NCBI GenBank assembly: GCA_030653035.1
Contig: JAUSAB010000062.1
Location: 1 to 48,583 of the forward strand
Direction of reading: 5' to 3'
DNA length: 48,583 nucleotides
Source: Desulfocapsaceae bacterium
Lineage (GTDB): Bacteria > Desulfobacterota > Desulfobulbia > Desulfobulbales > Desulfocapsaceae
Of this stretch, positions 1-48,583 are shown piece by piece; positions within the stretch are counted from its first letter, which is position 1; each line of letters begins with the position of its first letter. Both the position numbers and the translations under genes were made by a program. The notes under the pieces were generated by a model that saw only the letters and a list, made by a program, of their open reading frames with translations, was not told where the DNA came from and did no database searches.

Positions 1-1
1 C

Positions 2-85
2 AGCGTACGTCTCCGCTCGCACTACAACAGCCAAGAAAGGTTCCTCCGACGGAAGTTGAAGAAGGCCATGGTGCCTGGCTTCTAA
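2..85 (+). CDS. C-terminal tail of an unidentified protein (partial)
   Basis: The second plus-strand frame is open from the window edge to a TAA at 83-85 and gives 27 residues ending in AMVPGF. The tail is rich in Arg and Lys (RFLRRKLKKAM), which looks more like a genuine protein end than the neighbouring frames do. I do not recognise the family. The gene would run convergently with the helicase gene on the other strand. A chance open frame cannot be excluded because only 84 bases are visible. Confidence 0.25.
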   Translation, partial: SVRLRSHYNSQERFLRRKLKKAMVPGF

Positions 86-322
86 GTTGACAAGTTTATA
101 ACAGTTTGGAAGGCAGGTCTGCCCGTGGCTGCCCGCCCCCAGGGATGACCTCCATCCACGTGCGGGCCACCGCGGTGGGCGGGGTGCGGGACATCGCTGG
201 ACCAGGTCCGGCCTCCGGTCTTTTGAGCGGGACTATCTGACCCGCTTCGGCACGGCGGACGGTGTCCCCGTGATCTCTGTTGCTTATTGTACCGTTCGCG
301 TGAAATAACCTGCCGTCATCAA
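86..322. other. GC-rich intergenic stretch
   Basis: This is the space between the partial plus-strand frame and the end of the helicase gene. I see no convincing gene. It contains the perfect palindrome CCACCGCGGTGG at 167-178. A 76-codon minus-strand frame overlaps the helicase stop codon, but its product is low-complexity Pro/Arg/Gly and resembles translated non-coding DNA. Confidence 0.4.
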
Positions 323-3300
323 TCATTTCTTTTCATCCCGGCTGCTGTCACGGAGCAGGGCGAGCAGTTCGTTCGCGTTCAGTTTGCTGGCAACATCCGC
401 CCCATCCAGCAGCGAGTCGGCAAGATCGCGCTTGTCTTTGTGTAACCCCACGATTTGTTCCTCGATGCTGCCCTTCATTACCAGCCGGTAGACGGTGACC
501 GGTCTCTCTTGACCGATGCGGTGAGCCCGGTCCGATGCCTGGTCTTCCACTGCCGGATTCCACCACGGGTCCATGTGGATCACATAGTCGGCGGCGGTCA
601 GGTTCAGGCCAGCTCCACCCGCTTTGAGGCTGATCAGGAAGACCTCGCCCTCACCGGCCTGGAAGGCGGCGATTCGCTCCTTGCGTTGGGCGGCAGAGAT
701 GGAGCCGTCGAGGTACTGGTAGGGGATTTTTTTCTCGTCGAGCAAGGCGCGGATGATGGCCAGGTGGTCGATAAACTGGCTGAAGACCAGGGCCTTGTGT
801 CTGTTCTCAAGCATCTCGGCCAGGATATCCCCAAAGACCTTGAGCTTGGAGCTTTCAATTCCGGCATCCGGCAGGACCAGGGCCGGGTTGCAGCAGAGGC
901 GGCGCAGTTTCATAATCTCGGCCAGAATCTGCAGGTGCTGGGTATTGGTCTGGCCCTCTTCGTTTTCCAACTTGGCGATGGCGCTCTGACGCTGGGCCTC
1001 ATAAAGGGCGGCCTCCTGGGCGGACATCTCCACCTGCAGGGTGATCTCGGTCTTGGCCGGCAGTTCCTGGAGGACCTCGTTTTTCATGCGCCGGAGGATG
1101 AAGGGGTGGATCAGTCGCTGCAATTGTTTTAAACGATTGCGGTCCTTGTCGCGCTCAATGGGGATGGCGAAGGTCTCGGTGAAGCGTTGATGGGTGCCGA
1201 GCAGGCCGGGGTTGATGAAGTGAAAAAGGGCCCACAGTTCGCCCAGATGGTTTTCCAGAGGGGTGCCGGTGGTGGCGATGCGAAATTCGGCGTTCAGGGC
1301 CATGGCCGCCTTGGCCCGTTTGGTCTGGCGGTTTTTGATGGCCTGGGCCTCATCAAGGACCACGATCTGCCAGGCAACCCCGGCCAGCCGTTCTCCTTCC
1401 ACCTGGAGCAGGCCGTAACTGGAGATCAAGAGGTCAAAGGGGCCAAGGCCGTCCAGCATCTCCTGCCGCTCTCCCTGGCCAAAGATTTTGACCTTGAGAG
1501 TGGGGGTAAAACGGGCCGCCTCCTCTTCCCAATTGCCGGCCACTGACAGGGGGGCCACCACCAGGGTCGGTCCCTGGGGTGCGCGGAGGAGGATGGCGGC
1601 CAGGGCCTGGATAGTCTTGCCCAGGCCCATGTCATCGGCGAGACAGGCCCCCATCCGCCAGTGGCTGAGCTGGGCCAGCCAGGAAAAACCCTGGGTCTGG
1701 TAGTCACGCAGGGTGGCGGTGAGCGTCGATGGGACAGGGGGGGACACCACCTCGGCCAGCCTTTTTTTGTGGGCCTGCCACTGCTGGTCGCCGTCCACGG
1801 ACGCCTCTGAGGTCAGGTCATCCAGGGCCAGGGTCGCCAGGGGGTTGAAACGGATTCCGTCCTTGCTCTTTTCCGAATAGGCCCGAAATTCCTCCAGCCG
1901 TTTTTGCAGGGCCTTGGTCAAGGCCAGGAAGGAGCCGTCCTCCAAGGGGATAAAACGCCCCTTGGCCTGATCAAGCAGACCCAGGAGCTTCTGCAGGTCA
2001 AGGACGGTCTCCCCATCCACTTGCAGGCTGCCGGAAGTGGCAAACCAGTCGCGATCTTTTTTGATGTGCAGGGCGAGGTTGGCAAAGCCGGTCTCGGCCC
2101 GCAGGGAAAAGGTCTGGCCCTTTGGCCAGTGCAGGGTGCAGTCAGGAAACTGGTGCAGTTGAGAGAGCAATTCCAGGCTGGCTGCCGGTTCGGGAAAGAA
2201 GAACTGGCCATCCACCTCTTCGCTATGGGTCATGATCGGGCAGGCCTCAAGGAGCCGGTCGCGGTAGCCAGACTCCTTGGCCGGATCCCGCCGGGCCTGT
2301 ACCCGTTTGCCGTCCTGTTCGCCAAAGACAATGGCCCCGCCTTGGCCCGGCTGGTGCCAGGAGCCGCCGGTGCTGATCGGCCTGACCAGGATTTCGGCCC
2401 GCAATCCGTCCTGAAAGGGGAGCAGCTGGAGATGGGGCCGCGGATCTGCCGCCACCTCCTCTACCTCCTGACCGCCACCCACATCGGAATGAACCGTGAC
2501 CATGGCCGACAGGGAGGAGGCCAGCTCACGCACCTGCTCGGTGGCGCTTGCGGGCAGAACCAGTTCCTCATTGAGCAGGGTGATCAGGTTGGCCTGGGCC
2601 GGCTTGATCTCATAGACCTTGAAGCAGGTGCCGCTCTCCCGCTCGAGAAAGGCAGTGGTGGCGGCTGTGGGTGGGGGCGGCCACAGGGCGAGGGTGAGTT
2701 TGTCGTTTTTTTTGGTGATCCGCAACTCCAGTTCGCCCCGCATCAGTTCCACCTGCACCCCGGGGGTATCCGCCAGGAACAGGAGGGGGTGGTCAATGGC
2801 CGCGATCAGGGTCTTTTTCATGTCGAACTGGTAGGCATCGTTGTAGTAATAATATTGGCGGTTGTAAACAAGGGTCCGGCACATGCGCCGGTCCTGGTCG
2901 CTCAGTCCCTCCATCTTTTCAAACTGCTCGTACAGGGTTTTGAGGGCAACACTCCGGCCCTTGCTCCATTTGCCGGTTTTGCCCATCTTTTGCAGAACCG
3001 GGGCGAGGGTACAGTAATTTTTTGATTGATAATAGGAGAACATCCAGATCAGCCGTTGACCATTGGGGGCCGCTGTATTTCCCTGCTGATCGTCCACGGC
3101 AATCAGGGCCAGCAGGGCCTGTAGACGCTGGGTGTTCTTGTCCCTGGGCTGGATGATGGGGACGCAACTGGTGGTCCGGCAACGCTTATGGAGATCGTCC
3201 GCCTGCTTTTTGTGGTCGTCTTCCTTCCTGCCCATGGCAGCAAGCAATGCCGCACTCTCGGCGGCGATCCAGGGGTAACCATTTTTAACGGCAGTGAGGT

Positions 3301-4483
3301 AAAGGGTTTCACAGAGTTCGGGCAGAACCTGGTAAGCCTTTTCCCGGTCGGCCCACCAGAGGATGAGGAAATAGAGGAACAGGTAGAGGGGGTATGGGGA
3401 TAAGGCGTTTTTATCCCAATACCCGGCCGCGTGTGGCTGGCCTGCCTGCTGGGCAAAGATGATCTTGAGGTTGCTGGTGATTGCATCAGGCAGAAGCTCT
3501 TGCTTGTGAGCGGTTTCCACCAGATCAGCGCCTGTCTTCAGGTTCTGCGTCCCTGGGATGGCCAGGAGCGAGCAGAGGTGAAAGATGCCGGGGAACCCGA
3601 AAATGACGATTTTTCGTTTGCCCGTGTATTTTTTGATCTCCTTCAGGGCCTCAGCAAAGAGGTCATTGGCGGTTTCGTATCGTCCCTGGAAAAAATGGAT
3701 GGTTGCCAGGCCGCTCTTCCGGCTGGCGGAAAAGTGGTCAGGCCAGGAAAGATTGACGATCTCCATGGCCTGCTCCATTTTGCCGGTCACGAGGAGATAG
3801 AGGATCAGGGTCAGGGGAGAGGCGGTCATGGGTGAAGTACGAAGATCCTCAATGAGGAAGGCCGCGAGCTCCGGGTTGGGCTGCATGGCGTTGAGGTCGT
3901 TTTCAAGAATATGGCGGCCAATGGACTGGCGGTGGGGTGAGTGGCGCAGGAGCGACAAGAAGGGTGTGGGGCCAAACAGGGTTTCGTATGGGAAAGAATC
4001 CATGACATGGCCAAATTCATGATAGATGGTGTCCATGGTTTTTTGTACGTCGGTCATGGATGTCGACTTATCGAAGATCTGCCCCTGCAGGATTCGCAGG
4101 GCATGGTCAAGGGATGGAAAAAAACGATTCCAGGCAGGCTTGGTGCCTCGGTATAAGGTGGTCAGGCAATCGTTGAACGGGGCAAAAAGATTGTGGTCAA
4201 GGAGATCAAGGAGAACATGGCCTCTGAGAAGCGGTTGATGGCTGGCCATCCCTTGTTGTTTGCAGGTGAGTTCGGCTTCTTCGAGCCGATGCAGGGCCGC
4301 GGCAATCTCTTTGCGCTCTGGGTACCATTTCTTCTGATTACGAAGATCAAGATGATCCAGACAGCTAAGCAGATCATCCTGGCGCATGGTCCCGATGTTG
4401 AGGCAGAGCAGGCGGACAATGGTCTGTTCCAGAGGGGCAAGGGCCTGATAACGGGAGATAAGTTCAGCGGGTGTGGTGGTCAT
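323..4483 (-). CDS. SNF2-family DEAD/DEAH-box helicase, very large
   Basis: This is a DNA-dependent ATPase of the SNF2/Rad54/HepA superfamily, expected to translocate on duplex DNA and remodel protein-DNA complexes. Numbered from the upstream TTG at 4555, motif I (DDMGLGKT) is near residue 975, motif II (DEAQ) near 1067, motif III (TGTPLEN) follows, and motif VI (DQASDRAHRIGQ) is near 1341. The last third is therefore a complete SNF2_N plus Helicase_C pair. The first 900 residues are helical, have no motif I recognise, and may form a TPR-like or regulatory region. I chose the ATG at 4483 because the in-frame upstream start at 4555 is TTG; neither has a clear Shine-Dalgarno sequence. The gene stands alone, so context gives no specific substrate. 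The family is certain; the cellular role is not. Confidence 0.9.
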   Translation of the reverse strand: MTTTPAELISRYQALAPLEQTIVRLLCLNIGTMRQDDLLSCLDHLDLRNQKKWYPERKEIAAALHRLEEAELTCKQQGMASHQPLLRGHVLLDLLDHNLFAPFNDCLTTLYRGTKPAWNRFFPSLDHALRILQGQIFDKSTSMTDVQKTMDTIYHEFGHVMDSFPYETLFGPTPFLSLLRHSPHRQSIGRHILENDLNAMQPNPELAAFLIEDLRTSPMTASPLTLILYLLVTGKMEQAMEIVNLSWPDHFSASRKSGLATIHFFQGRYETANDLFAEALKEIKKYTGKRKIVIFGFPGIFHLCSLLAIPGTQNLKTGADLVETAHKQELLPDAITSNLKIIFAQQAGQPHAAGYWDKNALSPYPLYLFLYFLILWWADREKAYQVLPELCETLYLTAVKNGYPWIAAESAALLAAMGRKEDDHKKQADDLHKRCRTTSCVPIIQPRDKNTQRLQALLALIAVDDQQGNTAAPNGQRLIWMFSYYQSKNYCTLAPVLQKMGKTGKWSKGRSVALKTLYEQFEKMEGLSDQDRRMCRTLVYNRQYYYYNDAYQFDMKKTLIAAIDHPLLFLADTPGVQVELMRGELELRITKKNDKLTLALWPPPPTAATTAFLERESGTCFKVYEIKPAQANLITLLNEELVLPASATEQVRELASSLSAMVTVHSDVGGGQEVEEVAADPRPHLQLLPFQDGLRAEILVRPISTGGSWHQPGQGGAIVFGEQDGKRVQARRDPAKESGYRDRLLEACPIMTHSEEVDGQFFFPEPAASLELLSQLHQFPDCTLHWPKGQTFSLRAETGFANLALHIKKDRDWFATSGSLQVDGETVLDLQKLLGLLDQAKGRFIPLEDGSFLALTKALQKRLEEFRAYSEKSKDGIRFNPLATLALDDLTSEASVDGDQQWQAHKKRLAEVVSPPVPSTLTATLRDYQTQGFSWLAQLSHWRMGACLADDMGLGKTIQALAAILLRAPQGPTLVVAPLSVAGNWEEEAARFTPTLKVKIFGQGERQEMLDGLGPFDLLISSYGLLQVEGERLAGVAWQIVVLDEAQAIKNRQTKRAKAAMALNAEFRIATTGTPLENHLGELWALFHFINPGLLGTHQRFTETFAIPIERDKDRNRLKQLQRLIHPFILRRMKNEVLQELPAKTEITLQVEMSAQEAALYEAQRQSAIAKLENEEGQTNTQHLQILAEIMKLRRLCCNPALVLPDAGIESSKLKVFGDILAEMLENRHKALVFSQFIDHLAIIRALLDEKKIPYQYLDGSISAAQRKERIAAFQAGEGEVFLISLKAGGAGLNLTAADYVIHMDPWWNPAVEDQASDRAHRIGQERPVTVYRLVMKGSIEEQIVGLHKDKRDLADSLLDGADVASKLNANELLALLRDSSRDEKK

Positions 4484-4775
4484 GATGGTGGGTGGCCTGG
4501 ATGTTTGGGGGATGACGGATGATTTGGAAGCGGCTCCATGAGATAGATCTTTCAAGATTGAGAAAAAATAATTTATCCCATAACCCGGTTCGAGTCCATT
4601 GCCATTTTACACAGGGGAAGTGCATTTTGGGAGTTTTACAAGAGTTTCAGGTGTAACACTTCCGGACAACTGAAGGTAATGGCGGCGGATTTTAAGATGT
4701 GCAAAGGACAATCAGTGGCCCTGGCTAAAGCATGAGAGACAACGGAGAATTTAACCACGGTAAATCCAGAGTTCC

Positions 4776-6077
4776 TTATGCGTCAGCGTCCTCGGCTTCA
4801 ACCCGGTTGCGACCATTAGCCTTGGCTTGATAGAGGGCATGATCGACCCGATTGGTCAGGCTGATTTCAGTATCATCGCGTCGGAGGGCGGCGACACCAA
4901 AGCTGGCAGTGACTTCCCTCGGGACGGAAAAGGTTGTCTGCGCCACTCTGAGCCTCAACATCTCGGCCAATTGGATCCCTTGGTCGAGGGCACAGCCTGG
5001 GGCAATAACCATGAATTCCTCACCGCCCCAGCGGGCGAAAATATCCGTGGTGCGGACATTGGCATTGACCACCCGTGCCATATCGATCAACACGCTATCG
5101 CCTGTTTGATGGCCGTAGGCATCGTTGATCTCTTTGAATTTGTCGATGTCGAACATGATAATGGTCATCGACGATTGGTAGCGCCGGGCCCTGGAAATTT
5201 CGAGGGTCAGCAGCTTGGAGAATTCCAACCGGTTATAGATCCCGGTCAGGGCGTCGGTCGAGGCCTGCTTTTCCAGCAGGGCGTTGATGGTCTGTAGAGA
5301 TTCCTGGTATTTTTTTTGCTCGGTAATGTCATGGAAGGCAATGACTGTCCCCTCCAGCTTGCCGCCGGTAATCACTGGGCGGCAGGCGAGGGAGACCGGC
5401 ATCAACCGGCCGGACTTGCAGGCGAAGACACAATCGTCATTATTGTAGACCTGCCCGTTGTGAATGGCGGAGACCAGTTGCGTTCCCTCCGGGGGGAAGA
5501 AGGTGCCATCGGCAAATTGCTTATGGATAGTGTTAAATACCATTTTTCCAGCCATTTCCTGAAAACTGTAGCCGAGCAGGCGCTCGGCCTCGGGATTGGC
5601 AAAAATGAGACGTCCCTCCGTATCGACGAGGTAAACCCCTTCACCAAGGACGTCGGTAATGGTTTTCAGGCGTTGTTCAAGAGACTCCTTGTCCCGTAGC
5701 GATGCAATCATGTGATTGAATGAGAGGGAGAACTCCCCTAAAAAGTCGACCTGTTGGCTGAGGTCACCGTCAGCAACCTGATTGGTTTGCCAGGTAAGAT
5801 GGCGGAGGCTGGCCTGCAAGGCCTTGAGCGGCATGGCGAAGATGTTGGAGCGGGAAACTTCGGTCTTAAGCTCACCATTGGCCAGGGCCTCGGCAAAACG
5901 GTAGGTCTCATTCATCTGGGCGAAGATCTGTTCCAGATTTTTGCAGAAATTCCGGCAGGTGTCATCGGCTGCGTCCTTGCACTCTACGGGGAAAACCAGA
6001 CCGTTTTTGCCGAGTCCCCGCTCCATGGCCAGTGCCAGGCAACTGCCGATTGCTTTCAGGGCTTGCGTTGAATCCAT
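4776..6077 (-). CDS. PAS-GGDEF diguanylate cyclase
   Basis: This 433-residue cytoplasmic protein should make cyclic di-GMP from two GTP. A HAMP-like helical segment lies around residues 62-125 (containing VADGDLSQQV), a PAS domain around 133-255, and a GGDEF domain around 270-430. The active-site loop reads WGGEEF near residue 350. It is preceded by RTTD, the spacing expected of an inhibitory I-site, so product feedback is likely. No signal peptide or membrane segment is visible. The ATG lies one base after the stop of the V4R gene with AAGG upstream, so the two are almost certainly translated from one message. The natural inference is that the V4R protein senses something and this enzyme reports it as c-di-GMP. 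Enzyme class is secure; the ligand is unknown. Confidence 0.93.
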   Translation of the reverse strand: MDSTQALKAIGSCLALAMERGLGKNGLVFPVECKDAADDTCRNFCKNLEQIFAQMNETYRFAEALANGELKTEVSRSNIFAMPLKALQASLRHLTWQTNQVADGDLSQQVDFLGEFSLSFNHMIASLRDKESLEQRLKTITDVLGEGVYLVDTEGRLIFANPEAERLLGYSFQEMAGKMVFNTIHKQFADGTFFPPEGTQLVSAIHNGQVYNNDDCVFACKSGRLMPVSLACRPVITGGKLEGTVIAFHDITEQKKYQESLQTINALLEKQASTDALTGIYNRLEFSKLLTLEISRARRYQSSMTIIMFDIDKFKEINDAYGHQTGDSVLIDMARVVNANVRTTDIFARWGGEEFMVIAPGCALDQGIQLAEMLRLRVAQTTFSVPREVTASFGVAALRRDDTEISLTNRVDHALYQAKANGRNRVEAEDADA

Positions 6078-6078
6078 A

Positions 6079-6597
6079 TCAGACCTTTATGGGTTTTACT
6101 TCAAAGCGGCAGGTTCGATCGCCGGTGGCCCAGCAGTCAACCTCCTTGGCGGTGAAGTCTTTGCCGGTGTATTCCTTGAAAATGCCGGCGATGAAGCCTT
6201 CATCGTAGTCGCATACTGTTTCACCAAAGATCGGCAGCCCGGAGCAGTCAAGGTCTTCGGAGACCGTCAACACGAAATGCAGATTTTCCAAATCGGCTTG
6301 CTCCACCCGCAGCACCCCGACCTTGAAATCGATGAGCTTGGTCTTCAGATCGGCGACAAATTCGTCAAAGGGCAGGGCGGGATTGAGCACATTGCGGCAA
6401 AATTCACGACCCGCCAGGAGACCGGCCTTGACAAACAGCTCGCAGGTCTTTTCCCGGCCCAGTTCTTTGGAAAAGATATCCTTGAAGGTAAATTGCATGA
6501 GCCGATATACTGTGACCGAGGTCTCGCTCCCCAGGTTCGGGCGGCCCTCTGCCAGGTCGCCCAGATCCTTCCAGGAAAAATCATACGTATTTTTCAT
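6079..6597 (-). CDS. V4R (4-vinyl reductase) domain sensory protein
   Basis: This 172-residue single-domain protein resembles the V4R family, small ligand-binding modules related to heme-NO-binding and XylR/DmpR N-terminal domains. The C-terminal half shows the usual features: GETVCDYDEGFIAG, then KEVDCWATGDRTCRF. The conserved cysteines there could bind metal or heme. The N-terminal half is helical (GSETSVTVYRLMQ; KELGREKTCELF). There is no catalytic domain, so it is probably a stand-alone sensor acting on the diguanylate cyclase that begins one base after its stop codon. The family assignment comes from motif recall and length; the ligand (hydrocarbon, NO, heme or other) is open. Confidence 0.75.
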   Translation of the reverse strand: MKNTYDFSWKDLGDLAEGRPNLGSETSVTVYRLMQFTFKDIFSKELGREKTCELFVKAGLLAGREFCRNVLNPALPFDEFVADLKTKLIDFKVGVLRVEQADLENLHFVLTVSEDLDCSGLPIFGETVCDYDEGFIAGIFKEYTGKDFTAKEVDCWATGDRTCRFEVKPIKV

Positions 6598-6618
6598 TTA
6601 TTCTCTCCCTTTTTTGAG

Positions 6619-6742
6619 CCTGTTGCAAAAGTATAATTCGTGGTTCGACAGGCTCACCACGAACGGGAAAAGGCTAATAAATCCAATAATGATACCGTTC
6701 ACCCTGAGCTTGTCGAAGGGTATTACCGGAGTTTTACAACAG
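6619..6742. repeat. REP/BIME-like inverted repeat pair
   Basis: Two copies of a widespread bacterial intergenic repeat face each other. The left copy contains GGTTCGACAGGCTCACCACG (6642-6661) and the right copy contains CACCCTGAGCTTGTCGAAGG (6700-6719). Outside them, CTGTTGCAAAAG (6620-6631) and GTTTTACAACAG (6731-6742) form an outer inverted repeat. The element lies between the end of the CHASE4 protein gene and the start of the V4R gene. It may fold in the transcript and separate expression of the two transcription units. Confidence 0.75.
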
Positions 6743-6748
6743 ACTCTT

Positions 6749-9505
6749 TTATTGAAATAATTCCGGTTTACACACGCCATACCCTTGGGCATAATCAACT
6801 CCGATTTCTTTGAGGATGTTGATGATGTCGTCATTCTCGGCAAATTCAGCAATATTTTGTAGACCCATCACATGGCCCACATGATTGATCGATTCGACCA
6901 TAGCGCGGTCGATTTTGTTATTAACGATGGCTTTGACAAATAGGCCATCAATCTTTAGAAAATCCACATCAAGATTTTTTAGATAGGCAAAAGAAGATAA
7001 ACCACTGCCGAAATCATCCAGTGAGAAACGGCAGCCCATTTGGCGCAATACGCGCATAAACCGCCGGGCCTTGTCGAGATTGGCAATGACAGCTGTCTCA
7101 GTGATTTCAAAACATAAACGTTGAGGGGCAACATTAGATGTCTTGATCAGGTCAATAACGTATTCGAGAAACCCTTCACTTGACAGGGTTTGGCCCGAGA
7201 GGTTGATAGCACATATGTCCGTGAAATTTGCACCTTTGCGCGCTATGATCGAGAGCGCTTCCCGTATTACCCAGCGATCGATAAGCGGCATCAGGTGGTA
7301 GCGTTCGGCGACCGGCAGAAAGTGGCCTGGTGGATAAAGTGTGCCATTATCGTCCTGCATGCGGACTAGCAGCTCGCAATGTTGCTCAGCCCCAACTTTC
7401 AAGGTTTCCATATGCTGGACGTAGAGGACCAACTGTTTTTTTTCCAGTCCTTGGTGGATCCGTGATAGCCAATCGAGCTGGCAGTTATGCCGTTTGAAGT
7501 CTTTATCATCCGGGCGGAACACATGAATACGGTTGCCGCCTTCCTCCTTGGCGGCATAACAGGCTGAATCTACTGTGCTGAGCAATTCACTCAGGGTGCG
7601 GCTGTAATAAGGTGTGATTTCGGTCAAGCCAATACTGGCGCCAATCTTGAACACCTTGTCGTCGTAGGTGAAGCGGTATCCCTGTACCACTTGCAATAAG
7701 CCCATGATGACCTTGTATCCTTTGTCCAGGTCGCATCCGGTCAACAACACGGCAAACTCGTCCCCTCCCAAACGTGCCAATGTGTCTGAGCCTCGCATCT
7801 TGTCTTTCAACTGGGACGCAATCTGCCGCAGCAGCATATCTCCTGCCATATGACCACAAGTGTCATTGACCACTTTGAACTGATCGAGATCAATATAGGC
7901 GAGACAGTGTGTAGGTTTTTCTGTGGAGATATCTTCAATGGCGTTTTGGGCAATGCGATCAAACTCATAACGGTTGATCAGGCCGGTCAGGGCATCATGC
8001 CGTGCCTGAAAAATGAGCTGTTTGGACAGAGACCGTATGGCGGTGACATCATGCAGCACAGTGACCGCACCAAAATAGCTGCCACTCGGGTCTCGAAGTG
8101 ATGCCGTCGATTTGCGTATCACAAAATCTTGGCCATCGGTGCGATTAAGTACTGCCTCGTCAAAATCGTTTACCGGATCAATCAGCCAGGAGCTGTCAAT
8201 TGGCGCGGATTTGTCCTCCGATATAAGAGAGAACAATGATTGTAGCGTCTTACCCTTGGCTTCACAAAGATCAACGCCGGTCAGATATTCTGCTGCCTTG
8301 TTCATGTACGTGATACGTCTGTCGGCATCACTGGTTATTACTGCGTCGGCGATTGCTGCCAGCGTAGCCTGGGCACGCTCTTTTTCGAAGTGCAGTGCGT
8401 ATTGTGCTTGTTCGAGGCGTTCCAGCATCCCATTGATACCGTGGGCGAGACTGGAAAGCTCATCATTGCCGCTGAGCTCCTGCAGGCGCGCCGGTGCGGG
8501 AGAGTCGCCGATACATTTTACATTCTCACTCAACCGTGTCAAACGAGATAATACCAGTTTATGTAACAGCCAACTGAAGACAACCAGCAATAATGTGATC
8601 AGCACCATTGACCACAATAAAAAATGCAGGCCGAATTTACCTTGCTCAAAAATTCTCCGATCGCCCACTGTCCGTACGATGAGTTGGTCGGAACCGCCAA
8701 TGTTCTCCATCAAGGCGTAACCAGCCACTTCCTGATCCTGCAAAGGTGTTACGGCCATTCCGCCCTGGTTCCGTATCTGGGTCACAGCGGCAATCCGATC
8801 CGCCGACAAGTCCTGACTGGCCAACGTTTCGATGGTGATATGGGCGTCAAGAATCTTTTCAATGTGCTGCATCAATGTTTGATTGATACAACGTGCCATA
8901 ATCAATCTGCCGTTGGCTGATCCCTGACCATTGCTGGGCAGGACATCGAAAGCAGAAATAAAAAAGATGCCTTCCGCTGTCCAGAATAATCCGGAAACAT
9001 GACCATCGCCTGAGGTTGATCCCAGAAGGGCGCCTCCTTTGGCTGCTGCCTGCTTAATCATCTTGGGAATAGGCCAGGGTTGCCCGCTCCCGGCATCAAA
9101 ACCATTTTCGAACAAGACATCCCCTTCGAGATTAACAAGGATGATGGCATTGATATTCAGGTGCCGAAAGGTGTCGGGGCCGTAGTTACTTTTGATATAG
9201 GCTGGATCTGGGGTTATTATGTGTTGATAGGTGTCGTCCCACTGGGCCCAGTCGCTGACGATGCCATCAAGTTGTTGAGACTGCTCCTGCAAAAGGCTTA
9301 CCGCGCTGCCGATCTGAATCAGGGTCTTGTCCAGCTCAAGTTGAGAATACCCCTTGAACAGTAATGTCCGTGCGGCTGTAAATTGCGTGGCAAATAACGC
9401 CAGCATGCCCATGGCGACCATGATGACCAGTTTGGTTCGTAAGCTCGTAAAGTGTTTTCCTGTCATTTGGTCTTTAACAAAGAGGGGATAGAATTTATTT
9501 TTCAT
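6749..9505 (-). CDS. CHASE4-HAMP-PAS-GGDEF-EAL membrane c-di-GMP enzyme
   Basis: This 918-residue inner-membrane protein has a transmembrane segment at about 25-45 and a periplasmic CHASE4-type sensor at about 65-230 with its hallmark WAQWDDTYQ. A second transmembrane segment lies near 295-315, then HAMP, PAS (385-495), GGDEF (500-665) and EAL (675-915). The cyclase site is LGGDEF near 582, with RGSD upstream as a possible I-site. The EAL domain keeps ELLVR, EITET, DDFGSG and FLKIDG, so both c-di-GMP synthesis and breakdown are possible. Its ATG overlaps the last codons of the PhnD-sensor kinase gene by 11 bases, implying translational coupling. Which activity dominates cannot be told from sequence. 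Confidence 0.93.
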   Translation of the reverse strand: MKNKFYPLFVKDQMTGKHFTSLRTKLVIMVAMGMLALFATQFTAARTLLFKGYSQLELDKTLIQIGSAVSLLQEQSQQLDGIVSDWAQWDDTYQHIITPDPAYIKSNYGPDTFRHLNINAIILVNLEGDVLFENGFDAGSGQPWPIPKMIKQAAAKGGALLGSTSGDGHVSGLFWTAEGIFFISAFDVLPSNGQGSANGRLIMARCINQTLMQHIEKILDAHITIETLASQDLSADRIAAVTQIRNQGGMAVTPLQDQEVAGYALMENIGGSDQLIVRTVGDRRIFEQGKFGLHFLLWSMVLITLLLVVFSWLLHKLVLSRLTRLSENVKCIGDSPAPARLQELSGNDELSSLAHGINGMLERLEQAQYALHFEKERAQATLAAIADAVITSDADRRITYMNKAAEYLTGVDLCEAKGKTLQSLFSLISEDKSAPIDSSWLIDPVNDFDEAVLNRTDGQDFVIRKSTASLRDPSGSYFGAVTVLHDVTAIRSLSKQLIFQARHDALTGLINRYEFDRIAQNAIEDISTEKPTHCLAYIDLDQFKVVNDTCGHMAGDMLLRQIASQLKDKMRGSDTLARLGGDEFAVLLTGCDLDKGYKVIMGLLQVVQGYRFTYDDKVFKIGASIGLTEITPYYSRTLSELLSTVDSACYAAKEEGGNRIHVFRPDDKDFKRHNCQLDWLSRIHQGLEKKQLVLYVQHMETLKVGAEQHCELLVRMQDDNGTLYPPGHFLPVAERYHLMPLIDRWVIREALSIIARKGANFTDICAINLSGQTLSSEGFLEYVIDLIKTSNVAPQRLCFEITETAVIANLDKARRFMRVLRQMGCRFSLDDFGSGLSSFAYLKNLDVDFLKIDGLFVKAIVNNKIDRAMVESINHVGHVMGLQNIAEFAENDDIINILKEIGVDYAQGYGVCKPELFQ

Positions 9506-12500
9506 CCAGCGCCTTGCGTACGGCCATGGCCAGTTCCCGTAGCGAAATCGGCTTTGTCAGGTAGGCCCGGATGCCGAGGGCGTGGGCTTGTTCCTTTTTG
9601 ATCAGTTCGCTGTATCCGGTGCAGAGAATGACCGGAATGTCAGGGCGGATGGCCTGAACCTTGGTCGTCAGTTCAATGCCGTTCAGGTGCGGCATGGTTA
9701 TGTCGGTGATGAGCAGGTCAAAGGCCCCCGGGGTATGGGTAATACGGGCTAGGGCCTCCTCGCTGTCGTTGATCACAGTTATTTGGTAACCCAGATTGGT
9801 GAGAATGGACTCGAGCAGGGAGGTGATTTCTGTTTCATCATCCACCACCAGCAGTCGTTCGTGGCCAGTGGGGATAGGCTTAGTTGCGACCGCTTCAGCA
9901 AGTGAAGGCGCTTCGGCTATCCTCGGCAGATAGACATGAAAGCGCGTCCCCTTGCCCGGCTCGCTGTATACCGTAATATGCCCCTGATAACTTTTGACAA
10001 TGCCGTGGACCATGGAAAGACCAAGGCCGGTGCCTTCTCCCTTTCTTTTGGTGGTAAAGTAGGGCTCAAAGATATGGGCCAGTGTTTTTTGTTCCATGCC
10101 ACTGCCGGTGTCACTGACCTCGATCAACACATAGTCTCCTGGGGCGAGTTCGACGCGGGGGCCCTTGCTGTCATCCTCAATGGTAACTTTTGTAAGGCTC
10201 ACCCCCAGTATTCCGCCGCTCTCGCGCATAGCATGGTAGGCATTGGTGCAGAGATTCATGATGACCTGGTGAAGTTGGGTCGGATCAGCCAGGATAGCAC
10301 CGCATTCCGGGGAAATCATCTTGCGGATTTCAATGGTGGAGGGCAGTGAGGCCCGGATCAGTTTGAGCGCCTCCTTCACCACCAGATGCGGTTGAAACGG
10401 TTTCCTCTCCCGCGGGTCCTGACGGCTGAAGGCGAGAATCTGCTGAATCAGATCCTTGGCCCGTCCGGCAGCTTTGGTGATTTGCAGTACATCTCTTGTC
10501 AGAGGATCGTCCGGAGAGAGTTTGGTTAAGAGCAGTTCGGAATAGCCGAGAATGGGGACCAGCATGTTGTTGAAGTCATGGGCAATGCCTCCGGCCAGGG
10601 TACCGATGGCCTCCATTTTCTGGGCCTGCCGGAGTTGTTTTTCAAGCTCAACCCTCCCTGTGATATCCTGAACAATACCCACCATTCTGGACGGTTTGTC
10701 ATTGGCCGCGTAAACGACCTCTCCCTGCGTATGAACATGGCGCACTGTTCCGTCGGGAAGGAGAAGGCGATGCTCCATGTTGTAGACGCTTTGCTTTTCA
10801 AGGGCATCAGAAATAGCGCGATTTACCAGATCCCGGTCAGCAGGGTGGATCACCGAGATGAACGATTCGAAGAAGGGAGAGTTTTTTTCCGGTTCAAAAC
10901 CGTAAATACGAGTTGCTTCGGCCGACCACCACATCAGGTTTTCCGGAATCAGCCAATCCCAGTTCCCCAAATGCGCGATTCGTTGCGCCTTGGCCAGAGA
11001 GGATTCGCTCTTTCTGAGTTCGGCCGTGCGCTCTTCCACAAATTGTTCCAAGTGCAGGCTGTATTGATTTAATTCCGCCTCGGCCTTCTTGCGGTCCTCA
11101 ATATTGTGTACTACCGACAGCAATCGATTCTGTCCACCGATGTTTGCCTGTTTGAGGTTAACCTCAACCCAGAAGAGGTCGTTATTTTTCCGTTTGGCAA
11201 GCCATTCGAAGGTCTGTGGTCCTTCGGCCAGAGTTCTTGCAATCCATTGTGCGATATCCTGGCTTGTAAAAGGCGGTGTGCCGGCACTGAAATGATCCAT
11301 GGACAAGGAGAGAACCTCATCCCGGGAATAGCCATACATCTCGCACATGGCCTTGTTCACATCGAGAATGGCCCCGGAGACCAAATCATGAACGAAAAAA
11401 GCATCATTGGCGGAGTGAAAAATTTCTCGATAGTTCCGTTCCGATTCCTGCACAGCCTTTTGCGCCGATTTTATGGTGTCGAGCTGTTTTCCGAGCTCTG
11501 CTTGGGCAAAAACAAGTTTCCGGTTGAGTTGGACGGTATGGCTTGTGAAAAAAAGCAGGAGAGCCAAGAGAACGGAGATAATGAGAAGCCAAATCCAATA
11601 TTGGATGACAAAATCGACAAGGTGAATCTTGCCGAAATGATGCGCATAGGGGCCAAGCGCTAATTCCTGAAAGAGTTGGTGCACCGGTTGGTAACTAAGG
11701 GGCACGGTCCAGCCGCCGATATGTGGGATTTGGGCTGCCTGGCTTTGTGGGGGCATGCGCAGCAGGGCAACGGCAACATCTTCGGAGAGTTTCTCCGCTG
11801 TATGTTGGAGTTTGGCAAAGGGCCATTCCGGATAGAGGCGGGTACTATGCAGATATTCAAAATTATCAGTGTGTTGGGGGTTGAGTATTTTAATGGAGGC
11901 AAGATTTATCGATCCCTCTTCAGCCATCTTCTCCAGGGTATCCGTCCTCACCGTGCCGGCATCCGCTTCTCCGCTGAGCACTGCTAAAACCACAGCATCA
12001 TGGGTGCCGACGAATTTGAGCGTTTTAAAATCACGCCTGGGGTTTATACCTTGGGCCTGGAACTCGCGCAAGGCCATGAGCCAACCACCAAAAGATTCCT
12101 GATCAACGGCGGAAAAGGACTTGCCGTTTAAATCGTGCAAGCCGTTAATATCCTTATTGTCCGATCGGGTGAAGATTACGCCGCCGAATTGGCTCTTGGG
12201 AACATGGTTGAACAGATTTTTCATTGTGGCGATGCGGCTGACACCGAACTTGTACTCCAAATCGACATAGTAGGCGCTGTTGGCGATTATGAAATCGATG
12301 GTGCGATCTTGTACTGCTTGGTGTACCTGGGTAAAATTAAGGGGGACAATCTCAAAGGAGTGGGTAGGGATCGCGCTGCTCAGATACTCTGCGGTAGGTG
12401 TCCATATTTGCACCGCATGTCCTTCTCCCCTTTTAGCCAGTACCCCGATTTTGACCGTGGAAAGTTCTGATGCAACTGCGGACAAGGGCGAGAAAACTAC

Positions 12501-12569
12501 ACCAAAGAAAAAGAGCGCCAAGAGAAAAAAACGGCAAATGAATGAGCCAGTCACAGATGTACTCTTCAA
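9495..12569 (-). CDS. Hybrid histidine kinase with PhnD-like periplasmic sensor
   Basis: The 1024-residue protein begins with a signal-anchor (about 10-33) and a periplasmic domain (about 37-310) like PhnD/TtrS-type binding proteins ([24 protein letters not shown]). A transmembrane helix near 320-345 and two PAS domains (about 380-490 and 530-640) follow. The kinase core has its phospho-acceptor in [10 protein letters not shown], the N box in [11 protein letters not shown] and G boxes DTGSGM and [11 protein letters not shown]-terminal receiver (about 905-1020) has VVDDE, the phospho-acceptor in LITDITMP, and the Lys in LTKP. It likely senses a small anion or phosphonate-like solute and relays phosphate internally. 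Its start overlaps the preceding kinase gene by 4 bases (ATGA). No partner DNA-binding regulator is visible nearby. Confidence 0.93.
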
Positions 12570-15376
12570 GATAATTCCCTTTTTGTGTCCAGCGCCTTGC
12601 GTACGGCCAGGGCCAGTTCGTGGACTGAAACGGGTTTCATCAGGTAGGCCCGGATGCCGAGGGCGCGGGCCTGTTCTTTGTTGATCAGCTCGCTGAAGCC
12701 GGTGCAGAGGATGATCGGCAGCTCTGGGCGGATGGCCAGGACCCTGGCCGTGAGCTCAAGGCCGGTCAAGTGCGGCATGGTCATGTCGGTGATGAGCAGG
12801 TCAAAGGTAGTGGGGGAATCGGCAATCAGGGCCAATGCCTTCTCGCTGTTATTGACAACAGTGACCTGGTAGCCGAGGTTGGCGAGGATGGCCTCAAGCA
12901 TGGTGGTGATCATGTTTTCATCATCCACCACCAGCAGCCGTTCGTTACCAGTGGGCAGGGGGGATGCGGGTGCCGACTCGCTCACGGTAGACGTCTCGGC
13001 TATCAGCGGCAGATAGACATGGAAACATGTGCCCTTGCCCGGCTCACTGTAGACTGTGATCTGCCCCTGATAGCCTTTGACAATGCCGTGGACCACTGAC
13101 AGGCCCAGACCGGTGCCTTGTCCCTTGGCCTTGGTGGTGAAATAGGGCTCGAAAATCCGTTCCAGGGTCGCGTGATCCATGCCGCAGCCGGTATCGCTGA
13201 CCTCAAGCTGGACATAATTGCCGGGGAGAATCTCAGAGCTTACAACCTTGCTGTCTTTCTCCTCGATGGCAGCCTTAAAAAGGCGGACGCCGAGTATCCC
13301 GCCGCTCTCCCGCATGGCTTGGTAGGCATTGGTACAGAGGTTCATGACGATCTGGTGGAGCTGGGTCGGATCGGCGAGAATGGTTCCGCAGTCGGTGGCG
13401 ATCTCTTCGCAGATCTCGATGGTGGTAGGCAGGGAGGCCCGCAGGAGTTTGAGCGCCTCTTTTATTACCAGGTGTGGACGCAGCGGTCTTCGCTCCTGCG
13501 GGGCCTGCCGGCTGAAGGCCAGGATCTGCTGAACCAGATCCTTGGCCCGTAAGGCTGCCGTGATAATCTGTTGCAGATCTGAGGCCAGGGGTGTCTGGGG
13601 GGGAATCCTGGTCTGGGCCAGTTCGCCATAACCGAGGATGGGGGCCAGAATGTTGTTGAAATCGTGGGCAATGCCACCGGCCAGGGTGCCGATGGCCTCC
13701 ATCTTCTGTGATTGTCGGAGTCGCTCTTCCATCTTCATCAATTCACTGATATCTTTGGCAATATGGACAAAGATGGTGGCCCCTGTGGAATCAGTAACGG
13801 GAAAGGCGGCGGCGGCAAAGGTCTTGCCCAGGTTGGCGTGGCAGATAGTGGCCCGCTGGCTGGTCAGGGTCTGGAGGGCGAGAAGCTCCGGGCAGCCGGG
13901 GCAGGGTTCGCTGCCGCCGCGGAAGACTTCATAACAGTGTTTGCCGATGAGTGCGGCGGGCGCCATCTGGAAAAGCTTGCAAGCGGCCTTGTTTGCCCGG
14001 ATGATTCGCATATCCTGATCGTGGATGGTGATGATATCATCAATGGCGTCAAAGGTTTTTTCCCATTGCTCCTTGATGGCGAGGATCTCAAGTTCCATGA
14101 CCTTCTGCTTGAGAATCCCCCAGACCGTATTTATATAAAGGGCAAGCTGATTGGCATCTTCCTGATTGTAGGGTTCCTTTTTGTTGCCGACACCGATGAT
14201 GGCGACAACGTGGTCGCCGTCCAGGATTGGTACACTCAGATGGCGCAGCACGGGGAAATGGCCCTCCGGGTAGCCTTTGCGATCCGGGGTGTTCGGATAA
14301 TCATTGTGGATCACCGGTTGGCGGAGGCGGATACAATCGGCCAAGATTCCGGCATCTTTGAGCGGATAATGGATGAATTTTGCCGTCGAACATTCGTTTT
14401 TGACTTTTTCCGACCAGGTAAAAAGTTCAATGGTCTGCTGATCCTCATTCATGAAATGCAGAGAGCCCACGTCGCTACCGGTGAGCTGCACAGCATCGGC
14501 CAGGGCATGATCGGCCAGGGCCTCTCTGGAACTCCATGGTTGACGCGCCAAGGTGAGCAGGGCCGCCGCCCGTTCTTTATCGCGTCTGGCCTTTTCCTCT
14601 GCCGCCCGGCGCTCGGTGATGTCGGTGGCGATCTCCAATCGGACGAGGCGGCCGTTGGCCCAGGTGATGACCCGGTTCTGGATGTGAAGCCAGCGGCCGG
14701 TTGCAGTGTTCTGGAAATCCCAGGTGTAAACTTCTGCCGGATTTCCATCCGGGGTGATCAGATATCTGTTGGTGCAGAAGGGGCACGGCCCGGTCTGACC
14801 AACTTGCAGGGTCTGCCAGCAGATGGCGCCGGTGATATCTTTTCCCAGCATCTTCTGGACGTACTTGTTGACAAAGAGGACCTCGTAGCTCTCCATGTCG
14901 GCCACATAGACAAGGGCATCCAGGTTGTCGAGAATGGTTTTCAGCATGGTATGCGAGGTCAGCAACTGGTGATGGGTTGCCTGCTGTCGTTCCAGTTGCT
15001 GGTTGAGGGCGGTAAATTTATCGCTGGCGCTTTTTGACTGAGAAATGCGGAGAAAGATAAGGGGTGGTTCTTCCGGCTGCGCCTGGATCCGATAGCCGAA
15101 GCAGGTGTATTGACAGATCGTGCTGTTTACGTCGAGGCGGGAAAGAATTCCCGGCATCTGCTGCCGGTTTCTGATGCAGGTGGAGAGATAGTCAGCAATT
15201 ATCTGGGCCGTCTCGTGAAAGCATTCGGTAAAGCTTCGCCCTGCCATTTCCTGAGGAGGCAGTCCGAGTATGGCTGCGCCGGCAGGATTAGCAGCCACGA
15301 TTGCCCCTTCTCTGGTGAGAAGAAAACAGCCGTCATGCCACGGGCCACTCAGTTCTGTAAACAGCTTGGTCAGCAT
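12566..15376 (-). CDS. PAS/GAF hybrid histidine kinase with receiver
   Basis: This 936-residue soluble hybrid kinase has PAS at about 8-110, a second PAS at 145-270, GAF at 290-440, a third PAS at 450-560, HisKA around [14 protein letters not shown], HATPase_c ([26 protein letters not shown]) and a receiver (VVDDEN; LITDMTMP; LMKP). Two of the PAS domains carry paired cysteines, GPCPFC and EPCPGC, which may bind metal or act as redox switches. No membrane segment or signal peptide is seen, so it should respond to an intracellular cue. The start lies 3 bases after the stop of the small sensor gene upstream, and its end overlaps the next kinase gene. The kinase-receiver half is strongly similar to the two neighbouring kinases, which points to tandem duplication. 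Confidence 0.93.
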   Translation of the reverse strand: MLTKLFTELSGPWHDGCFLLTREGAIVAANPAGAAILGLPPQEMAGRSFTECFHETAQIIADYLSTCIRNRQQMPGILSRLDVNSTICQYTCFGYRIQAQPEEPPLIFLRISQSKSASDKFTALNQQLERQQATHHQLLTSHTMLKTILDNLDALVYVADMESYEVLFVNKYVQKMLGKDITGAICWQTLQVGQTGPCPFCTNRYLITPDGNPAEVYTWDFQNTATGRWLHIQNRVITWANGRLVRLEIATDITERRAAEEKARRDKERAAALLTLARQPWSSREALADHALADAVQLTGSDVGSLHFMNEDQQTIELFTWSEKVKNECSTAKFIHYPLKDAGILADCIRLRQPVIHNDYPNTPDRKGYPEGHFPVLRHLSVPILDGDHVVAIIGVGNKKEPYNQEDANQLALYINTVWGILKQKVMELEILAIKEQWEKTFDAIDDIITIHDQDMRIIRANKAACKLFQMAPAALIGKHCYEVFRGGSEPCPGCPELLALQTLTSQRATICHANLGKTFAAAAFPVTDSTGATIFVHIAKDISELMKMEERLRQSQKMEAIGTLAGGIAHDFNNILAPILGYGELAQTRIPPQTPLASDLQQIITAALRAKDLVQQILAFSRQAPQERRPLRPHLVIKEALKLLRASLPTTIEICEEIATDCGTILADPTQLHQIVMNLCTNAYQAMRESGGILGVRLFKAAIEEKDSKVVSSEILPGNYVQLEVSDTGCGMDHATLERIFEPYFTTKAKGQGTGLGLSVVHGIVKGYQGQITVYSEPGKGTCFHVYLPLIAETSTVSESAPASPLPTGNERLLVVDDENMITTMLEAILANLGYQVTVVNNSEKALALIADSPTTFDLLITDMTMPHLTGLELTARVLAIRPELPIILCTGFSELINKEQARALGIRAYLMKPVSVHELALAVRKALDTKRELS

Positions 15377-15379
15377 GGT

Positions 15380-15904
15380 TTAGTCCCCGTAATATTCCCA
15401 ACCTTGGGCTGCCTCGGCCTCAGGAGACTGTTCCAGATAGATGGTAACCCGGCACTGGCCGCATCTGCCGGCAAAGGTCTCTTCCAGGATTACCTTGGCA
15501 TAGCCCAGATTGGTGGCGGTGATGACCCCGAAGACATTGGAGGTCATCATGCACATGGATGGCCGTTCCAACACCGCATCTCCAAAGGGGCAGGAGGAGT
15601 TGGACAGGATGATTTTGTGGTGGTCCTGGGCCACGATGGAGAAATCACCGTGAATCCGTTGTTTCAGATCAACCAGAACCTGGGCGACCTGATCCCGGTT
15701 CAAGGTGGTGACCCCCAGTTCCCTGGTGTAGAGGCTGTTGATCCATTTACCCATATGCTGGCCGACCAGACTGATATAGCCGGCAGCTTCCTCATAGCCC
15801 ACAACTCTTTCGAGTGTGCCAGCCAGTTCCCGGATCAGGGTTCTGAGAAAAAGATCGCGGTTCAGGGGGATGTTGAGTTGTTGCACGGTTGTTGTCTCAT
15901 CCAT
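15380..15904 (-). CDS. Small Cys-containing sensory protein (methanogen output domain-like)
   Basis: The 174-residue protein has a helical N-terminal half and a C-terminal half with five cysteines: SNSSCPFGDAV, PSMCMMTSNVFG and GRCGQCRVTIYL. This pattern matches my memory of the methanogen output domain 1 (MetOD1) family, which resembles V4R domains. It has no enzymatic motif or membrane segment. The start is supported by AAGGAG upstream. It heads a tightly packed unit: the hybrid kinase gene starts 3 bases after its stop. It probably supplies a signal to, or receives one from, that kinase. The exact family and ligand are uncertain. Confidence 0.6.
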   Translation of the reverse strand: MDETTTVQQLNIPLNRDLFLRTLIRELAGTLERVVGYEEAAGYISLVGQHMGKWINSLYTRELGVTTLNRDQVAQVLVDLKQRIHGDFSIVAQDHHKIILSNSSCPFGDAVLERPSMCMMTSNVFGVITATNLGYAKVILEETFAGRCGQCRVTIYLEQSPEAEAAQGWEYYGD

Positions 15905-15990
15905 GGTCAGACTCCTTTCTGGGAAATCCAGATTCCTACGGTTCTGTCTTTACGGGTGCTGTATGACATTTTCCTTTGAAACTATTGCCT

Positions 15991-18261
15991 TTAAGGGAGT
16001 TTTTTCCTGGCATCCAGTGCCTCGCGCACCGTTATCGCCAGTTCGTGGATCGACACGGGCTTTGTCAGGTAAGACTGGATGCCGAGGGCGAGGGCCTGTT
16101 CTTTGTTGATCAATTCGCTGAAACCAGTGCAGAGAATGATCGGAATATCTGGGCGGATGGCCAGTACCTTAGCCGTGAGCTCAAGGCCGGTCAGATGCGG
16201 CATGGTCATGTCGGTGATGAGCAGGTCAAAGACTAAAGGGGTGTTGGTGAGCAGGGCCAGAGCCTCCAGACTATTGTTGATAACAATTGTCTGGTAACCA
16301 AGGTAAGTGAGGAGTGCCGTGAGCATGGTGGTGATCGCTTCTTCATCATCCACCACCAGCAGTCGCTCGCTACCGGTAGGCAAAGGGGATGTGAGTGCCG
16401 ACTCACTCAAGCTTGGTGCTTCGGCGATCAGAGGAAGATACACATGAAAACATGTGCCCTTGCCGGGCTCACTGTCAACAGTGATCTGCCCTTGATAACT
16501 TTTGACAATGCCGTGGACCATGGAAAGTCCAAGGCCGGTGCCTTCTCCTTTGTCCTTGGTGGTGAAATAGGGCTCAAAGATCCGTTCCAGGGTATTGCGT
16601 TCCATGCCATAGCCTGTGTCGCTGATCTCAAGCTGGATATACTTGCCAGGCGTAAGTTCGGAATTGCCAATCTTGTGGTCTCCTTCACCGAAACTTGTTT
16701 GAGAAAGGCGTACTTCCAGGATACCACCGCTTTCCCGCATGGCATGATAGGCATTGGTGCAGAGGTTCATGATGATCTGATGGAGCTGGGTCGGATCGGC
16801 GAGGAGAGTCCCGCAGTCGGTGGCTATCTCTTCACGGATCTCGATGGTGGCGGGCAGGGTGGCCCGCAACAGTTTGAGCGCCTCCTTGATCACCAGATGT
16901 GGCCGCAGGGGTTTTCGTTCCTGGGGAGCTTGACGGCTGAAGGCAAGGATCTGCTGGATGAGATCCTTGGCTCGCAAGCCCGCCCTGGTGATCTGGTGCA
17001 GATCCGAGATCAGGGGGTTGTCGGGGGTGATTTTGGTCAGGGCCAGTTCGCTATAACCGAGAATGGGGGTCAGGATGTTGTTAAAGTCGTGGGCAATGCC
17101 ACCGGCAAGCGTCCCGATGGCCTCCATCTTCTGGGCTTGCCTGAGCTGCTCCTCCAGCTTTTTCTGCGCAGTGATATCGCGGACACTTTCAATGCCGGCA
17201 ATAATATTGCCATCAGCGTCTTTCATCGGACTGGAGGTAACCTCCAGATGGATAAGCCCATGTTCGCCAGGGGCAGTAGTCTCGCGGCGATGCACTGCGC
17301 CGTCGGCAAAAGATTGTACGAGAAGGCAGCCGTCACATATTGTTGCCCGGTGTTGATAGGCATGGTAGCAGTATTCACCAGTGTGCACGCCCTGTTTGTC
17401 CATATGGACCTTGTTTTGATACAGCACCTTGAAGTCGGTGTCCTGAACGGTGATCCCGTCTGTCAGGGTCGCGAATAACGATTCAAGTTTGTTTTTTTCC
17501 TCAAAGAGCTTTCGGGTCTGAGCTTTACGTTTGCTTATGTCGCGTACAACCGAGACAATAAAGTTTTTCTCCCGGCGAGGAATAAAACTGGCATTTATCT
17601 CGACAGGAATGCGACTGCCATCCTTGCAAATCTGTTCAGCTTCAAACAGACGGCTTTTTTCACGGACCCGGTCTGCATAATTTTGCCAGCTGGGCATGTC
17701 CACAATATGGGGCGCGATGTCGATGATTCGAAGAACCAAGAGCTCGTTATTGCTGTATCCCAGACTGGAGCAGGCCTTGTCGTTGACGTAGATGATCGCA
17801 CTGGTGTCGGCATCGACAACGAAGATGGCGTCATTGCTCTGGTTGATAAGGGTTTGAAACAGGGAGAGCTCTTCTTGGGCAAGATGGCTCTCGGTGATGT
17901 CCATGAGCAGGGACTGTTTGGAGAGGGTGCCATCCTCATTACGGATCGGGGTGTTGATGACATCGTACCAGCGTCCATCTTTGGGGCTCTTTAATTGTCG
18001 GCGGAGGGTCTTTTGTTCGCGAAATAATCTATCGTTGTTGCAATAGGGGCAGATCTCTGTCCGACCGTGCAGGATTTTGTAGCAGTATTCACCGGTGGCG
18101 TCATAGCCGGTGCGTTCCCGCAGCTTGTCGTTCATGTACTGGATACGATGATCCTGCGAACAGATGTAGATGAAACCATCAAAGGCCAGGGTCAGGGCAT
18201 CAAAATCCGGCACCCGTGGTAAGGAGCCGTCTGTTGTTTGAGGGACAGTAGGAGGGGGCAT
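15991..18261 (-). CDS. Triple-PAS hybrid histidine kinase with receiver
   Basis: The 756-residue soluble kinase has PAS domains at about 25-130, 140-245 and 260-370, then HisKA ([10 protein letters not shown]), HATPase_c ([26 protein letters not shown]) and a receiver (VVDDEEAI; LITDMTMP; LTKP). PAS1 carries EICPYC and PAS3 carries TICDGC, each shortly after a CY motif, the same cysteine arrangement as in the neighbouring kinase. This suggests a shared redox- or metal-linked signal. A gap of 86 bases separates its stop region from the small sensor gene, so it may be the first gene of the long minus-strand unit or a separate transcript. No DNA-binding domain is present. Family certain; input and phosphotransfer partner unknown. 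Confidence 0.93.
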   Translation of the reverse strand: MPPPTVPQTTDGSLPRVPDFDALTLAFDGFIYICSQDHRIQYMNDKLRERTGYDATGEYCYKILHGRTEICPYCNNDRLFREQKTLRRQLKSPKDGRWYDVINTPIRNEDGTLSKQSLLMDITESHLAQEELSLFQTLINQSNDAIFVVDADTSAIIYVNDKACSSLGYSNNELLVLRIIDIAPHIVDMPSWQNYADRVREKSRLFEAEQICKDGSRIPVEINASFIPRREKNFIVSVVRDISKRKAQTRKLFEEKNKLESLFATLTDGITVQDTDFKVLYQNKVHMDKQGVHTGEYCYHAYQHRATICDGCLLVQSFADGAVHRRETTAPGEHGLIHLEVTSSPMKDADGNIIAGIESVRDITAQKKLEEQLRQAQKMEAIGTLAGGIAHDFNNILTPILGYSELALTKITPDNPLISDLHQITRAGLRAKDLIQQILAFSRQAPQERKPLRPHLVIKEALKLLRATLPATIEIREEIATDCGTLLADPTQLHQIIMNLCTNAYHAMRESGGILEVRLSQTSFGEGDHKIGNSELTPGKYIQLEISDTGYGMERNTLERIFEPYFTTKDKGEGTGLGLSMVHGIVKSYQGQITVDSEPGKGTCFHVYLPLIAEAPSLSESALTSPLPTGSERLLVVDDEEAITTMLTALLTYLGYQTIVINNSLEALALLTNTPLVFDLLITDMTMPHLTGLELTAKVLAIRPDIPIILCTGFSELINKEQALALGIQSYLTKPVSIHELAITVREALDARKKLP

Positions 18262-18486
18262 TCGTTGTCTCTGATCGATTTTAAAAAAAATCTGGGTAGA
18301 GTTTTCATAGCTGAGTTGCGCCCCGTAATGATCTTGCTGTCCGGGTAGTTTGTTCCTCTTCCTTTGCTCAAACAGACGTTATCTTTGCCGGTTTGCCGCG
18401 GTGAATTAGGTTTCTTTGCTATGCTCTTTGTCCTCTCCTCGTTGCGTGTTCACCTTTTCGCGCTTCTTCTTTGTTGGAAAATGGAA

Positions 18487-20031
18487 TTATACCTTGAAAT
18501 GACTTACCAGGTTTTTAAGCTCCTCGGCCAGTTGCGCTAATTGGGCGGCGTTCTCTCGTACCTGTTCTTCACCCCGGTGGATTTCGCTTACTGCCATGTT
18601 GATCCCGGCAATTTCCTGGGCAATTTCTCCTGAAACAGTTGCTGTCTGTGCCACCTGCTCGTTGGCGTCATGCACTCCCGTTGAGGCCTCGGCAATATTC
18701 CCCACTACCTCCTGCGTGAGTGCTGCCTGTTCGGCAATGGCCTCGGCAATGGTGGCGACAAGGGCACCGACTTCTTCAATGACTCCGGTGATCTTGTCAA
18801 TATCGGTTATGGCCCCGCCGGCAGATTGTTGGACCCCGGTAATCCTGCTTTTGATGTCCTCAGTGGCTGTGGCGGTCTGTTTTGCCAGTTCTTTGATTTC
18901 ATTGGCGACCACTGCAAATCCTTTGCCGGCCTCCCCAGCCCGTGCCGCTTCGATGGTGGCGTTCAGGGCAAGCAGGTTGGTTTGAGACGAGATCGCGGTG
19001 ATGGTTTCCGTTACCTGGCCAATTTGCTGCGCCGCCTGCCCGAACTGCTGCATCAGTACTGCAAGATTCTGGGCCTGAGTGCCGGCCTGCTCGCTGATTT
19101 TACGGGCCTTCTCCGAGTTGGCGGCAATCTTGCCGATGGTGTTGTTCATCTCCTGGGTGGATCCGGTGACGGTGGCGAGGTTGGTTGTCGCCTGTTCCAT
19201 GCATGCCGCCACCGAGTTGGTATTGGCGCTGGCCTCTTCTGCTGCGGCTGCCACCGTGCCCGTCTTGTCGGATACGACCTGGACATCTGTCGACATCTGT
19301 TGGGAAATGGCTGACAGCTCATCAGAAAACGTAGCGACAGTGGCGGCATTGTCTGCCAGCTGGGCGATAATCCCCCGGACTTTCTCGGCGAAGGTATTGA
19401 AACCGTTCGCCAGCGCCCCAACCTCGTCACCGGTTTCCACGGCGATTCTTCGAGTAAGGTCGCCCCCACCTTGAGAGATGTCCTGCATTAATTCTGCCGC
19501 ATGACTGATGGGTGTGACAATGGCGTTAGCCAGCAGGGTGATCAGTACAGTCATGAGAAAACCGCCAATGAGGATCGCGGCGCCGGTAGTCAGCATGTTA
19601 TTTTTGAGCTGGGCCGTAACACTTTCTTTGCTGTAGCTGAATTTAAGCCGTCCAATAATTGTTACACCTGCCGGATCCTTGATTTCTCTTTCCACGAGAA
19701 CAGATTGTGCAGATGTCGGTTTTTCCTGACTGTTTTTCGTCAGTGCGGTGCCCTTCCCGTCAAAAAAGACAACCCATTCCACATCCGCATCCTTGATGAC
19801 CTCTTTGACAAAGGCGTCAAGGGCCGGATAGTCGTAGTTGTTGATATAAGGCCCACTTATCTGTTCGGCCAGGGTTACCAGGGAAAGGGCCTTGGAGTCC
19901 AACGCACCCTGCATGAGGTGATTACTCCTGAACATCATGAATCCACCCAGGCTCAGAAGCAGGATTGCCGTCATCAAGACCGTTGCGATAATGATTTTAG
20001 GGCGTAGGCCCAATGAATGAAGATTTGGCAT
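18487..20031 (-). CDS. Methyl-accepting chemotaxis protein
   Basis: The 514-residue chemoreceptor has a transmembrane helix at about 14-34, a compact periplasmic domain to about 145, a second transmembrane helix near 150-172, HAMP, and a long coiled-coil signalling domain. The hairpin tip that contacts CheW and CheA is clear (SSQTNLLALNATIEAARAGE), followed by GKGFAVVANEIKELA. No CheR-tethering pentapeptide is seen at the end (LVSHFKV). AAGGA precedes the ATG. It sits between the kinase block and a PstS-like binding protein gene, separated from the latter by a terminator, so direct co-transcription is unlikely. The binding protein could still be a ligand-bound partner. Ligand unknown. Confidence 0.93.
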   Translation of the reverse strand: MPNLHSLGLRPKIIIATVLMTAILLLSLGGFMMFRSNHLMQGALDSKALSLVTLAEQISGPYINNYDYPALDAFVKEVIKDADVEWVVFFDGKGTALTKNSQEKPTSAQSVLVEREIKDPAGVTIIGRLKFSYSKESVTAQLKNNMLTTGAAILIGGFLMTVLITLLANAIVTPISHAAELMQDISQGGGDLTRRIAVETGDEVGALANGFNTFAEKVRGIIAQLADNAATVATFSDELSAISQQMSTDVQVVSDKTGTVAAAAEEASANTNSVAACMEQATTNLATVTGSTQEMNNTIGKIAANSEKARKISEQAGTQAQNLAVLMQQFGQAAQQIGQVTETITAISSQTNLLALNATIEAARAGEAGKGFAVVANEIKELAKQTATATEDIKSRITGVQQSAGGAITDIDKITGVIEEVGALVATIAEAIAEQAALTQEVVGNIAEASTGVHDANEQVAQTATVSGEIAQEIAGINMAVSEIHRGEEQVRENAAQLAQLAEELKNLVSHFKV

Positions 20032-20132
20032 GATTTTCCTTGTTTATTGGAACACCTTTGAGGAGTTATTACGAAATTACACTCGCCGGTGGTGCAGTTA
20101 TGCTTCTGACTGAAGCTCGACCTCCAGCTTAA

Positions 20133-20169
20133 AAAGCCTCTTGCCATGCGCGGACAGGCAAGAGGCTTT
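20133..20169 (-). terminator. Intrinsic terminator after the PstS-like gene
   Basis: A perfect 13-bp stem pairs AAAGCCTCTTGCC (20133-20145) with GGCAAGAGGCTTT (20157-20169) around an 11-base loop. Read on the minus strand the stem runs into a short T tract. It lies 15 bases past the binding-protein stop codon and before the chemoreceptor gene. Confidence 0.85.
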
Positions 20170-20183
20170 ATGGGGACAAACTC

Positions 20184-20960
20184 TTATTTAGCGATGAGTT
20201 GTTGTCCGGGGCCAGCAATAAAATCAAGCATCTTCTGCAATCCAGCAGTAGGTGCGCCTTTGGTGATCAGAGTGATAGGACGGCCAATCTCCGGGATGGT
20301 TGGCGCGTTGATGGTTGCATCAACCTGGGCCGTGGCCCCCAGGGATACTGCGCCTGAGGTAGCTGCCACTTTGGCTTTCAGGTCATCAATGGTCGTTCCC
20401 TCCACTGCGTCTTTGCTATAGGGCTCACCATTCATGGCCTGCTTCTGGAAAACGGTATTGGTTCCGGGGATCTTGGTCCCGACGATGACCACTATCGGTT
20501 TGCTCGGGCCACCGACCTCAGACCAGTTTTTGGCCTTGCCGGTAAAAATAGCGGCAAGTTGTTCCTTGGAAAGCGCGGTGACGGTTACGTCTTTATTGGT
20601 CAAAACCTTGACGATATCTTTGCCGATGACCCGGTTCTTGTAGATGCTTTTGTCGGGGATGGCATATCCTTCTTTTTCCATCATTGTCATCCAGTCAGGG
20701 AAGGTAAGGCCGCCGACAGCGGCCTCCACGGCGCCGGTATCCAGATCTTTCACGGCCTGAACCGGGCCGCTGGAAATAACTGTTAATTTAACGCCATTGG
20801 CCTTTTCCATCGGTTCTTTGATTTTATTAAAGATGTTTTCGGTTGCCGCTGCTCCCGCGCCAACTTTAACTTCTTCTGCCAGGGCCGTTCCCGTAACACC
20901 GCCCAAAATCATTAACGCTGCGATTATCTTGAACGAATTCATGATCCATGATTTTGACAT
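20184..20960 (-). CDS. PstS-like periplasmic substrate-binding protein
   Basis: The 258-residue precursor has a signal peptide (core IIAALMILGGVTGTALA, cleavage about residue 28) and then a type II periplasmic binding fold of the PBP-like/PstS family (VKVGAGAAATENIF; SSGPVQAVKDL; IFTGKAKNWSEVGG). The usual phosphate-binding loop with an Arg and SGT is replaced by GTKIPGTNTVFQKQ, so phosphate may not be the ligand. AGGAG lies 9 bases before the ATG; a second in-frame ATG at 20942 is possible. No transporter permease or ATPase genes are nearby. It is monocistronic, with its own promoter and terminator. It could feed a distant ABC transporter or the neighbouring chemoreceptor. Confidence 0.85.
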   Translation of the reverse strand: MSKSWIMNSFKIIAALMILGGVTGTALAEEVKVGAGAAATENIFNKIKEPMEKANGVKLTVISSGPVQAVKDLDTGAVEAAVGGLTFPDWMTMMEKEGYAIPDKSIYKNRVIGKDIVKVLTNKDVTVTALSKEQLAAIFTGKAKNWSEVGGPSKPIVVIVGTKIPGTNTVFQKQAMNGEPYSKDAVEGTTIDDLKAKVAATSGAVSLGATAQVDATINAPTIPEIGRPITLITKGAPTAGLQKMLDFIAGPGQQLIAK

Positions 20961-21042
20961 ATAATTTACTCCTGTGTCTTGAGGTTCATTGTCATAGGAT
21001 GAAAAGAGCCGCCCTCTTTACTCTACAACAACAGTGGATTTT

Positions 21043-21052
21043 CGCGTACGCG
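21043..21052. promoter_or_regulatory. Palindrome in the PstS-like leader
   Basis: CGCGTACGCG is a perfect 10-bp palindrome in otherwise AT-rich leader sequence. It lies between the predicted promoter and the binding-protein start codon. It could be an operator or an RNA stem; function is inferred only from position. Confidence 0.3.
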
Positions 21053-21110
21053 GGAATGATGGAAAAGAAACTTTTCAGAAATTTTGTCAGATCTCTCTAT
21101 CTTAAAAAGT

Positions 21111-21139
21111 ATTGTATGGGATAATTTTTTATTTATCAA
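21111..21139 (-). promoter_or_regulatory. Sigma70-type promoter for the PstS-like gene
   Basis: On the minus strand TTGATA (21134-21139) and TACAAT (21111-21116) are separated by exactly 17 bases. They would start a transcript about 150 bases before the binding-protein ATG. The surrounding DNA is very AT-rich. The match is good but untested. Confidence 0.5.
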
Positions 21140-21193
21140 AAAAAAACAGAGGTTGGCGCAGTTTTTTGGTGTTGGTCAATAGAAATTGTTTCT

Positions 21194-21233
21194 GGCGGCG
21201 CTCCTTGTCCGGGGAAAGGGAAGGAGCGCCGCC
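21194..21233 (-). terminator. Strong hairpin after the GH17-like gene
   Basis: A perfect 13-bp GC-rich stem pairs GGCGGCGCTCCTT (21194-21206) with AAGGAGCGCCGCC (21221-21233), with a 14-base loop. It lies 28 bases past the glycosidase stop. Neither side has a clean T tract, so it may stabilise the 3' end rather than terminate by itself. Confidence 0.5.
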
Positions 21234-21261
21234 CGGTAGATGAAGCAGTCTTTCTTTGAGC

Positions 21262-22197
21262 TTACAGTCTGGGAAGAGAGTCAATCACCTGTTTTCCTTT
21301 GCCGTCCTGGGTGAAGAATCCCCAGAAGGCCTCACTGGTGTGATGACCTGGCAGGGTTGCGGCCATTTCCTGTGGTTTCCAAGGGGCGTCAAAGGCCTCA
21401 AAACAGGCCAGAGACTGATTGGGTGAGAAGGGAAATCGCTTGAGAAGCTCTAACCAGAACAGCGCCTGTCGTTCCGGGGAAAAGCCTTGATCTTGAGGGC
21501 CGGAAGGCAGGCCCGTTTCCTTGATCAGGATCGGCTTGTTATAGGTCGGCTTGAATTTTTCAGCCATCTGGATGACCATATCCACCCCCTGCCGGGTTGG
21601 GGTGCTGGCGGTAAACCATTTTTCAAAGATCGGATGGATATTGGGCATCAGCAGGTCGTGGCTGTTGAAAAACTGGCTATACTCTTTTTCAAAGTAGAGA
21701 AAAAATGGCTCGGAGGTGGTAATGGCCAGGGTTGGGCACTCTTTTTTGATCCGTTGCCCGGCTTTTTGAACGTCCTGCGGCAGGTATCGTTTGGTGTAAA
21801 GGCCTTCATTGCCAATGATAACAGCGGTAACCAGGGCAGGGTATTTTTTTGCGGCATGAATGACGTTGTTGATCTCTGTTGCGGATAAGGGATCCCAGAT
21901 GCCGAGGATGACCGCCCGATAGGCAAGTTCGTGGGCGATTTGGGGGATAGCTTCCAGTCCACTGGTAGCGGAGTAGGTGATCAACCCGTTAAAGGATGGT
22001 TGCAGGAGAGTGAGATCTTTTCTGATCGCGGCCTCAGTAGCCGTGGTTACCTTGCCCCCGGCAATGGAAAAGCTGCGGGGGGTATAGGCGATGAACCGGG
22101 TCTGCTGAATAAGATCCGGCAAGGGGCTTGCCTGTGTATTCTGCGCAGGGGTCAGCCAGAAGGTGATCATTATAAGAACCAGGATGACAGGATTCAT
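21262..22197 (-). CDS. Secreted GH17-like glycoside hydrolase (beta-1,3-glucanase type)
   Basis: From the ATG at 22197 the product has 311 residues and a signal peptide (MNPVILVLIMITFWLTPAQN). AGGAAGA precedes this start, so an upstream in-frame ATG at 22392 is rejected; it would add 65 residues and overlap the radical SAM gene. The mature part resembles GH17/exo-beta-1,3-glucanase TIM barrels. The acid/base Glu is in IIGNEGLYTKR, the nucleophile Glu in ILIKETGLPSG, with a final FFEAFDAPWK-like strand (here CFEAFDAPWK) and AFWGFFTQDG. It probably acts on a beta-glucan in the periplasm or outside the cell, either host or self polysaccharide. The fold is fairly sure, the substrate is not. It is followed by a strong hairpin. 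Confidence 0.75.
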   Translation of the reverse strand: MNPVILVLIMITFWLTPAQNTQASPLPDLIQQTRFIAYTPRSFSIAGGKVTTATEAAIRKDLTLLQPSFNGLITYSATSGLEAIPQIAHELAYRAVILGIWDPLSATEINNVIHAAKKYPALVTAVIIGNEGLYTKRYLPQDVQKAGQRIKKECPTLAITTSEPFFLYFEKEYSQFFNSHDLLMPNIHPIFEKWFTASTPTRQGVDMVIQMAEKFKPTYNKPILIKETGLPSGPQDQGFSPERQALFWLELLKRFPFSPNQSLACFEAFDAPWKPQEMAATLPGHHTSEAFWGFFTQDGKGKQVIDSLPRL

Positions 22198-22300
22198 TAT
22201 TCTTCCTTTATAAACAGTTTCCAGGCGAAAGTTTATTGTGATCTCAAATGTGAGGCCGGGTTTCTCACCCGACGCAGGGCTTCCTGTGGCAGAGGGGTTG

Positions 22301-24886
22301 TCATGTCGATTTTTTATTGTCTGTAACAGTGTGCCAGGCTGTTTTGAGAACCCTGCTGGTTGCGGCCGTTTCTGCGTCCATTTGCAGGACATGGGTCAGG
22401 ATCTCAATGGGCTTGACTCCCGGCAGGCCGCTTGCGTAGAGAAGTTCCAGCCTGAGGGTATCTGCCCTTTCCGGGATGATGGCCGCTACCAGGGGACGGA
22501 TATCAAAGGCGGTGTTGTCCTTTCCTTTACGCTTCCTGGTGATGGGGAACTGCTCCCGGCCCAGGAACTCATCGATACGGGAGAGTTCTTCTGAAGATAA
22601 GGGCCGCTGACAGGTAATGGTAAAGCTGCTTTGCAGGTTCTGGGGAACCTTACCAGAGTGCAGGGCCACTGATTGCACTGTAACTCCAGGCGGCAGTTGT
22701 CGGTTGAGCAGGGTTACCGTGTCCTCTGGCGATTTGAGTGGCATCGGAAGATCCATGATAAAATATTCGGCCAGACTTTCGGTGCCAACCGGTAGGGCCA
22801 GACCAAAGGAGATCTTGGGTGAGGGGTTGAACCCTTGCGAAAAGTGAGTGGTGATTCCGGCCCGGCGTAGGGCCCGGAACACCAGTTGCAACAGTTCCAG
22901 ATGACCAAGAAAGCAGATGTCGCCGGTGCGGGAGTAGGTGACGTTGTACTTAAAGTGGCCAGCCTCAGTTGCTGTTGTGGTTTGAGTCGTAGGAGTGGAG
23001 GCAAGCTCTGCTAGCGGGACAAGCGTCTTCTCGTTGTCGTCTTCTGTCTTGCGACCATGGACAATGGGCCTGATCACCTTGAAGTCACAGAGTCCGCACT
23101 GCTGGCAACCATGATAGCGGCAGTCCGGGGTATAGGCCTCGGTCAGGGCCTTTGCCATTTCATCCTGCAGGAAAGCGGTCTCAATGCCGCTGTGCAGATG
23201 CTGCCAGGGCAGGATCTCGTTCGGATCTCGATGGCGCAGGAAGGTGTCGAGAGAAAGACCGCAGTCTTCGGCTGCTACCCGCCAGATGTTCAGATTAAAG
23301 TGGTCAGACCAGCCATCGAGTCTCGCCCCGTCTTTCCAGGCAGCTTCAAGGAGTTTGGCCAGTCTCCGGTCACCCCGGGAAAAGACCCCTTCCAGAAAAC
23401 TCTGTTCCGGGTCATGCCATTTCAGATTGATGCCGGTGCGGGGCAGGGCCGCCTTGATCCGTCTGATTTTCTCCCGGCTCTCATCAATGCTGATCTGTTG
23501 CCCCCACTGGAAGGGGGTGTGCGGTTTGGGGACAAAGGTGCCGACGCTGACATTGATCTGGCGGCGGCCGCGTCCATCTTTGTCACCCTCTTTTTTGGCC
23601 TTCATCGCCAGTTCGACAATGGCGTCGATGTCATCCATGGTCTCGGTGGGCAGACCAATCATGAAATAGAACTTCATGAGCTTCCAGCCTAAGGCAAAGG
23701 CGTCCCGGCAGGTGGTCAGCAGGTCCTCCTCGGTGATGCCTTTATTGATCACCCGGCGCAGACGTTCGCTGCCGGCCTCGGGTGCCAGAGTGAATCCGGT
23801 CTTGCGCACCCGTTTGATCTGGTCCATGACCGATTGGGTCAGGGTGCCCACGCGCATCGAGGGCATGGAGACCGAGACATAGTCACTGGCAAAATTGTCC
23901 ATCAGTTGCTTCAGGAGCGGCTCAATGCACGAATAATCACCGGTGGACAGTGACAGGAGTGCCAACTCGTCAAATCCGCTGTCGCCAAGGCCGCAGCGGG
24001 CAATGTCCAGGATCTGTTCCGGGCTGCGCTCTCTGACCGGGCGGTAAATGATCCCGGCCTGACAGAAGCGGCAGCCGCGGGTGCAGCCGCGGGCGATCTC
24101 CACCCCCAGACGGTCATGAACGATCTTGGCGTTGGGCACCAGCGGTCGTTTCAGGTGCTCGGTCTGGGAAAGATCGGCGACAATTCGGCGCCGAACATGG
24201 GTGTTGTTGTTCTGGAGGGCCTGGATCTCAGCGATTGCTCCCTGATCTGTGTACAGCGGTTGGAAAAAAGAGGGGATATAGACTCCCTGGATGGTGGCCA
24301 GTTGCGACAGCAGCTCTTTCCTGGAGAGTTTATTTTTTTTGGCCTGGCCCACCATGGTAGTAATCTCTACCAGCGCCTCTTCGCCGTCACCGAGCAGGAT
24401 GGCATCAAAGAAGTCGGCAACCGGTTCCGGGTTCATGGAGCAGGAGCCGCCACCCAGGATCAGCGGGAAGGATTCATCACGGTCTTTGGCCCACAGGGGG
24501 ATTCCGGCAAGATTGAGGATGGTGACAATATTGCTGTAGCATAGTTCATACGGCAGAGTGATGCCGAGGATATCAAAGTCGGTCAGGGCATGATCTGACT
24601 CCAGGGAGGTGAGGGGAGATTGCCTCTCCTGTAATAATCTCTCCATGTCCCGGTCGGGACAGTAACTCCGTTCCGCCAGCACCTGATCCTGGCTATTGAG
24701 GATGTGATAGAGGATCTGTAAGCCTTGATGGGACATGCCGATTTCATAGAGGTCAGGGAAGATGAGGGCGCAGCGAACCAGTGCCTGCTCCCAGTCCTTG
24801 ACAATGGCGTTGTGTTCATGACCCAGGTAACGTCCAGGTTTGGTAACAAAAGGGAGCAGTTTATTTCTTTCGATTTTAGCATGCAT
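22301..24886 (-). CDS. Radical SAM protein with B12-binding-like N-terminus and fused DUF2344 domain
   Basis: This 861-residue cytoplasmic protein has an N-terminal B12-binding-like region (about 1-210), a radical SAM core whose [4Fe-4S] cysteines lie in CTRGCRFCQAG near residue 270, and a second cysteine cluster (GCQQCGLCDF) near 600. A C-terminal DUF2344 domain from about 645 contains GFNPSPKISFGLALPVG. The two-part architecture (TIGR03960 plus TIGR03936 types) is common in Desulfobacterota and Firmicutes, often near ribonuclease G and rplU, which are not seen here. A role in RNA or ribosome modification has been suggested by context in other genomes, but the reaction is unknown. No Shine-Dalgarno sequence is evident before the chosen ATG. 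Confidence 0.9.
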   Translation of the reverse strand: MHAKIERNKLLPFVTKPGRYLGHEHNAIVKDWEQALVRCALIFPDLYEIGMSHQGLQILYHILNSQDQVLAERSYCPDRDMERLLQERQSPLTSLESDHALTDFDILGITLPYELCYSNIVTILNLAGIPLWAKDRDESFPLILGGGSCSMNPEPVADFFDAILLGDGEEALVEITTMVGQAKKNKLSRKELLSQLATIQGVYIPSFFQPLYTDQGAIAEIQALQNNNTHVRRRIVADLSQTEHLKRPLVPNAKIVHDRLGVEIARGCTRGCRFCQAGIIYRPVRERSPEQILDIARCGLGDSGFDELALLSLSTGDYSCIEPLLKQLMDNFASDYVSVSMPSMRVGTLTQSVMDQIKRVRKTGFTLAPEAGSERLRRVINKGITEEDLLTTCRDAFALGWKLMKFYFMIGLPTETMDDIDAIVELAMKAKKEGDKDGRGRRQINVSVGTFVPKPHTPFQWGQQISIDESREKIRRIKAALPRTGINLKWHDPEQSFLEGVFSRGDRRLAKLLEAAWKDGARLDGWSDHFNLNIWRVAAEDCGLSLDTFLRHRDPNEILPWQHLHSGIETAFLQDEMAKALTEAYTPDCRYHGCQQCGLCDFKVIRPIVHGRKTEDDNEKTLVPLAELASTPTTQTTTATEAGHFKYNVTYSRTGDICFLGHLELLQLVFRALRRAGITTHFSQGFNPSPKISFGLALPVGTESLAEYFIMDLPMPLKSPEDTVTLLNRQLPPGVTVQSVALHSGKVPQNLQSSFTITCQRPLSSEELSRIDEFLGREQFPITRKRKGKDNTAFDIRPLVAAIIPERADTLRLELLYASGLPGVKPIEILTHVLQMDAETAATSRVLKTAWHTVTDNKKST

Positions 24887-24983
24887 GGGGAGGTCTTCAG
24901 GTAAGTGTTAAATGAGATTGTTGGTCAAGTATTGTTTGTCGGCAGTGTGGCTCTAATTCATCTGCAGATGTACTGGAAATAGA

Positions 24984-25013
24984 TTGACTTTACAAGGGCG
25001 GATGATGTATTCA
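24984..25013 (+). promoter_or_regulatory. Possible promoter for the AMIN-domain gene
   Basis: TTGACT (24984-24989) and TATTCA (25008-25013) are separated by 18 bases. They lie in the divergent gap between the radical SAM gene and the AMIN gene, 60 bases before the chosen ATG. The -10 match is only moderate. Confidence 0.35.
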
Positions 25014-25073
25014 AGTTGAAGATGTATTTGTTTGAATAAAAATAACATGTTATCTTGCGAAAGGGTTGCTTCT

Positions 25074-26171
25074 ATGAAAAATAAAAGTCTTGTAAAAAAA
25101 TCGCTGTTTCAGTCGTGCTCCTGGAAACAACTGGGGGCTTTCTGGCTGGCGCCAGATGTTTTTTCTGCACAACGGTTTATGCGGCAAGCTGTCCATCTTG
25201 GCGTTTTTGTTATTGTTCTTGCTCTTTTGTTCCCTGTGTCGTTGGTGCATGCCGAAGAGAAGGGTGGATTGCTTGAAAATATTGCTTTTGACCGGGAAAG
25301 CAGTGCTCGGGAAACGGTCACTTTTAAGCTGAATGGCCCTTATATCCCCAAGATATTCGCCATAAAAGGGGACGTGCCCAAGGTTGTTTTTGATTTTGAC
25401 AATACTCGTCAATCTCCATCGATCAAGGCTGTGATGAAAAGCAGAGGAAATCTGATTGCGGCTATTAGAACGGCAGTGCATAAAGATCCTCAGCTCAAGA
25501 CAAGAGTGGTTCTTGACCTGGTTCCTGCTGGTGACTATGATTTTGCCATGGATTTTAACAAAAAAGATAATATCTTGATCGTGACTATCTTTCACACTCA
25601 GCAGAAAAAGGAGACACCTCAACCTGAATCTACTGTCGGGAAAACGAAGAAAACTGAGCCTGCTCCTGCCAAAATCACTCCTCCCCCAGCAACGGTGAAA
25701 AAAGAGGCTGTCTCTGTGCCGCCGGTAAAAGGGAAAAAGGTTGAGAAAGCGCCGGATCTTCCTCCTGCTGTTACCGTGGAAAAGCCAGCGGTTTCATCGT
25801 CGCCACTGGTGATCAATAAGATTTCTTTTGAGAAAAGTCCTGATAAAGGCGAAAAAGTCTTGTTTCAATTGACCAATTTCCATGCCCCTGTGATTTTTGG
25901 GGTTGAAGAGGGGGTTCCCAGTATTGTTTGTGATTTTATGGATGCAGGCGTTGGGGACAAGGTGCCTGAGAACATTTCCACCCAGGGAGAATTCGTCAAG
26001 CAGGTTCGGGTAGAAAAGAATGTGACTGCTCACAAGATACGAGTAGTCGTCGAGCTGGTACCGAATCGACATTATGATCTGAAACAGGTGTTTTTTAAAG
26101 AGGAGAGCCAGTATGTTCTCTTTGTGAAATCCCAAGAAGGTAATCAGGTAGGAAGTGGTGGTAAACCATGA
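25074..26171 (+). CDS. Exported protein with two AMIN-like domains
   Basis: The ATG at 25074 has AAAGGG upstream and is preferred over an upstream in-frame TTG at 25032. The 365-residue product has a late hydrophobic signal segment (VFVIVLALLFPVSLVHA). Two related beta-rich domains follow. The first (LLENIAFDRES to about residue 170) and the second (INKISFEKSPDKG to the end) are joined by a Pro/Lys/Val-rich linker. Each repeats the pattern 'VPKVVFDF ... RVVLDLVP ... YDF', typical of AMIN domains, which bind peptidoglycan or secretin-associated partners. No amidase domain is attached. The YkgJ-type gene starts 34 bases downstream on the same strand. Likely periplasmic and envelope-associated; exact partner unknown. 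Confidence 0.75.
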   Translation: MKNKSLVKKSLFQSCSWKQLGAFWLAPDVFSAQRFMRQAVHLGVFVIVLALLFPVSLVHAEEKGGLLENIAFDRESSARETVTFKLNGPYIPKIFAIKGDVPKVVFDFDNTRQSPSIKAVMKSRGNLIAAIRTAVHKDPQLKTRVVLDLVPAGDYDFAMDFNKKDNILIVTIFHTQQKKETPQPESTVGKTKKTEPAPAKITPPPATVKKEAVSVPPVKGKKVEKAPDLPPAVTVEKPAVSSSPLVINKISFEKSPDKGEKVLFQLTNFHAPVIFGVEEGVPSIVCDFMDAGVGDKVPENISTQGEFVKQVRVEKNVTAHKIRVVVELVPNRHYDLKQVFFKEESQYVLFVKSQEGNQVGSGGKP

Positions 26172-26205
26172 ATGGCTGTGGGGTTGCGGTTGGTGTTGAG
26201 GTCAT

Positions 26206-26928
26206 ATGTTACCATTAAAAGAAGATATCTTGCGGAGTATTTATGATGCCTTTGCCGAATGGTCGGCCGGGTTTTCCTTTGTCTGTTCCAAAAACTGCGC
26301 GGCCTGTTGTACCCAGAATGTGACAATGACGGCCGTGGAAGGAGGGGTCATCCATCGCCTGATTCGGGAGAATGGTCGTGAAGGATGGCTTGCTGAAAAG
26401 TTGCAGGCAAAAGGGGAAACTGTGCGCCCCTGGATGACCACCAATGATTTTGCCGGTGCCTGTCTGCAGGGTGAAGATGTCCAGCCTGAAGAATACGGGA
26501 ATATGTCTCCCTGTCCTTTTCTGGAGAATGGTTGCTGCCGGATCTATGAGGTCAGGCCCTTTTCCTGTCGTTGTTTTGCCTCCGAACAGAAATGCTTTTC
26601 CGGGACCTCTGCCCTGCTGCCCGAATATTACCTTTCAGCATCCACGGCTGTTATGCAGATCATTGAGCATCTGGGGCAGGGAGAGTACTGGGGCAACATG
26701 CTCGATGTCCTCTCAGCTTTGTGTGATCTGCCGGAAAACAGGAGTTACGTAACACTGCTTCCCGCCTCTTTTGCGGACCAGTCCCGGGTCCAGGTGATTA
26801 AGGCGAAACCTTTGCCAGGTTTTTTGCTGCTTGATGAGGAGATGGACAAGATTGCCCCGCTTCTGGATGCAATTTTTACCCGGAAAGTTGGTGAAAAAAC
26901 CGTGGAATCAATTTTGAATGGCAGGTAA
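26206..26928 (+). CDS. YkgJ-family cysteine-cluster protein
   Basis: The 240-residue cytoplasmic protein carries the Zn/Fe-chelating cysteine cluster of the YkgJ family: CSKNCAACC near residue 27-35, then CPFLENGCCRIYEVRP and SCRCFAS around 100-125. The remaining part is helical. GAGG lies just before the ATG. Family members are thought to bind a metal ion or cluster, with no agreed enzymatic role. It follows the AMIN gene closely and ends 5 bases before the convergent lipoprotein gene, so the two transcripts must overlap or terminate inside each other. No terminator hairpin is seen in that gap. Confidence 0.8.
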   Translation: MLPLKEDILRSIYDAFAEWSAGFSFVCSKNCAACCTQNVTMTAVEGGVIHRLIRENGREGWLAEKLQAKGETVRPWMTTNDFAGACLQGEDVQPEEYGNMSPCPFLENGCCRIYEVRPFSCRCFASEQKCFSGTSALLPEYYLSASTAVMQIIEHLGQGEYWGNMLDVLSALCDLPENRSYVTLLPASFADQSRVQVIKAKPLPGFLLLDEEMDKIAPLLDAIFTRKVGEKTVESILNGR

Positions 26929-26933
26929 CCCTG

Positions 26934-27770
26934 TCATCTGTCTATTTGAACATCGTAGTTTACTGGGACTTTCAGCCTGAAATTGGCAGCGGAAAAAGAG
27001 CGATCGGTCAGGATCTCGCCAAAATCGATAGTGAGTTTTGATCTGTAAGGCAGGTCAGTGATGGTGGTTCGGGTGACCGGCGAACAGTTTTCGTGTTCGC
27101 TTCGTCCTTCGTAAGAGAGGGTGGCAATGGTGTCCCCCTGGTGATCAACAAGAATACGGGCGAGGAGTTGCCTGGTCTCCGGCCGGATCAAAAAATGAGA
27201 TTTGGCCAAGGCCGCTTCCCTGGGGTATTGCATGGTGATCCAGACCCCACGGCCCGAGCCATCCCGGCGGATGGTTTCAATTATTGCACTTTTTTCCTGA
27301 AGTCGTCCTGTCAGCCAATATCCCCAGTTTTCAGAAAGTAGAGAGGCTGGGATCTGGTATCGTGCGGCCAGGGAACTGATCCTGCCGATCATGTGCTGTT
27401 TCAGGGTGGTATTGATGGATTGGAACTCCCGGCCATCACTGACCAGGGCGTAAAGAGGTTGCCCCAAAGGGTTAAGCACCACGAATTTAAGGGATGTGGG
27501 GAGCATAAGTTGAAGAAAGCCGGCGACGGAGCGATCTTCTCCCGGGCCATCCCAGGAAAGAGTGGTCTTGGCATCCAGACAACAGGAGCAGGAGGCGTCC
27601 CGATCCTGCATTTCCATAAAAGTCTGGGTGATGAGTGTGGTCTCGTTTTCAGCCACCGGGCTGGTCCAGGGGGTGCCGGCACAGCCGTGGAGAAACAAGG
27701 CCAGCAGGATCAGGACGAGCCGCAAAGTTGAGCTTGCCTGTGCACGAGGTGTCTTATTTGGTGTCATCAA
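26934..27770 (-). CDS. Outer-membrane-type lipoprotein, LolB/DUF4292-like fold
   Basis: The 278-residue precursor has a lipoprotein signal peptide ending FLHGC, so Cys about 30 would be lipidated. The mature part starts with an unusual SCSCC cluster near residue 60 and continues as a beta-rich protein (LKFVVLNPLGQPLYALVSDG) reminiscent of LolB/DUF4292 lipoproteins. It ends with a segment like FGEILTDRSFSAANFRLKVP. Its start overlaps the end of the TPR lipoprotein gene by 17 bases, so the two are probably made together. A role in envelope lipid or lipoprotein handling is inference; the fold assignment is tentative. Confidence 0.65.
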   Translation of the reverse strand: MMTPNKTPRAQASSTLRLVLILLALFLHGCAGTPWTSPVAENETTLITQTFMEMQDRDASCSCCLDAKTTLSWDGPGEDRSVAGFLQLMLPTSLKFVVLNPLGQPLYALVSDGREFQSINTTLKQHMIGRISSLAARYQIPASLLSENWGYWLTGRLQEKSAIIETIRRDGSGRGVWITMQYPREAALAKSHFLIRPETRQLLARILVDHQGDTIATLSYEGRSEHENCSPVTRTTITDLPYRSKLTIDFGEILTDRSFSAANFRLKVPVNYDVQIDR

Positions 27771-29496
27771 TTTTTTGCTGCATCTTTTCTTTCATCTTCT
27801 GGTCCTTGAACATCTCCATAGCCTGACGATAGGCTTCTTTTGCCTTTTGTTTTTGTCCGGTTGCCAGGTAGATATCACCCATATGCTCATGAATATAGGG
27901 ATCCTTTGGTTCTAGAGTCAGGGCATGTTCCAGCTCTGTTCTCGCCTTTTCCAGCTCTCCCATGCGAAAATAGACCCACCCCAGACTGTCAAGGATGTAG
28001 CCATTATCAGGTTTGAGGGCGATGGCTTTTTTTATGTATTCCAACGCCTTTTCAAGATGGGTATTGTTCTCAGCCCAGGTGTACCCCAGGTAATTCAGGG
28101 CATCTATATGGTCAGGCTGGAGCTCAACTACTTTTTCCATGCTGGCTATGGCCTCGTTTTGTTTTCCTTCCTGTTCCAATAAGAGTCCATACTCAAAAAA
28201 GAGTTGCACATTGTCCGGATACAGTTCAATTCCCTTTTTCAGTATTTCATGGCCGCTGGCAAGCTGTTCCTGATTGACGTAGATACCTGCCAGAAGGTTG
28301 AAGTAAAGGGGTTGGCGGCGACTTGGATTATCGATTAATTTTCTTACCAGGGCGATTGCTTCCGGTATTCTTTTCAGATCACTCAGAATCTTGGTCTGCA
28401 AGACGATACTGTTTTCAAATTCTTCGTCGCCATGGGTTATTTTTCTGAGATGGGCCAGTGCCGCCTCCCGTTTGTTGTTTTCATAGCGAATCACTGCCAG
28501 CATGTATCTGGCCGCCGATGATTCTTTCTTGGCCAGGATTTTTTCTAACAGGGCATTGGCCTTGTCAAAATTTTTGGTGCGGATGAATACCCGGCTGGAG
28601 ATGAGATCAATGTTGGTGGGTTTGCTGCTGAAGGCTCGAATCTTCGCCAGCTCCGCCAGTGCTTCCTTGTCCCGGTTCTGGAGAAGAAGGGCGTGGACAC
28701 GTCCAAGAGCCGCTCGTTCATTCTCTGGTTCTTTTTTGAGGATGGAGGCATAAAGTTCATCGACCCGTTGATATTGCTCACGCATGCCATAAAATTCGGT
28801 CATTTCATAGACCAGATCTTGAGACCAGCTCAGGGTCAGGATTTTTTCATAGAGGGTGGAAGCGGTGTTGAAATCACCGGATTGAACGGCAAGGCGGGCC
28901 AGATAAAGGAGGGCAAAATAAGAATCCGGATCCTTGGTCAGAAGGACCTTGATGGTTTTTTCTCCCTCCTGGTAACGTCCCTGTTGGCTGTACAGATAGC
29001 CAAGGCGGAGACGTACGGTGTTATTGTCAGGGGCAAACTCAAGGATCTTTTCATAGATCTGGATAGCCTCATCGGTGTTGCCGCTATTGACATCCAGACG
29101 TGCCAGAAGCAGTTGACTATCAATATCGCTTGGGTTTTTTTTGATGGCTTCTCTGAGCCATTGTGCCGCTGCGAGTTGTTTCTCCATTTTGAGAAGGAGA
29201 ACGGGAAGTTTTCTGAGGACAAAATCAGCGTCGGGGTCACAGATGAGAGCCTTTTCGTAAGCCTCCTGAGCTTCGCTGTACTTTTTATTGCTCTCGGCAT
29301 GGGTGCCCCAGAGAAAATAAAAATAGGAGCAGGAGAGATCTCTGCTTTCATCGGTGGCAGCCACTGGTGGTACAGGAGGAGCAGAAACGGGGACAGGCAG
29401 AGCAGGAGCAGGGCTCTGCTTCTTGTCGGCACAATTGGTCAGAAAAATCTGCATGCTCAAGAGGAGCAGGAAGATGAGTGCTTTTTTGTTATGCAT
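27754..29496 (-). CDS. TPR-repeat lipoprotein
   Basis: The 580-residue precursor has a lipoprotein signal (LLLLSMQIFLTNC) followed by a short Pro/Ala linker and then tetratricopeptide repeats to the end. Repeat signatures such as AYEKALICDPDADF, IYEKILEFAPDNNTVRLRLG, ALEYIKKAIALKPDNGYILD and AYRQAMEMF recur at about 34-residue spacing, giving roughly a dozen repeats. It should be a membrane-anchored periplasmic scaffold. Its ATG overlaps the end of tmk by 8 bases and its end overlaps the next lipoprotein gene, so tmk and both lipoproteins form one tightly packed unit. The binding partner is unknown. Confidence 0.9.
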   Translation of the reverse strand: MHNKKALIFLLLLSMQIFLTNCADKKQSPAPALPVPVSAPPVPPVAATDESRDLSCSYFYFLWGTHAESNKKYSEAQEAYEKALICDPDADFVLRKLPVLLLKMEKQLAAAQWLREAIKKNPSDIDSQLLLARLDVNSGNTDEAIQIYEKILEFAPDNNTVRLRLGYLYSQQGRYQEGEKTIKVLLTKDPDSYFALLYLARLAVQSGDFNTASTLYEKILTLSWSQDLVYEMTEFYGMREQYQRVDELYASILKKEPENERAALGRVHALLLQNRDKEALAELAKIRAFSSKPTNIDLISSRVFIRTKNFDKANALLEKILAKKESSAARYMLAVIRYENNKREAALAHLRKITHGDEEFENSIVLQTKILSDLKRIPEAIALVRKLIDNPSRRQPLYFNLLAGIYVNQEQLASGHEILKKGIELYPDNVQLFFEYGLLLEQEGKQNEAIASMEKVVELQPDHIDALNYLGYTWAENNTHLEKALEYIKKAIALKPDNGYILDSLGWVYFRMGELEKARTELEHALTLEPKDPYIHEHMGDIYLATGQKQKAKEAYRQAMEMFKDQKMKEKMQQKIDDTK

Positions 29497-30184
29497 CGTG
29501 GCTCATCGTTTGCAGAATGGGGGTGACGGCCTGCAGCACTGCTTGATGGATAGCCGCAATGGAGCCGGAAGCGTTAATGCGTTTAATATAGGGAAGTTCC
29601 ATATTGTCAAAAATAGCTGCTACTTTTTGAAGAGTGGCCTCTTGCTCAAAATCATTGAGTGTGTCTCCGCGTCCCTTGGTGATTCGTTCAATCCCAAGTC
29701 GTGGCGGGGCGGAGAAAAGCAGGGCCAGATCAGGGGGTGGGGCAAAATCGTTTTTGGCAATGATCTCTGCCGGTGAGAAGCCGACGGCCACGGCCGGAGT
29801 CTTCGCTGCGCTTCGCTTACCTGGCTTAGTGTCGCTCGCTCCAGGGATGGATGAAGAGTGACCGACAACACCCTGATAGGCGGCAGTGGAGAGAAAATAT
29901 CGATCACAGAGAATAATTTTTCCTTCCTGCAGCGCTGGTGTCAGCACGTTGTGGACATGCTCCCGGCGATCCGCGAGAAAGAGCTCCAGTTCCTGTTCTG
30001 GCGAGACGCCGTTTCTATTGGTGTAGAGCGCTCTGATCTGTTGGCCGAATTGCCCGTTGGTAGGTTCTCTGGTTTCAATAACGGCAAAGCCTTTTTCTCG
30101 TAAATGTCTCGCCAGGAGTGACATCTGGGTTGATTTTCCGGTGCCGTCAATTCCTTCAAATACAATAAGCAAACCTTTGTTCAT
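29489..30184 (-). CDS. tmk: Thymidylate kinase with an extra loop
   Basis: This 231-residue enzyme phosphorylates dTMP to dTDP. The P-loop is FEGIDGTGKSTQ (residues 9-20), the dTMP-binding DRY motif is in LCDRYFLSTAAYQG (92-105), and RGDTLNDFEQ forms part of the lid region. The protein is longer than usual. Between YQG and FSPAEI there are about 27 additional residues (about 106-134) rich in Ser, Pro, Ala and Lys, absent from the homologues I know. The DNA of that insert is itself hairpin-prone (see findings). The reading frame is intact and all catalytic motifs are kept, so activity is expected. Confidence 0.95.
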   Translation of the reverse strand: MNKGLLIVFEGIDGTGKSTQMSLLARHLREKGFAVIETREPTNGQFGQQIRALYTNRNGVSPEQELELFLADRREHVHNVLTPALQEGKIILCDRYFLSTAAYQGVVGHSSSIPGASDTKPGKRSAAKTPAVAVGFSPAEIIAKNDFAPPPDLALLFSAPPRLGIERITKGRGDTLNDFEQEATLQKVAAIFDNMELPYIKRINASGSIAAIHQAVLQAVTPILQTMSHDA

Positions 30185-30335
30185 TTGATTATGAATCCTG
30201 TTGTCTCTTTGTATGGATACTCACTCTTGAGTCTTGCCGTGTTGATGCTTTAAATAATCACAAAAGAGATGAAATACACGAAAATAATGAATTGCATGAG
30301 GGGTGTCCATGGGAGTTGATGGCCATTTTACTGTT

Positions 30336-31328
30336 TTAAACAGTGTCCCGGTTTCTGGCAATCAGGGCAGCAAGATCCACGGCAGCGGCAAGGCTTGCCG
30401 GGTCTGCCAGGCCATGTCCGGCGATATCGTAGGCTGTTCCATGGTCAACAGAGGTGCGGACAATGGGCAGGCCCAAGGTGACGTTGACGCCGTCCTTGAA
30501 ATGCAGAAGCTTGAACGGGATAAGGCCCTGATCATGGTACATGCAGATGACGGCGTCATACATCCCTGCTGCGGCCTTAAAAAAAATGGTGTCCGGAGGG
30601 AAGGGCCCCTCGATATGAATCCCGCTTGCCTGCATTTTCTTGATGGCCGGTACAATAATATCCTCTTCTTCATGGCCAAAAAGACCTGCCTCTCCGGCGT
30701 GGGGATTGAGTGCGGCTACGGCGATCTTCGGGGCAGAGAGACCAAAGTCCTGGCGCATGGCCGTATCTGTGGTCTGGATAAGGGAGATCAAGGCCTCTTG
30801 GTTGAGGCGGGCCGGCACTTCAGCCAATGGACAGTGGATGGTGGCCAGGGTGACGCGCAACTTGCTGCCGGCCATCATCATGACGTAATTTTTGCTCCCC
30901 GTGAGTGCGGCCAGCATCTCGGTATGTCCAGGGAAGGTGTATCCGGCCTGATTCAGGCTTGCCTTGGAGATGGGGCAGGTGACCATAGCCGAAAAGGTTT
31001 TATCGAGAATAAGGCGGACTGCCTTTTCAATATAGCCGACCATAGCCTTGCCGGTGGTGATTGTCGGCTGCCCCCAGCTTAATTCCTGGGCATTGAGACG
31101 GGACAGTTCCAGGACAGGGATCTGTCCTCTTTGCATTGGGAGCCCTGGCTGCCATGACTGGAATTCAGCGTTGATTCCCAGCTCAGTTGCGCAGTGTTGC
31201 AGGACCCCGAGGTCGCCAAGGATTACCGGAGAATATTGTGAAAAGCTGCCTGCCTGAGTAAAAAATTTTAAGATTATCTCGGGCCCGATTCCAACAGGGC
31301 AACCCATGGTGATGGCAATGTGGCGCAT
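30336..31328 (-). CDS. pdxA: 4-hydroxythreonine-4-phosphate dehydrogenase
   Basis: The 330-residue cytoplasmic enzyme oxidises 4-phosphohydroxy-threonine in the DXP-dependent route to pyridoxal phosphate. Typical features are the N-terminal TMGCPVGIGPEI (the family usually has GDPAGIGPE, so Asp-Pro-Ala is replaced by Cys-Pro-Val), FPGHTEMLA with a metal-ligand His, AALNPHAGEAG, and the C-terminal GLPIVRTSVDHGTAYDIAG. Length is normal. It lies 30 bases after the yraN gene on the same strand, at the downstream end of the ribosomal/SRP gene run. The GCPVG variant at the start is a mild oddity in an otherwise standard protein. Confidence 0.95.
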   Translation of the reverse strand: MRHIAITMGCPVGIGPEIILKFFTQAGSFSQYSPVILGDLGVLQHCATELGINAEFQSWQPGLPMQRGQIPVLELSRLNAQELSWGQPTITTGKAMVGYIEKAVRLILDKTFSAMVTCPISKASLNQAGYTFPGHTEMLAALTGSKNYVMMMAGSKLRVTLATIHCPLAEVPARLNQEALISLIQTTDTAMRQDFGLSAPKIAVAALNPHAGEAGLFGHEEEDIIVPAIKKMQASGIHIEGPFPPDTIFFKAAAGMYDAVICMYHDQGLIPFKLLHFKDGVNVTLGLPIVRTSVDHGTAYDIAGHGLADPASLAAAVDLAALIARNRDTV

Positions 31329-31358
31329 AGAAGTTTTTCAGGATGATGGGAATGACGG

Positions 31359-31751
31359 TTAGAAACCAACGCTCAGGTCAAAGGCATTTTGAATGAGCTC
31401 AATTTGGGGCGGACCGTTATCTGGGAGGATAATAGCCACGACATCAAAGCGGGCAGCTATTTCTGTCAGGTTGTTTTGTTCCAGATATCCTAGAGCTACC
31501 TTGCTGATCTGAAGCTGTTTTTTTCGGGTGACGGCCTCGCTGGGGTGGCTGAATAACGCGTTCTTTCTGGCTTTGACTTCGACAAAAACGAGGGTTTTGG
31601 TCTTTTGGACAAGAGAGAACGCGATAATATCAATCTCGCCATAATGATTCCGGTAGTTTCGTTCAACAATACGATACCCAGCACCCAGAAGGTAGGCCGC
31701 GGCCAGATCTTCACCCCTTTGGCCAAGAATATTTCTTCCGTGGTCAGACAA
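31359..31751 (-). CDS. yraN: YraN/UPF0102 family nuclease-like protein
   Basis: The 130-residue protein shows the UPF0102 pattern: GEDLAAAYLLGAGYRIVERNYR, then GEIDIIA with the acidic nuclease-fold residues, FVEVKARK (the E-x-K of the restriction-endonuclease-like fold) and KKQLQISKVALGYL. It is predicted to be a small nuclease-fold protein of unclear role. Its start overlaps the end of rnhB by 8 bases, the usual gene neighbour in this operon type. Confidence 0.92.
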   Translation of the reverse strand: MSDHGRNILGQRGEDLAAAYLLGAGYRIVERNYRNHYGEIDIIAFSLVQKTKTLVFVEVKARKNALFSHPSEAVTRKKQLQISKVALGYLEQNNLTEIAARFDVVAIILPDNGPPQIELIQNAFDLSVGF

Positions 31752-32403
31752 ATTCCTTGACCCCTTTGAAGGTCATGCGGTGGCAAGACACCACCGGGCC
31801 ATATTTCTCAATGGCCTCGCGATGTTCTCTGGTGGGATACCCCTTGTTCTGGGCGAAATTATAGACCGGAAATTGGCGGTCAAGCTCATCCATCAGCGCG
31901 TCCCGCGTCACCTTGGCCAGAATGGAGGCGGCGGCAATGGAGGCGCTCTTTGATTCACCTTGAATCAATGTATGCTGGGGGGTATCCATGGGGATTTTGA
32001 ATTTCCCATCAATCAAGAGAAAGTTGGGTGACGGCGCAGTGCTGGCCAGATTTTCAACGGCCCTTTTCATGGCGAGAAGAGATGCCTGCAGGATATTGAT
32101 CCGATCAATGGTTGTGTGAGAGACAATACCCACCCCGGTGGAGGCGTCAATTTCAGTGAGAATCCTGGCCAGAAAACAACGTCTTTTATGGGAGAGTTTT
32201 TTTGAGTCGAGGAAAAGAGCAAAGTCGCAATAGGGCGGCAAAACGACACAGGCAGCGACTACTGGTCCAGCCAGTGGCCCTCTGCCTGCTTCGTCCAACC
32301 CTGCGACACACGAATAACCTCTGGTGTGCAGGGCCCGTTCAAAAAGGAAAGTGTCGTCTGTATCGGCAACGACGGTGGAGAGAATTTCTTCTATCCGTTG
32401 CAA
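31744..32403 (-). CDS. rnhB: Ribonuclease HII
   Basis: RNase HII nicks RNA-DNA hybrids and removes misincorporated ribonucleotides. GLDEAGRGPLAGPV carries the first catalytic Asp-Glu, DSKKLSHKRR follows, and the later acidic residues lie in IDGKF and ASILAKVTRD. The frame is open upstream into rplS with no ATG after the rplS stop. The best start is the TTG at 32401-32403, giving 219 residues, the normal length, with GGA about 9 bases upstream. A longer version starting at 32700 would overlap rplS almost fully and is rejected. The non-ATG start may keep translation low compared with rplS. Confidence 0.92.
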   Translation of the reverse strand: MQRIEEILSTVVADTDDTFLFERALHTRGYSCVAGLDEAGRGPLAGPVVAACVVLPPYCDFALFLDSKKLSHKRRCFLARILTEIDASTGVGIVSHTTIDRINILQASLLAMKRAVENLASTAPSPNFLLIDGKFKIPMDTPQHTLIQGESKSASIAAASILAKVTRDALMDELDRQFPVYNFAQNKGYPTREHREAIEKYGPVVSCHRMTFKGVKEFV

Positions 32404-32434
32404 CTCGTTTTTCCGGTCTAATTGACTATGATAA

Positions 32435-32797
32435 TCAGCGGTTATCCGATTGATACAAACGCTCACGAATACGTGCTGCTTTGCCGCGTCTGTCACGGAG
32501 ATAGTAAAGGCGTGAACGGCGAACACGACCACGACTGATGACTTCAATCTGTTCAATTCTTGGATTGTGCAGGGCAAAGGTCTTTTCAACGCCAACACCG
32601 TGTGACACTTTACGAACGGTGTATGAAGCATCCATCGTGCCATTCTTGCGTTTAATGACAACGCCCTGGAAGATCTGGATCCGCTCCTTGTTTCCCTCAA
32701 TGATCCGGATATATACCTTTACGGTGTCGCCGGAACGAAACTCTGGGTGATCAAATCGCATCTGCTCCTGATTAATTCTGTCAAGTATCAAGCTCAT
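32435..32797 (-). CDS. rplS: 50S ribosomal protein L19
   Basis: L19 sits at the interface of the 30S and 50S subunits. The chosen ATG at 32797 starts [13 protein letters not shown] and gives 120 residues, the standard length. An in-frame ATG 16 codons upstream lacks homologous character. Family motifs are [39 protein letters not shown] and [19 protein letters not shown]. It follows the SPOUT methylase gene in the classic rpsP-rimM-trmD-rplS order. Confidence 0.97.
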
Positions 32798-32880
32798 AAT
32801 TTTACTCTTTGTTGAAGTATGTTGATGGGGATAGTTGTTGGCCACTCTCTTTGAAGAGGCCTCGAAAAATTGTCTTGTTT

Positions 32881-33462
32881 TTATAATCCTTCGTGAACGC
32901 CGAGGAGTCGATCAAGGATGATCGAGACTGCCGAACGCACAGAAAGATGATTATAGCCAGTTGTACTCTCAATAGGAGGCAGGGTGTAGTCCGCTGTCTC
33001 GCTGAGCTCCGGGGCCAGTCCATGGGCGGTTCCGAACAGGAGAAGTATTGGCTCTCCTGCTGCAATGCGCTTGCGGGTTTCTCGGTAACTGATACTGTTT
33101 TTCTGGACCCGAGCACTCGTGGTCAGAAGCAGGGGCTTCTGAGCTCTCTGCTCAGTGACCAGAGTGATGACTTCATCCAGTGATGCTGCAATTTTTACTC
33201 GGTCAAGGGCACTTTTACGGGCTGGGTTATACGTTGCCCCATAGCCTGTCTGCCAGTGGTCGAGAATCTCTTGAACCAGTGTCTGCTGGTCGCTATACGG
33301 GGTGACAATATAGTAATGATCAACCCCAAATGTCCTTGCTGCCCGGGCGATATCATGCAGATCAAGATTGGTTACTGCCGACCCTATGGTCTCTCCGGTC
33401 TTGTTGATAACAGGGTAATGGATAAGAACAATATCCAGAGCTTTATTCCTCTCCTTATTCAT
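32881..33462 (-). CDS. SPOUT-type RNA methyltransferase (Methyltrn_RNA_4-like)
   Basis: This 193-residue protein resembles the TM1570-type SPOUT methyltransferases often found between trmD and rplS. Visible features include [45 protein letters not shown] (the SAM-binding knot) and [17 protein letters not shown] (knot C-terminus). It likely uses S-adenosylmethionine to methylate rRNA or tRNA as a dimer, but the target is not established. The start overlaps the trmD end by 8 bases, so it is translationally coupled to trmD. Confidence 0.85.
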
Positions 33463-34228
33463 TCGGTCCGGTCAGCAACGCCTCTATTTCCTGATATAAA
33501 CCATATTCTTTGAGCAGTTTTTTTTCATCTTTGCTAAAAACGGCCCGTTTATATAACTCTGGTCGTCGTTTCAAGGTGCGTCGTACTGACTCCAAAAACC
33601 GATATTGCTCGATTGCCTCGTGATTGCCGGATAGGAGCGTTTCCGGTATCTCTTGTCCTTCAAATATCCTGGGCCTTGTGTATTGTGGATGCTTGAGCAA
33701 ATCTCTACTGAATGTATCCCTGGTTGCTGATTCAGAACAGCCAAGAACTCCAGGAAGAAGCCGGGTTACAGAATCAATCACAATCATTGCTGCCAGCTCA
33801 CCACCGGTCAGGATGTAATCACCAACCGAGATGGCATCATCGACAGAAGCGGTCACAAATCGTTCGTCAACCCCTTCGTATCGGCCGCAAACCAGAATCA
33901 GATGGGACAATGAGCTGAGCTCTTCGGCAACCTTCTGAGTGTACGCACGTCCTTGCGGGCTGAGCAGGATGACCCGGCCAGCACCGTTTTTCTCTTGTAC
34001 CGCGCGTAGGGCAGCGGTCAGCGGCTCCGGTTTCATGACCATACCTTCGCCGCCGCCAAAGGGGCGGTCGTCGGTTGTGGCATGTTTGTCCAAAGCAAAA
34101 TCCCGGATATCAGTGATATCAATGCGGATCTTGTCGTTCTGTCTGGCCCGGCGAATAATCGATTCATTCAGCGGTGAGTCAAGAAGCCCTGGGAAAAGCG
34201 TCAGTATGTCAAAAATCAAAGTGTCCAT
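33455..34228 (-). CDS. trmD: tRNA (guanine-N1-)-methyltransferase
   Basis: TrmD methylates G37 next to the anticodon of tRNAs for Leu, Pro and Arg. The 257-residue product shows [50 protein letters not shown] and the trefoil-knot [15 protein letters not shown]. The ATG at 34228 is preferred over an in-frame GTG at 34234. The gene starts a few bases past the rimM stop codon. A standard-length enzyme with every key motif. Confidence 0.97.
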
Positions 34229-34233
34229 GGACA

Positions 34234-34788
34234 CTAAAGAACATCGTTCCCGGAGTTTATCTCCAAAAGTCCGGGCGGAGGTTCTATTACTATTTTTTCA
34301 GCATCACGATGGATGATAATAGTGTCAAGGATGGGAATCAGATATTCCTCATCGTTGTCTTGCACCACCAGCAGATCCTGTGCTCCGTTGGAAAAGATGT
34401 GTGTTACTGTTCCCAGTCTGCGGCCCTGAGTGGTTACGACGGGCAGACCTTCCATTGGATACAGATAAAATTCATCTTTTCCTGGTTGGGGCAGATCCTC
34501 TTTAAGGATCAAAACCCCCATACCTGTTATTGCCTCGGCCCCATTACGGTCACGGACAGAGCTCAGCTGAACAATGGCTGATTTTCCCTTTATCCGGCTC
34601 GTCTCGGCAGAATAGGGCTGAGAAAGTTTCCCGGATGGAGTTACCAGAACCAGTTTCTTGTAGTGCTGGATATTTTCCGGTTGTCCCGCGAAAGAAAAAA
34701 TCTTTATTTCTCCCTTCAGGCCGTGGGGTTCGATAATCTTTCCGATCAGGAGATAGGACTCAGCGGGATATAAAAAATCGTCAGTCAT
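34234..34788 (-). CDS. rimM: 16S rRNA processing protein RimM
   Basis: RimM assists maturation of the 30S head by binding S19. From the ATG at 34788 (AAAGAG just upstream) the protein has 184 residues. The N-terminal beta-barrel carries [18 protein letters not shown], and the PRC-barrel half contains [34 protein letters not shown] and [15 protein letters not shown] longer reading from 34857 would overlap khpA and lacks family similarity. Confidence 0.95.
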
Positions 34789-34801
34789 GGCTCTTTGGAT
34801 A

Positions 34802-35032
34802 TTACTCCAGAATATCAAGCCTTGACCGCTTGTTCTCCTTCCCGGCAGTGACCGCAAGGAGCGAGCGCATGGCCCTTGCCGTCCTGCCTTGTTTGCCGAT
34901 CACCTTGCCGAGATCTTCTTTGGCAACGGCCAGACCGATGGTGATGGTATCATCCTCCTCGCTCATGGTGACGGTTACCATGTCAGGATTATCGACCAAC
35001 GATTTAGCAAGATGGGAGACCAGTTCTTGCAT
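34802..35032 (-). CDS. khpA: KH-domain RNA-binding protein KhpA
   Basis: The 76-residue protein is a single KH domain with the GXXG loop in VIGKQGRTARAMRSLL. KhpA proteins bind RNA and, with KhpB in other bacteria, affect cell division and ribosome function. It lies between rpsP and rimM, its usual place, 6 bases after the rpsP stop. Length and motif are standard. Confidence 0.95.
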   Translation of the reverse strand: MQELVSHLAKSLVDNPDMVTVTMSEEDDTITIGLAVAKEDLGKVIGKQGRTARAMRSLLAVTAGKENKRSRLDILE

Positions 35033-35038
35033 AGCCCG

Positions 35039-35284
35039 TTATTCGCTGACTGCAGTCTTCGCGATTAAACTCTGAACCGTGGTGGATGGCAAAGCACCTT
35101 TGCCAATCCAGTCCTGGAGTTTAACCGTATTGATGCTGATGGCGGCAGGATTCTGCATGGGGTCGTAGGTCCCGACGATATCAAGGAACTTTCCATCACG
35201 CTGACGCTCACTGTCGGCAACTACAATACGATAGAAGGGTTTTTTCTTTCTGCCAAGCCTGGTTAAACGAATTCGAACTGCCAT
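35039..35284 (-). CDS. rpsP: 30S ribosomal protein S16
   Basis: The 81-residue S16 begins MAVRIRLTRLGRKKKPFYR and continues IVVADSERQRDGKFLDIVG and YDPMQNP, all family hallmarks. It helps assemble the 30S body. It follows ffh by about 80 bases on the same strand and precedes khpA, the common bacterial order. Confidence 0.97.
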   Translation of the reverse strand: MAVRIRLTRLGRKKKPFYRIVVADSERQRDGKFLDIVGTYDPMQNPAAISINTVKLQDWIGKGALPSTTVQSLIAKTAVSE

Positions 35285-35365
35285 TCCTGATAACTCCTTT
35301 GATGTATTAAAAAACTATGAATAAAACCTGAGTTGTCTCTGACTGTTCCAGCCAGAAAGTGATTG

Positions 35366-36721
35366 TTAACTTTTACGTAATCCTTTTGGAAGCTTTCGTC
35401 TTTTCTGACCGGTGATCAGGCCAGGTTTGCCGCGCATCTTCTGCATCATCTTTAACATGGTCGAATAACTTTTAATGACCCGGTTGACATCGGCCACATC
35501 CGTGCCGGAACCCGTGGCGATCCGTTGCCTGCGGCTGGTGTTGATAATGGCATAATTATGTCGCTCTTTTTTAGTCATGGAGCGAATAATGGCCTCGGTT
35601 TTGGACAGCTCTTTTTCGTTTGGCTGAGGTGCATCTTTCAGTTGCTTGAGCTTGTTGATCCCGGGAATCATGCCCAGAATTTGTTCCAGCGATCCCATTT
35701 TTTTGATCTGCTGGATCTGGTCGAGAAAATCTTCCAAGGTAAAGGTGTTTTGCCGGAGTTTGTTGATCAGTTTGTCGGCTTTTTTCTTGTCAACAACGGC
35801 TTCGGCCCGCTCAATCAGGGTAAGGACATCGCCCATGCCCAGGATGCGCGAGGCTGTTCGATCAGGATGAAAGATTTCCAGTGCATCCAGGCCTTCACCC
35901 ACACCCGTAAACTTAATGGGCTTGCCGGTGATATTCTTTATAGAAAGTGCTGCGCCGCCACGGGCGTCACCTTCCATTTTGGTGAGAACGATACCTGTTA
36001 TTTCCAGATCCTGATTAAACTTGCTGGCAACGGTAACCGCATCTTGTCCAGTCATGGCATCGGCCACGAAGAGAATTTCAGATGGCTTTATTGCGGTCTG
36101 GATCTCTTTCAACTCACCCATGAGAAGTTCATCAACATGCAGGCGGCCTGCGGTATCAATGATCAGGGTGTCGTAATTTTTTTCCCGGGCAACAGCCACC
36201 GCCTGTCGGCAGATATCCACCGGTTTGGTCTCGGGGGTGGATGGATGGACCGGGACGTCAATTTTTCCGCCAAGGATCTGGAGCTGTTCAATGGCTGCGG
36301 GGCGATAGACGTCGGCTGGCACCAGATAAGGTCGTCTGCCCTTGTTCTTGAGCATGCGCGCGAGTTTACCCGAGGTGGTCGTCTTTCCAGAGCCTTGCAG
36401 GCCAGCCATCATGATGATGACCGGCTGACGGCCATCAAGGCGAATCTGTTCAGTATTGCCGCCGAGAAGGGCTACCAGTTCCTCATGGACTATCTTGATG
36501 ATCTGTTGACCCGGAGACAGTGCCTGGCTTACTTCAAGCCCCACAGCCTTTTCGGTAACCGTGGCAATAAACTGTTTGACCACATTGAGGTTGACGTCGG
36601 CCTCAAGGAGCGCCATGCGCACTTCCCGCATGGATTCCTGAATGTTTTCTTCAGTGAGTTTGCCGTGGCCTCGGAGTTTTTTGAAGACCCCTTCCAGCCT
36701 GTCTGTTAGATTCTCAAACAT
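35366..36721 (-). CDS. ffh: Signal recognition particle protein Ffh
   Basis: Ffh is the GTPase that, with 4.5S RNA, delivers nascent membrane proteins to FtsY. The 451-residue product has the N domain (1-85), the G domain with G1 GLQGSGKTT (about 108-116), DTAGRLHVDE, TKMEGDARGGAALS and GVGEGLDALEIF, and a methionine-rich M domain (MTKKERHNYAIINTSRRQRIA; LKMMQKMRG). It ends in a basic tail. It is the first gene of the rpsP-trmD-rplS-rnhB unit, and a perfect inverted repeat sits 30 bases before its ATG. Confidence 0.97.
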   Translation of the reverse strand: MFENLTDRLEGVFKKLRGHGKLTEENIQESMREVRMALLEADVNLNVVKQFIATVTEKAVGLEVSQALSPGQQIIKIVHEELVALLGGNTEQIRLDGRQPVIIMMAGLQGSGKTTTSGKLARMLKNKGRRPYLVPADVYRPAAIEQLQILGGKIDVPVHPSTPETKPVDICRQAVAVAREKNYDTLIIDTAGRLHVDELLMGELKEIQTAIKPSEILFVADAMTGQDAVTVASKFNQDLEITGIVLTKMEGDARGGAALSIKNITGKPIKFTGVGEGLDALEIFHPDRTASRILGMGDVLTLIERAEAVVDKKKADKLINKLRQNTFTLEDFLDQIQQIKKMGSLEQILGMIPGINKLKQLKDAPQPNEKELSKTEAIIRSMTKKERHNYAIINTSRRQRIATGSGTDVADVNRVIKSYSTMLKMMQKMRGKPGLITGQKRRKLPKGLRKS

Positions 36722-37257
36722 GGATATTTCTATTGTTGCAAAAGTTACAGAATAATAACAATGTTATTATTTGTGGTAATCACTTGTAATAACAAAATAT
36801 AAGTGGATTTTTCTCAAATATATTGATGGCCAAGGTTTAGCAATGGAATAGAATATTTGATAAAAATATTTTATTTTAACTTGAAAAAGACGAAAAATAC
36901 TAAAAAAGGCAAGCTCTGTCAAGCAGGGAACGAGAGGAATCAGAAAAAGGCCGTGCTGATGTTTCCGAAAGGATCAATCAATCTTGTTTTTGTAAATCCG
37001 TTTAGTGTTTGTTTGGCTCTAAAGTGTGTGATAATAAAAGATATATATTTTGTTGCTGATTGTTATGTTGAGGTTTTTCCGCTTTCCATCAAGAATCAGA
37101 ATAAAAGTATTGAAATCACAACGGTGTTTACTTTATTTGCTTCTTGCAAATCGGATTTTGTATCTTGACAAGGGGGCTGTTTTAGTTGAAAGAGTGTTGG
37201 GTGTTGAGAGAAAAATCGACGTTAATGTCATGGAGTTTACGAATAGAGGGAAAATAA
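36722..37257. other. AT-rich intergenic region between ffh and the Trm112-like gene
   Basis: This divergent 536-base gap is much more AT-rich than its surroundings. It holds a perfect inverted repeat next to ffh. Two plus-strand frames here (36857-37168 and 37050-37268) encode irregular hydrophobic products with no motif and no ribosome-binding site; I do not call them genes. A TTGACA near 37164 might be a -35 box for the Trm112-like gene, but the -10 is unclear. Confidence 0.5.
36751..36771. promoter_or_regulatory. Perfect inverted repeat upstream of ffh
   Basis: AATAATAACA (36751-36760) and TGTTATTATT (36762-36771) are perfect 10-bp inverted repeats with a single central base. They lie 30 bases upstream of the ffh ATG. 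A related half-site (TGTAATAACA) is found about 15 bases further upstream. Position and symmetry suggest an operator. Confidence 0.4.
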
Positions 37258-37437
37258 ATGTTGAATAAAGATTTACTTGATATCCTGGTTTGCCCTCAAT
37301 GTAAGGGGTCGGTCAGGCTCACTGGGGCCGCAGATGGTCTCGTCTGTGAAAAGTGCCGATTGGTGTACGAAATTCGTGATGATATCCCGGTGATGTTGAT
37401 TGATGAGGCCAGGAGTTTGGATATGCAGGCGAGGTAG
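37258..37437 (+). CDS. Trm112/YcaR-like small zinc-ribbon protein
   Basis: This 59-residue protein reads MLNKDLLDILVCPQCKG at the start and continues with GLVCEKCRLVYEIRDDIP and VMLIDEARSLD. It matches the UPF0434/Trm112 family: two CxxC pairs forming a zinc ribbon, then the DIPVML signature. The ATG at 37258 has AGAGGG at the expected distance. In other organisms such proteins activate methyltransferases or accompany lipid A kinase genes; no such partner lies next to it here. IS remnants begin directly downstream, so a former operon may have been lost. Confidence 0.9.
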   Translation: MLNKDLLDILVCPQCKGSVRLTGAADGLVCEKCRLVYEIRDDIPVMLIDEARSLDMQAR

Positions 37438-37443
37438 TTGGCT

Positions 37444-37563
37444 TTAGGGGGCGCATTCAGTTGCGTAAGCAACACCTGGTTTGATTTCCAAGTTTTCATT
37501 CAGTTCTGCCAGTAATTTTGAAAACGCTTCTTTTGGCGTCGCGAAACTAAGCGTCTTTCTAGG
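37444..37563 (-). pseudogene. C-terminal remnant of an IS30-like transposase
   Basis: The minus strand encodes PRKTLSFATPKEAFSKLL and continues AELNENLEIKPGVAYATE to a TAA at 37444-37446. The PRKTLxFATPxEAF pattern is the typical end of IS30-family transposases. The reading stops abruptly at about 37563, where IS630-like sequence in the opposite orientation starts. Only about 40 codons survive. Confidence 0.5.
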
Positions 37564-37565
37564 TC

Positions 37566-38174
37566 ACCCACCACCCCAAAAGTGATCCTGCGGCACAGGA
37601 GGAGTGGAAAAAAAACTTCCGGAAACAGTGGCTGCCTTATTGACGCCTGAAAATGTAAAAGGGCGTCGAGTCCGCTTGATGTTCCAGGATGAAGCTCGAT
37701 TTGGTCGCCTGCTCCATTGCGTTCTTCTGTGTCGAACGGCTACGAGCGACAATTTGTGTATGTTTACGCTGCCGTCAGTCCAATCGAGGGCGAGATGGAT
37801 TGGATGATCAGTCAGAAAATGAACACGGAGCACATGTCGACCTTTCTCGGTCAGGTGAGCGCCGCCCATCCTGAAGACTTTATCGTCATGGTGCTTGACG
37901 GTGCAAGTTCACACAAGGCCAAAGATCTCCAGCGGCCCGAAAACATCAGACTTGTCGGGCTGCCGCCGTATTCTCCGGAACTCAACCCGCAAGAACATGT
38001 GTGGGATGAGCTCTGGGAGAAGGAGTTCCCCAACCGGGTGTTCAATGATCTCGACGCGGTAATCCGGCAGCTACAGAGTGGATTACCGAGATTGTGATCG
38101 GATCTGAGGCATTACGAAACCTTACAGCTTGGCCATGGATTATTAGTCTCAACTTGAAAGCGAATTGGAATTAA
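37566..38174 (+). pseudogene. Degraded IS630-family transposase
   Basis: Pieces of one IS630-type DDE transposase lie in three frames. THHPKSDPAAQEEWKKNF starts at 37566. A shift near 37618 leads to LPETVAALLTP and LMFQDEARFGRL (first catalytic Asp). A short deletion with another shift near 37710 leads to SNGYERQFVYVYAAVSP, MVLDGASSHKAKDL (second Asp) and LNPQEHVWDELWEKEF (catalytic Glu). A third shift near 38090 leads to TAWPWIISLNLKANWN and a stop at 38174. The N-terminal DNA-binding part is missing. The element cannot be active by itself. Confidence 0.85.
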
Positions 38175-38238
38175 GCAAACCAATCAGGGCAATGCCCAGA
38201 AACGACAGAATTAACTTTTTTCCAATACCACCCTGCAT
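38175..38238 (-). pseudogene. Truncated 5' end of a membrane sensor gene
   Basis: On the minus strand an ATG at 38236-38238, preceded by GAGGAGAAG at ideal distance, begins MQGGIGKKLILSFLGIALIG. This is the typical first transmembrane segment of a chemoreceptor, histidine kinase or cyclase. After about 22 codons the frame runs into the IS630-like remnant and the rest of the gene is absent. It lies 71 bases after the EAL-GGDEF gene stop, so it was probably the next gene of that operon. Confidence 0.55.
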
Positions 38239-38309
38239 GTCCTTCTCCTCACAGAATGACCAATCCCTGGCATCCTTTCAATTTTTGCCAACAGTCAGAA
38301 ATAGATAAT

Positions 38310-40190
38310 TTACTGATATAATCCAGCAGATGGTTGAGAACCGTCAACCGTCTCACTTGGCAACTGTGATTGTGCCGCGCTTCGTCTGTTGCTGACGATG
38401 GCCGAACCTTTTTGCTTCTTGGCTGCCCGCTTGACTCCCGAGGCCAAAAAGGCCAGCTCGCCGTAGGAACTGACAGTACAATCTTCCGTGCTGACGATTC
38501 CGATGGACAATGACAACAAAGAGATACAACGGAGTTGCCCTTGTCGGTCCGTAGCCTGATAACAGCCATTCGTAAACTCCTGTTCGCCATGAAATTCCGG
38601 CAATAATAATTTCAGCCCATCAATAATCTGCTGACAGAGCGACAACGATGCATGTGGCCGAGTGATCACAATAAAATCATCGCCGCCGATATGGCCGACA
38701 AAACGAAACTGGTCATTATTGCCGCCCGGCTTCACCACATCGACAATAAGATTGGCGATCCCTTTGATGACCATGTCACCTTTTTCAAATCCGTAGTAAT
38801 CGTTGTAAGGTTTGAAATCATCGATATCCACATAGCACACATCAAAGGTCACTCTCTGCTCAATAAGACTGACCACCGTGCGCTGGATAAACTCATTGCC
38901 GGGCAGACCAGTGAGTGGACTCGCCCCTTTGGCCAACTGGATGCTTTTCTGGGTAATGGCATCGAGCAAGTTATGAATGGCAACCGAACCCTGATATTTG
39001 CCATTTTTGTTCACACAGAGATCATCATACAAAGAGACCCCGCGCCGCCCCTGAATCAGGCGGACCACCTCTTCCACCGGGGTCGTGGCCTCTACCAGCA
39101 GGAAATCTGGCTCGAGCACGTCCTTGAGCAGCCGGTGTTGGGAAAGGGCATAGCCAAAGCCATGCGGCCCGATCATGTGTTGTTCGAGAAAACGCATGCG
39201 GGGCAACATACCCATCACCCGCTCGTCCGCGACCACAGGTATCCCTTGCAGAGTGTTATTACTGTGAAAACGCTTAAACGCCGCCATCACCGAGTCTGCA
39301 GGGGCAAGAGGTTCCACATACTGGCAGATACCGCCGATCACACAGGAAGAAACCAGAGAATCGGCGCAGTCATACACATCATTCCGCTTGCCCGGCATAT
39401 CTATACATCTATCCGATAACCCTGGCCCTGGTCGCTCAAGATAATAGCCCTGAAATAGGTCAATACCAAAGCGGGAAACGATATCCAATTCCTCCTGACG
39501 CTCAATTCCCTCGGCAATAACCGTGATACCAAGTTTATGGCAAACTGTGGCCATGGCATCCACCAGATTATATTTAAAGGGAAAACGATCGAGCTCATCA
39601 ATAAAATGACGGTCAATCTTGACATAATCAGGCTGAACAATGGAGAGCATCTTCAGCCCGCCATAGCCTACGCCAAAATCGTCAATGGCAATCTTATAGC
39701 CACGTTTGCGGTAATGCTCTATCGACCGTTGAAAGAGATCATAGTTTTTGATGGCCTCTTGCTCGGTGATCTCCAGGACAATCCTGTCTTTAGGGATACC
39801 GCAATCCTCGGCCAGACGATCGGTAACCCCTCCCCGGTGATCTGGATGGACGAGGGTACCGGGGCAGATATTCACATAGAGGTAGGTGTTTTTTTGCAGG
39901 AAAGCCAATTCAGCCGCCCGGCAAAAGGCATTTTCCCGGCACTGCATATCAAGAGAAGCAATAATGCCTTCAGCTTGGGCTTTGGCAAACAGTTTGGAAA
40001 TATCAAAATGGGGAGCGACGTCGTCCCGAATCCTGGCCAGGGCCTCATAACCGTAGATCTCACCGTTCTGCCGGGAAAATATCGGCTGAAACCAGGAGGT
40101 AAGGCCGTTAGTATCCAGAAGATGGAACAACAGATCCCGCGATACCGTTGTCTGCACATTTTTCTCAAACATGGCTGATTCTAAAAACAT
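38310..40190 (-). CDS. EAL-CBS-GGDEF c-di-GMP phosphodiesterase
   Basis: The 626-residue cytoplasmic protein starts at an ATG with AGGAGG 8 bases upstream. An EAL domain (about 25-255) keeps every catalytic motif: YEALARI, YVNICPG, LEITEQE, AIDDFGVGYGG, VKIDRHF, AEGIE and FQGYYLERPGP. A CBS-like pair spans about 275-415. A GGDEF-type domain (about 425-600) has the variant GGDDF and no RxxD I-site, so it may bind GTP regulatorily rather than make c-di-GMP. Net activity is therefore likely c-di-GMP breakdown controlled by nucleotide binding in the CBS part. A small Cys-rich gene precedes it, separated by a MITE, and a truncated sensor gene follows. Confidence 0.92.
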   Translation of the reverse strand: MFLESAMFEKNVQTTVSRDLLFHLLDTNGLTSWFQPIFSRQNGEIYGYEALARIRDDVAPHFDISKLFAKAQAEGIIASLDMQCRENAFCRAAELAFLQKNTYLYVNICPGTLVHPDHRGGVTDRLAEDCGIPKDRIVLEITEQEAIKNYDLFQRSIEHYRKRGYKIAIDDFGVGYGGLKMLSIVQPDYVKIDRHFIDELDRFPFKYNLVDAMATVCHKLGITVIAEGIERQEELDIVSRFGIDLFQGYYLERPGPGLSDRCIDMPGKRNDVYDCADSLVSSCVIGGICQYVEPLAPADSVMAAFKRFHSNNTLQGIPVVADERVMGMLPRMRFLEQHMIGPHGFGYALSQHRLLKDVLEPDFLLVEATTPVEEVVRLIQGRRGVSLYDDLCVNKNGKYQGSVAIHNLLDAITQKSIQLAKGASPLTGLPGNEFIQRTVVSLIEQRVTFDVCYVDIDDFKPYNDYYGFEKGDMVIKGIANLIVDVVKPGGNNDQFRFVGHIGGDDFIVITRPHASLSLCQQIIDGLKLLLPEFHGEQEFTNGCYQATDRQGQLRCISLLSLSIGIVSTEDCTVSSYGELAFLASGVKRAAKKQKGSAIVSNRRSAAQSQLPSETVDGSQPSAGLYQ

Positions 40191-40270
40191 CGTTTTATAC
40201 CTCCTGAATATTCAAGATTACCCGGAAAAGCAGAGAACAAACCACTTAACAGATCAGAAAAAAATATAAA

Positions 40271-40456
40271 TGGGGTAGTCGGTTAGCTCCACCTGAAACA
40301 AAATCCCTCTACAAGCTTCTCTTGGGAAGAAGCTGAAGATGACGCAAATAGTAGTGATATCAGGCAGATATGGTAAGAACACTTATCGCGACTTTGTTGA
40401 AATGTTGTCTAATAATGCAGTCTTCGCAATAAGGTGGAGCTAACCGACTACCCCCT
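40271..40456. mobile_element. MITE with 23-bp terminal inverted repeats
   Basis: A 186-bp element has perfect 23-bp inverted termini. The left one starts GGGGTAGTCGGTTAGC (40272-40294) and the right one ends GCTAACCGACTACCCC (40432-40454). It is flanked by direct repeats AAAATATAAA at 40261-40270 and 40457-40466, consistent with a 10-bp target duplication. No transposase is encoded. It separates the small Cys-rich gene from the EAL-GGDEF gene. Confidence 0.85.
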
Positions 40457-40480
40457 AAAATATAAACACGCTGCTCTTGC

Positions 40481-40708
40481 CTAACGACATCGGGCCAGAG
40501 CCACGACTTCCAGCTCTGGCCACCAACTTTTTTCATGCAGTAGGGGAAGAGATTGAAAAAAAACCGGGCACTGCTCATTCCTGCCAGCTTTGCAGTAGTT
40601 TTCAAGCTCCAGCACGCTTGGCACATACGGTGTTTCATTGAACGAACAACTGGCCACAGACCAGGTATTGCTGACAGGGGTGTAACAGGAAAGATATTTA
40701 CAGGGCAT
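40481..40708 (-). CDS. Small cysteine-rich protein
   Basis: The ATG at 40708 is preceded by GGAGG at a good distance, so this start is preferred over one 12 codons upstream. The 75-residue protein begins MPCKYLSCYTPVSNTW. It has Cys in SVASCSFNE and ends a core pattern YVPSVLELENYC followed by NEQCPVF. That order of cysteines, with 'YVPS..EL..YC....CP', resembles small metal-binding proteins seen in other Desulfobacterota; I cannot name a family. No signal peptide. It may have been co-transcribed with the c-di-GMP enzyme gene downstream before the MITE inserted. Confidence 0.65.
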   Translation of the reverse strand: MPCKYLSCYTPVSNTWSVASCSFNETPYVPSVLELENYCKAGRNEQCPVFFQSLPLLHEKSWWPELEVVALARCR

Positions 40709-41008
40709 GACGTTCCTCCATAAGTTGCTTTGTTGATTGTGCATTTATGAAAAAGAAACGTAGTGCCCGCGTATTAGGATGAGATTAGAGCGGAGTTATT
40801 TTTCCGTAATGTAAACAGAAACACTGTACTAAAAAATCCGATTAAATTTCCGGCAAGTTTCAACGGATATTACTGGACCATCTACATGGTACTTGCAATC
40901 TCACTGTGGGTGATTTAAACAATGTCTGTCGTTCATGAGGCCTCATTTTTCGTGACTGTGAAAATGGGGAATTGTTTATTGAGACCTGCTGATATGATTG
41001 GAAATACT

Positions 41009-42790
41009 ATGATAGATGACATCGGAGCATCCGGGGTGCTGTGGAATCTTGGCGATCTGTATCGTAATGAAGACGATCCGGCGCTGGCGGCGGATATCCA
41101 ATGGTGTATCGACGAGGCTAAAGTCCTTCGCGGCCGTTTTCGCGGTCAGGTGGCAGATCTGACCGCCGCAGAGCTGCTGGGGCTGGTCGTCCGTCTGGAG
41201 GTTTTGGATTGCCGGATCACCCGTCTGGCGACTTTTGCCTTTCTGAATTTCACCACCCAGATGGAAAACAGTGTTGCTGGCGCTCTGGAACAGCGGATGG
41301 AAGAGCTGGCCAGTCAGTGTAAAAAGGACGTGGTCTTTTTTGAGCTGGAGTGGAATGTACTGCCGCAGGAGAGCGCGGCCGGGTTGCTTGCGGCGCCCGA
41401 ACTGGCGGGCTATCGTCATTATCTGGAGGCCCTGCGCCGTTACCTGCCGCATCAGCTCTCAGAATCCGAGGAGTCCCTGCTGCTCGAATATGCCCCGGTG
41501 GGCAGAAGCTCCTGGAATACCCTCTTCGACAAGGTTCTCAGCGGCCTGCGTTTTGGCGAGAAAAAGCGGGCGGAGGAAGAGGTGCTGACCGACCTCTATG
41601 ATCAGGATCGGGAGGTGAGAAGGCAGGCGGCCGCGGATCTTACCGCCGGGCTGCAGGGCCAGAGCCATATCCTGACCCATATCTTCAATACGCTCGCCGC
41701 CGACAAGATGATTGACGACCGTCTGCGCCGCCATGATTCCTGGGTGCACTCCATGAATCTGGAGAATGAGCTGACGGGTACCACCGTGGAAACGCTGGTG
41801 CAGGCAGTGATCAGCCGCTATGATATTGTTCAGCGCTATTACCGGCTGAAAAAAGAACTGCTGCAGCTCGACGAACTCACCGACTACGACCGCTATGCCC
41901 CTCTGACGGCGCTGCCCTCCCAGCGAATCGGTTGGGAGGAGTGCAGGGCCATGGTATTGCACTCCTTTGCCGGGTTTTCAGAGGAGCTGGCCGCCATTGC
42001 CGGGCAGTTCTTTGACAAAAGCTGGATTCATGCCCCGATAATCAGGGGCAAACGGGGCGGGGCCTTTGCCCATCCCTGTGTCCCGGAGGTCCACCCTTAC
42101 GTCATGGTCAACTATACCGGCACTCTCAATGATGTTTCCACCGTCGCCCATGAATTGGGGCACGGCGTCCATCAGGTGCTGGCCACGGCCCGGGGACATT
42201 TCAACAGCAATACGCCGCTGGTCCTGGCGGAGACGGCCTCGGTCTTTGCTGAGATGCTAGCCTTCCAGAGTCAACTGGCCCTGCTCACCGATGCGGCGCA
42301 GAAGCGGGCCTTTATCTGCCAGAAACTGGAGTCAATTTTCGCCACGGTCTTCCGCCAGACGGCGATGAACCGTTTTGAAAAGCGGATGCATGAGGGCAGA
42401 CGTGAGCAGGGGGAACTGAGCAGTGAGACCTTGAGCGAATACTGGCTTGCAACCCAGCGGGAGATGTTCGGCGATTCCGTGACCCTGCGACCGGACTATG
42501 GGATCTGGTGGTCGTATATTCCCCATTTCCTGTCCACACCCGGCTATGTTTATTCCTATGCCTTTGGCGAGCTGCTGGTGCTGGCCCTTTATGGCCACTA
42601 TCAGCAGCATGGGGATTCCTTTGTCACCCTCTACACTGAACTGCTGGCGGCCGGTGGTTCGGCCTCGCCCTATGAGCTGGTCCGGCCCTTTGGCATCAAT
42701 CTTGATGATCCCGGCTTCTGGCTGCAGGGATTGGGGGTCATCGACCAGATGCTGCAGCATGTGGAAGATGTCTCTGCCGATCAGCAGTAA
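41009..42790 (+). CDS. pepF: M3-family oligoendopeptidase F
   Basis: This cytoplasmic zinc metallopeptidase cleaves short peptides. From the ATG at 41009 it has 593 residues, the normal family size, and starts close to LWNLGDLYRNEDDP, the typical PepF beginning. Upstream in-frame starts (40922, 40964, 40994) would add an unlike leader. The zinc site VAHELGHGVHQ (HExxH) lies around residue 380, with the third ligand Glu in VLAETASVFAEM. Also typical are RGGAFAH and TPGYVYSYAFGELL. The GGA before the start is weak. tadA follows within 15 bases, so the two are likely co-transcribed. Confidence 0.92.
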   Translation: MIDDIGASGVLWNLGDLYRNEDDPALAADIQWCIDEAKVLRGRFRGQVADLTAAELLGLVVRLEVLDCRITRLATFAFLNFTTQMENSVAGALEQRMEELASQCKKDVVFFELEWNVLPQESAAGLLAAPELAGYRHYLEALRRYLPHQLSESEESLLLEYAPVGRSSWNTLFDKVLSGLRFGEKKRAEEEVLTDLYDQDREVRRQAAADLTAGLQGQSHILTHIFNTLAADKMIDDRLRRHDSWVHSMNLENELTGTTVETLVQAVISRYDIVQRYYRLKKELLQLDELTDYDRYAPLTALPSQRIGWEECRAMVLHSFAGFSEELAAIAGQFFDKSWIHAPIIRGKRGGAFAHPCVPEVHPYVMVNYTGTLNDVSTVAHELGHGVHQVLATARGHFNSNTPLVLAETASVFAEMLAFQSQLALLTDAAQKRAFICQKLESIFATVFRQTAMNRFEKRMHEGRREQGELSSETLSEYWLATQREMFGDSVTLRPDYGIWWSYIPHFLSTPGYVYSYAFGELLVLALYGHYQQHGDSFVTLYTELLAAGGSASPYELVRPFGINLDDPGFWLQGLGVIDQMLQHVEDVSADQQ

Positions 42791-42804
42791 CGGTGGCGAC
42801 AGCA

Positions 42805-43293
42805 ATGAATGATCAGCAAGCAGTCGATCTTGTCTTTATGCAGATAGCCCTTGAGCAGGCTCGGCAGGCGGCCCTCAGGGGAGAGGTCCCGGTCGGGGCG
42901 GCGCTGGCCCATGGCGAGACCCTGCTGGCCGTTGCCGCCAACCGACCCATTGGTGCCAATGACCCCACCGCCCATGCTGAGATCCTGGCCATCCGTGAGG
43001 CGGCCGAAAAAATCGACAATTACCGGCTGGTGGGTACCACCCTTTATGTCACCCTCGAACCGTGCATCATGTGCATGGGGGCAATCCTCCATGCTCGCAT
43101 CCAGCGTCTGGTCTTTGGCGCCCTTGATCCCAAGACCGGGGCGGCCCAGTCCCGCTATACCATCGGCGTCGATGGTCTGTTGAATCATCGGTTGGAGATT
43201 ATTGGCGGTATTCTTGAGGCGGAATGCTCCCAAATCTTAAAGGATTTTTTTAAGGAACGGCGCGCAGGCAAGGGAGCAGGAAACGGGCGTTGA
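42805..43293 (+). CDS. tadA: tRNA-specific adenosine deaminase
   Basis: TadA converts A34 to inosine in tRNA-Arg(ACG). From the ATG at 42805 it has 162 residues; a GTG at 42793 is a possible alternative. The zinc and proton-shuttle motif is TAHAEILAIREAA (HAE), the cysteine pair is PCIMCMGAI (PCxxC), and GALDPKTGAAQS and FFKERR are also typical. It overlaps nothing and ends 7 bases before a MITE-like repeat. Standard, complete enzyme. Confidence 0.96.
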   Translation: MNDQQAVDLVFMQIALEQARQAALRGEVPVGAALAHGETLLAVAANRPIGANDPTAHAEILAIREAAEKIDNYRLVGTTLYVTLEPCIMCMGAILHARIQRLVFGALDPKTGAAQSRYTIGVDGLLNHRLEIIGGILEAECSQILKDFFKERRAGKGAGNGR

Positions 43294-43300
43294 AAAAGCT

Positions 43301-43484
43301 AAGAGCTTGTCCGTAAATAAGCTTTTCAGGGTTCGCGCCGGATTTTGAGACGAATTTGGCCGAGACGATTGAGTAAAACCGCAGTCGTAGCAGCGCTACG
43401 GCGAGGATTTTGCGATTGAGGAACGGTCAAAGACGGCCAAAAGCCGGATGCGAGCACCAAAGATTTATTTACGGACAAGCTCTT
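43301..43484. repeat. 184-bp MITE-like imperfect palindrome
   Basis: The ends are perfect 20-bp inverted repeats (AAGAGCTTGTCCGTAAATAA at 43301-43320, its complement at 43465-43484). Inner parts also pair: GCCGGAT near the right side with its counterpart near the left, and a central CGTAGCAGCGCTACG. The whole element could fold into one long hairpin in RNA. It lies 7 bases after tadA and 64 bases before the exporter gene. No transposase is present. Confidence 0.75.
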
Positions 43485-43548
43485 AGGCTTTGGCTCCATT
43501 TTTTATGCTGATATTGAAACAGTTGTATCTCTTTACCGTGACGTCCCT

Positions 43549-44715
43549 ATGATCCCTTTTGTCTTGCTGCTGGCCTTACTTACCGCCTTTCCACCGCTGG
43601 CAACAGACATGTATCTGCCCGCCATTCCCTGTCTGGTGAAAACCTGGCAGCTCCCTCTTGTCATTGTTAACCTGACCCTGGTCCTTTTCTTTGTCACCTA
43701 CTGCTGTTCCCTGCTGGTGTACGGGCCGCTCTCCGATCGCCTTGGCCGAAAACCGCCACTGCTCACCGGCCTGCTGCTCTTTATCAGCGGCAGCCTGCTC
43801 TGCGCCCTCAGTTCCAATATCTGGATGCTCATCAGCGCCAGGATTATTCAGGCCATGGGCGCCGGTTCCGCCTCCGCCATTTCACTGGCCATGGCCCGTG
43901 ACCGCCTGCCGGGCGGCCAGCGGGAACGAGTGTTCAGCCAGATCTCGGTAATCATGGCCCTGGCGCCCATGATCTCTCCCATGATCGGCAGCCTGATTCT
44001 CGAACACCTGAGCTGGCATTGGATCTTTGCCATGCAGGGATTAATGGGGTTGATCGCCCTGGCTGGAGTCATCCTCACCCCGGAGAGCCATGTTGGTGTT
44101 CAGGGGGCCATCTTCGCCGTTTTACGGCAAAGTTATGGCCGGGTGCTGCGTAACCGGCAACTGATGGGGCTTGTCCTGTGCAACGCGATGACCGGCCTCC
44201 CGCTCTTTACCTTTATCGCCGGGTCGGCCAGTATCTACATTACCGGATTTCAACTCTCAGAAAGCCGGTTTTCCCTGTTGTTTGGGGCCAATGCCTTCTG
44301 TTTCATGGCCGGATCAATGAGTTGTCTGCGCTTCGGTAAGAAAATCGGCACACTGCGCATGGTGACCTGGGGCTATATGGGAGTCATCGCCGGTGGCATC
44401 GGCCTCTTAGTTCCCTTAATTGATGGCCCTCTTCGCTTTGCCCTGCCCATGGGTATCATCACCTTTTTTCTGGGAATGAGCCGTCCGCCCTCCAACAATC
44501 TGGTCTTGGAGCAGGTGCCAAAAGATGCGGGAACTGCCTCCTCGGTCATGGTCTTTTCCTATTTTTTCTGCGGCGCCATGGCCATGGCCGCAGTGTCCCT
44601 GAACTGGCCGGACAAGATCCGCTTTATCGGCACCCTTGCCCTTGTCTCCGGCATTCTCGCCCTCGGCCTTTGGCACTTTCTGCGCCGTCACCTGCATTTG
44701 CCGACTGCTGACTGA
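43549..44715 (+). CDS. Bcr/CflA-type MFS drug exporter
   Basis: The 388-residue inner-membrane protein has 12 predicted hydrophobic segments. The first is followed by TAFPPLATDMYLPAIPCL, the hallmark of the Bcr/CflA subfamily. The loop 2-3 signature GPLSDRLGRKPPLLTG and the proton-antiporter segment in ALAPMISPMIGSLI are present. It likely exports a toxic compound in exchange for protons; bicyclomycin or chloramphenicol are family substrates, but specificity cannot be read. No regulator gene is adjacent. The Shine-Dalgarno sequence is weak. Confidence 0.9.
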   Translation: MIPFVLLLALLTAFPPLATDMYLPAIPCLVKTWQLPLVIVNLTLVLFFVTYCCSLLVYGPLSDRLGRKPPLLTGLLLFISGSLLCALSSNIWMLISARIIQAMGAGSASAISLAMARDRLPGGQRERVFSQISVIMALAPMISPMIGSLILEHLSWHWIFAMQGLMGLIALAGVILTPESHVGVQGAIFAVLRQSYGRVLRNRQLMGLVLCNAMTGLPLFTFIAGSASIYITGFQLSESRFSLLFGANAFCFMAGSMSCLRFGKKIGTLRMVTWGYMGVIAGGIGLLVPLIDGPLRFALPMGIITFFLGMSRPPSNNLVLEQVPKDAGTASSVMVFSYFFCGAMAMAAVSLNWPDKIRFIGTLALVSGILALGLWHFLRRHLHLPTAD

Positions 44716-44901
44716 AAAAATCTCTCTCTTTGCCGGAGTAACGTCGGGGCCCGCTCGGGATTGATGCGCCATTTTTTGTTGAATAATGACTTTTTAGTTG
44801 CGAAAATTCAGTCCACCGTTTACATATAACTTCCTTGTGTTGGTCAGGATATTCTCATGTCAGGGTTATTTTTGAACGACGATTTAGAGTGTTTTTGTTA
44901 T

Positions 44902-44987
44902 GGAGAGGTGACCGAGTGGTTTAAGGTGCACGCCTGGAACGCGTGTGTACGCAAGTACCGTGAGTTCGAATCTCACCTTCTCCGCCA
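44902..44987 (+). tRNA. tRNA-Ser(GGA)
   Basis: The 86 bases fold as a class II tRNA. The acceptor stem GGAGAGG pairs with CTTCTCC, the anticodon loop reads CTGGAAC with anticodon GGA, a long variable arm (GCGTGTGTACGC region) follows, the T arm has GTTCGAATC, and CCA is encoded. It decodes UCC and UCU. A terminator-like hairpin follows at once, then a possible integrase remnant. Confidence 0.95.
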
Positions 44988-44995
44988 TGGCTAAT

Positions 44996-45037
44996 AATGG
45001 CCAGTAATCTTAATAGGTTGCTGGCCATTTTGTTTTT
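44996..45037 (+). terminator. Intrinsic terminator after tRNA-Ser
   Basis: AATGGCCAG (44996-45004) and CTGGCCATT (45021-45029) form a perfect 9-bp stem followed by TTGTTTTT. It lies 9 bases past the tRNA CCA end. Confidence 0.8.
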
Positions 45038-45113
45038 CAGTCCGGTATAGTCCGGTCGGATTTCGGTGCCTCTCCTTGTAATTTTATTCCCCAGCAGCAC
45101 CCATACGCAGCAC

Positions 45114-45206
45114 TCAAAAAGCCTTGCCATTTCCAAGCATGACACCAATATCGCGGAAGTTTATGCCTATACCCATAAAGGAGAACTGGCACGCGCTGAA
45201 AAATAA
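45114..45206 (+). pseudogene. Possible C-terminal remnant of a tyrosine recombinase
   Basis: A plus-strand frame reads SLAISKHDTNIAEVYAYTHK and then GELARAEK to a TAA. The pattern 'H.dtni..vYAyth' resembles the end of phage-type integrases, with Tyr as the candidate nucleophile. It lies just past a tRNA-Ser gene, the usual place for integrases of genomic islands. Only 30 codons are recognisable. Confidence 0.35.
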
Positions 45207-45217
45207 GTAGAAATGAG

Positions 45218-45230
45218 TAATGAAACATTA
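45218..45230. promoter_or_regulatory. Palindrome upstream of umuD
   Basis: TAATGAAACATTA is a perfect 5-bp inverted repeat with a 3-base centre, 32 bases before the umuD start. It could be part of an operator for a LexA-type repressor, but it does not match the E. coli LexA box. Weak evidence. Confidence 0.25.
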
Positions 45231-45262
45231 TATTTTTTGGAATCTGTGATATTCTTACCTGC

Positions 45263-45700
45263 ATGAAAACAGACTCCTCAATAAATGCCATTTTTGAAGT
45301 TGAACAAAAGACCAAGGTGGTATGCCCTCTCTTTACCTGCGGCGTTTCTGCCGGATTCCCCTCACCAGCCGAAGACCATATTGATCGAAAGCTTGATTTG
45401 AATGAATTGTTGATTCAGCATCCGGTTGCAACGTATTTTGTAAGGGTAGCTGGCGAGTCAATGAAAGATGCAGGGATAAATCATGGAGATATCCTTGTGG
45501 TTGATCGATCCCTTGAAGCTGTGAGTGGAAAAATTGTCATCGCTATCGTTAATGGCGAACTGACAGTAAAAAGATTCATACAAGACAGCGCATCCTGTCA
45601 GTTAGTTGCTGCCAACCCTGACTATCCTCCTGTTGAAATCACTGAAGATACTGATTTCAGTGTTTGGGGAGTGGTCACCAGTGTAATTCATCAATTCTAA
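45263..45700 (+). CDS. umuD: UmuD-type SOS protein, self-cleaving peptidase S24
   Basis: The 145-residue protein is the accessory subunit of DNA polymerase V and is processed by RecA-stimulated self-cleavage. The cleavage region reads CGVSAGFPSPAED (Ala-Gly bond expected); E. coli has CGFPSPAAD. The catalytic Ser is in VAGESMKD and the Lys in LTVKRF. DLNELLIQHPVATYFV matches the E. coli protein closely. It ends FGVV-like (WGVVTSVIHQF). Directly after it come the first codons of a broken umuC rather than a whole gene. Complete and probably functional. Confidence 0.95.
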   Translation: MKTDSSINAIFEVEQKTKVVCPLFTCGVSAGFPSPAEDHIDRKLDLNELLIQHPVATYFVRVAGESMKDAGINHGDILVVDRSLEAVSGKIVIAIVNGELTVKRFIQDSASCQLVAANPDYPPVEITEDTDFSVWGVVTSVIHQF

Positions 45701-45712
45701 TCGGTGTATTCA

Positions 45713-45799
45713 ATGAAGAAAGTCTTCGCCCTTGTTGATTGCAATATTCCCCATTATCTTCACAGCCACGGAATTAGCGTGATTCACAGTGAATTCTGA
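45713..45799 (+). pseudogene. umuC: 5' stump of umuC
   Basis: Thirteen bases after umuD, a frame starts MKKVFALVDCN, identical in its first 11 residues to the intact umuC at 47540. It then diverges (IPHYLHSHGISVIHSEF) and stops at 45799. The nucleotide similarity to the later umuC start covers about 77 bases including the umuD tail, at roughly 75% identity by eye. It is the left stump of the disrupted umuDC locus. Confidence 0.8.
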
Positions 45800-45812
45800 T
45801 ACGATCAAAAAA

Positions 45813-46412
45813 ATGAAAACAAAACTATCTGTATTTATAGTATTTTTTATACTTTTAGCTCCCTTGAGAGTATTTGCATTCGTGTTTGATCAGTGGGAAT
45901 CGGGGATGGATATAAATACAATTTATTCTATCGCTAAAAAGAATGATATTCCATTGCACAAAGAAGGACTTATCTCGACAAATAAAAGATATAATTCGCT
46001 TATGTGTGAAAAATATAGAGATACTGCAACTGCTTATTATTATCCTGTTAATTTGTTGGGAGAATTTACAAAAGTTAATTTGTTGCTTACACCACTAGGT
46101 AAAAAAGTATATCAAGTTTCCATAGTATGGAATAAGCGCCAGCAGGGGAAAAAATCAGAATTTACAAATGATGTAAAAAAGACAATAGAACAAAAATATG
46201 GGGCGGCAAAAAAGTTGAATGGAAACATTTTTGCCGATGAATTTTTTTGGAGTGTAAACGATGGAACACAAATAACCATAAAAAGTTCTCATGGAGATCT
46301 TAGTTTAATTTATGAAGATAAAATCATGAAAGACATGCTTGATAAAGAACAAGCGTCTATAGCTAACCAAAAAAAAGTAAAAGCTCATTTTACAGATGAG
46401 AGTAAATTTTGA
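45813..46412 (+). CDS. AT-rich secreted hypothetical protein
   Basis: From the ATG at 45813 the product has 199 residues. A signal peptide (KLSVFIVFFILLAPLRVFA, cleavage about residue 22) is followed by a hydrophilic Lys-rich domain with WESGMDINTIYSIAKKNDIP, one Cys (SLMCEKYRD), VYQVSIVWNKRQQ and IEQKYGAAKK. A GTG start at 45789 would overlap the umuC stump. I do not recognise a family. Base composition is far more AT-rich than neighbouring genes, a sign of recent acquisition. It sits inside the split umuDC locus. No clear Shine-Dalgarno sequence is visible. Confidence 0.65.
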   Translation: MKTKLSVFIVFFILLAPLRVFAFVFDQWESGMDINTIYSIAKKNDIPLHKEGLISTNKRYNSLMCEKYRDTATAYYYPVNLLGEFTKVNLLLTPLGKKVYQVSIVWNKRQQGKKSEFTNDVKKTIEQKYGAAKKLNGNIFADEFFWSVNDGTQITIKSSHGDLSLIYEDKIMKDMLDKEQASIANQKKVKAHFTDESKF

Positions 46413-46491
46413 TATTCGTTGCGGATAAACAGGGAAATAGGGGGCCACTCCCGAATGGCGATAGTTTAAGCGTTTTTTTAAACCGCAGGGA

Positions 46492-46540
46492 GTAAACTTG
46501 GGACTGTCCCCGGCCTTATCTGGGGCTGTCCCAAGTTTAC
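46492..46540. repeat. Palindromic repeat, GGGACTGTCCCC type, copy 1
   Basis: GTAAACTTGGGACTGTCCCC (46492-46511) pairs with GGGGCTGTCCCAAGTTTAC (46522-46540), leaving a 10-base loop. It would form a strong hairpin on either strand. Similar repeats are common in Desulfobacterota intergenic DNA and are often associated with REP-type transposases, none of which is seen here. Confidence 0.75.
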
Positions 46541-46624
46541 GGGTTTGATGCAACCATGGTGTCCAGCGCCACAAAAATCTGAGTTTTAGGCTTTTTGCAA
46601 CTGCTGTCGCTTCAACTCGCAAAA

Positions 46625-46664
46625 TCCTGGGACAGCCCCCGATGGGGCCGGGGACAGTCCAGGT
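46625..46664. repeat. Palindromic repeat, GGGACTGTCCCC type, copy 2
   Basis: TCCTGGGACAGCCCCC pairs with GGGGACAGTCCAGG across a short GC-rich loop. The core GGGACAGCCCC/GGGGACAGTCC is the complement-type version of the repeat at 46492-46540, so the two copies are related and about 85 bases apart. Confidence 0.65.
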
Positions 46665-46747
46665 TTTGCTGGCCTCCGCCCTTAAACTAGCGCCATTCTA
46701 CTCTGTCCCTTTTTATTGACCAACTCATCACTTGACATAAAAACAAA

Positions 46748-47428
46748 ATGTGTGGACGTTTCGCTTTTTTCGGCAATGGTTCCTTTGGCTATGAATCGCT
46801 CCATCTCCCGGAACCGCCCCGCTTTGAGAATTACAATATCACCCCATCTCAAGATATCCTCGCCATACGCACTTCGCCGGAAAGCGGACAACCCGAATAC
46901 ACAATGCTCCATTGGGGGCTGGTACCCTTCTGGTCAAGGAATGGCAAAACCAAGTTTCCTCTCATCAACGCCAGATCTGAAGGCATTGAGACAAAGCCGT
47001 CCTTTCGAGATCCATTCAAACGCAGGCGTTGCATTATTCCCTCCAGTGGATTTTATGAATGGCAAAAGGTCGATGAGCATAAGCAACCGTATTTTATTCG
47101 TCCTGTCGATGGCAGGTATTTTGCCCTGGCCGGTCTCTGGGATAGCTGGCGAGGTGAAAACGTTGAAGACGTCAACTCCTGTGCCATCATTACCACTACG
47201 GCAAATGCTGGGATGAAGGAGATCCATGACAGGATGCCGGTTATCCTTGAAAATATAAATATTGCGGCCTGGCTTGACCCCGGCCAAGGACAGGCAGATT
47301 TACTGGCAATGCTTGAACCGTATCCGGAATCCTTGATAGAAATTTATCCGGTCAGCAGCATGGTGAATAGTCCAAGAAATAATGGCCCGGAGTGTGTGAA
47401 AAGGTCTCTGTCGGGCACTTCTTCGTAG
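46748..47428 (+). CDS. yedK: SRAP domain abasic-site DNA-protein crosslink protein (YedK/HMCES-like)
   Basis: The 226-residue protein starts MCGRF. In this family the Met is removed and Cys2 forms a covalent bond with abasic sites in single-stranded DNA, shielding them, so the start codon is fixed by function. The other active-site residues are visible: Asn in LINARSEGI, Glu in SGFYEWQ and His in EIHDRMPVIL. FPLINARSE and HWGLVPFW are also typical. SRAP genes are predicted SOS components, and here the gene lies between umuD and umuC. No Shine-Dalgarno sequence is seen; TTGACAT lies just upstream. Confidence 0.94.
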   Translation: MCGRFAFFGNGSFGYESLHLPEPPRFENYNITPSQDILAIRTSPESGQPEYTMLHWGLVPFWSRNGKTKFPLINARSEGIETKPSFRDPFKRRRCIIPSSGFYEWQKVDEHKQPYFIRPVDGRYFALAGLWDSWRGENVEDVNSCAIITTTANAGMKEIHDRMPVILENINIAAWLDPGQGQADLLAMLEPYPESLIEIYPVSSMVNSPRNNGPECVKRSLSGTSS

Positions 47429-47494
47429 ATGTGAATATGAAAATCGGCGATACCAAAAGAGAGCGGCAAGGTGTATGTTATAGAGGGCTTTTAG

Positions 47495-47527
47495 GGAATA
47501 GTCACCAGTTGTATCCATCAATTTTAA
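47495..47527 (+). pseudogene. umuD: 3' stump of a second umuD
   Basis: Just before the intact umuC, a frame reads GIVTSCIHQF followed by TAA. The intact umuD ends GVVTSVIHQF, so this is the tail of another umuD copy. One codon upstream the frame has TAG where the intact gene has TGG, so the copy is dead. It is the right-hand stump of the disrupted umuDC locus, mirror image of the umuC stump at 45713. Confidence 0.75.
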
Positions 47528-47539
47528 CCGGCTTGATCG

Positions 47540-48583
47540 ATGAAGAAAGTCTTTGCCTTAGTTGATTGTAATAATTTCTATGCTTCCTGTGAGCGGCTGT
47601 TCAGGCCGGATCTGATTGGCAAACCGGTTATAGTGCTCTCCAACAACGATGGTTGTGTCGTTGCCCGATCCAATGAGGCTAAGGCTCTCGGTATTCCAAT
47701 GGGAGAGCCTTTGTTCAAGGTCAAACATTTGGTTGCCAGGCATAAAGTGCATGTTTTTTCATCAAATTATGCATTGTACGGAGATCTTTCACATCGAGTA
47801 ATGGATGTCCTGCGGCAAATGGAACCAGATGTTGAGGTATATTCGATTGATGAGGCATTTATATCACTGCCGGTAACAAAAGTATGGGATCGGGTCAAAT
47901 ATGCAGCAGAACTCAGAGAGAGAATAAGAAGACAGGTTGGCATTCCTGTATCCATCGGTATTGCCACAACCAAAACGCTGGCCAAGATCGCCAATCGAGT
48001 AGCCAAGAAAGAGGCGCAATTCAATGGCGTTTTCGATCTTGCCGGCAACAGTCAAATTGACCAGGTATTGGGGAAGATTGAAGTGAATGATGTTTGGGGG
48101 ATCGGCAGACGGTCTACCGAAAAACTGAACACACGTTGCATCTATACTGCCCTTGATCTCAAACGGGCAGATGAAACATGGATTCGCAAGACGTTAACCG
48201 TTGTTGGTGCTCGTACTGTCATGGAGTTGAACGGTGTTTCATGTATTTCGCTTGAAAATGCTCCTCCGTGTCCAAAATCAATCATTACTTCCAGATCATT
48301 CGGGCATCCGGTTACCGACCTTGACAACCTCAAAGGTGCCGTCATTACCTATGTCTCGATAGCTGGCGAAAAACTACGAAAACAAGACGTTGAGGCAGAT
48401 ACTCTCAACCTCTTTATTACAACCGGACCGTTTGACGAACAAGCCAGTTATTCCAATAATCAAACAATTACTCTTCATCAGCCCACTTCTTCAACACCAG
48501 AACTCATAACCGGTGCGCTGCAGTGCCTCAAGTCGTTGTATAAACCAGGATATCGATATCGAAAAGCTGGTGTTATGCTCGCT
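47540..48583 (+). CDS. umuC: UmuC-type Y-family DNA polymerase V subunit (partial, runs off window)
   Basis: The first 348 codons are in the window. UmuC is the catalytic subunit of the error-prone polymerase that copies damaged DNA. The palm motif I is ALVDCNNFYASCER, the finger/palm segment has VVARSNEAKALGIPMG, the second metal site is YSIDEAFI, and IGIATTKTLAKIANR and DVWGIGRR are characteristic. Intact so far with no frameshift. It starts 13 bases after the umuD stump. Expected partner: the UmuD encoded at 45263. Confidence 0.93.
   Translation, partial: MKKVFALVDCNNFYASCERLFRPDLIGKPVIVLSNNDGCVVARSNEAKALGIPMGEPLFKVKHLVARHKVHVFSSNYALYGDLSHRVMDVLRQMEPDVEVYSIDEAFISLPVTKVWDRVKYAAELRERIRRQVGIPVSIGIATTKTLAKIANRVAKKEAQFNGVFDLAGNSQIDQVLGKIEVNDVWGIGRRSTEKLNTRCIYTALDLKRADETWIRKTLTVVGARTVMELNGVSCISLENAPPCPKSIITSRSFGHPVTDLDNLKGAVITYVSIAGEKLRKQDVEADTLNLFITTGPFDEQASYSNNQTITLHQPTSSTPELITGALQCLKSLYKPGYRYRKAGVMLA

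Follow-up and report, generated by a model that had tools for sequence, protein, structure and literature searches.

The locus at positions 6749-15904 of the window (the whole 48,583-nt stretch of a Desulfocapsaceae contig that was analysed) raises the question of which of its tightly packed sensory genes form a functional unit. The initial annotation had described a soluble sensor, two hybrid kinases and a CHASE4 GGDEF-EAL protein, and had read the four as one signalling complex with c-di-GMP as output, combining a periplasmic PhnD-type cue with an intracellular one. All four minus-strand open reading frames were confirmed, as were their Pfam domains, and the array was found to exceed four genes, with HK0 upstream and a V4R and a PAS-GGDEF gene downstream (Table 1). 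The spacings of 3, -4 and -11 bases hold as drawn; the last is doubtful, however, since the CHASE4 gene in both sibling loci that carry it (G079 and G149) starts at a Met that corresponds to position 14 of the protein as drawn here, which puts the likely start 39 bases later and favours a gap of about +28. Both HK1 and HK2 do end in a REC domain, and no DNA-binding or HPt family was among the reported Pfam matches of the four proteins. The argument from a missing HPt is weak, as such domains exist elsewhere in the genome: of eight PF01627 matches none lies on this contig, and one lies within a small separate ORF of 107 aa. We suggest that the functional unit is probably the MetOD1-HK1 gene pair, with MetOD1 as a soluble sensor acting on HK1, and not the four genes. 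The computed basis of this explanation is the pairing itself, a dedicated PAS1 domain, the exchange of outputs behind it, the way MetOD1 and PAS1 diverge in parallel, and a predicted fold.

Table 1. Coordinates of the array genes and of the domains discussed, in positions of the window
Feature	Position	Strand	Basis and remarks
HK0: PAS-PAS-PAS-HisKA-HATPase-REC kinase	15991..18261	-	Pfam; core and REC like HK1 and HK2
MetOD1 protein, stand-alone (PF18546), 174 aa	15380..15904	-	Pfam
HK1: PAS1-PAS-GAF-PAS-HisKA-HATPase-REC hybrid kinase, 936 aa	12566..15376	-	Pfam; proposed MetOD1 partner
PAS1: N-terminal PAS domain of HK1, ends in FxxLN linker	14981..15361	-	Common to MetOD1 partner proteins across phyla
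HK2: periplasmic PF12974 (Phosphonate-bd; TtrS/PhnD-like)-PAS-PAS-HisKA-HATPase-REC hybrid kinase, 1024 aa, TTG start	9495..12569	-	Pfam
CHASE4-HAMP-PAS-GGDEF-EAL protein, 918 aa as drawn	6749..9505	-	Pfam; likely start near 9466
V4R protein (PF02830), 172 aa	6079..6597	-	Pfam; proposed sensor of second pair
PAS-GGDEF protein	4776..6077	-	Pfam; proposed V4R partner
PAS-GGDEF protein, N-terminal 135 aa, HAMP-like end	5673-6077	-	Recurs behind V4R with other outputs

A clear MetOD1 was found in 22 of the 242 genomes of the order (one weak match left out), and PAS1 was present in all 22, adjoining MetOD1 by coordinates on one contig in 21; in G106, PAS1 comes after a C-terminal piece of MetOD1. 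Across about ten phyla, PAS1 lies behind MetOD1 in 80/80 retrieved loci (the best 80 of 430), 79 of them recognised with a PAS1 profile and one (L131) through another frame. Scores of this profile, which was built from the partners so that most of them restate its training set, were at least 94.8 bits for 78 partners of these best 80 and 42 bits for one cut by a contig end, while the 71 other signalling ORFs of the same loci reached at most 23 bits, i.e. are without PAS1. A single-sequence PAS1 search gave at least 15 bits in 75 of the 80 partners compared to 1/71 of the other signalling ORFs; among the remaining five, L108, L110 and L131 had no match, one fell below 15 bits, and the partner at L085, outside that run, scored 19 bits in a separate search. 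Outside the training set, the profile found 5 of 6 plasmid partners, and PAS1 adjoins MetOD1 in two new clear genomes of a phylum sample (98 bits, and 48 bits at a locus end). That sample of 395 genomes held MetOD1 matches in 11: six clear, four of them already in the 242-genome set, and five partial and weaker.

Exceptions were seen too. MetOD1 occurs on 16 of 72,556 plasmid records, eight of which were followed up; a Priestia plasmid copy lacks PAS1 in the 5 kb to either side, and in SC52 the gene after MetOD1 is a hybrid kinase with a weak PAS1 score of 8.6 bits. PAS1-HK1 is retained in two genomes (G053 and G087) whose fetched stretch contains no MetOD1, and at L087 PAS1 lies about 0.5 kb away from the last MetOD1 match. 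Pairing among distant MetOD1 members may be looser than in the 80 closest of the 430. MetOD1 and PAS1 show two marks of a trans-acting sensor-kinase pair, namely adjacency that is conserved and a partner domain reserved for the sensor, and the coupling of a soluble sensor gene to a hybrid kinase gene, as first noticed in this locus, is a widely conserved one.

What follows PAS1 is exchangeable: in the best 80 of 430 loci it is a HisKA-REC hybrid kinase, a plain HisKA kinase, a HisKA_2 kinase, a GGDEF-EAL protein or a SpoIIE phosphatase. No REC was reported in the partners at L086 (plain kinase), L125 (a gammaproteobacterial locus, where the partner itself is a GGDEF-EAL protein) and L161 (SpoIIE). 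The divergence of PAS1 follows that of MetOD1, the product of another gene, and not that of the kinase core to which it is joined. Over 64 pairs, MetOD1 and PAS1 divergence correlated with a rho of 0.70 (top of 999 permutations 0.21), compared to 0.21 for MetOD1 and 0.19 for PAS1 against the kinase core in 58 pairs, the core distances being taken from local matches and perhaps noisy.

The Cys-containing sensor of the initial annotation does carry cysteines and can now be identified as a member of PF18546 (64.2 bits, cut-off 23.8), with Cys105, Cys118 and Cys151 invariant in 19 aligned MetOD1 members. V4R (PF02830) was not reported for this protein, its sole Pfam match at E 0.001 being MetOD1, and searches of solved-structure sequences, with MetOD1 singly or as a profile, returned no credible match, so the fold assignment rests on a model. 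This model aligned with solved DmpR/PoxR/MopR sensor domains at Z 11.5-12.2 (156-163 residues, rmsd 3.6-4.3); TRAPP Bet3 subunits fit equally closely as DmpR, and H-NOX structures were also among the matches, at Z of about 7.4 to 8.0. MetOD1 is therefore predicted to have a V4R-type sensory fold, as in the DmpR/PoxR/MopR sensor. The likeness to that domain covers most of the protein and extends to conserved cysteines (DmpR is described as binding Zn via three Cys and a Glu, PMC7264223) and to gene context, as MetOD1 was also found fused N-terminally to sigma-54 activators, in the position of the DmpR effector sensor. It differs in being a separate protein, proposed to act on the product of another gene, and in the silence of both sequence comparison and the V4R model. 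Given the modelled fold and these fusions, bacterial MetOD1 most likely works in trans as an input protein, comparable to H-NOX with its partner kinase. A passage in PMC6759604 describes H-NOX of the Vibrio parahaemolyticus HqsK system as a small separate sensor gene in a hybrid-kinase operon, with a phosphorelay to a separate HPt; MetOD1-HK1 likewise combines a small separate sensor gene with a hybrid kinase. The likeness of the sensors is one of fold alone, and MetOD1 is distinguished by a fold nearer DmpR/PoxR, an invariant Cys set and partners that carry PAS1.

The name of the family suggests the reverse role, namely an output or enzymatic function for MetOD1 downstream of the receiver of HK1. 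It was published as a methanogen 'output domain', REC-fused and with stand-alone forms also listed, and three of its Cys are described as common to ATC hydrolase (PMC5847659); in archaea it is fused behind REC, and a kinase phosphorylated such a REC-MetOD1 response regulator in Methanosarcina (PMC11784639). These fusions, the hydrolase-like cysteines and the phosphotransfer, as far as the cited passages describe them, fit an output role in archaea. The window protein belongs to the same Pfam family as the methanogen regulators, but these are REC-fused with a named output, whereas it comes from a bacterium and has a PAS1 transducer as its partner. It is not fused to REC, and 0/80 MetOD1 ORFs (best 80 of 430) match any of the other window domains, REC included. 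What the bacterial partners have in common is PAS1 and not REC, the distances link MetOD1 with PAS1 and not with the kinase core, and in the sigma-54 fusions MetOD1 takes the N-terminal, effector-sensing place, which makes this role for the bacterial protein unlikely. A pairing conserved merely by joint spread as neighbours, with no functional link, would agree with the patchy distribution (22/242 genomes) and the plasmid copies (16/72,556 records). Whole-gene co-transfer does not, however, account for PAS1 staying while the output domain behind it is swapped, and we consider this reading very improbable.

HK0, HK1 and HK2 are 71-79% identical in their cores and 70-73% in their RECs, which suggests a common downstream partner and agrees with the earlier view of several inputs feeding like kinase-receiver modules. 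As the kinases resemble CckA (HK1 scored 269.6 and 262.5 bits against the NCBIfam equivalog, cut-off 1000), a ChpT-type phosphotransferase was sought; the lone PF10090 match in the genome, below cut-off and in an ORF of 677 aa, was rejected. The periplasmic cue of HK2 does involve a PF12974 domain, although its likeness is to TtrS (154.6 bits) more than to PhnD (78.6 bits, TIGR03431 cut-off 261.1), both below their cut-offs, and the idea of a phosphonate ligand gave way to that of a TtrS-like one. TtrS itself has a PhnD-like sensing domain (PMC5408782). HK2 shares this domain with the TtrS/ThsS sulfur-oxyanion sensor kinases and has TtrS as its best NCBIfam match, but as a whole it scored 226.2 bits against that equivalog (cut-off 750), it is a hybrid kinase with PAS domains and a REC, and neither of its two neighbour genes is a response regulator. 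PhnD-type sensor kinases are widespread in the family (64/93 genomes, and four places in the window's own genome), which overturned the idea that HK2 is lineage-specific, and its nearest relatives are in genus mates in which MetOD1 was not found. It is the position of HK2 that is special: among the loci examined it stands beside MetOD1-HK1 only here.

These observations bear on the four-protein complex, which has in its favour the tight packing on one strand, the place of the CHASE4 gene right behind HK1 in G079 and behind the kinase array in G149, a further GGDEF protein downstream and the GGDEF-EAL partner at L125. The four genes are not a conserved set, however. Of the four same-genus genomes that have MetOD1-HK1, only the window shows a PhnD-type kinase after HK1. 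The CHASE4 gene comes directly after HK1 in G079, where the two overlap by 4 bases; in G149 they are separated by an NMT1-type binding protein and a HAMP-PAS kinase, and in G096 there is no CHASE4 gene beside the pair. PhnD-type kinases occur independently of MetOD1, and only one of the 59 other family genomes searched (G149, a carrier, lies outside the 59) yielded a close relative of the CHASE4 protein, four more of these having relatives at 27-40% identity. The CHASE4 protein retains GGDEF and the preceding RxxD, its EAL motif reads ELL, and it carries a CHASE4 sensor of its own and lacks REC. It is a neighbour in some members of the genus only, and c-di-GMP as the output of the cluster is a suggestion from gene adjacency. 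A single four-protein complex with c-di-GMP as output seems unlikely.

For the MetOD1-HK1 pair, we propose that MetOD1, with its DmpR/PoxR/MopR effector-binding fold and invariant three-Cys set, is translated just ahead of HK1, would dock on the N-terminal PAS1 and linker of HK1, and would set its kinase activity in one direction or the other. Phosphate would then pass to the receiver of HK1 itself and from there to a regulator, probably by way of a distant HPt, while HK0 and HK2 would bring other inputs to similar modules. The signal may be sensed through metal-bound or redox-active cysteines, or may be a small molecule in the V4R-type pocket.

More broadly, we lean towards the view that MetOD1 and PAS1 are an unrecognised plug-in sensor cassette of about ten bacterial phyla, in which MetOD1 works in trans on a PAS domain that matches it and is attached to a kinase, a c-di-GMP enzyme or a SpoIIE phosphatase, with V4R and a HAMP-like partner domain as a parallel cassette and the name 'output domain' describing the reverse of the bacterial role. 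No description of a bacterial MetOD1 pair was found among the open-access papers that the searches listed. If this reading is right, a family that now bears an archaeal output label would turn into a widespread bacterial input protein whose partner domain is known, a sensor could be assigned to many kinases of unknown input, the ligand question could be tested with two small proteins, and nature would supply a series in which a single sensor controls different types of output in trans.

The V4R and PAS-GGDEF genes are proposed as a second sensor-transducer pair of the same design, a putative one compared without a control set. The V4R protein is similar to the V4R portion of MsvR (56.5 bits, below cut-off), the N-terminal 135 aa of the PAS-GGDEF protein were found behind V4R with other outputs (25 of 51 V4R places examined), and V4R-PAS-GGDEF is also present in two genus mates that lack MetOD1. 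MetOD1 itself is present in cultured organisms such as Nostoc and Cereibacter sphaeroides 2.4.1, in which the MetOD1 gene is DQL45_RS22680 and that of its kinase DQL45_RS22685; the Cereibacter gene was mapped to RSP_4193, a guess given no weight, which appears in an RpoHI regulon list (PMC3441632).

All four minus-strand genes of the initial annotation are present and, with the longest ORFs as drawn, their spacings are indeed 3, -4 and -11 bases. The start behind the last figure was corrected: in both sibling loci that carry a CHASE4 gene, its first Met matches residue 14 of the window ORF, and the true gap between HK2 and the CHASE4 gene is therefore probably about +28. The array extends beyond the four genes, with HK0 upstream and the V4R and PAS-GGDEF genes, 1 base apart, downstream. 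The kinase cores of HK0, HK1 and HK2 are 71-79% identical and their receivers (RECs) 70-73%, while the input parts differ; one type of kinase-receiver module thus serves several inputs. The 151-base spacer between the CHASE4 and V4R genes looks like the site of an inserted repeat, as it holds CCCTTCGACAAGCTCAGGG (7 exact copies in the genome) and measures only ~15 bases in the siblings L046 and L047.

Positions of features in the window and in related loci
Feature	Sequence	Position (strand)	Content
HK0	window	15991-18261 (-)	kinase ending in REC
MetOD1	window	15380-15904 (-)	small protein; PF18546, 64.2 bits against a cut-off of 23.8 (Pfam)
HK1	window	12566-15376 (-)	PAS-PAS-GAF-PAS-HisKA-HATPase-REC (Pfam)
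HK2	window	9495-12569 (-)	Phosphonate-bd-PAS-PAS-HisKA-HATPase-REC (Pfam)
CHASE4 gene	window	6749-9505 (-)	CHASE4-HAMP-PAS-GGDEF-EAL (Pfam)
CHASE4-V4R spacer	window	6598-6748	CCCTTCGACAAGCTCAGGG repeat
V4R	window	6079-6597 (-)	
PAS-GGDEF	window	4776-6077 (-)	
Further signalling protein	window	38310-40190	EAL, CBS-like middle and GGDEF parts, by eye
Transposase	window	37717-38097	IS630-type C-terminal part, apparently a remnant, by eye
MetOD1-HK1 neighbourhood	L041 (genome G096)	10286-19448	pair adjoining a REC-PAS-GAF-PAS hybrid kinase, a CheB gene and an MCP-like gene
Tandem MetOD1	L087 (Hydrocoleum)	5879-6632	full match, then a partial one
MetOD1 group	L160 (Cereibacter sphaeroides 2.4.1 plasmid)	4900-11014	MetOD1, HisKA_2 kinase, response regulator; phytochrome GGDEF-EAL gene just before the group, haem oxygenase gene before that
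MetOD1 and phosphatase	L161 (Streptomyces plasmid)	5992-8099	MetOD1 overlaps a PAS1-led SpoIIE-type phosphatase gene by 4 bases

The proposal that the four genes form a c-di-GMP signalling complex is not supported by their distribution. MetOD1 occurs in 23 of the 242 genomes of the order (1 of these weak) and in 4 of the 14 genus members listed; the neighbourhoods of the MetOD1 genomes were retrieved and mapped, with an extra pass for matches missed by ORF picking. Genome G079 has the order MetOD1-HK1-CHASE4-V4R-PAS-GGDEF; no further kinase separates HK1 from CHASE4 there, and an NMT1-type binding protein and a HAMP-PAS kinase precede MetOD1; in G149 an NMT1-type binding protein and a HAMP-PAS-type kinase sit between HK1 and CHASE4. 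The mapped locus of G096 retains MetOD1-HK1, with the CHASE4, V4R and PAS-GGDEF genes absent beside the pair. Among the genus MetOD1-HK1 loci compared, a PhnD-type kinase follows HK1 in the window only. Sensor kinases of this type are widespread across the family (64/93 genomes, and 4 places in the window's own genome), and the proteins closest to HK2 (59-65% identity) belong to genus mates where MetOD1 was not found. Of the 14 genus members, 5 have V4R, and 2 of these 5 lack MetOD1. The conserved unit is thus MetOD1-HK1 and not the four genes, and on sequence grounds a two-gene sensor pair is better supported than the four-gene c-di-GMP complex. The neighbours of the pair in L041 hint at a chemosensory context.

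Scanning genome contigs with the MetOD1 alignment returned 430 relatives, the best 80 of which were used and span about ten phyla, judged by titles. In these best 80 loci a signalling gene follows MetOD1, its N-terminus matching PAS1, the first PAS domain of HK1. In 79 of them no more than ~0.25 kb separates PAS1 from the MetOD1 stop; in L087 ~0.5 kb and a second, partial MetOD1 match intervene, and no forward ORF of at least 60 aa is listed in that gap. The window PAS1 as single query scored at least 15 bits in 75/80 partners (that of L087 included) versus 1/71 other signalling ORFs from the same loci. A profile built from the partners themselves, hence partly circular, matched 79/80 (78 with scores of at least 94.8 bits, and one, truncated at a contig end, with 42), the best of the 71 control ORFs reaching 23 bits. 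The partner it missed is a Streptomyces locus with PAS1 in another frame (67 bits); L108, L110 and L131 did not match the single sequence, yet contain PAS1 by the wider searches. Plasmid partners matched in 5 of 6 cases (37-65 bits; SC52 fails), as did the partners in both additional clear MetOD1 genomes of a 395-genome phylum sample; no PAS1 was found near the Priestia plasmid copy. Within the order, PAS1 is present in 22/22 clear-MetOD1 genomes; 21 score at least 100 bits, and the other has a fragment at a contig edge. It comes after only a C-terminal MetOD1 piece in G106, and G053 and G087 (loci L197 and L198) keep the PAS1-HK1 gene, MetOD1 not being found in the stretch fetched.

The outputs behind PAS1 are exchangeable: HisKA-HATPase-REC, HisKA-HATPase, HisKA_2 kinase, GGDEF-EAL or SpoIIE phosphatase. 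Across 64 non-redundant pairs (out of 78), MetOD1 and PAS1 distances correlated with a rho of 0.70, against a highest value of 0.21 in 999 permutations. Where the partner has a kinase core (58 pairs), rho was 0.70 for MetOD1-PAS1, 0.21 for MetOD1-core and 0.19 for PAS1-core, at similar mean identity (PAS1 0.35, core 0.34). Divergence of PAS1 therefore follows MetOD1, the product of another gene, rather than the remainder of the PAS1 protein itself; this co-divergence is the strongest single argument that the two may dock. The closest working parallel is H-NOX with its operon-mate hybrid kinase, from which phosphate reportedly goes to a separate HPt (PMC6759604). As to the noted lack of an HPt domain nearby, none was found on this contig, and the rest of the genome gave eight matches, of which one belongs to a small ORF of its own.

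The structure model of MetOD1 (mean pLDDT 84) is similar to the domains with which DmpR, PoxR and MopR sense their effectors (Z ~12); TRAPP Bet3 subunits match the model equally well. Cys105, Cys118 and Cys151, invariant in 19 members, may form a metal or redox site; DmpR is reported to hold Zn by three Cys and a Glu (PMC7264223). Galperin and co-workers likened MetOD1 to HNOB, V4R and ATC hydrolase, with three conserved Cys, suggested an enzymatic activity, and put it among methanogen output domains, which in their view may also be inputs (PMC5847659). Sigma-54 activators in L057 and on a Methylobacter plasmid have MetOD1 at their N-terminus, the reported place of the sensor in DmpR (PMC7264223). 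Fold, conserved Cys and this placement together favour an input role for bacterial MetOD1. Long ORFs in L057, L058 and L165 carry a MetOD1 match close to the N-terminus; those of L057 and L165 are sigma-54 activators with HTH_8 (Pfam), and that of L058 is of similar length.

V4R and PAS-GGDEF are a putative second pair. Relatives of V4R are present in 46/242 genomes of the order, and 25 of their 51 places were looked at. In 23 of these 25 the same-strand protein behind V4R starts like the window PAS-GGDEF; the remaining 2 end at contig ends. Here, too, the partner outputs vary, comprising GGDEF, kinases and SpoIIE.
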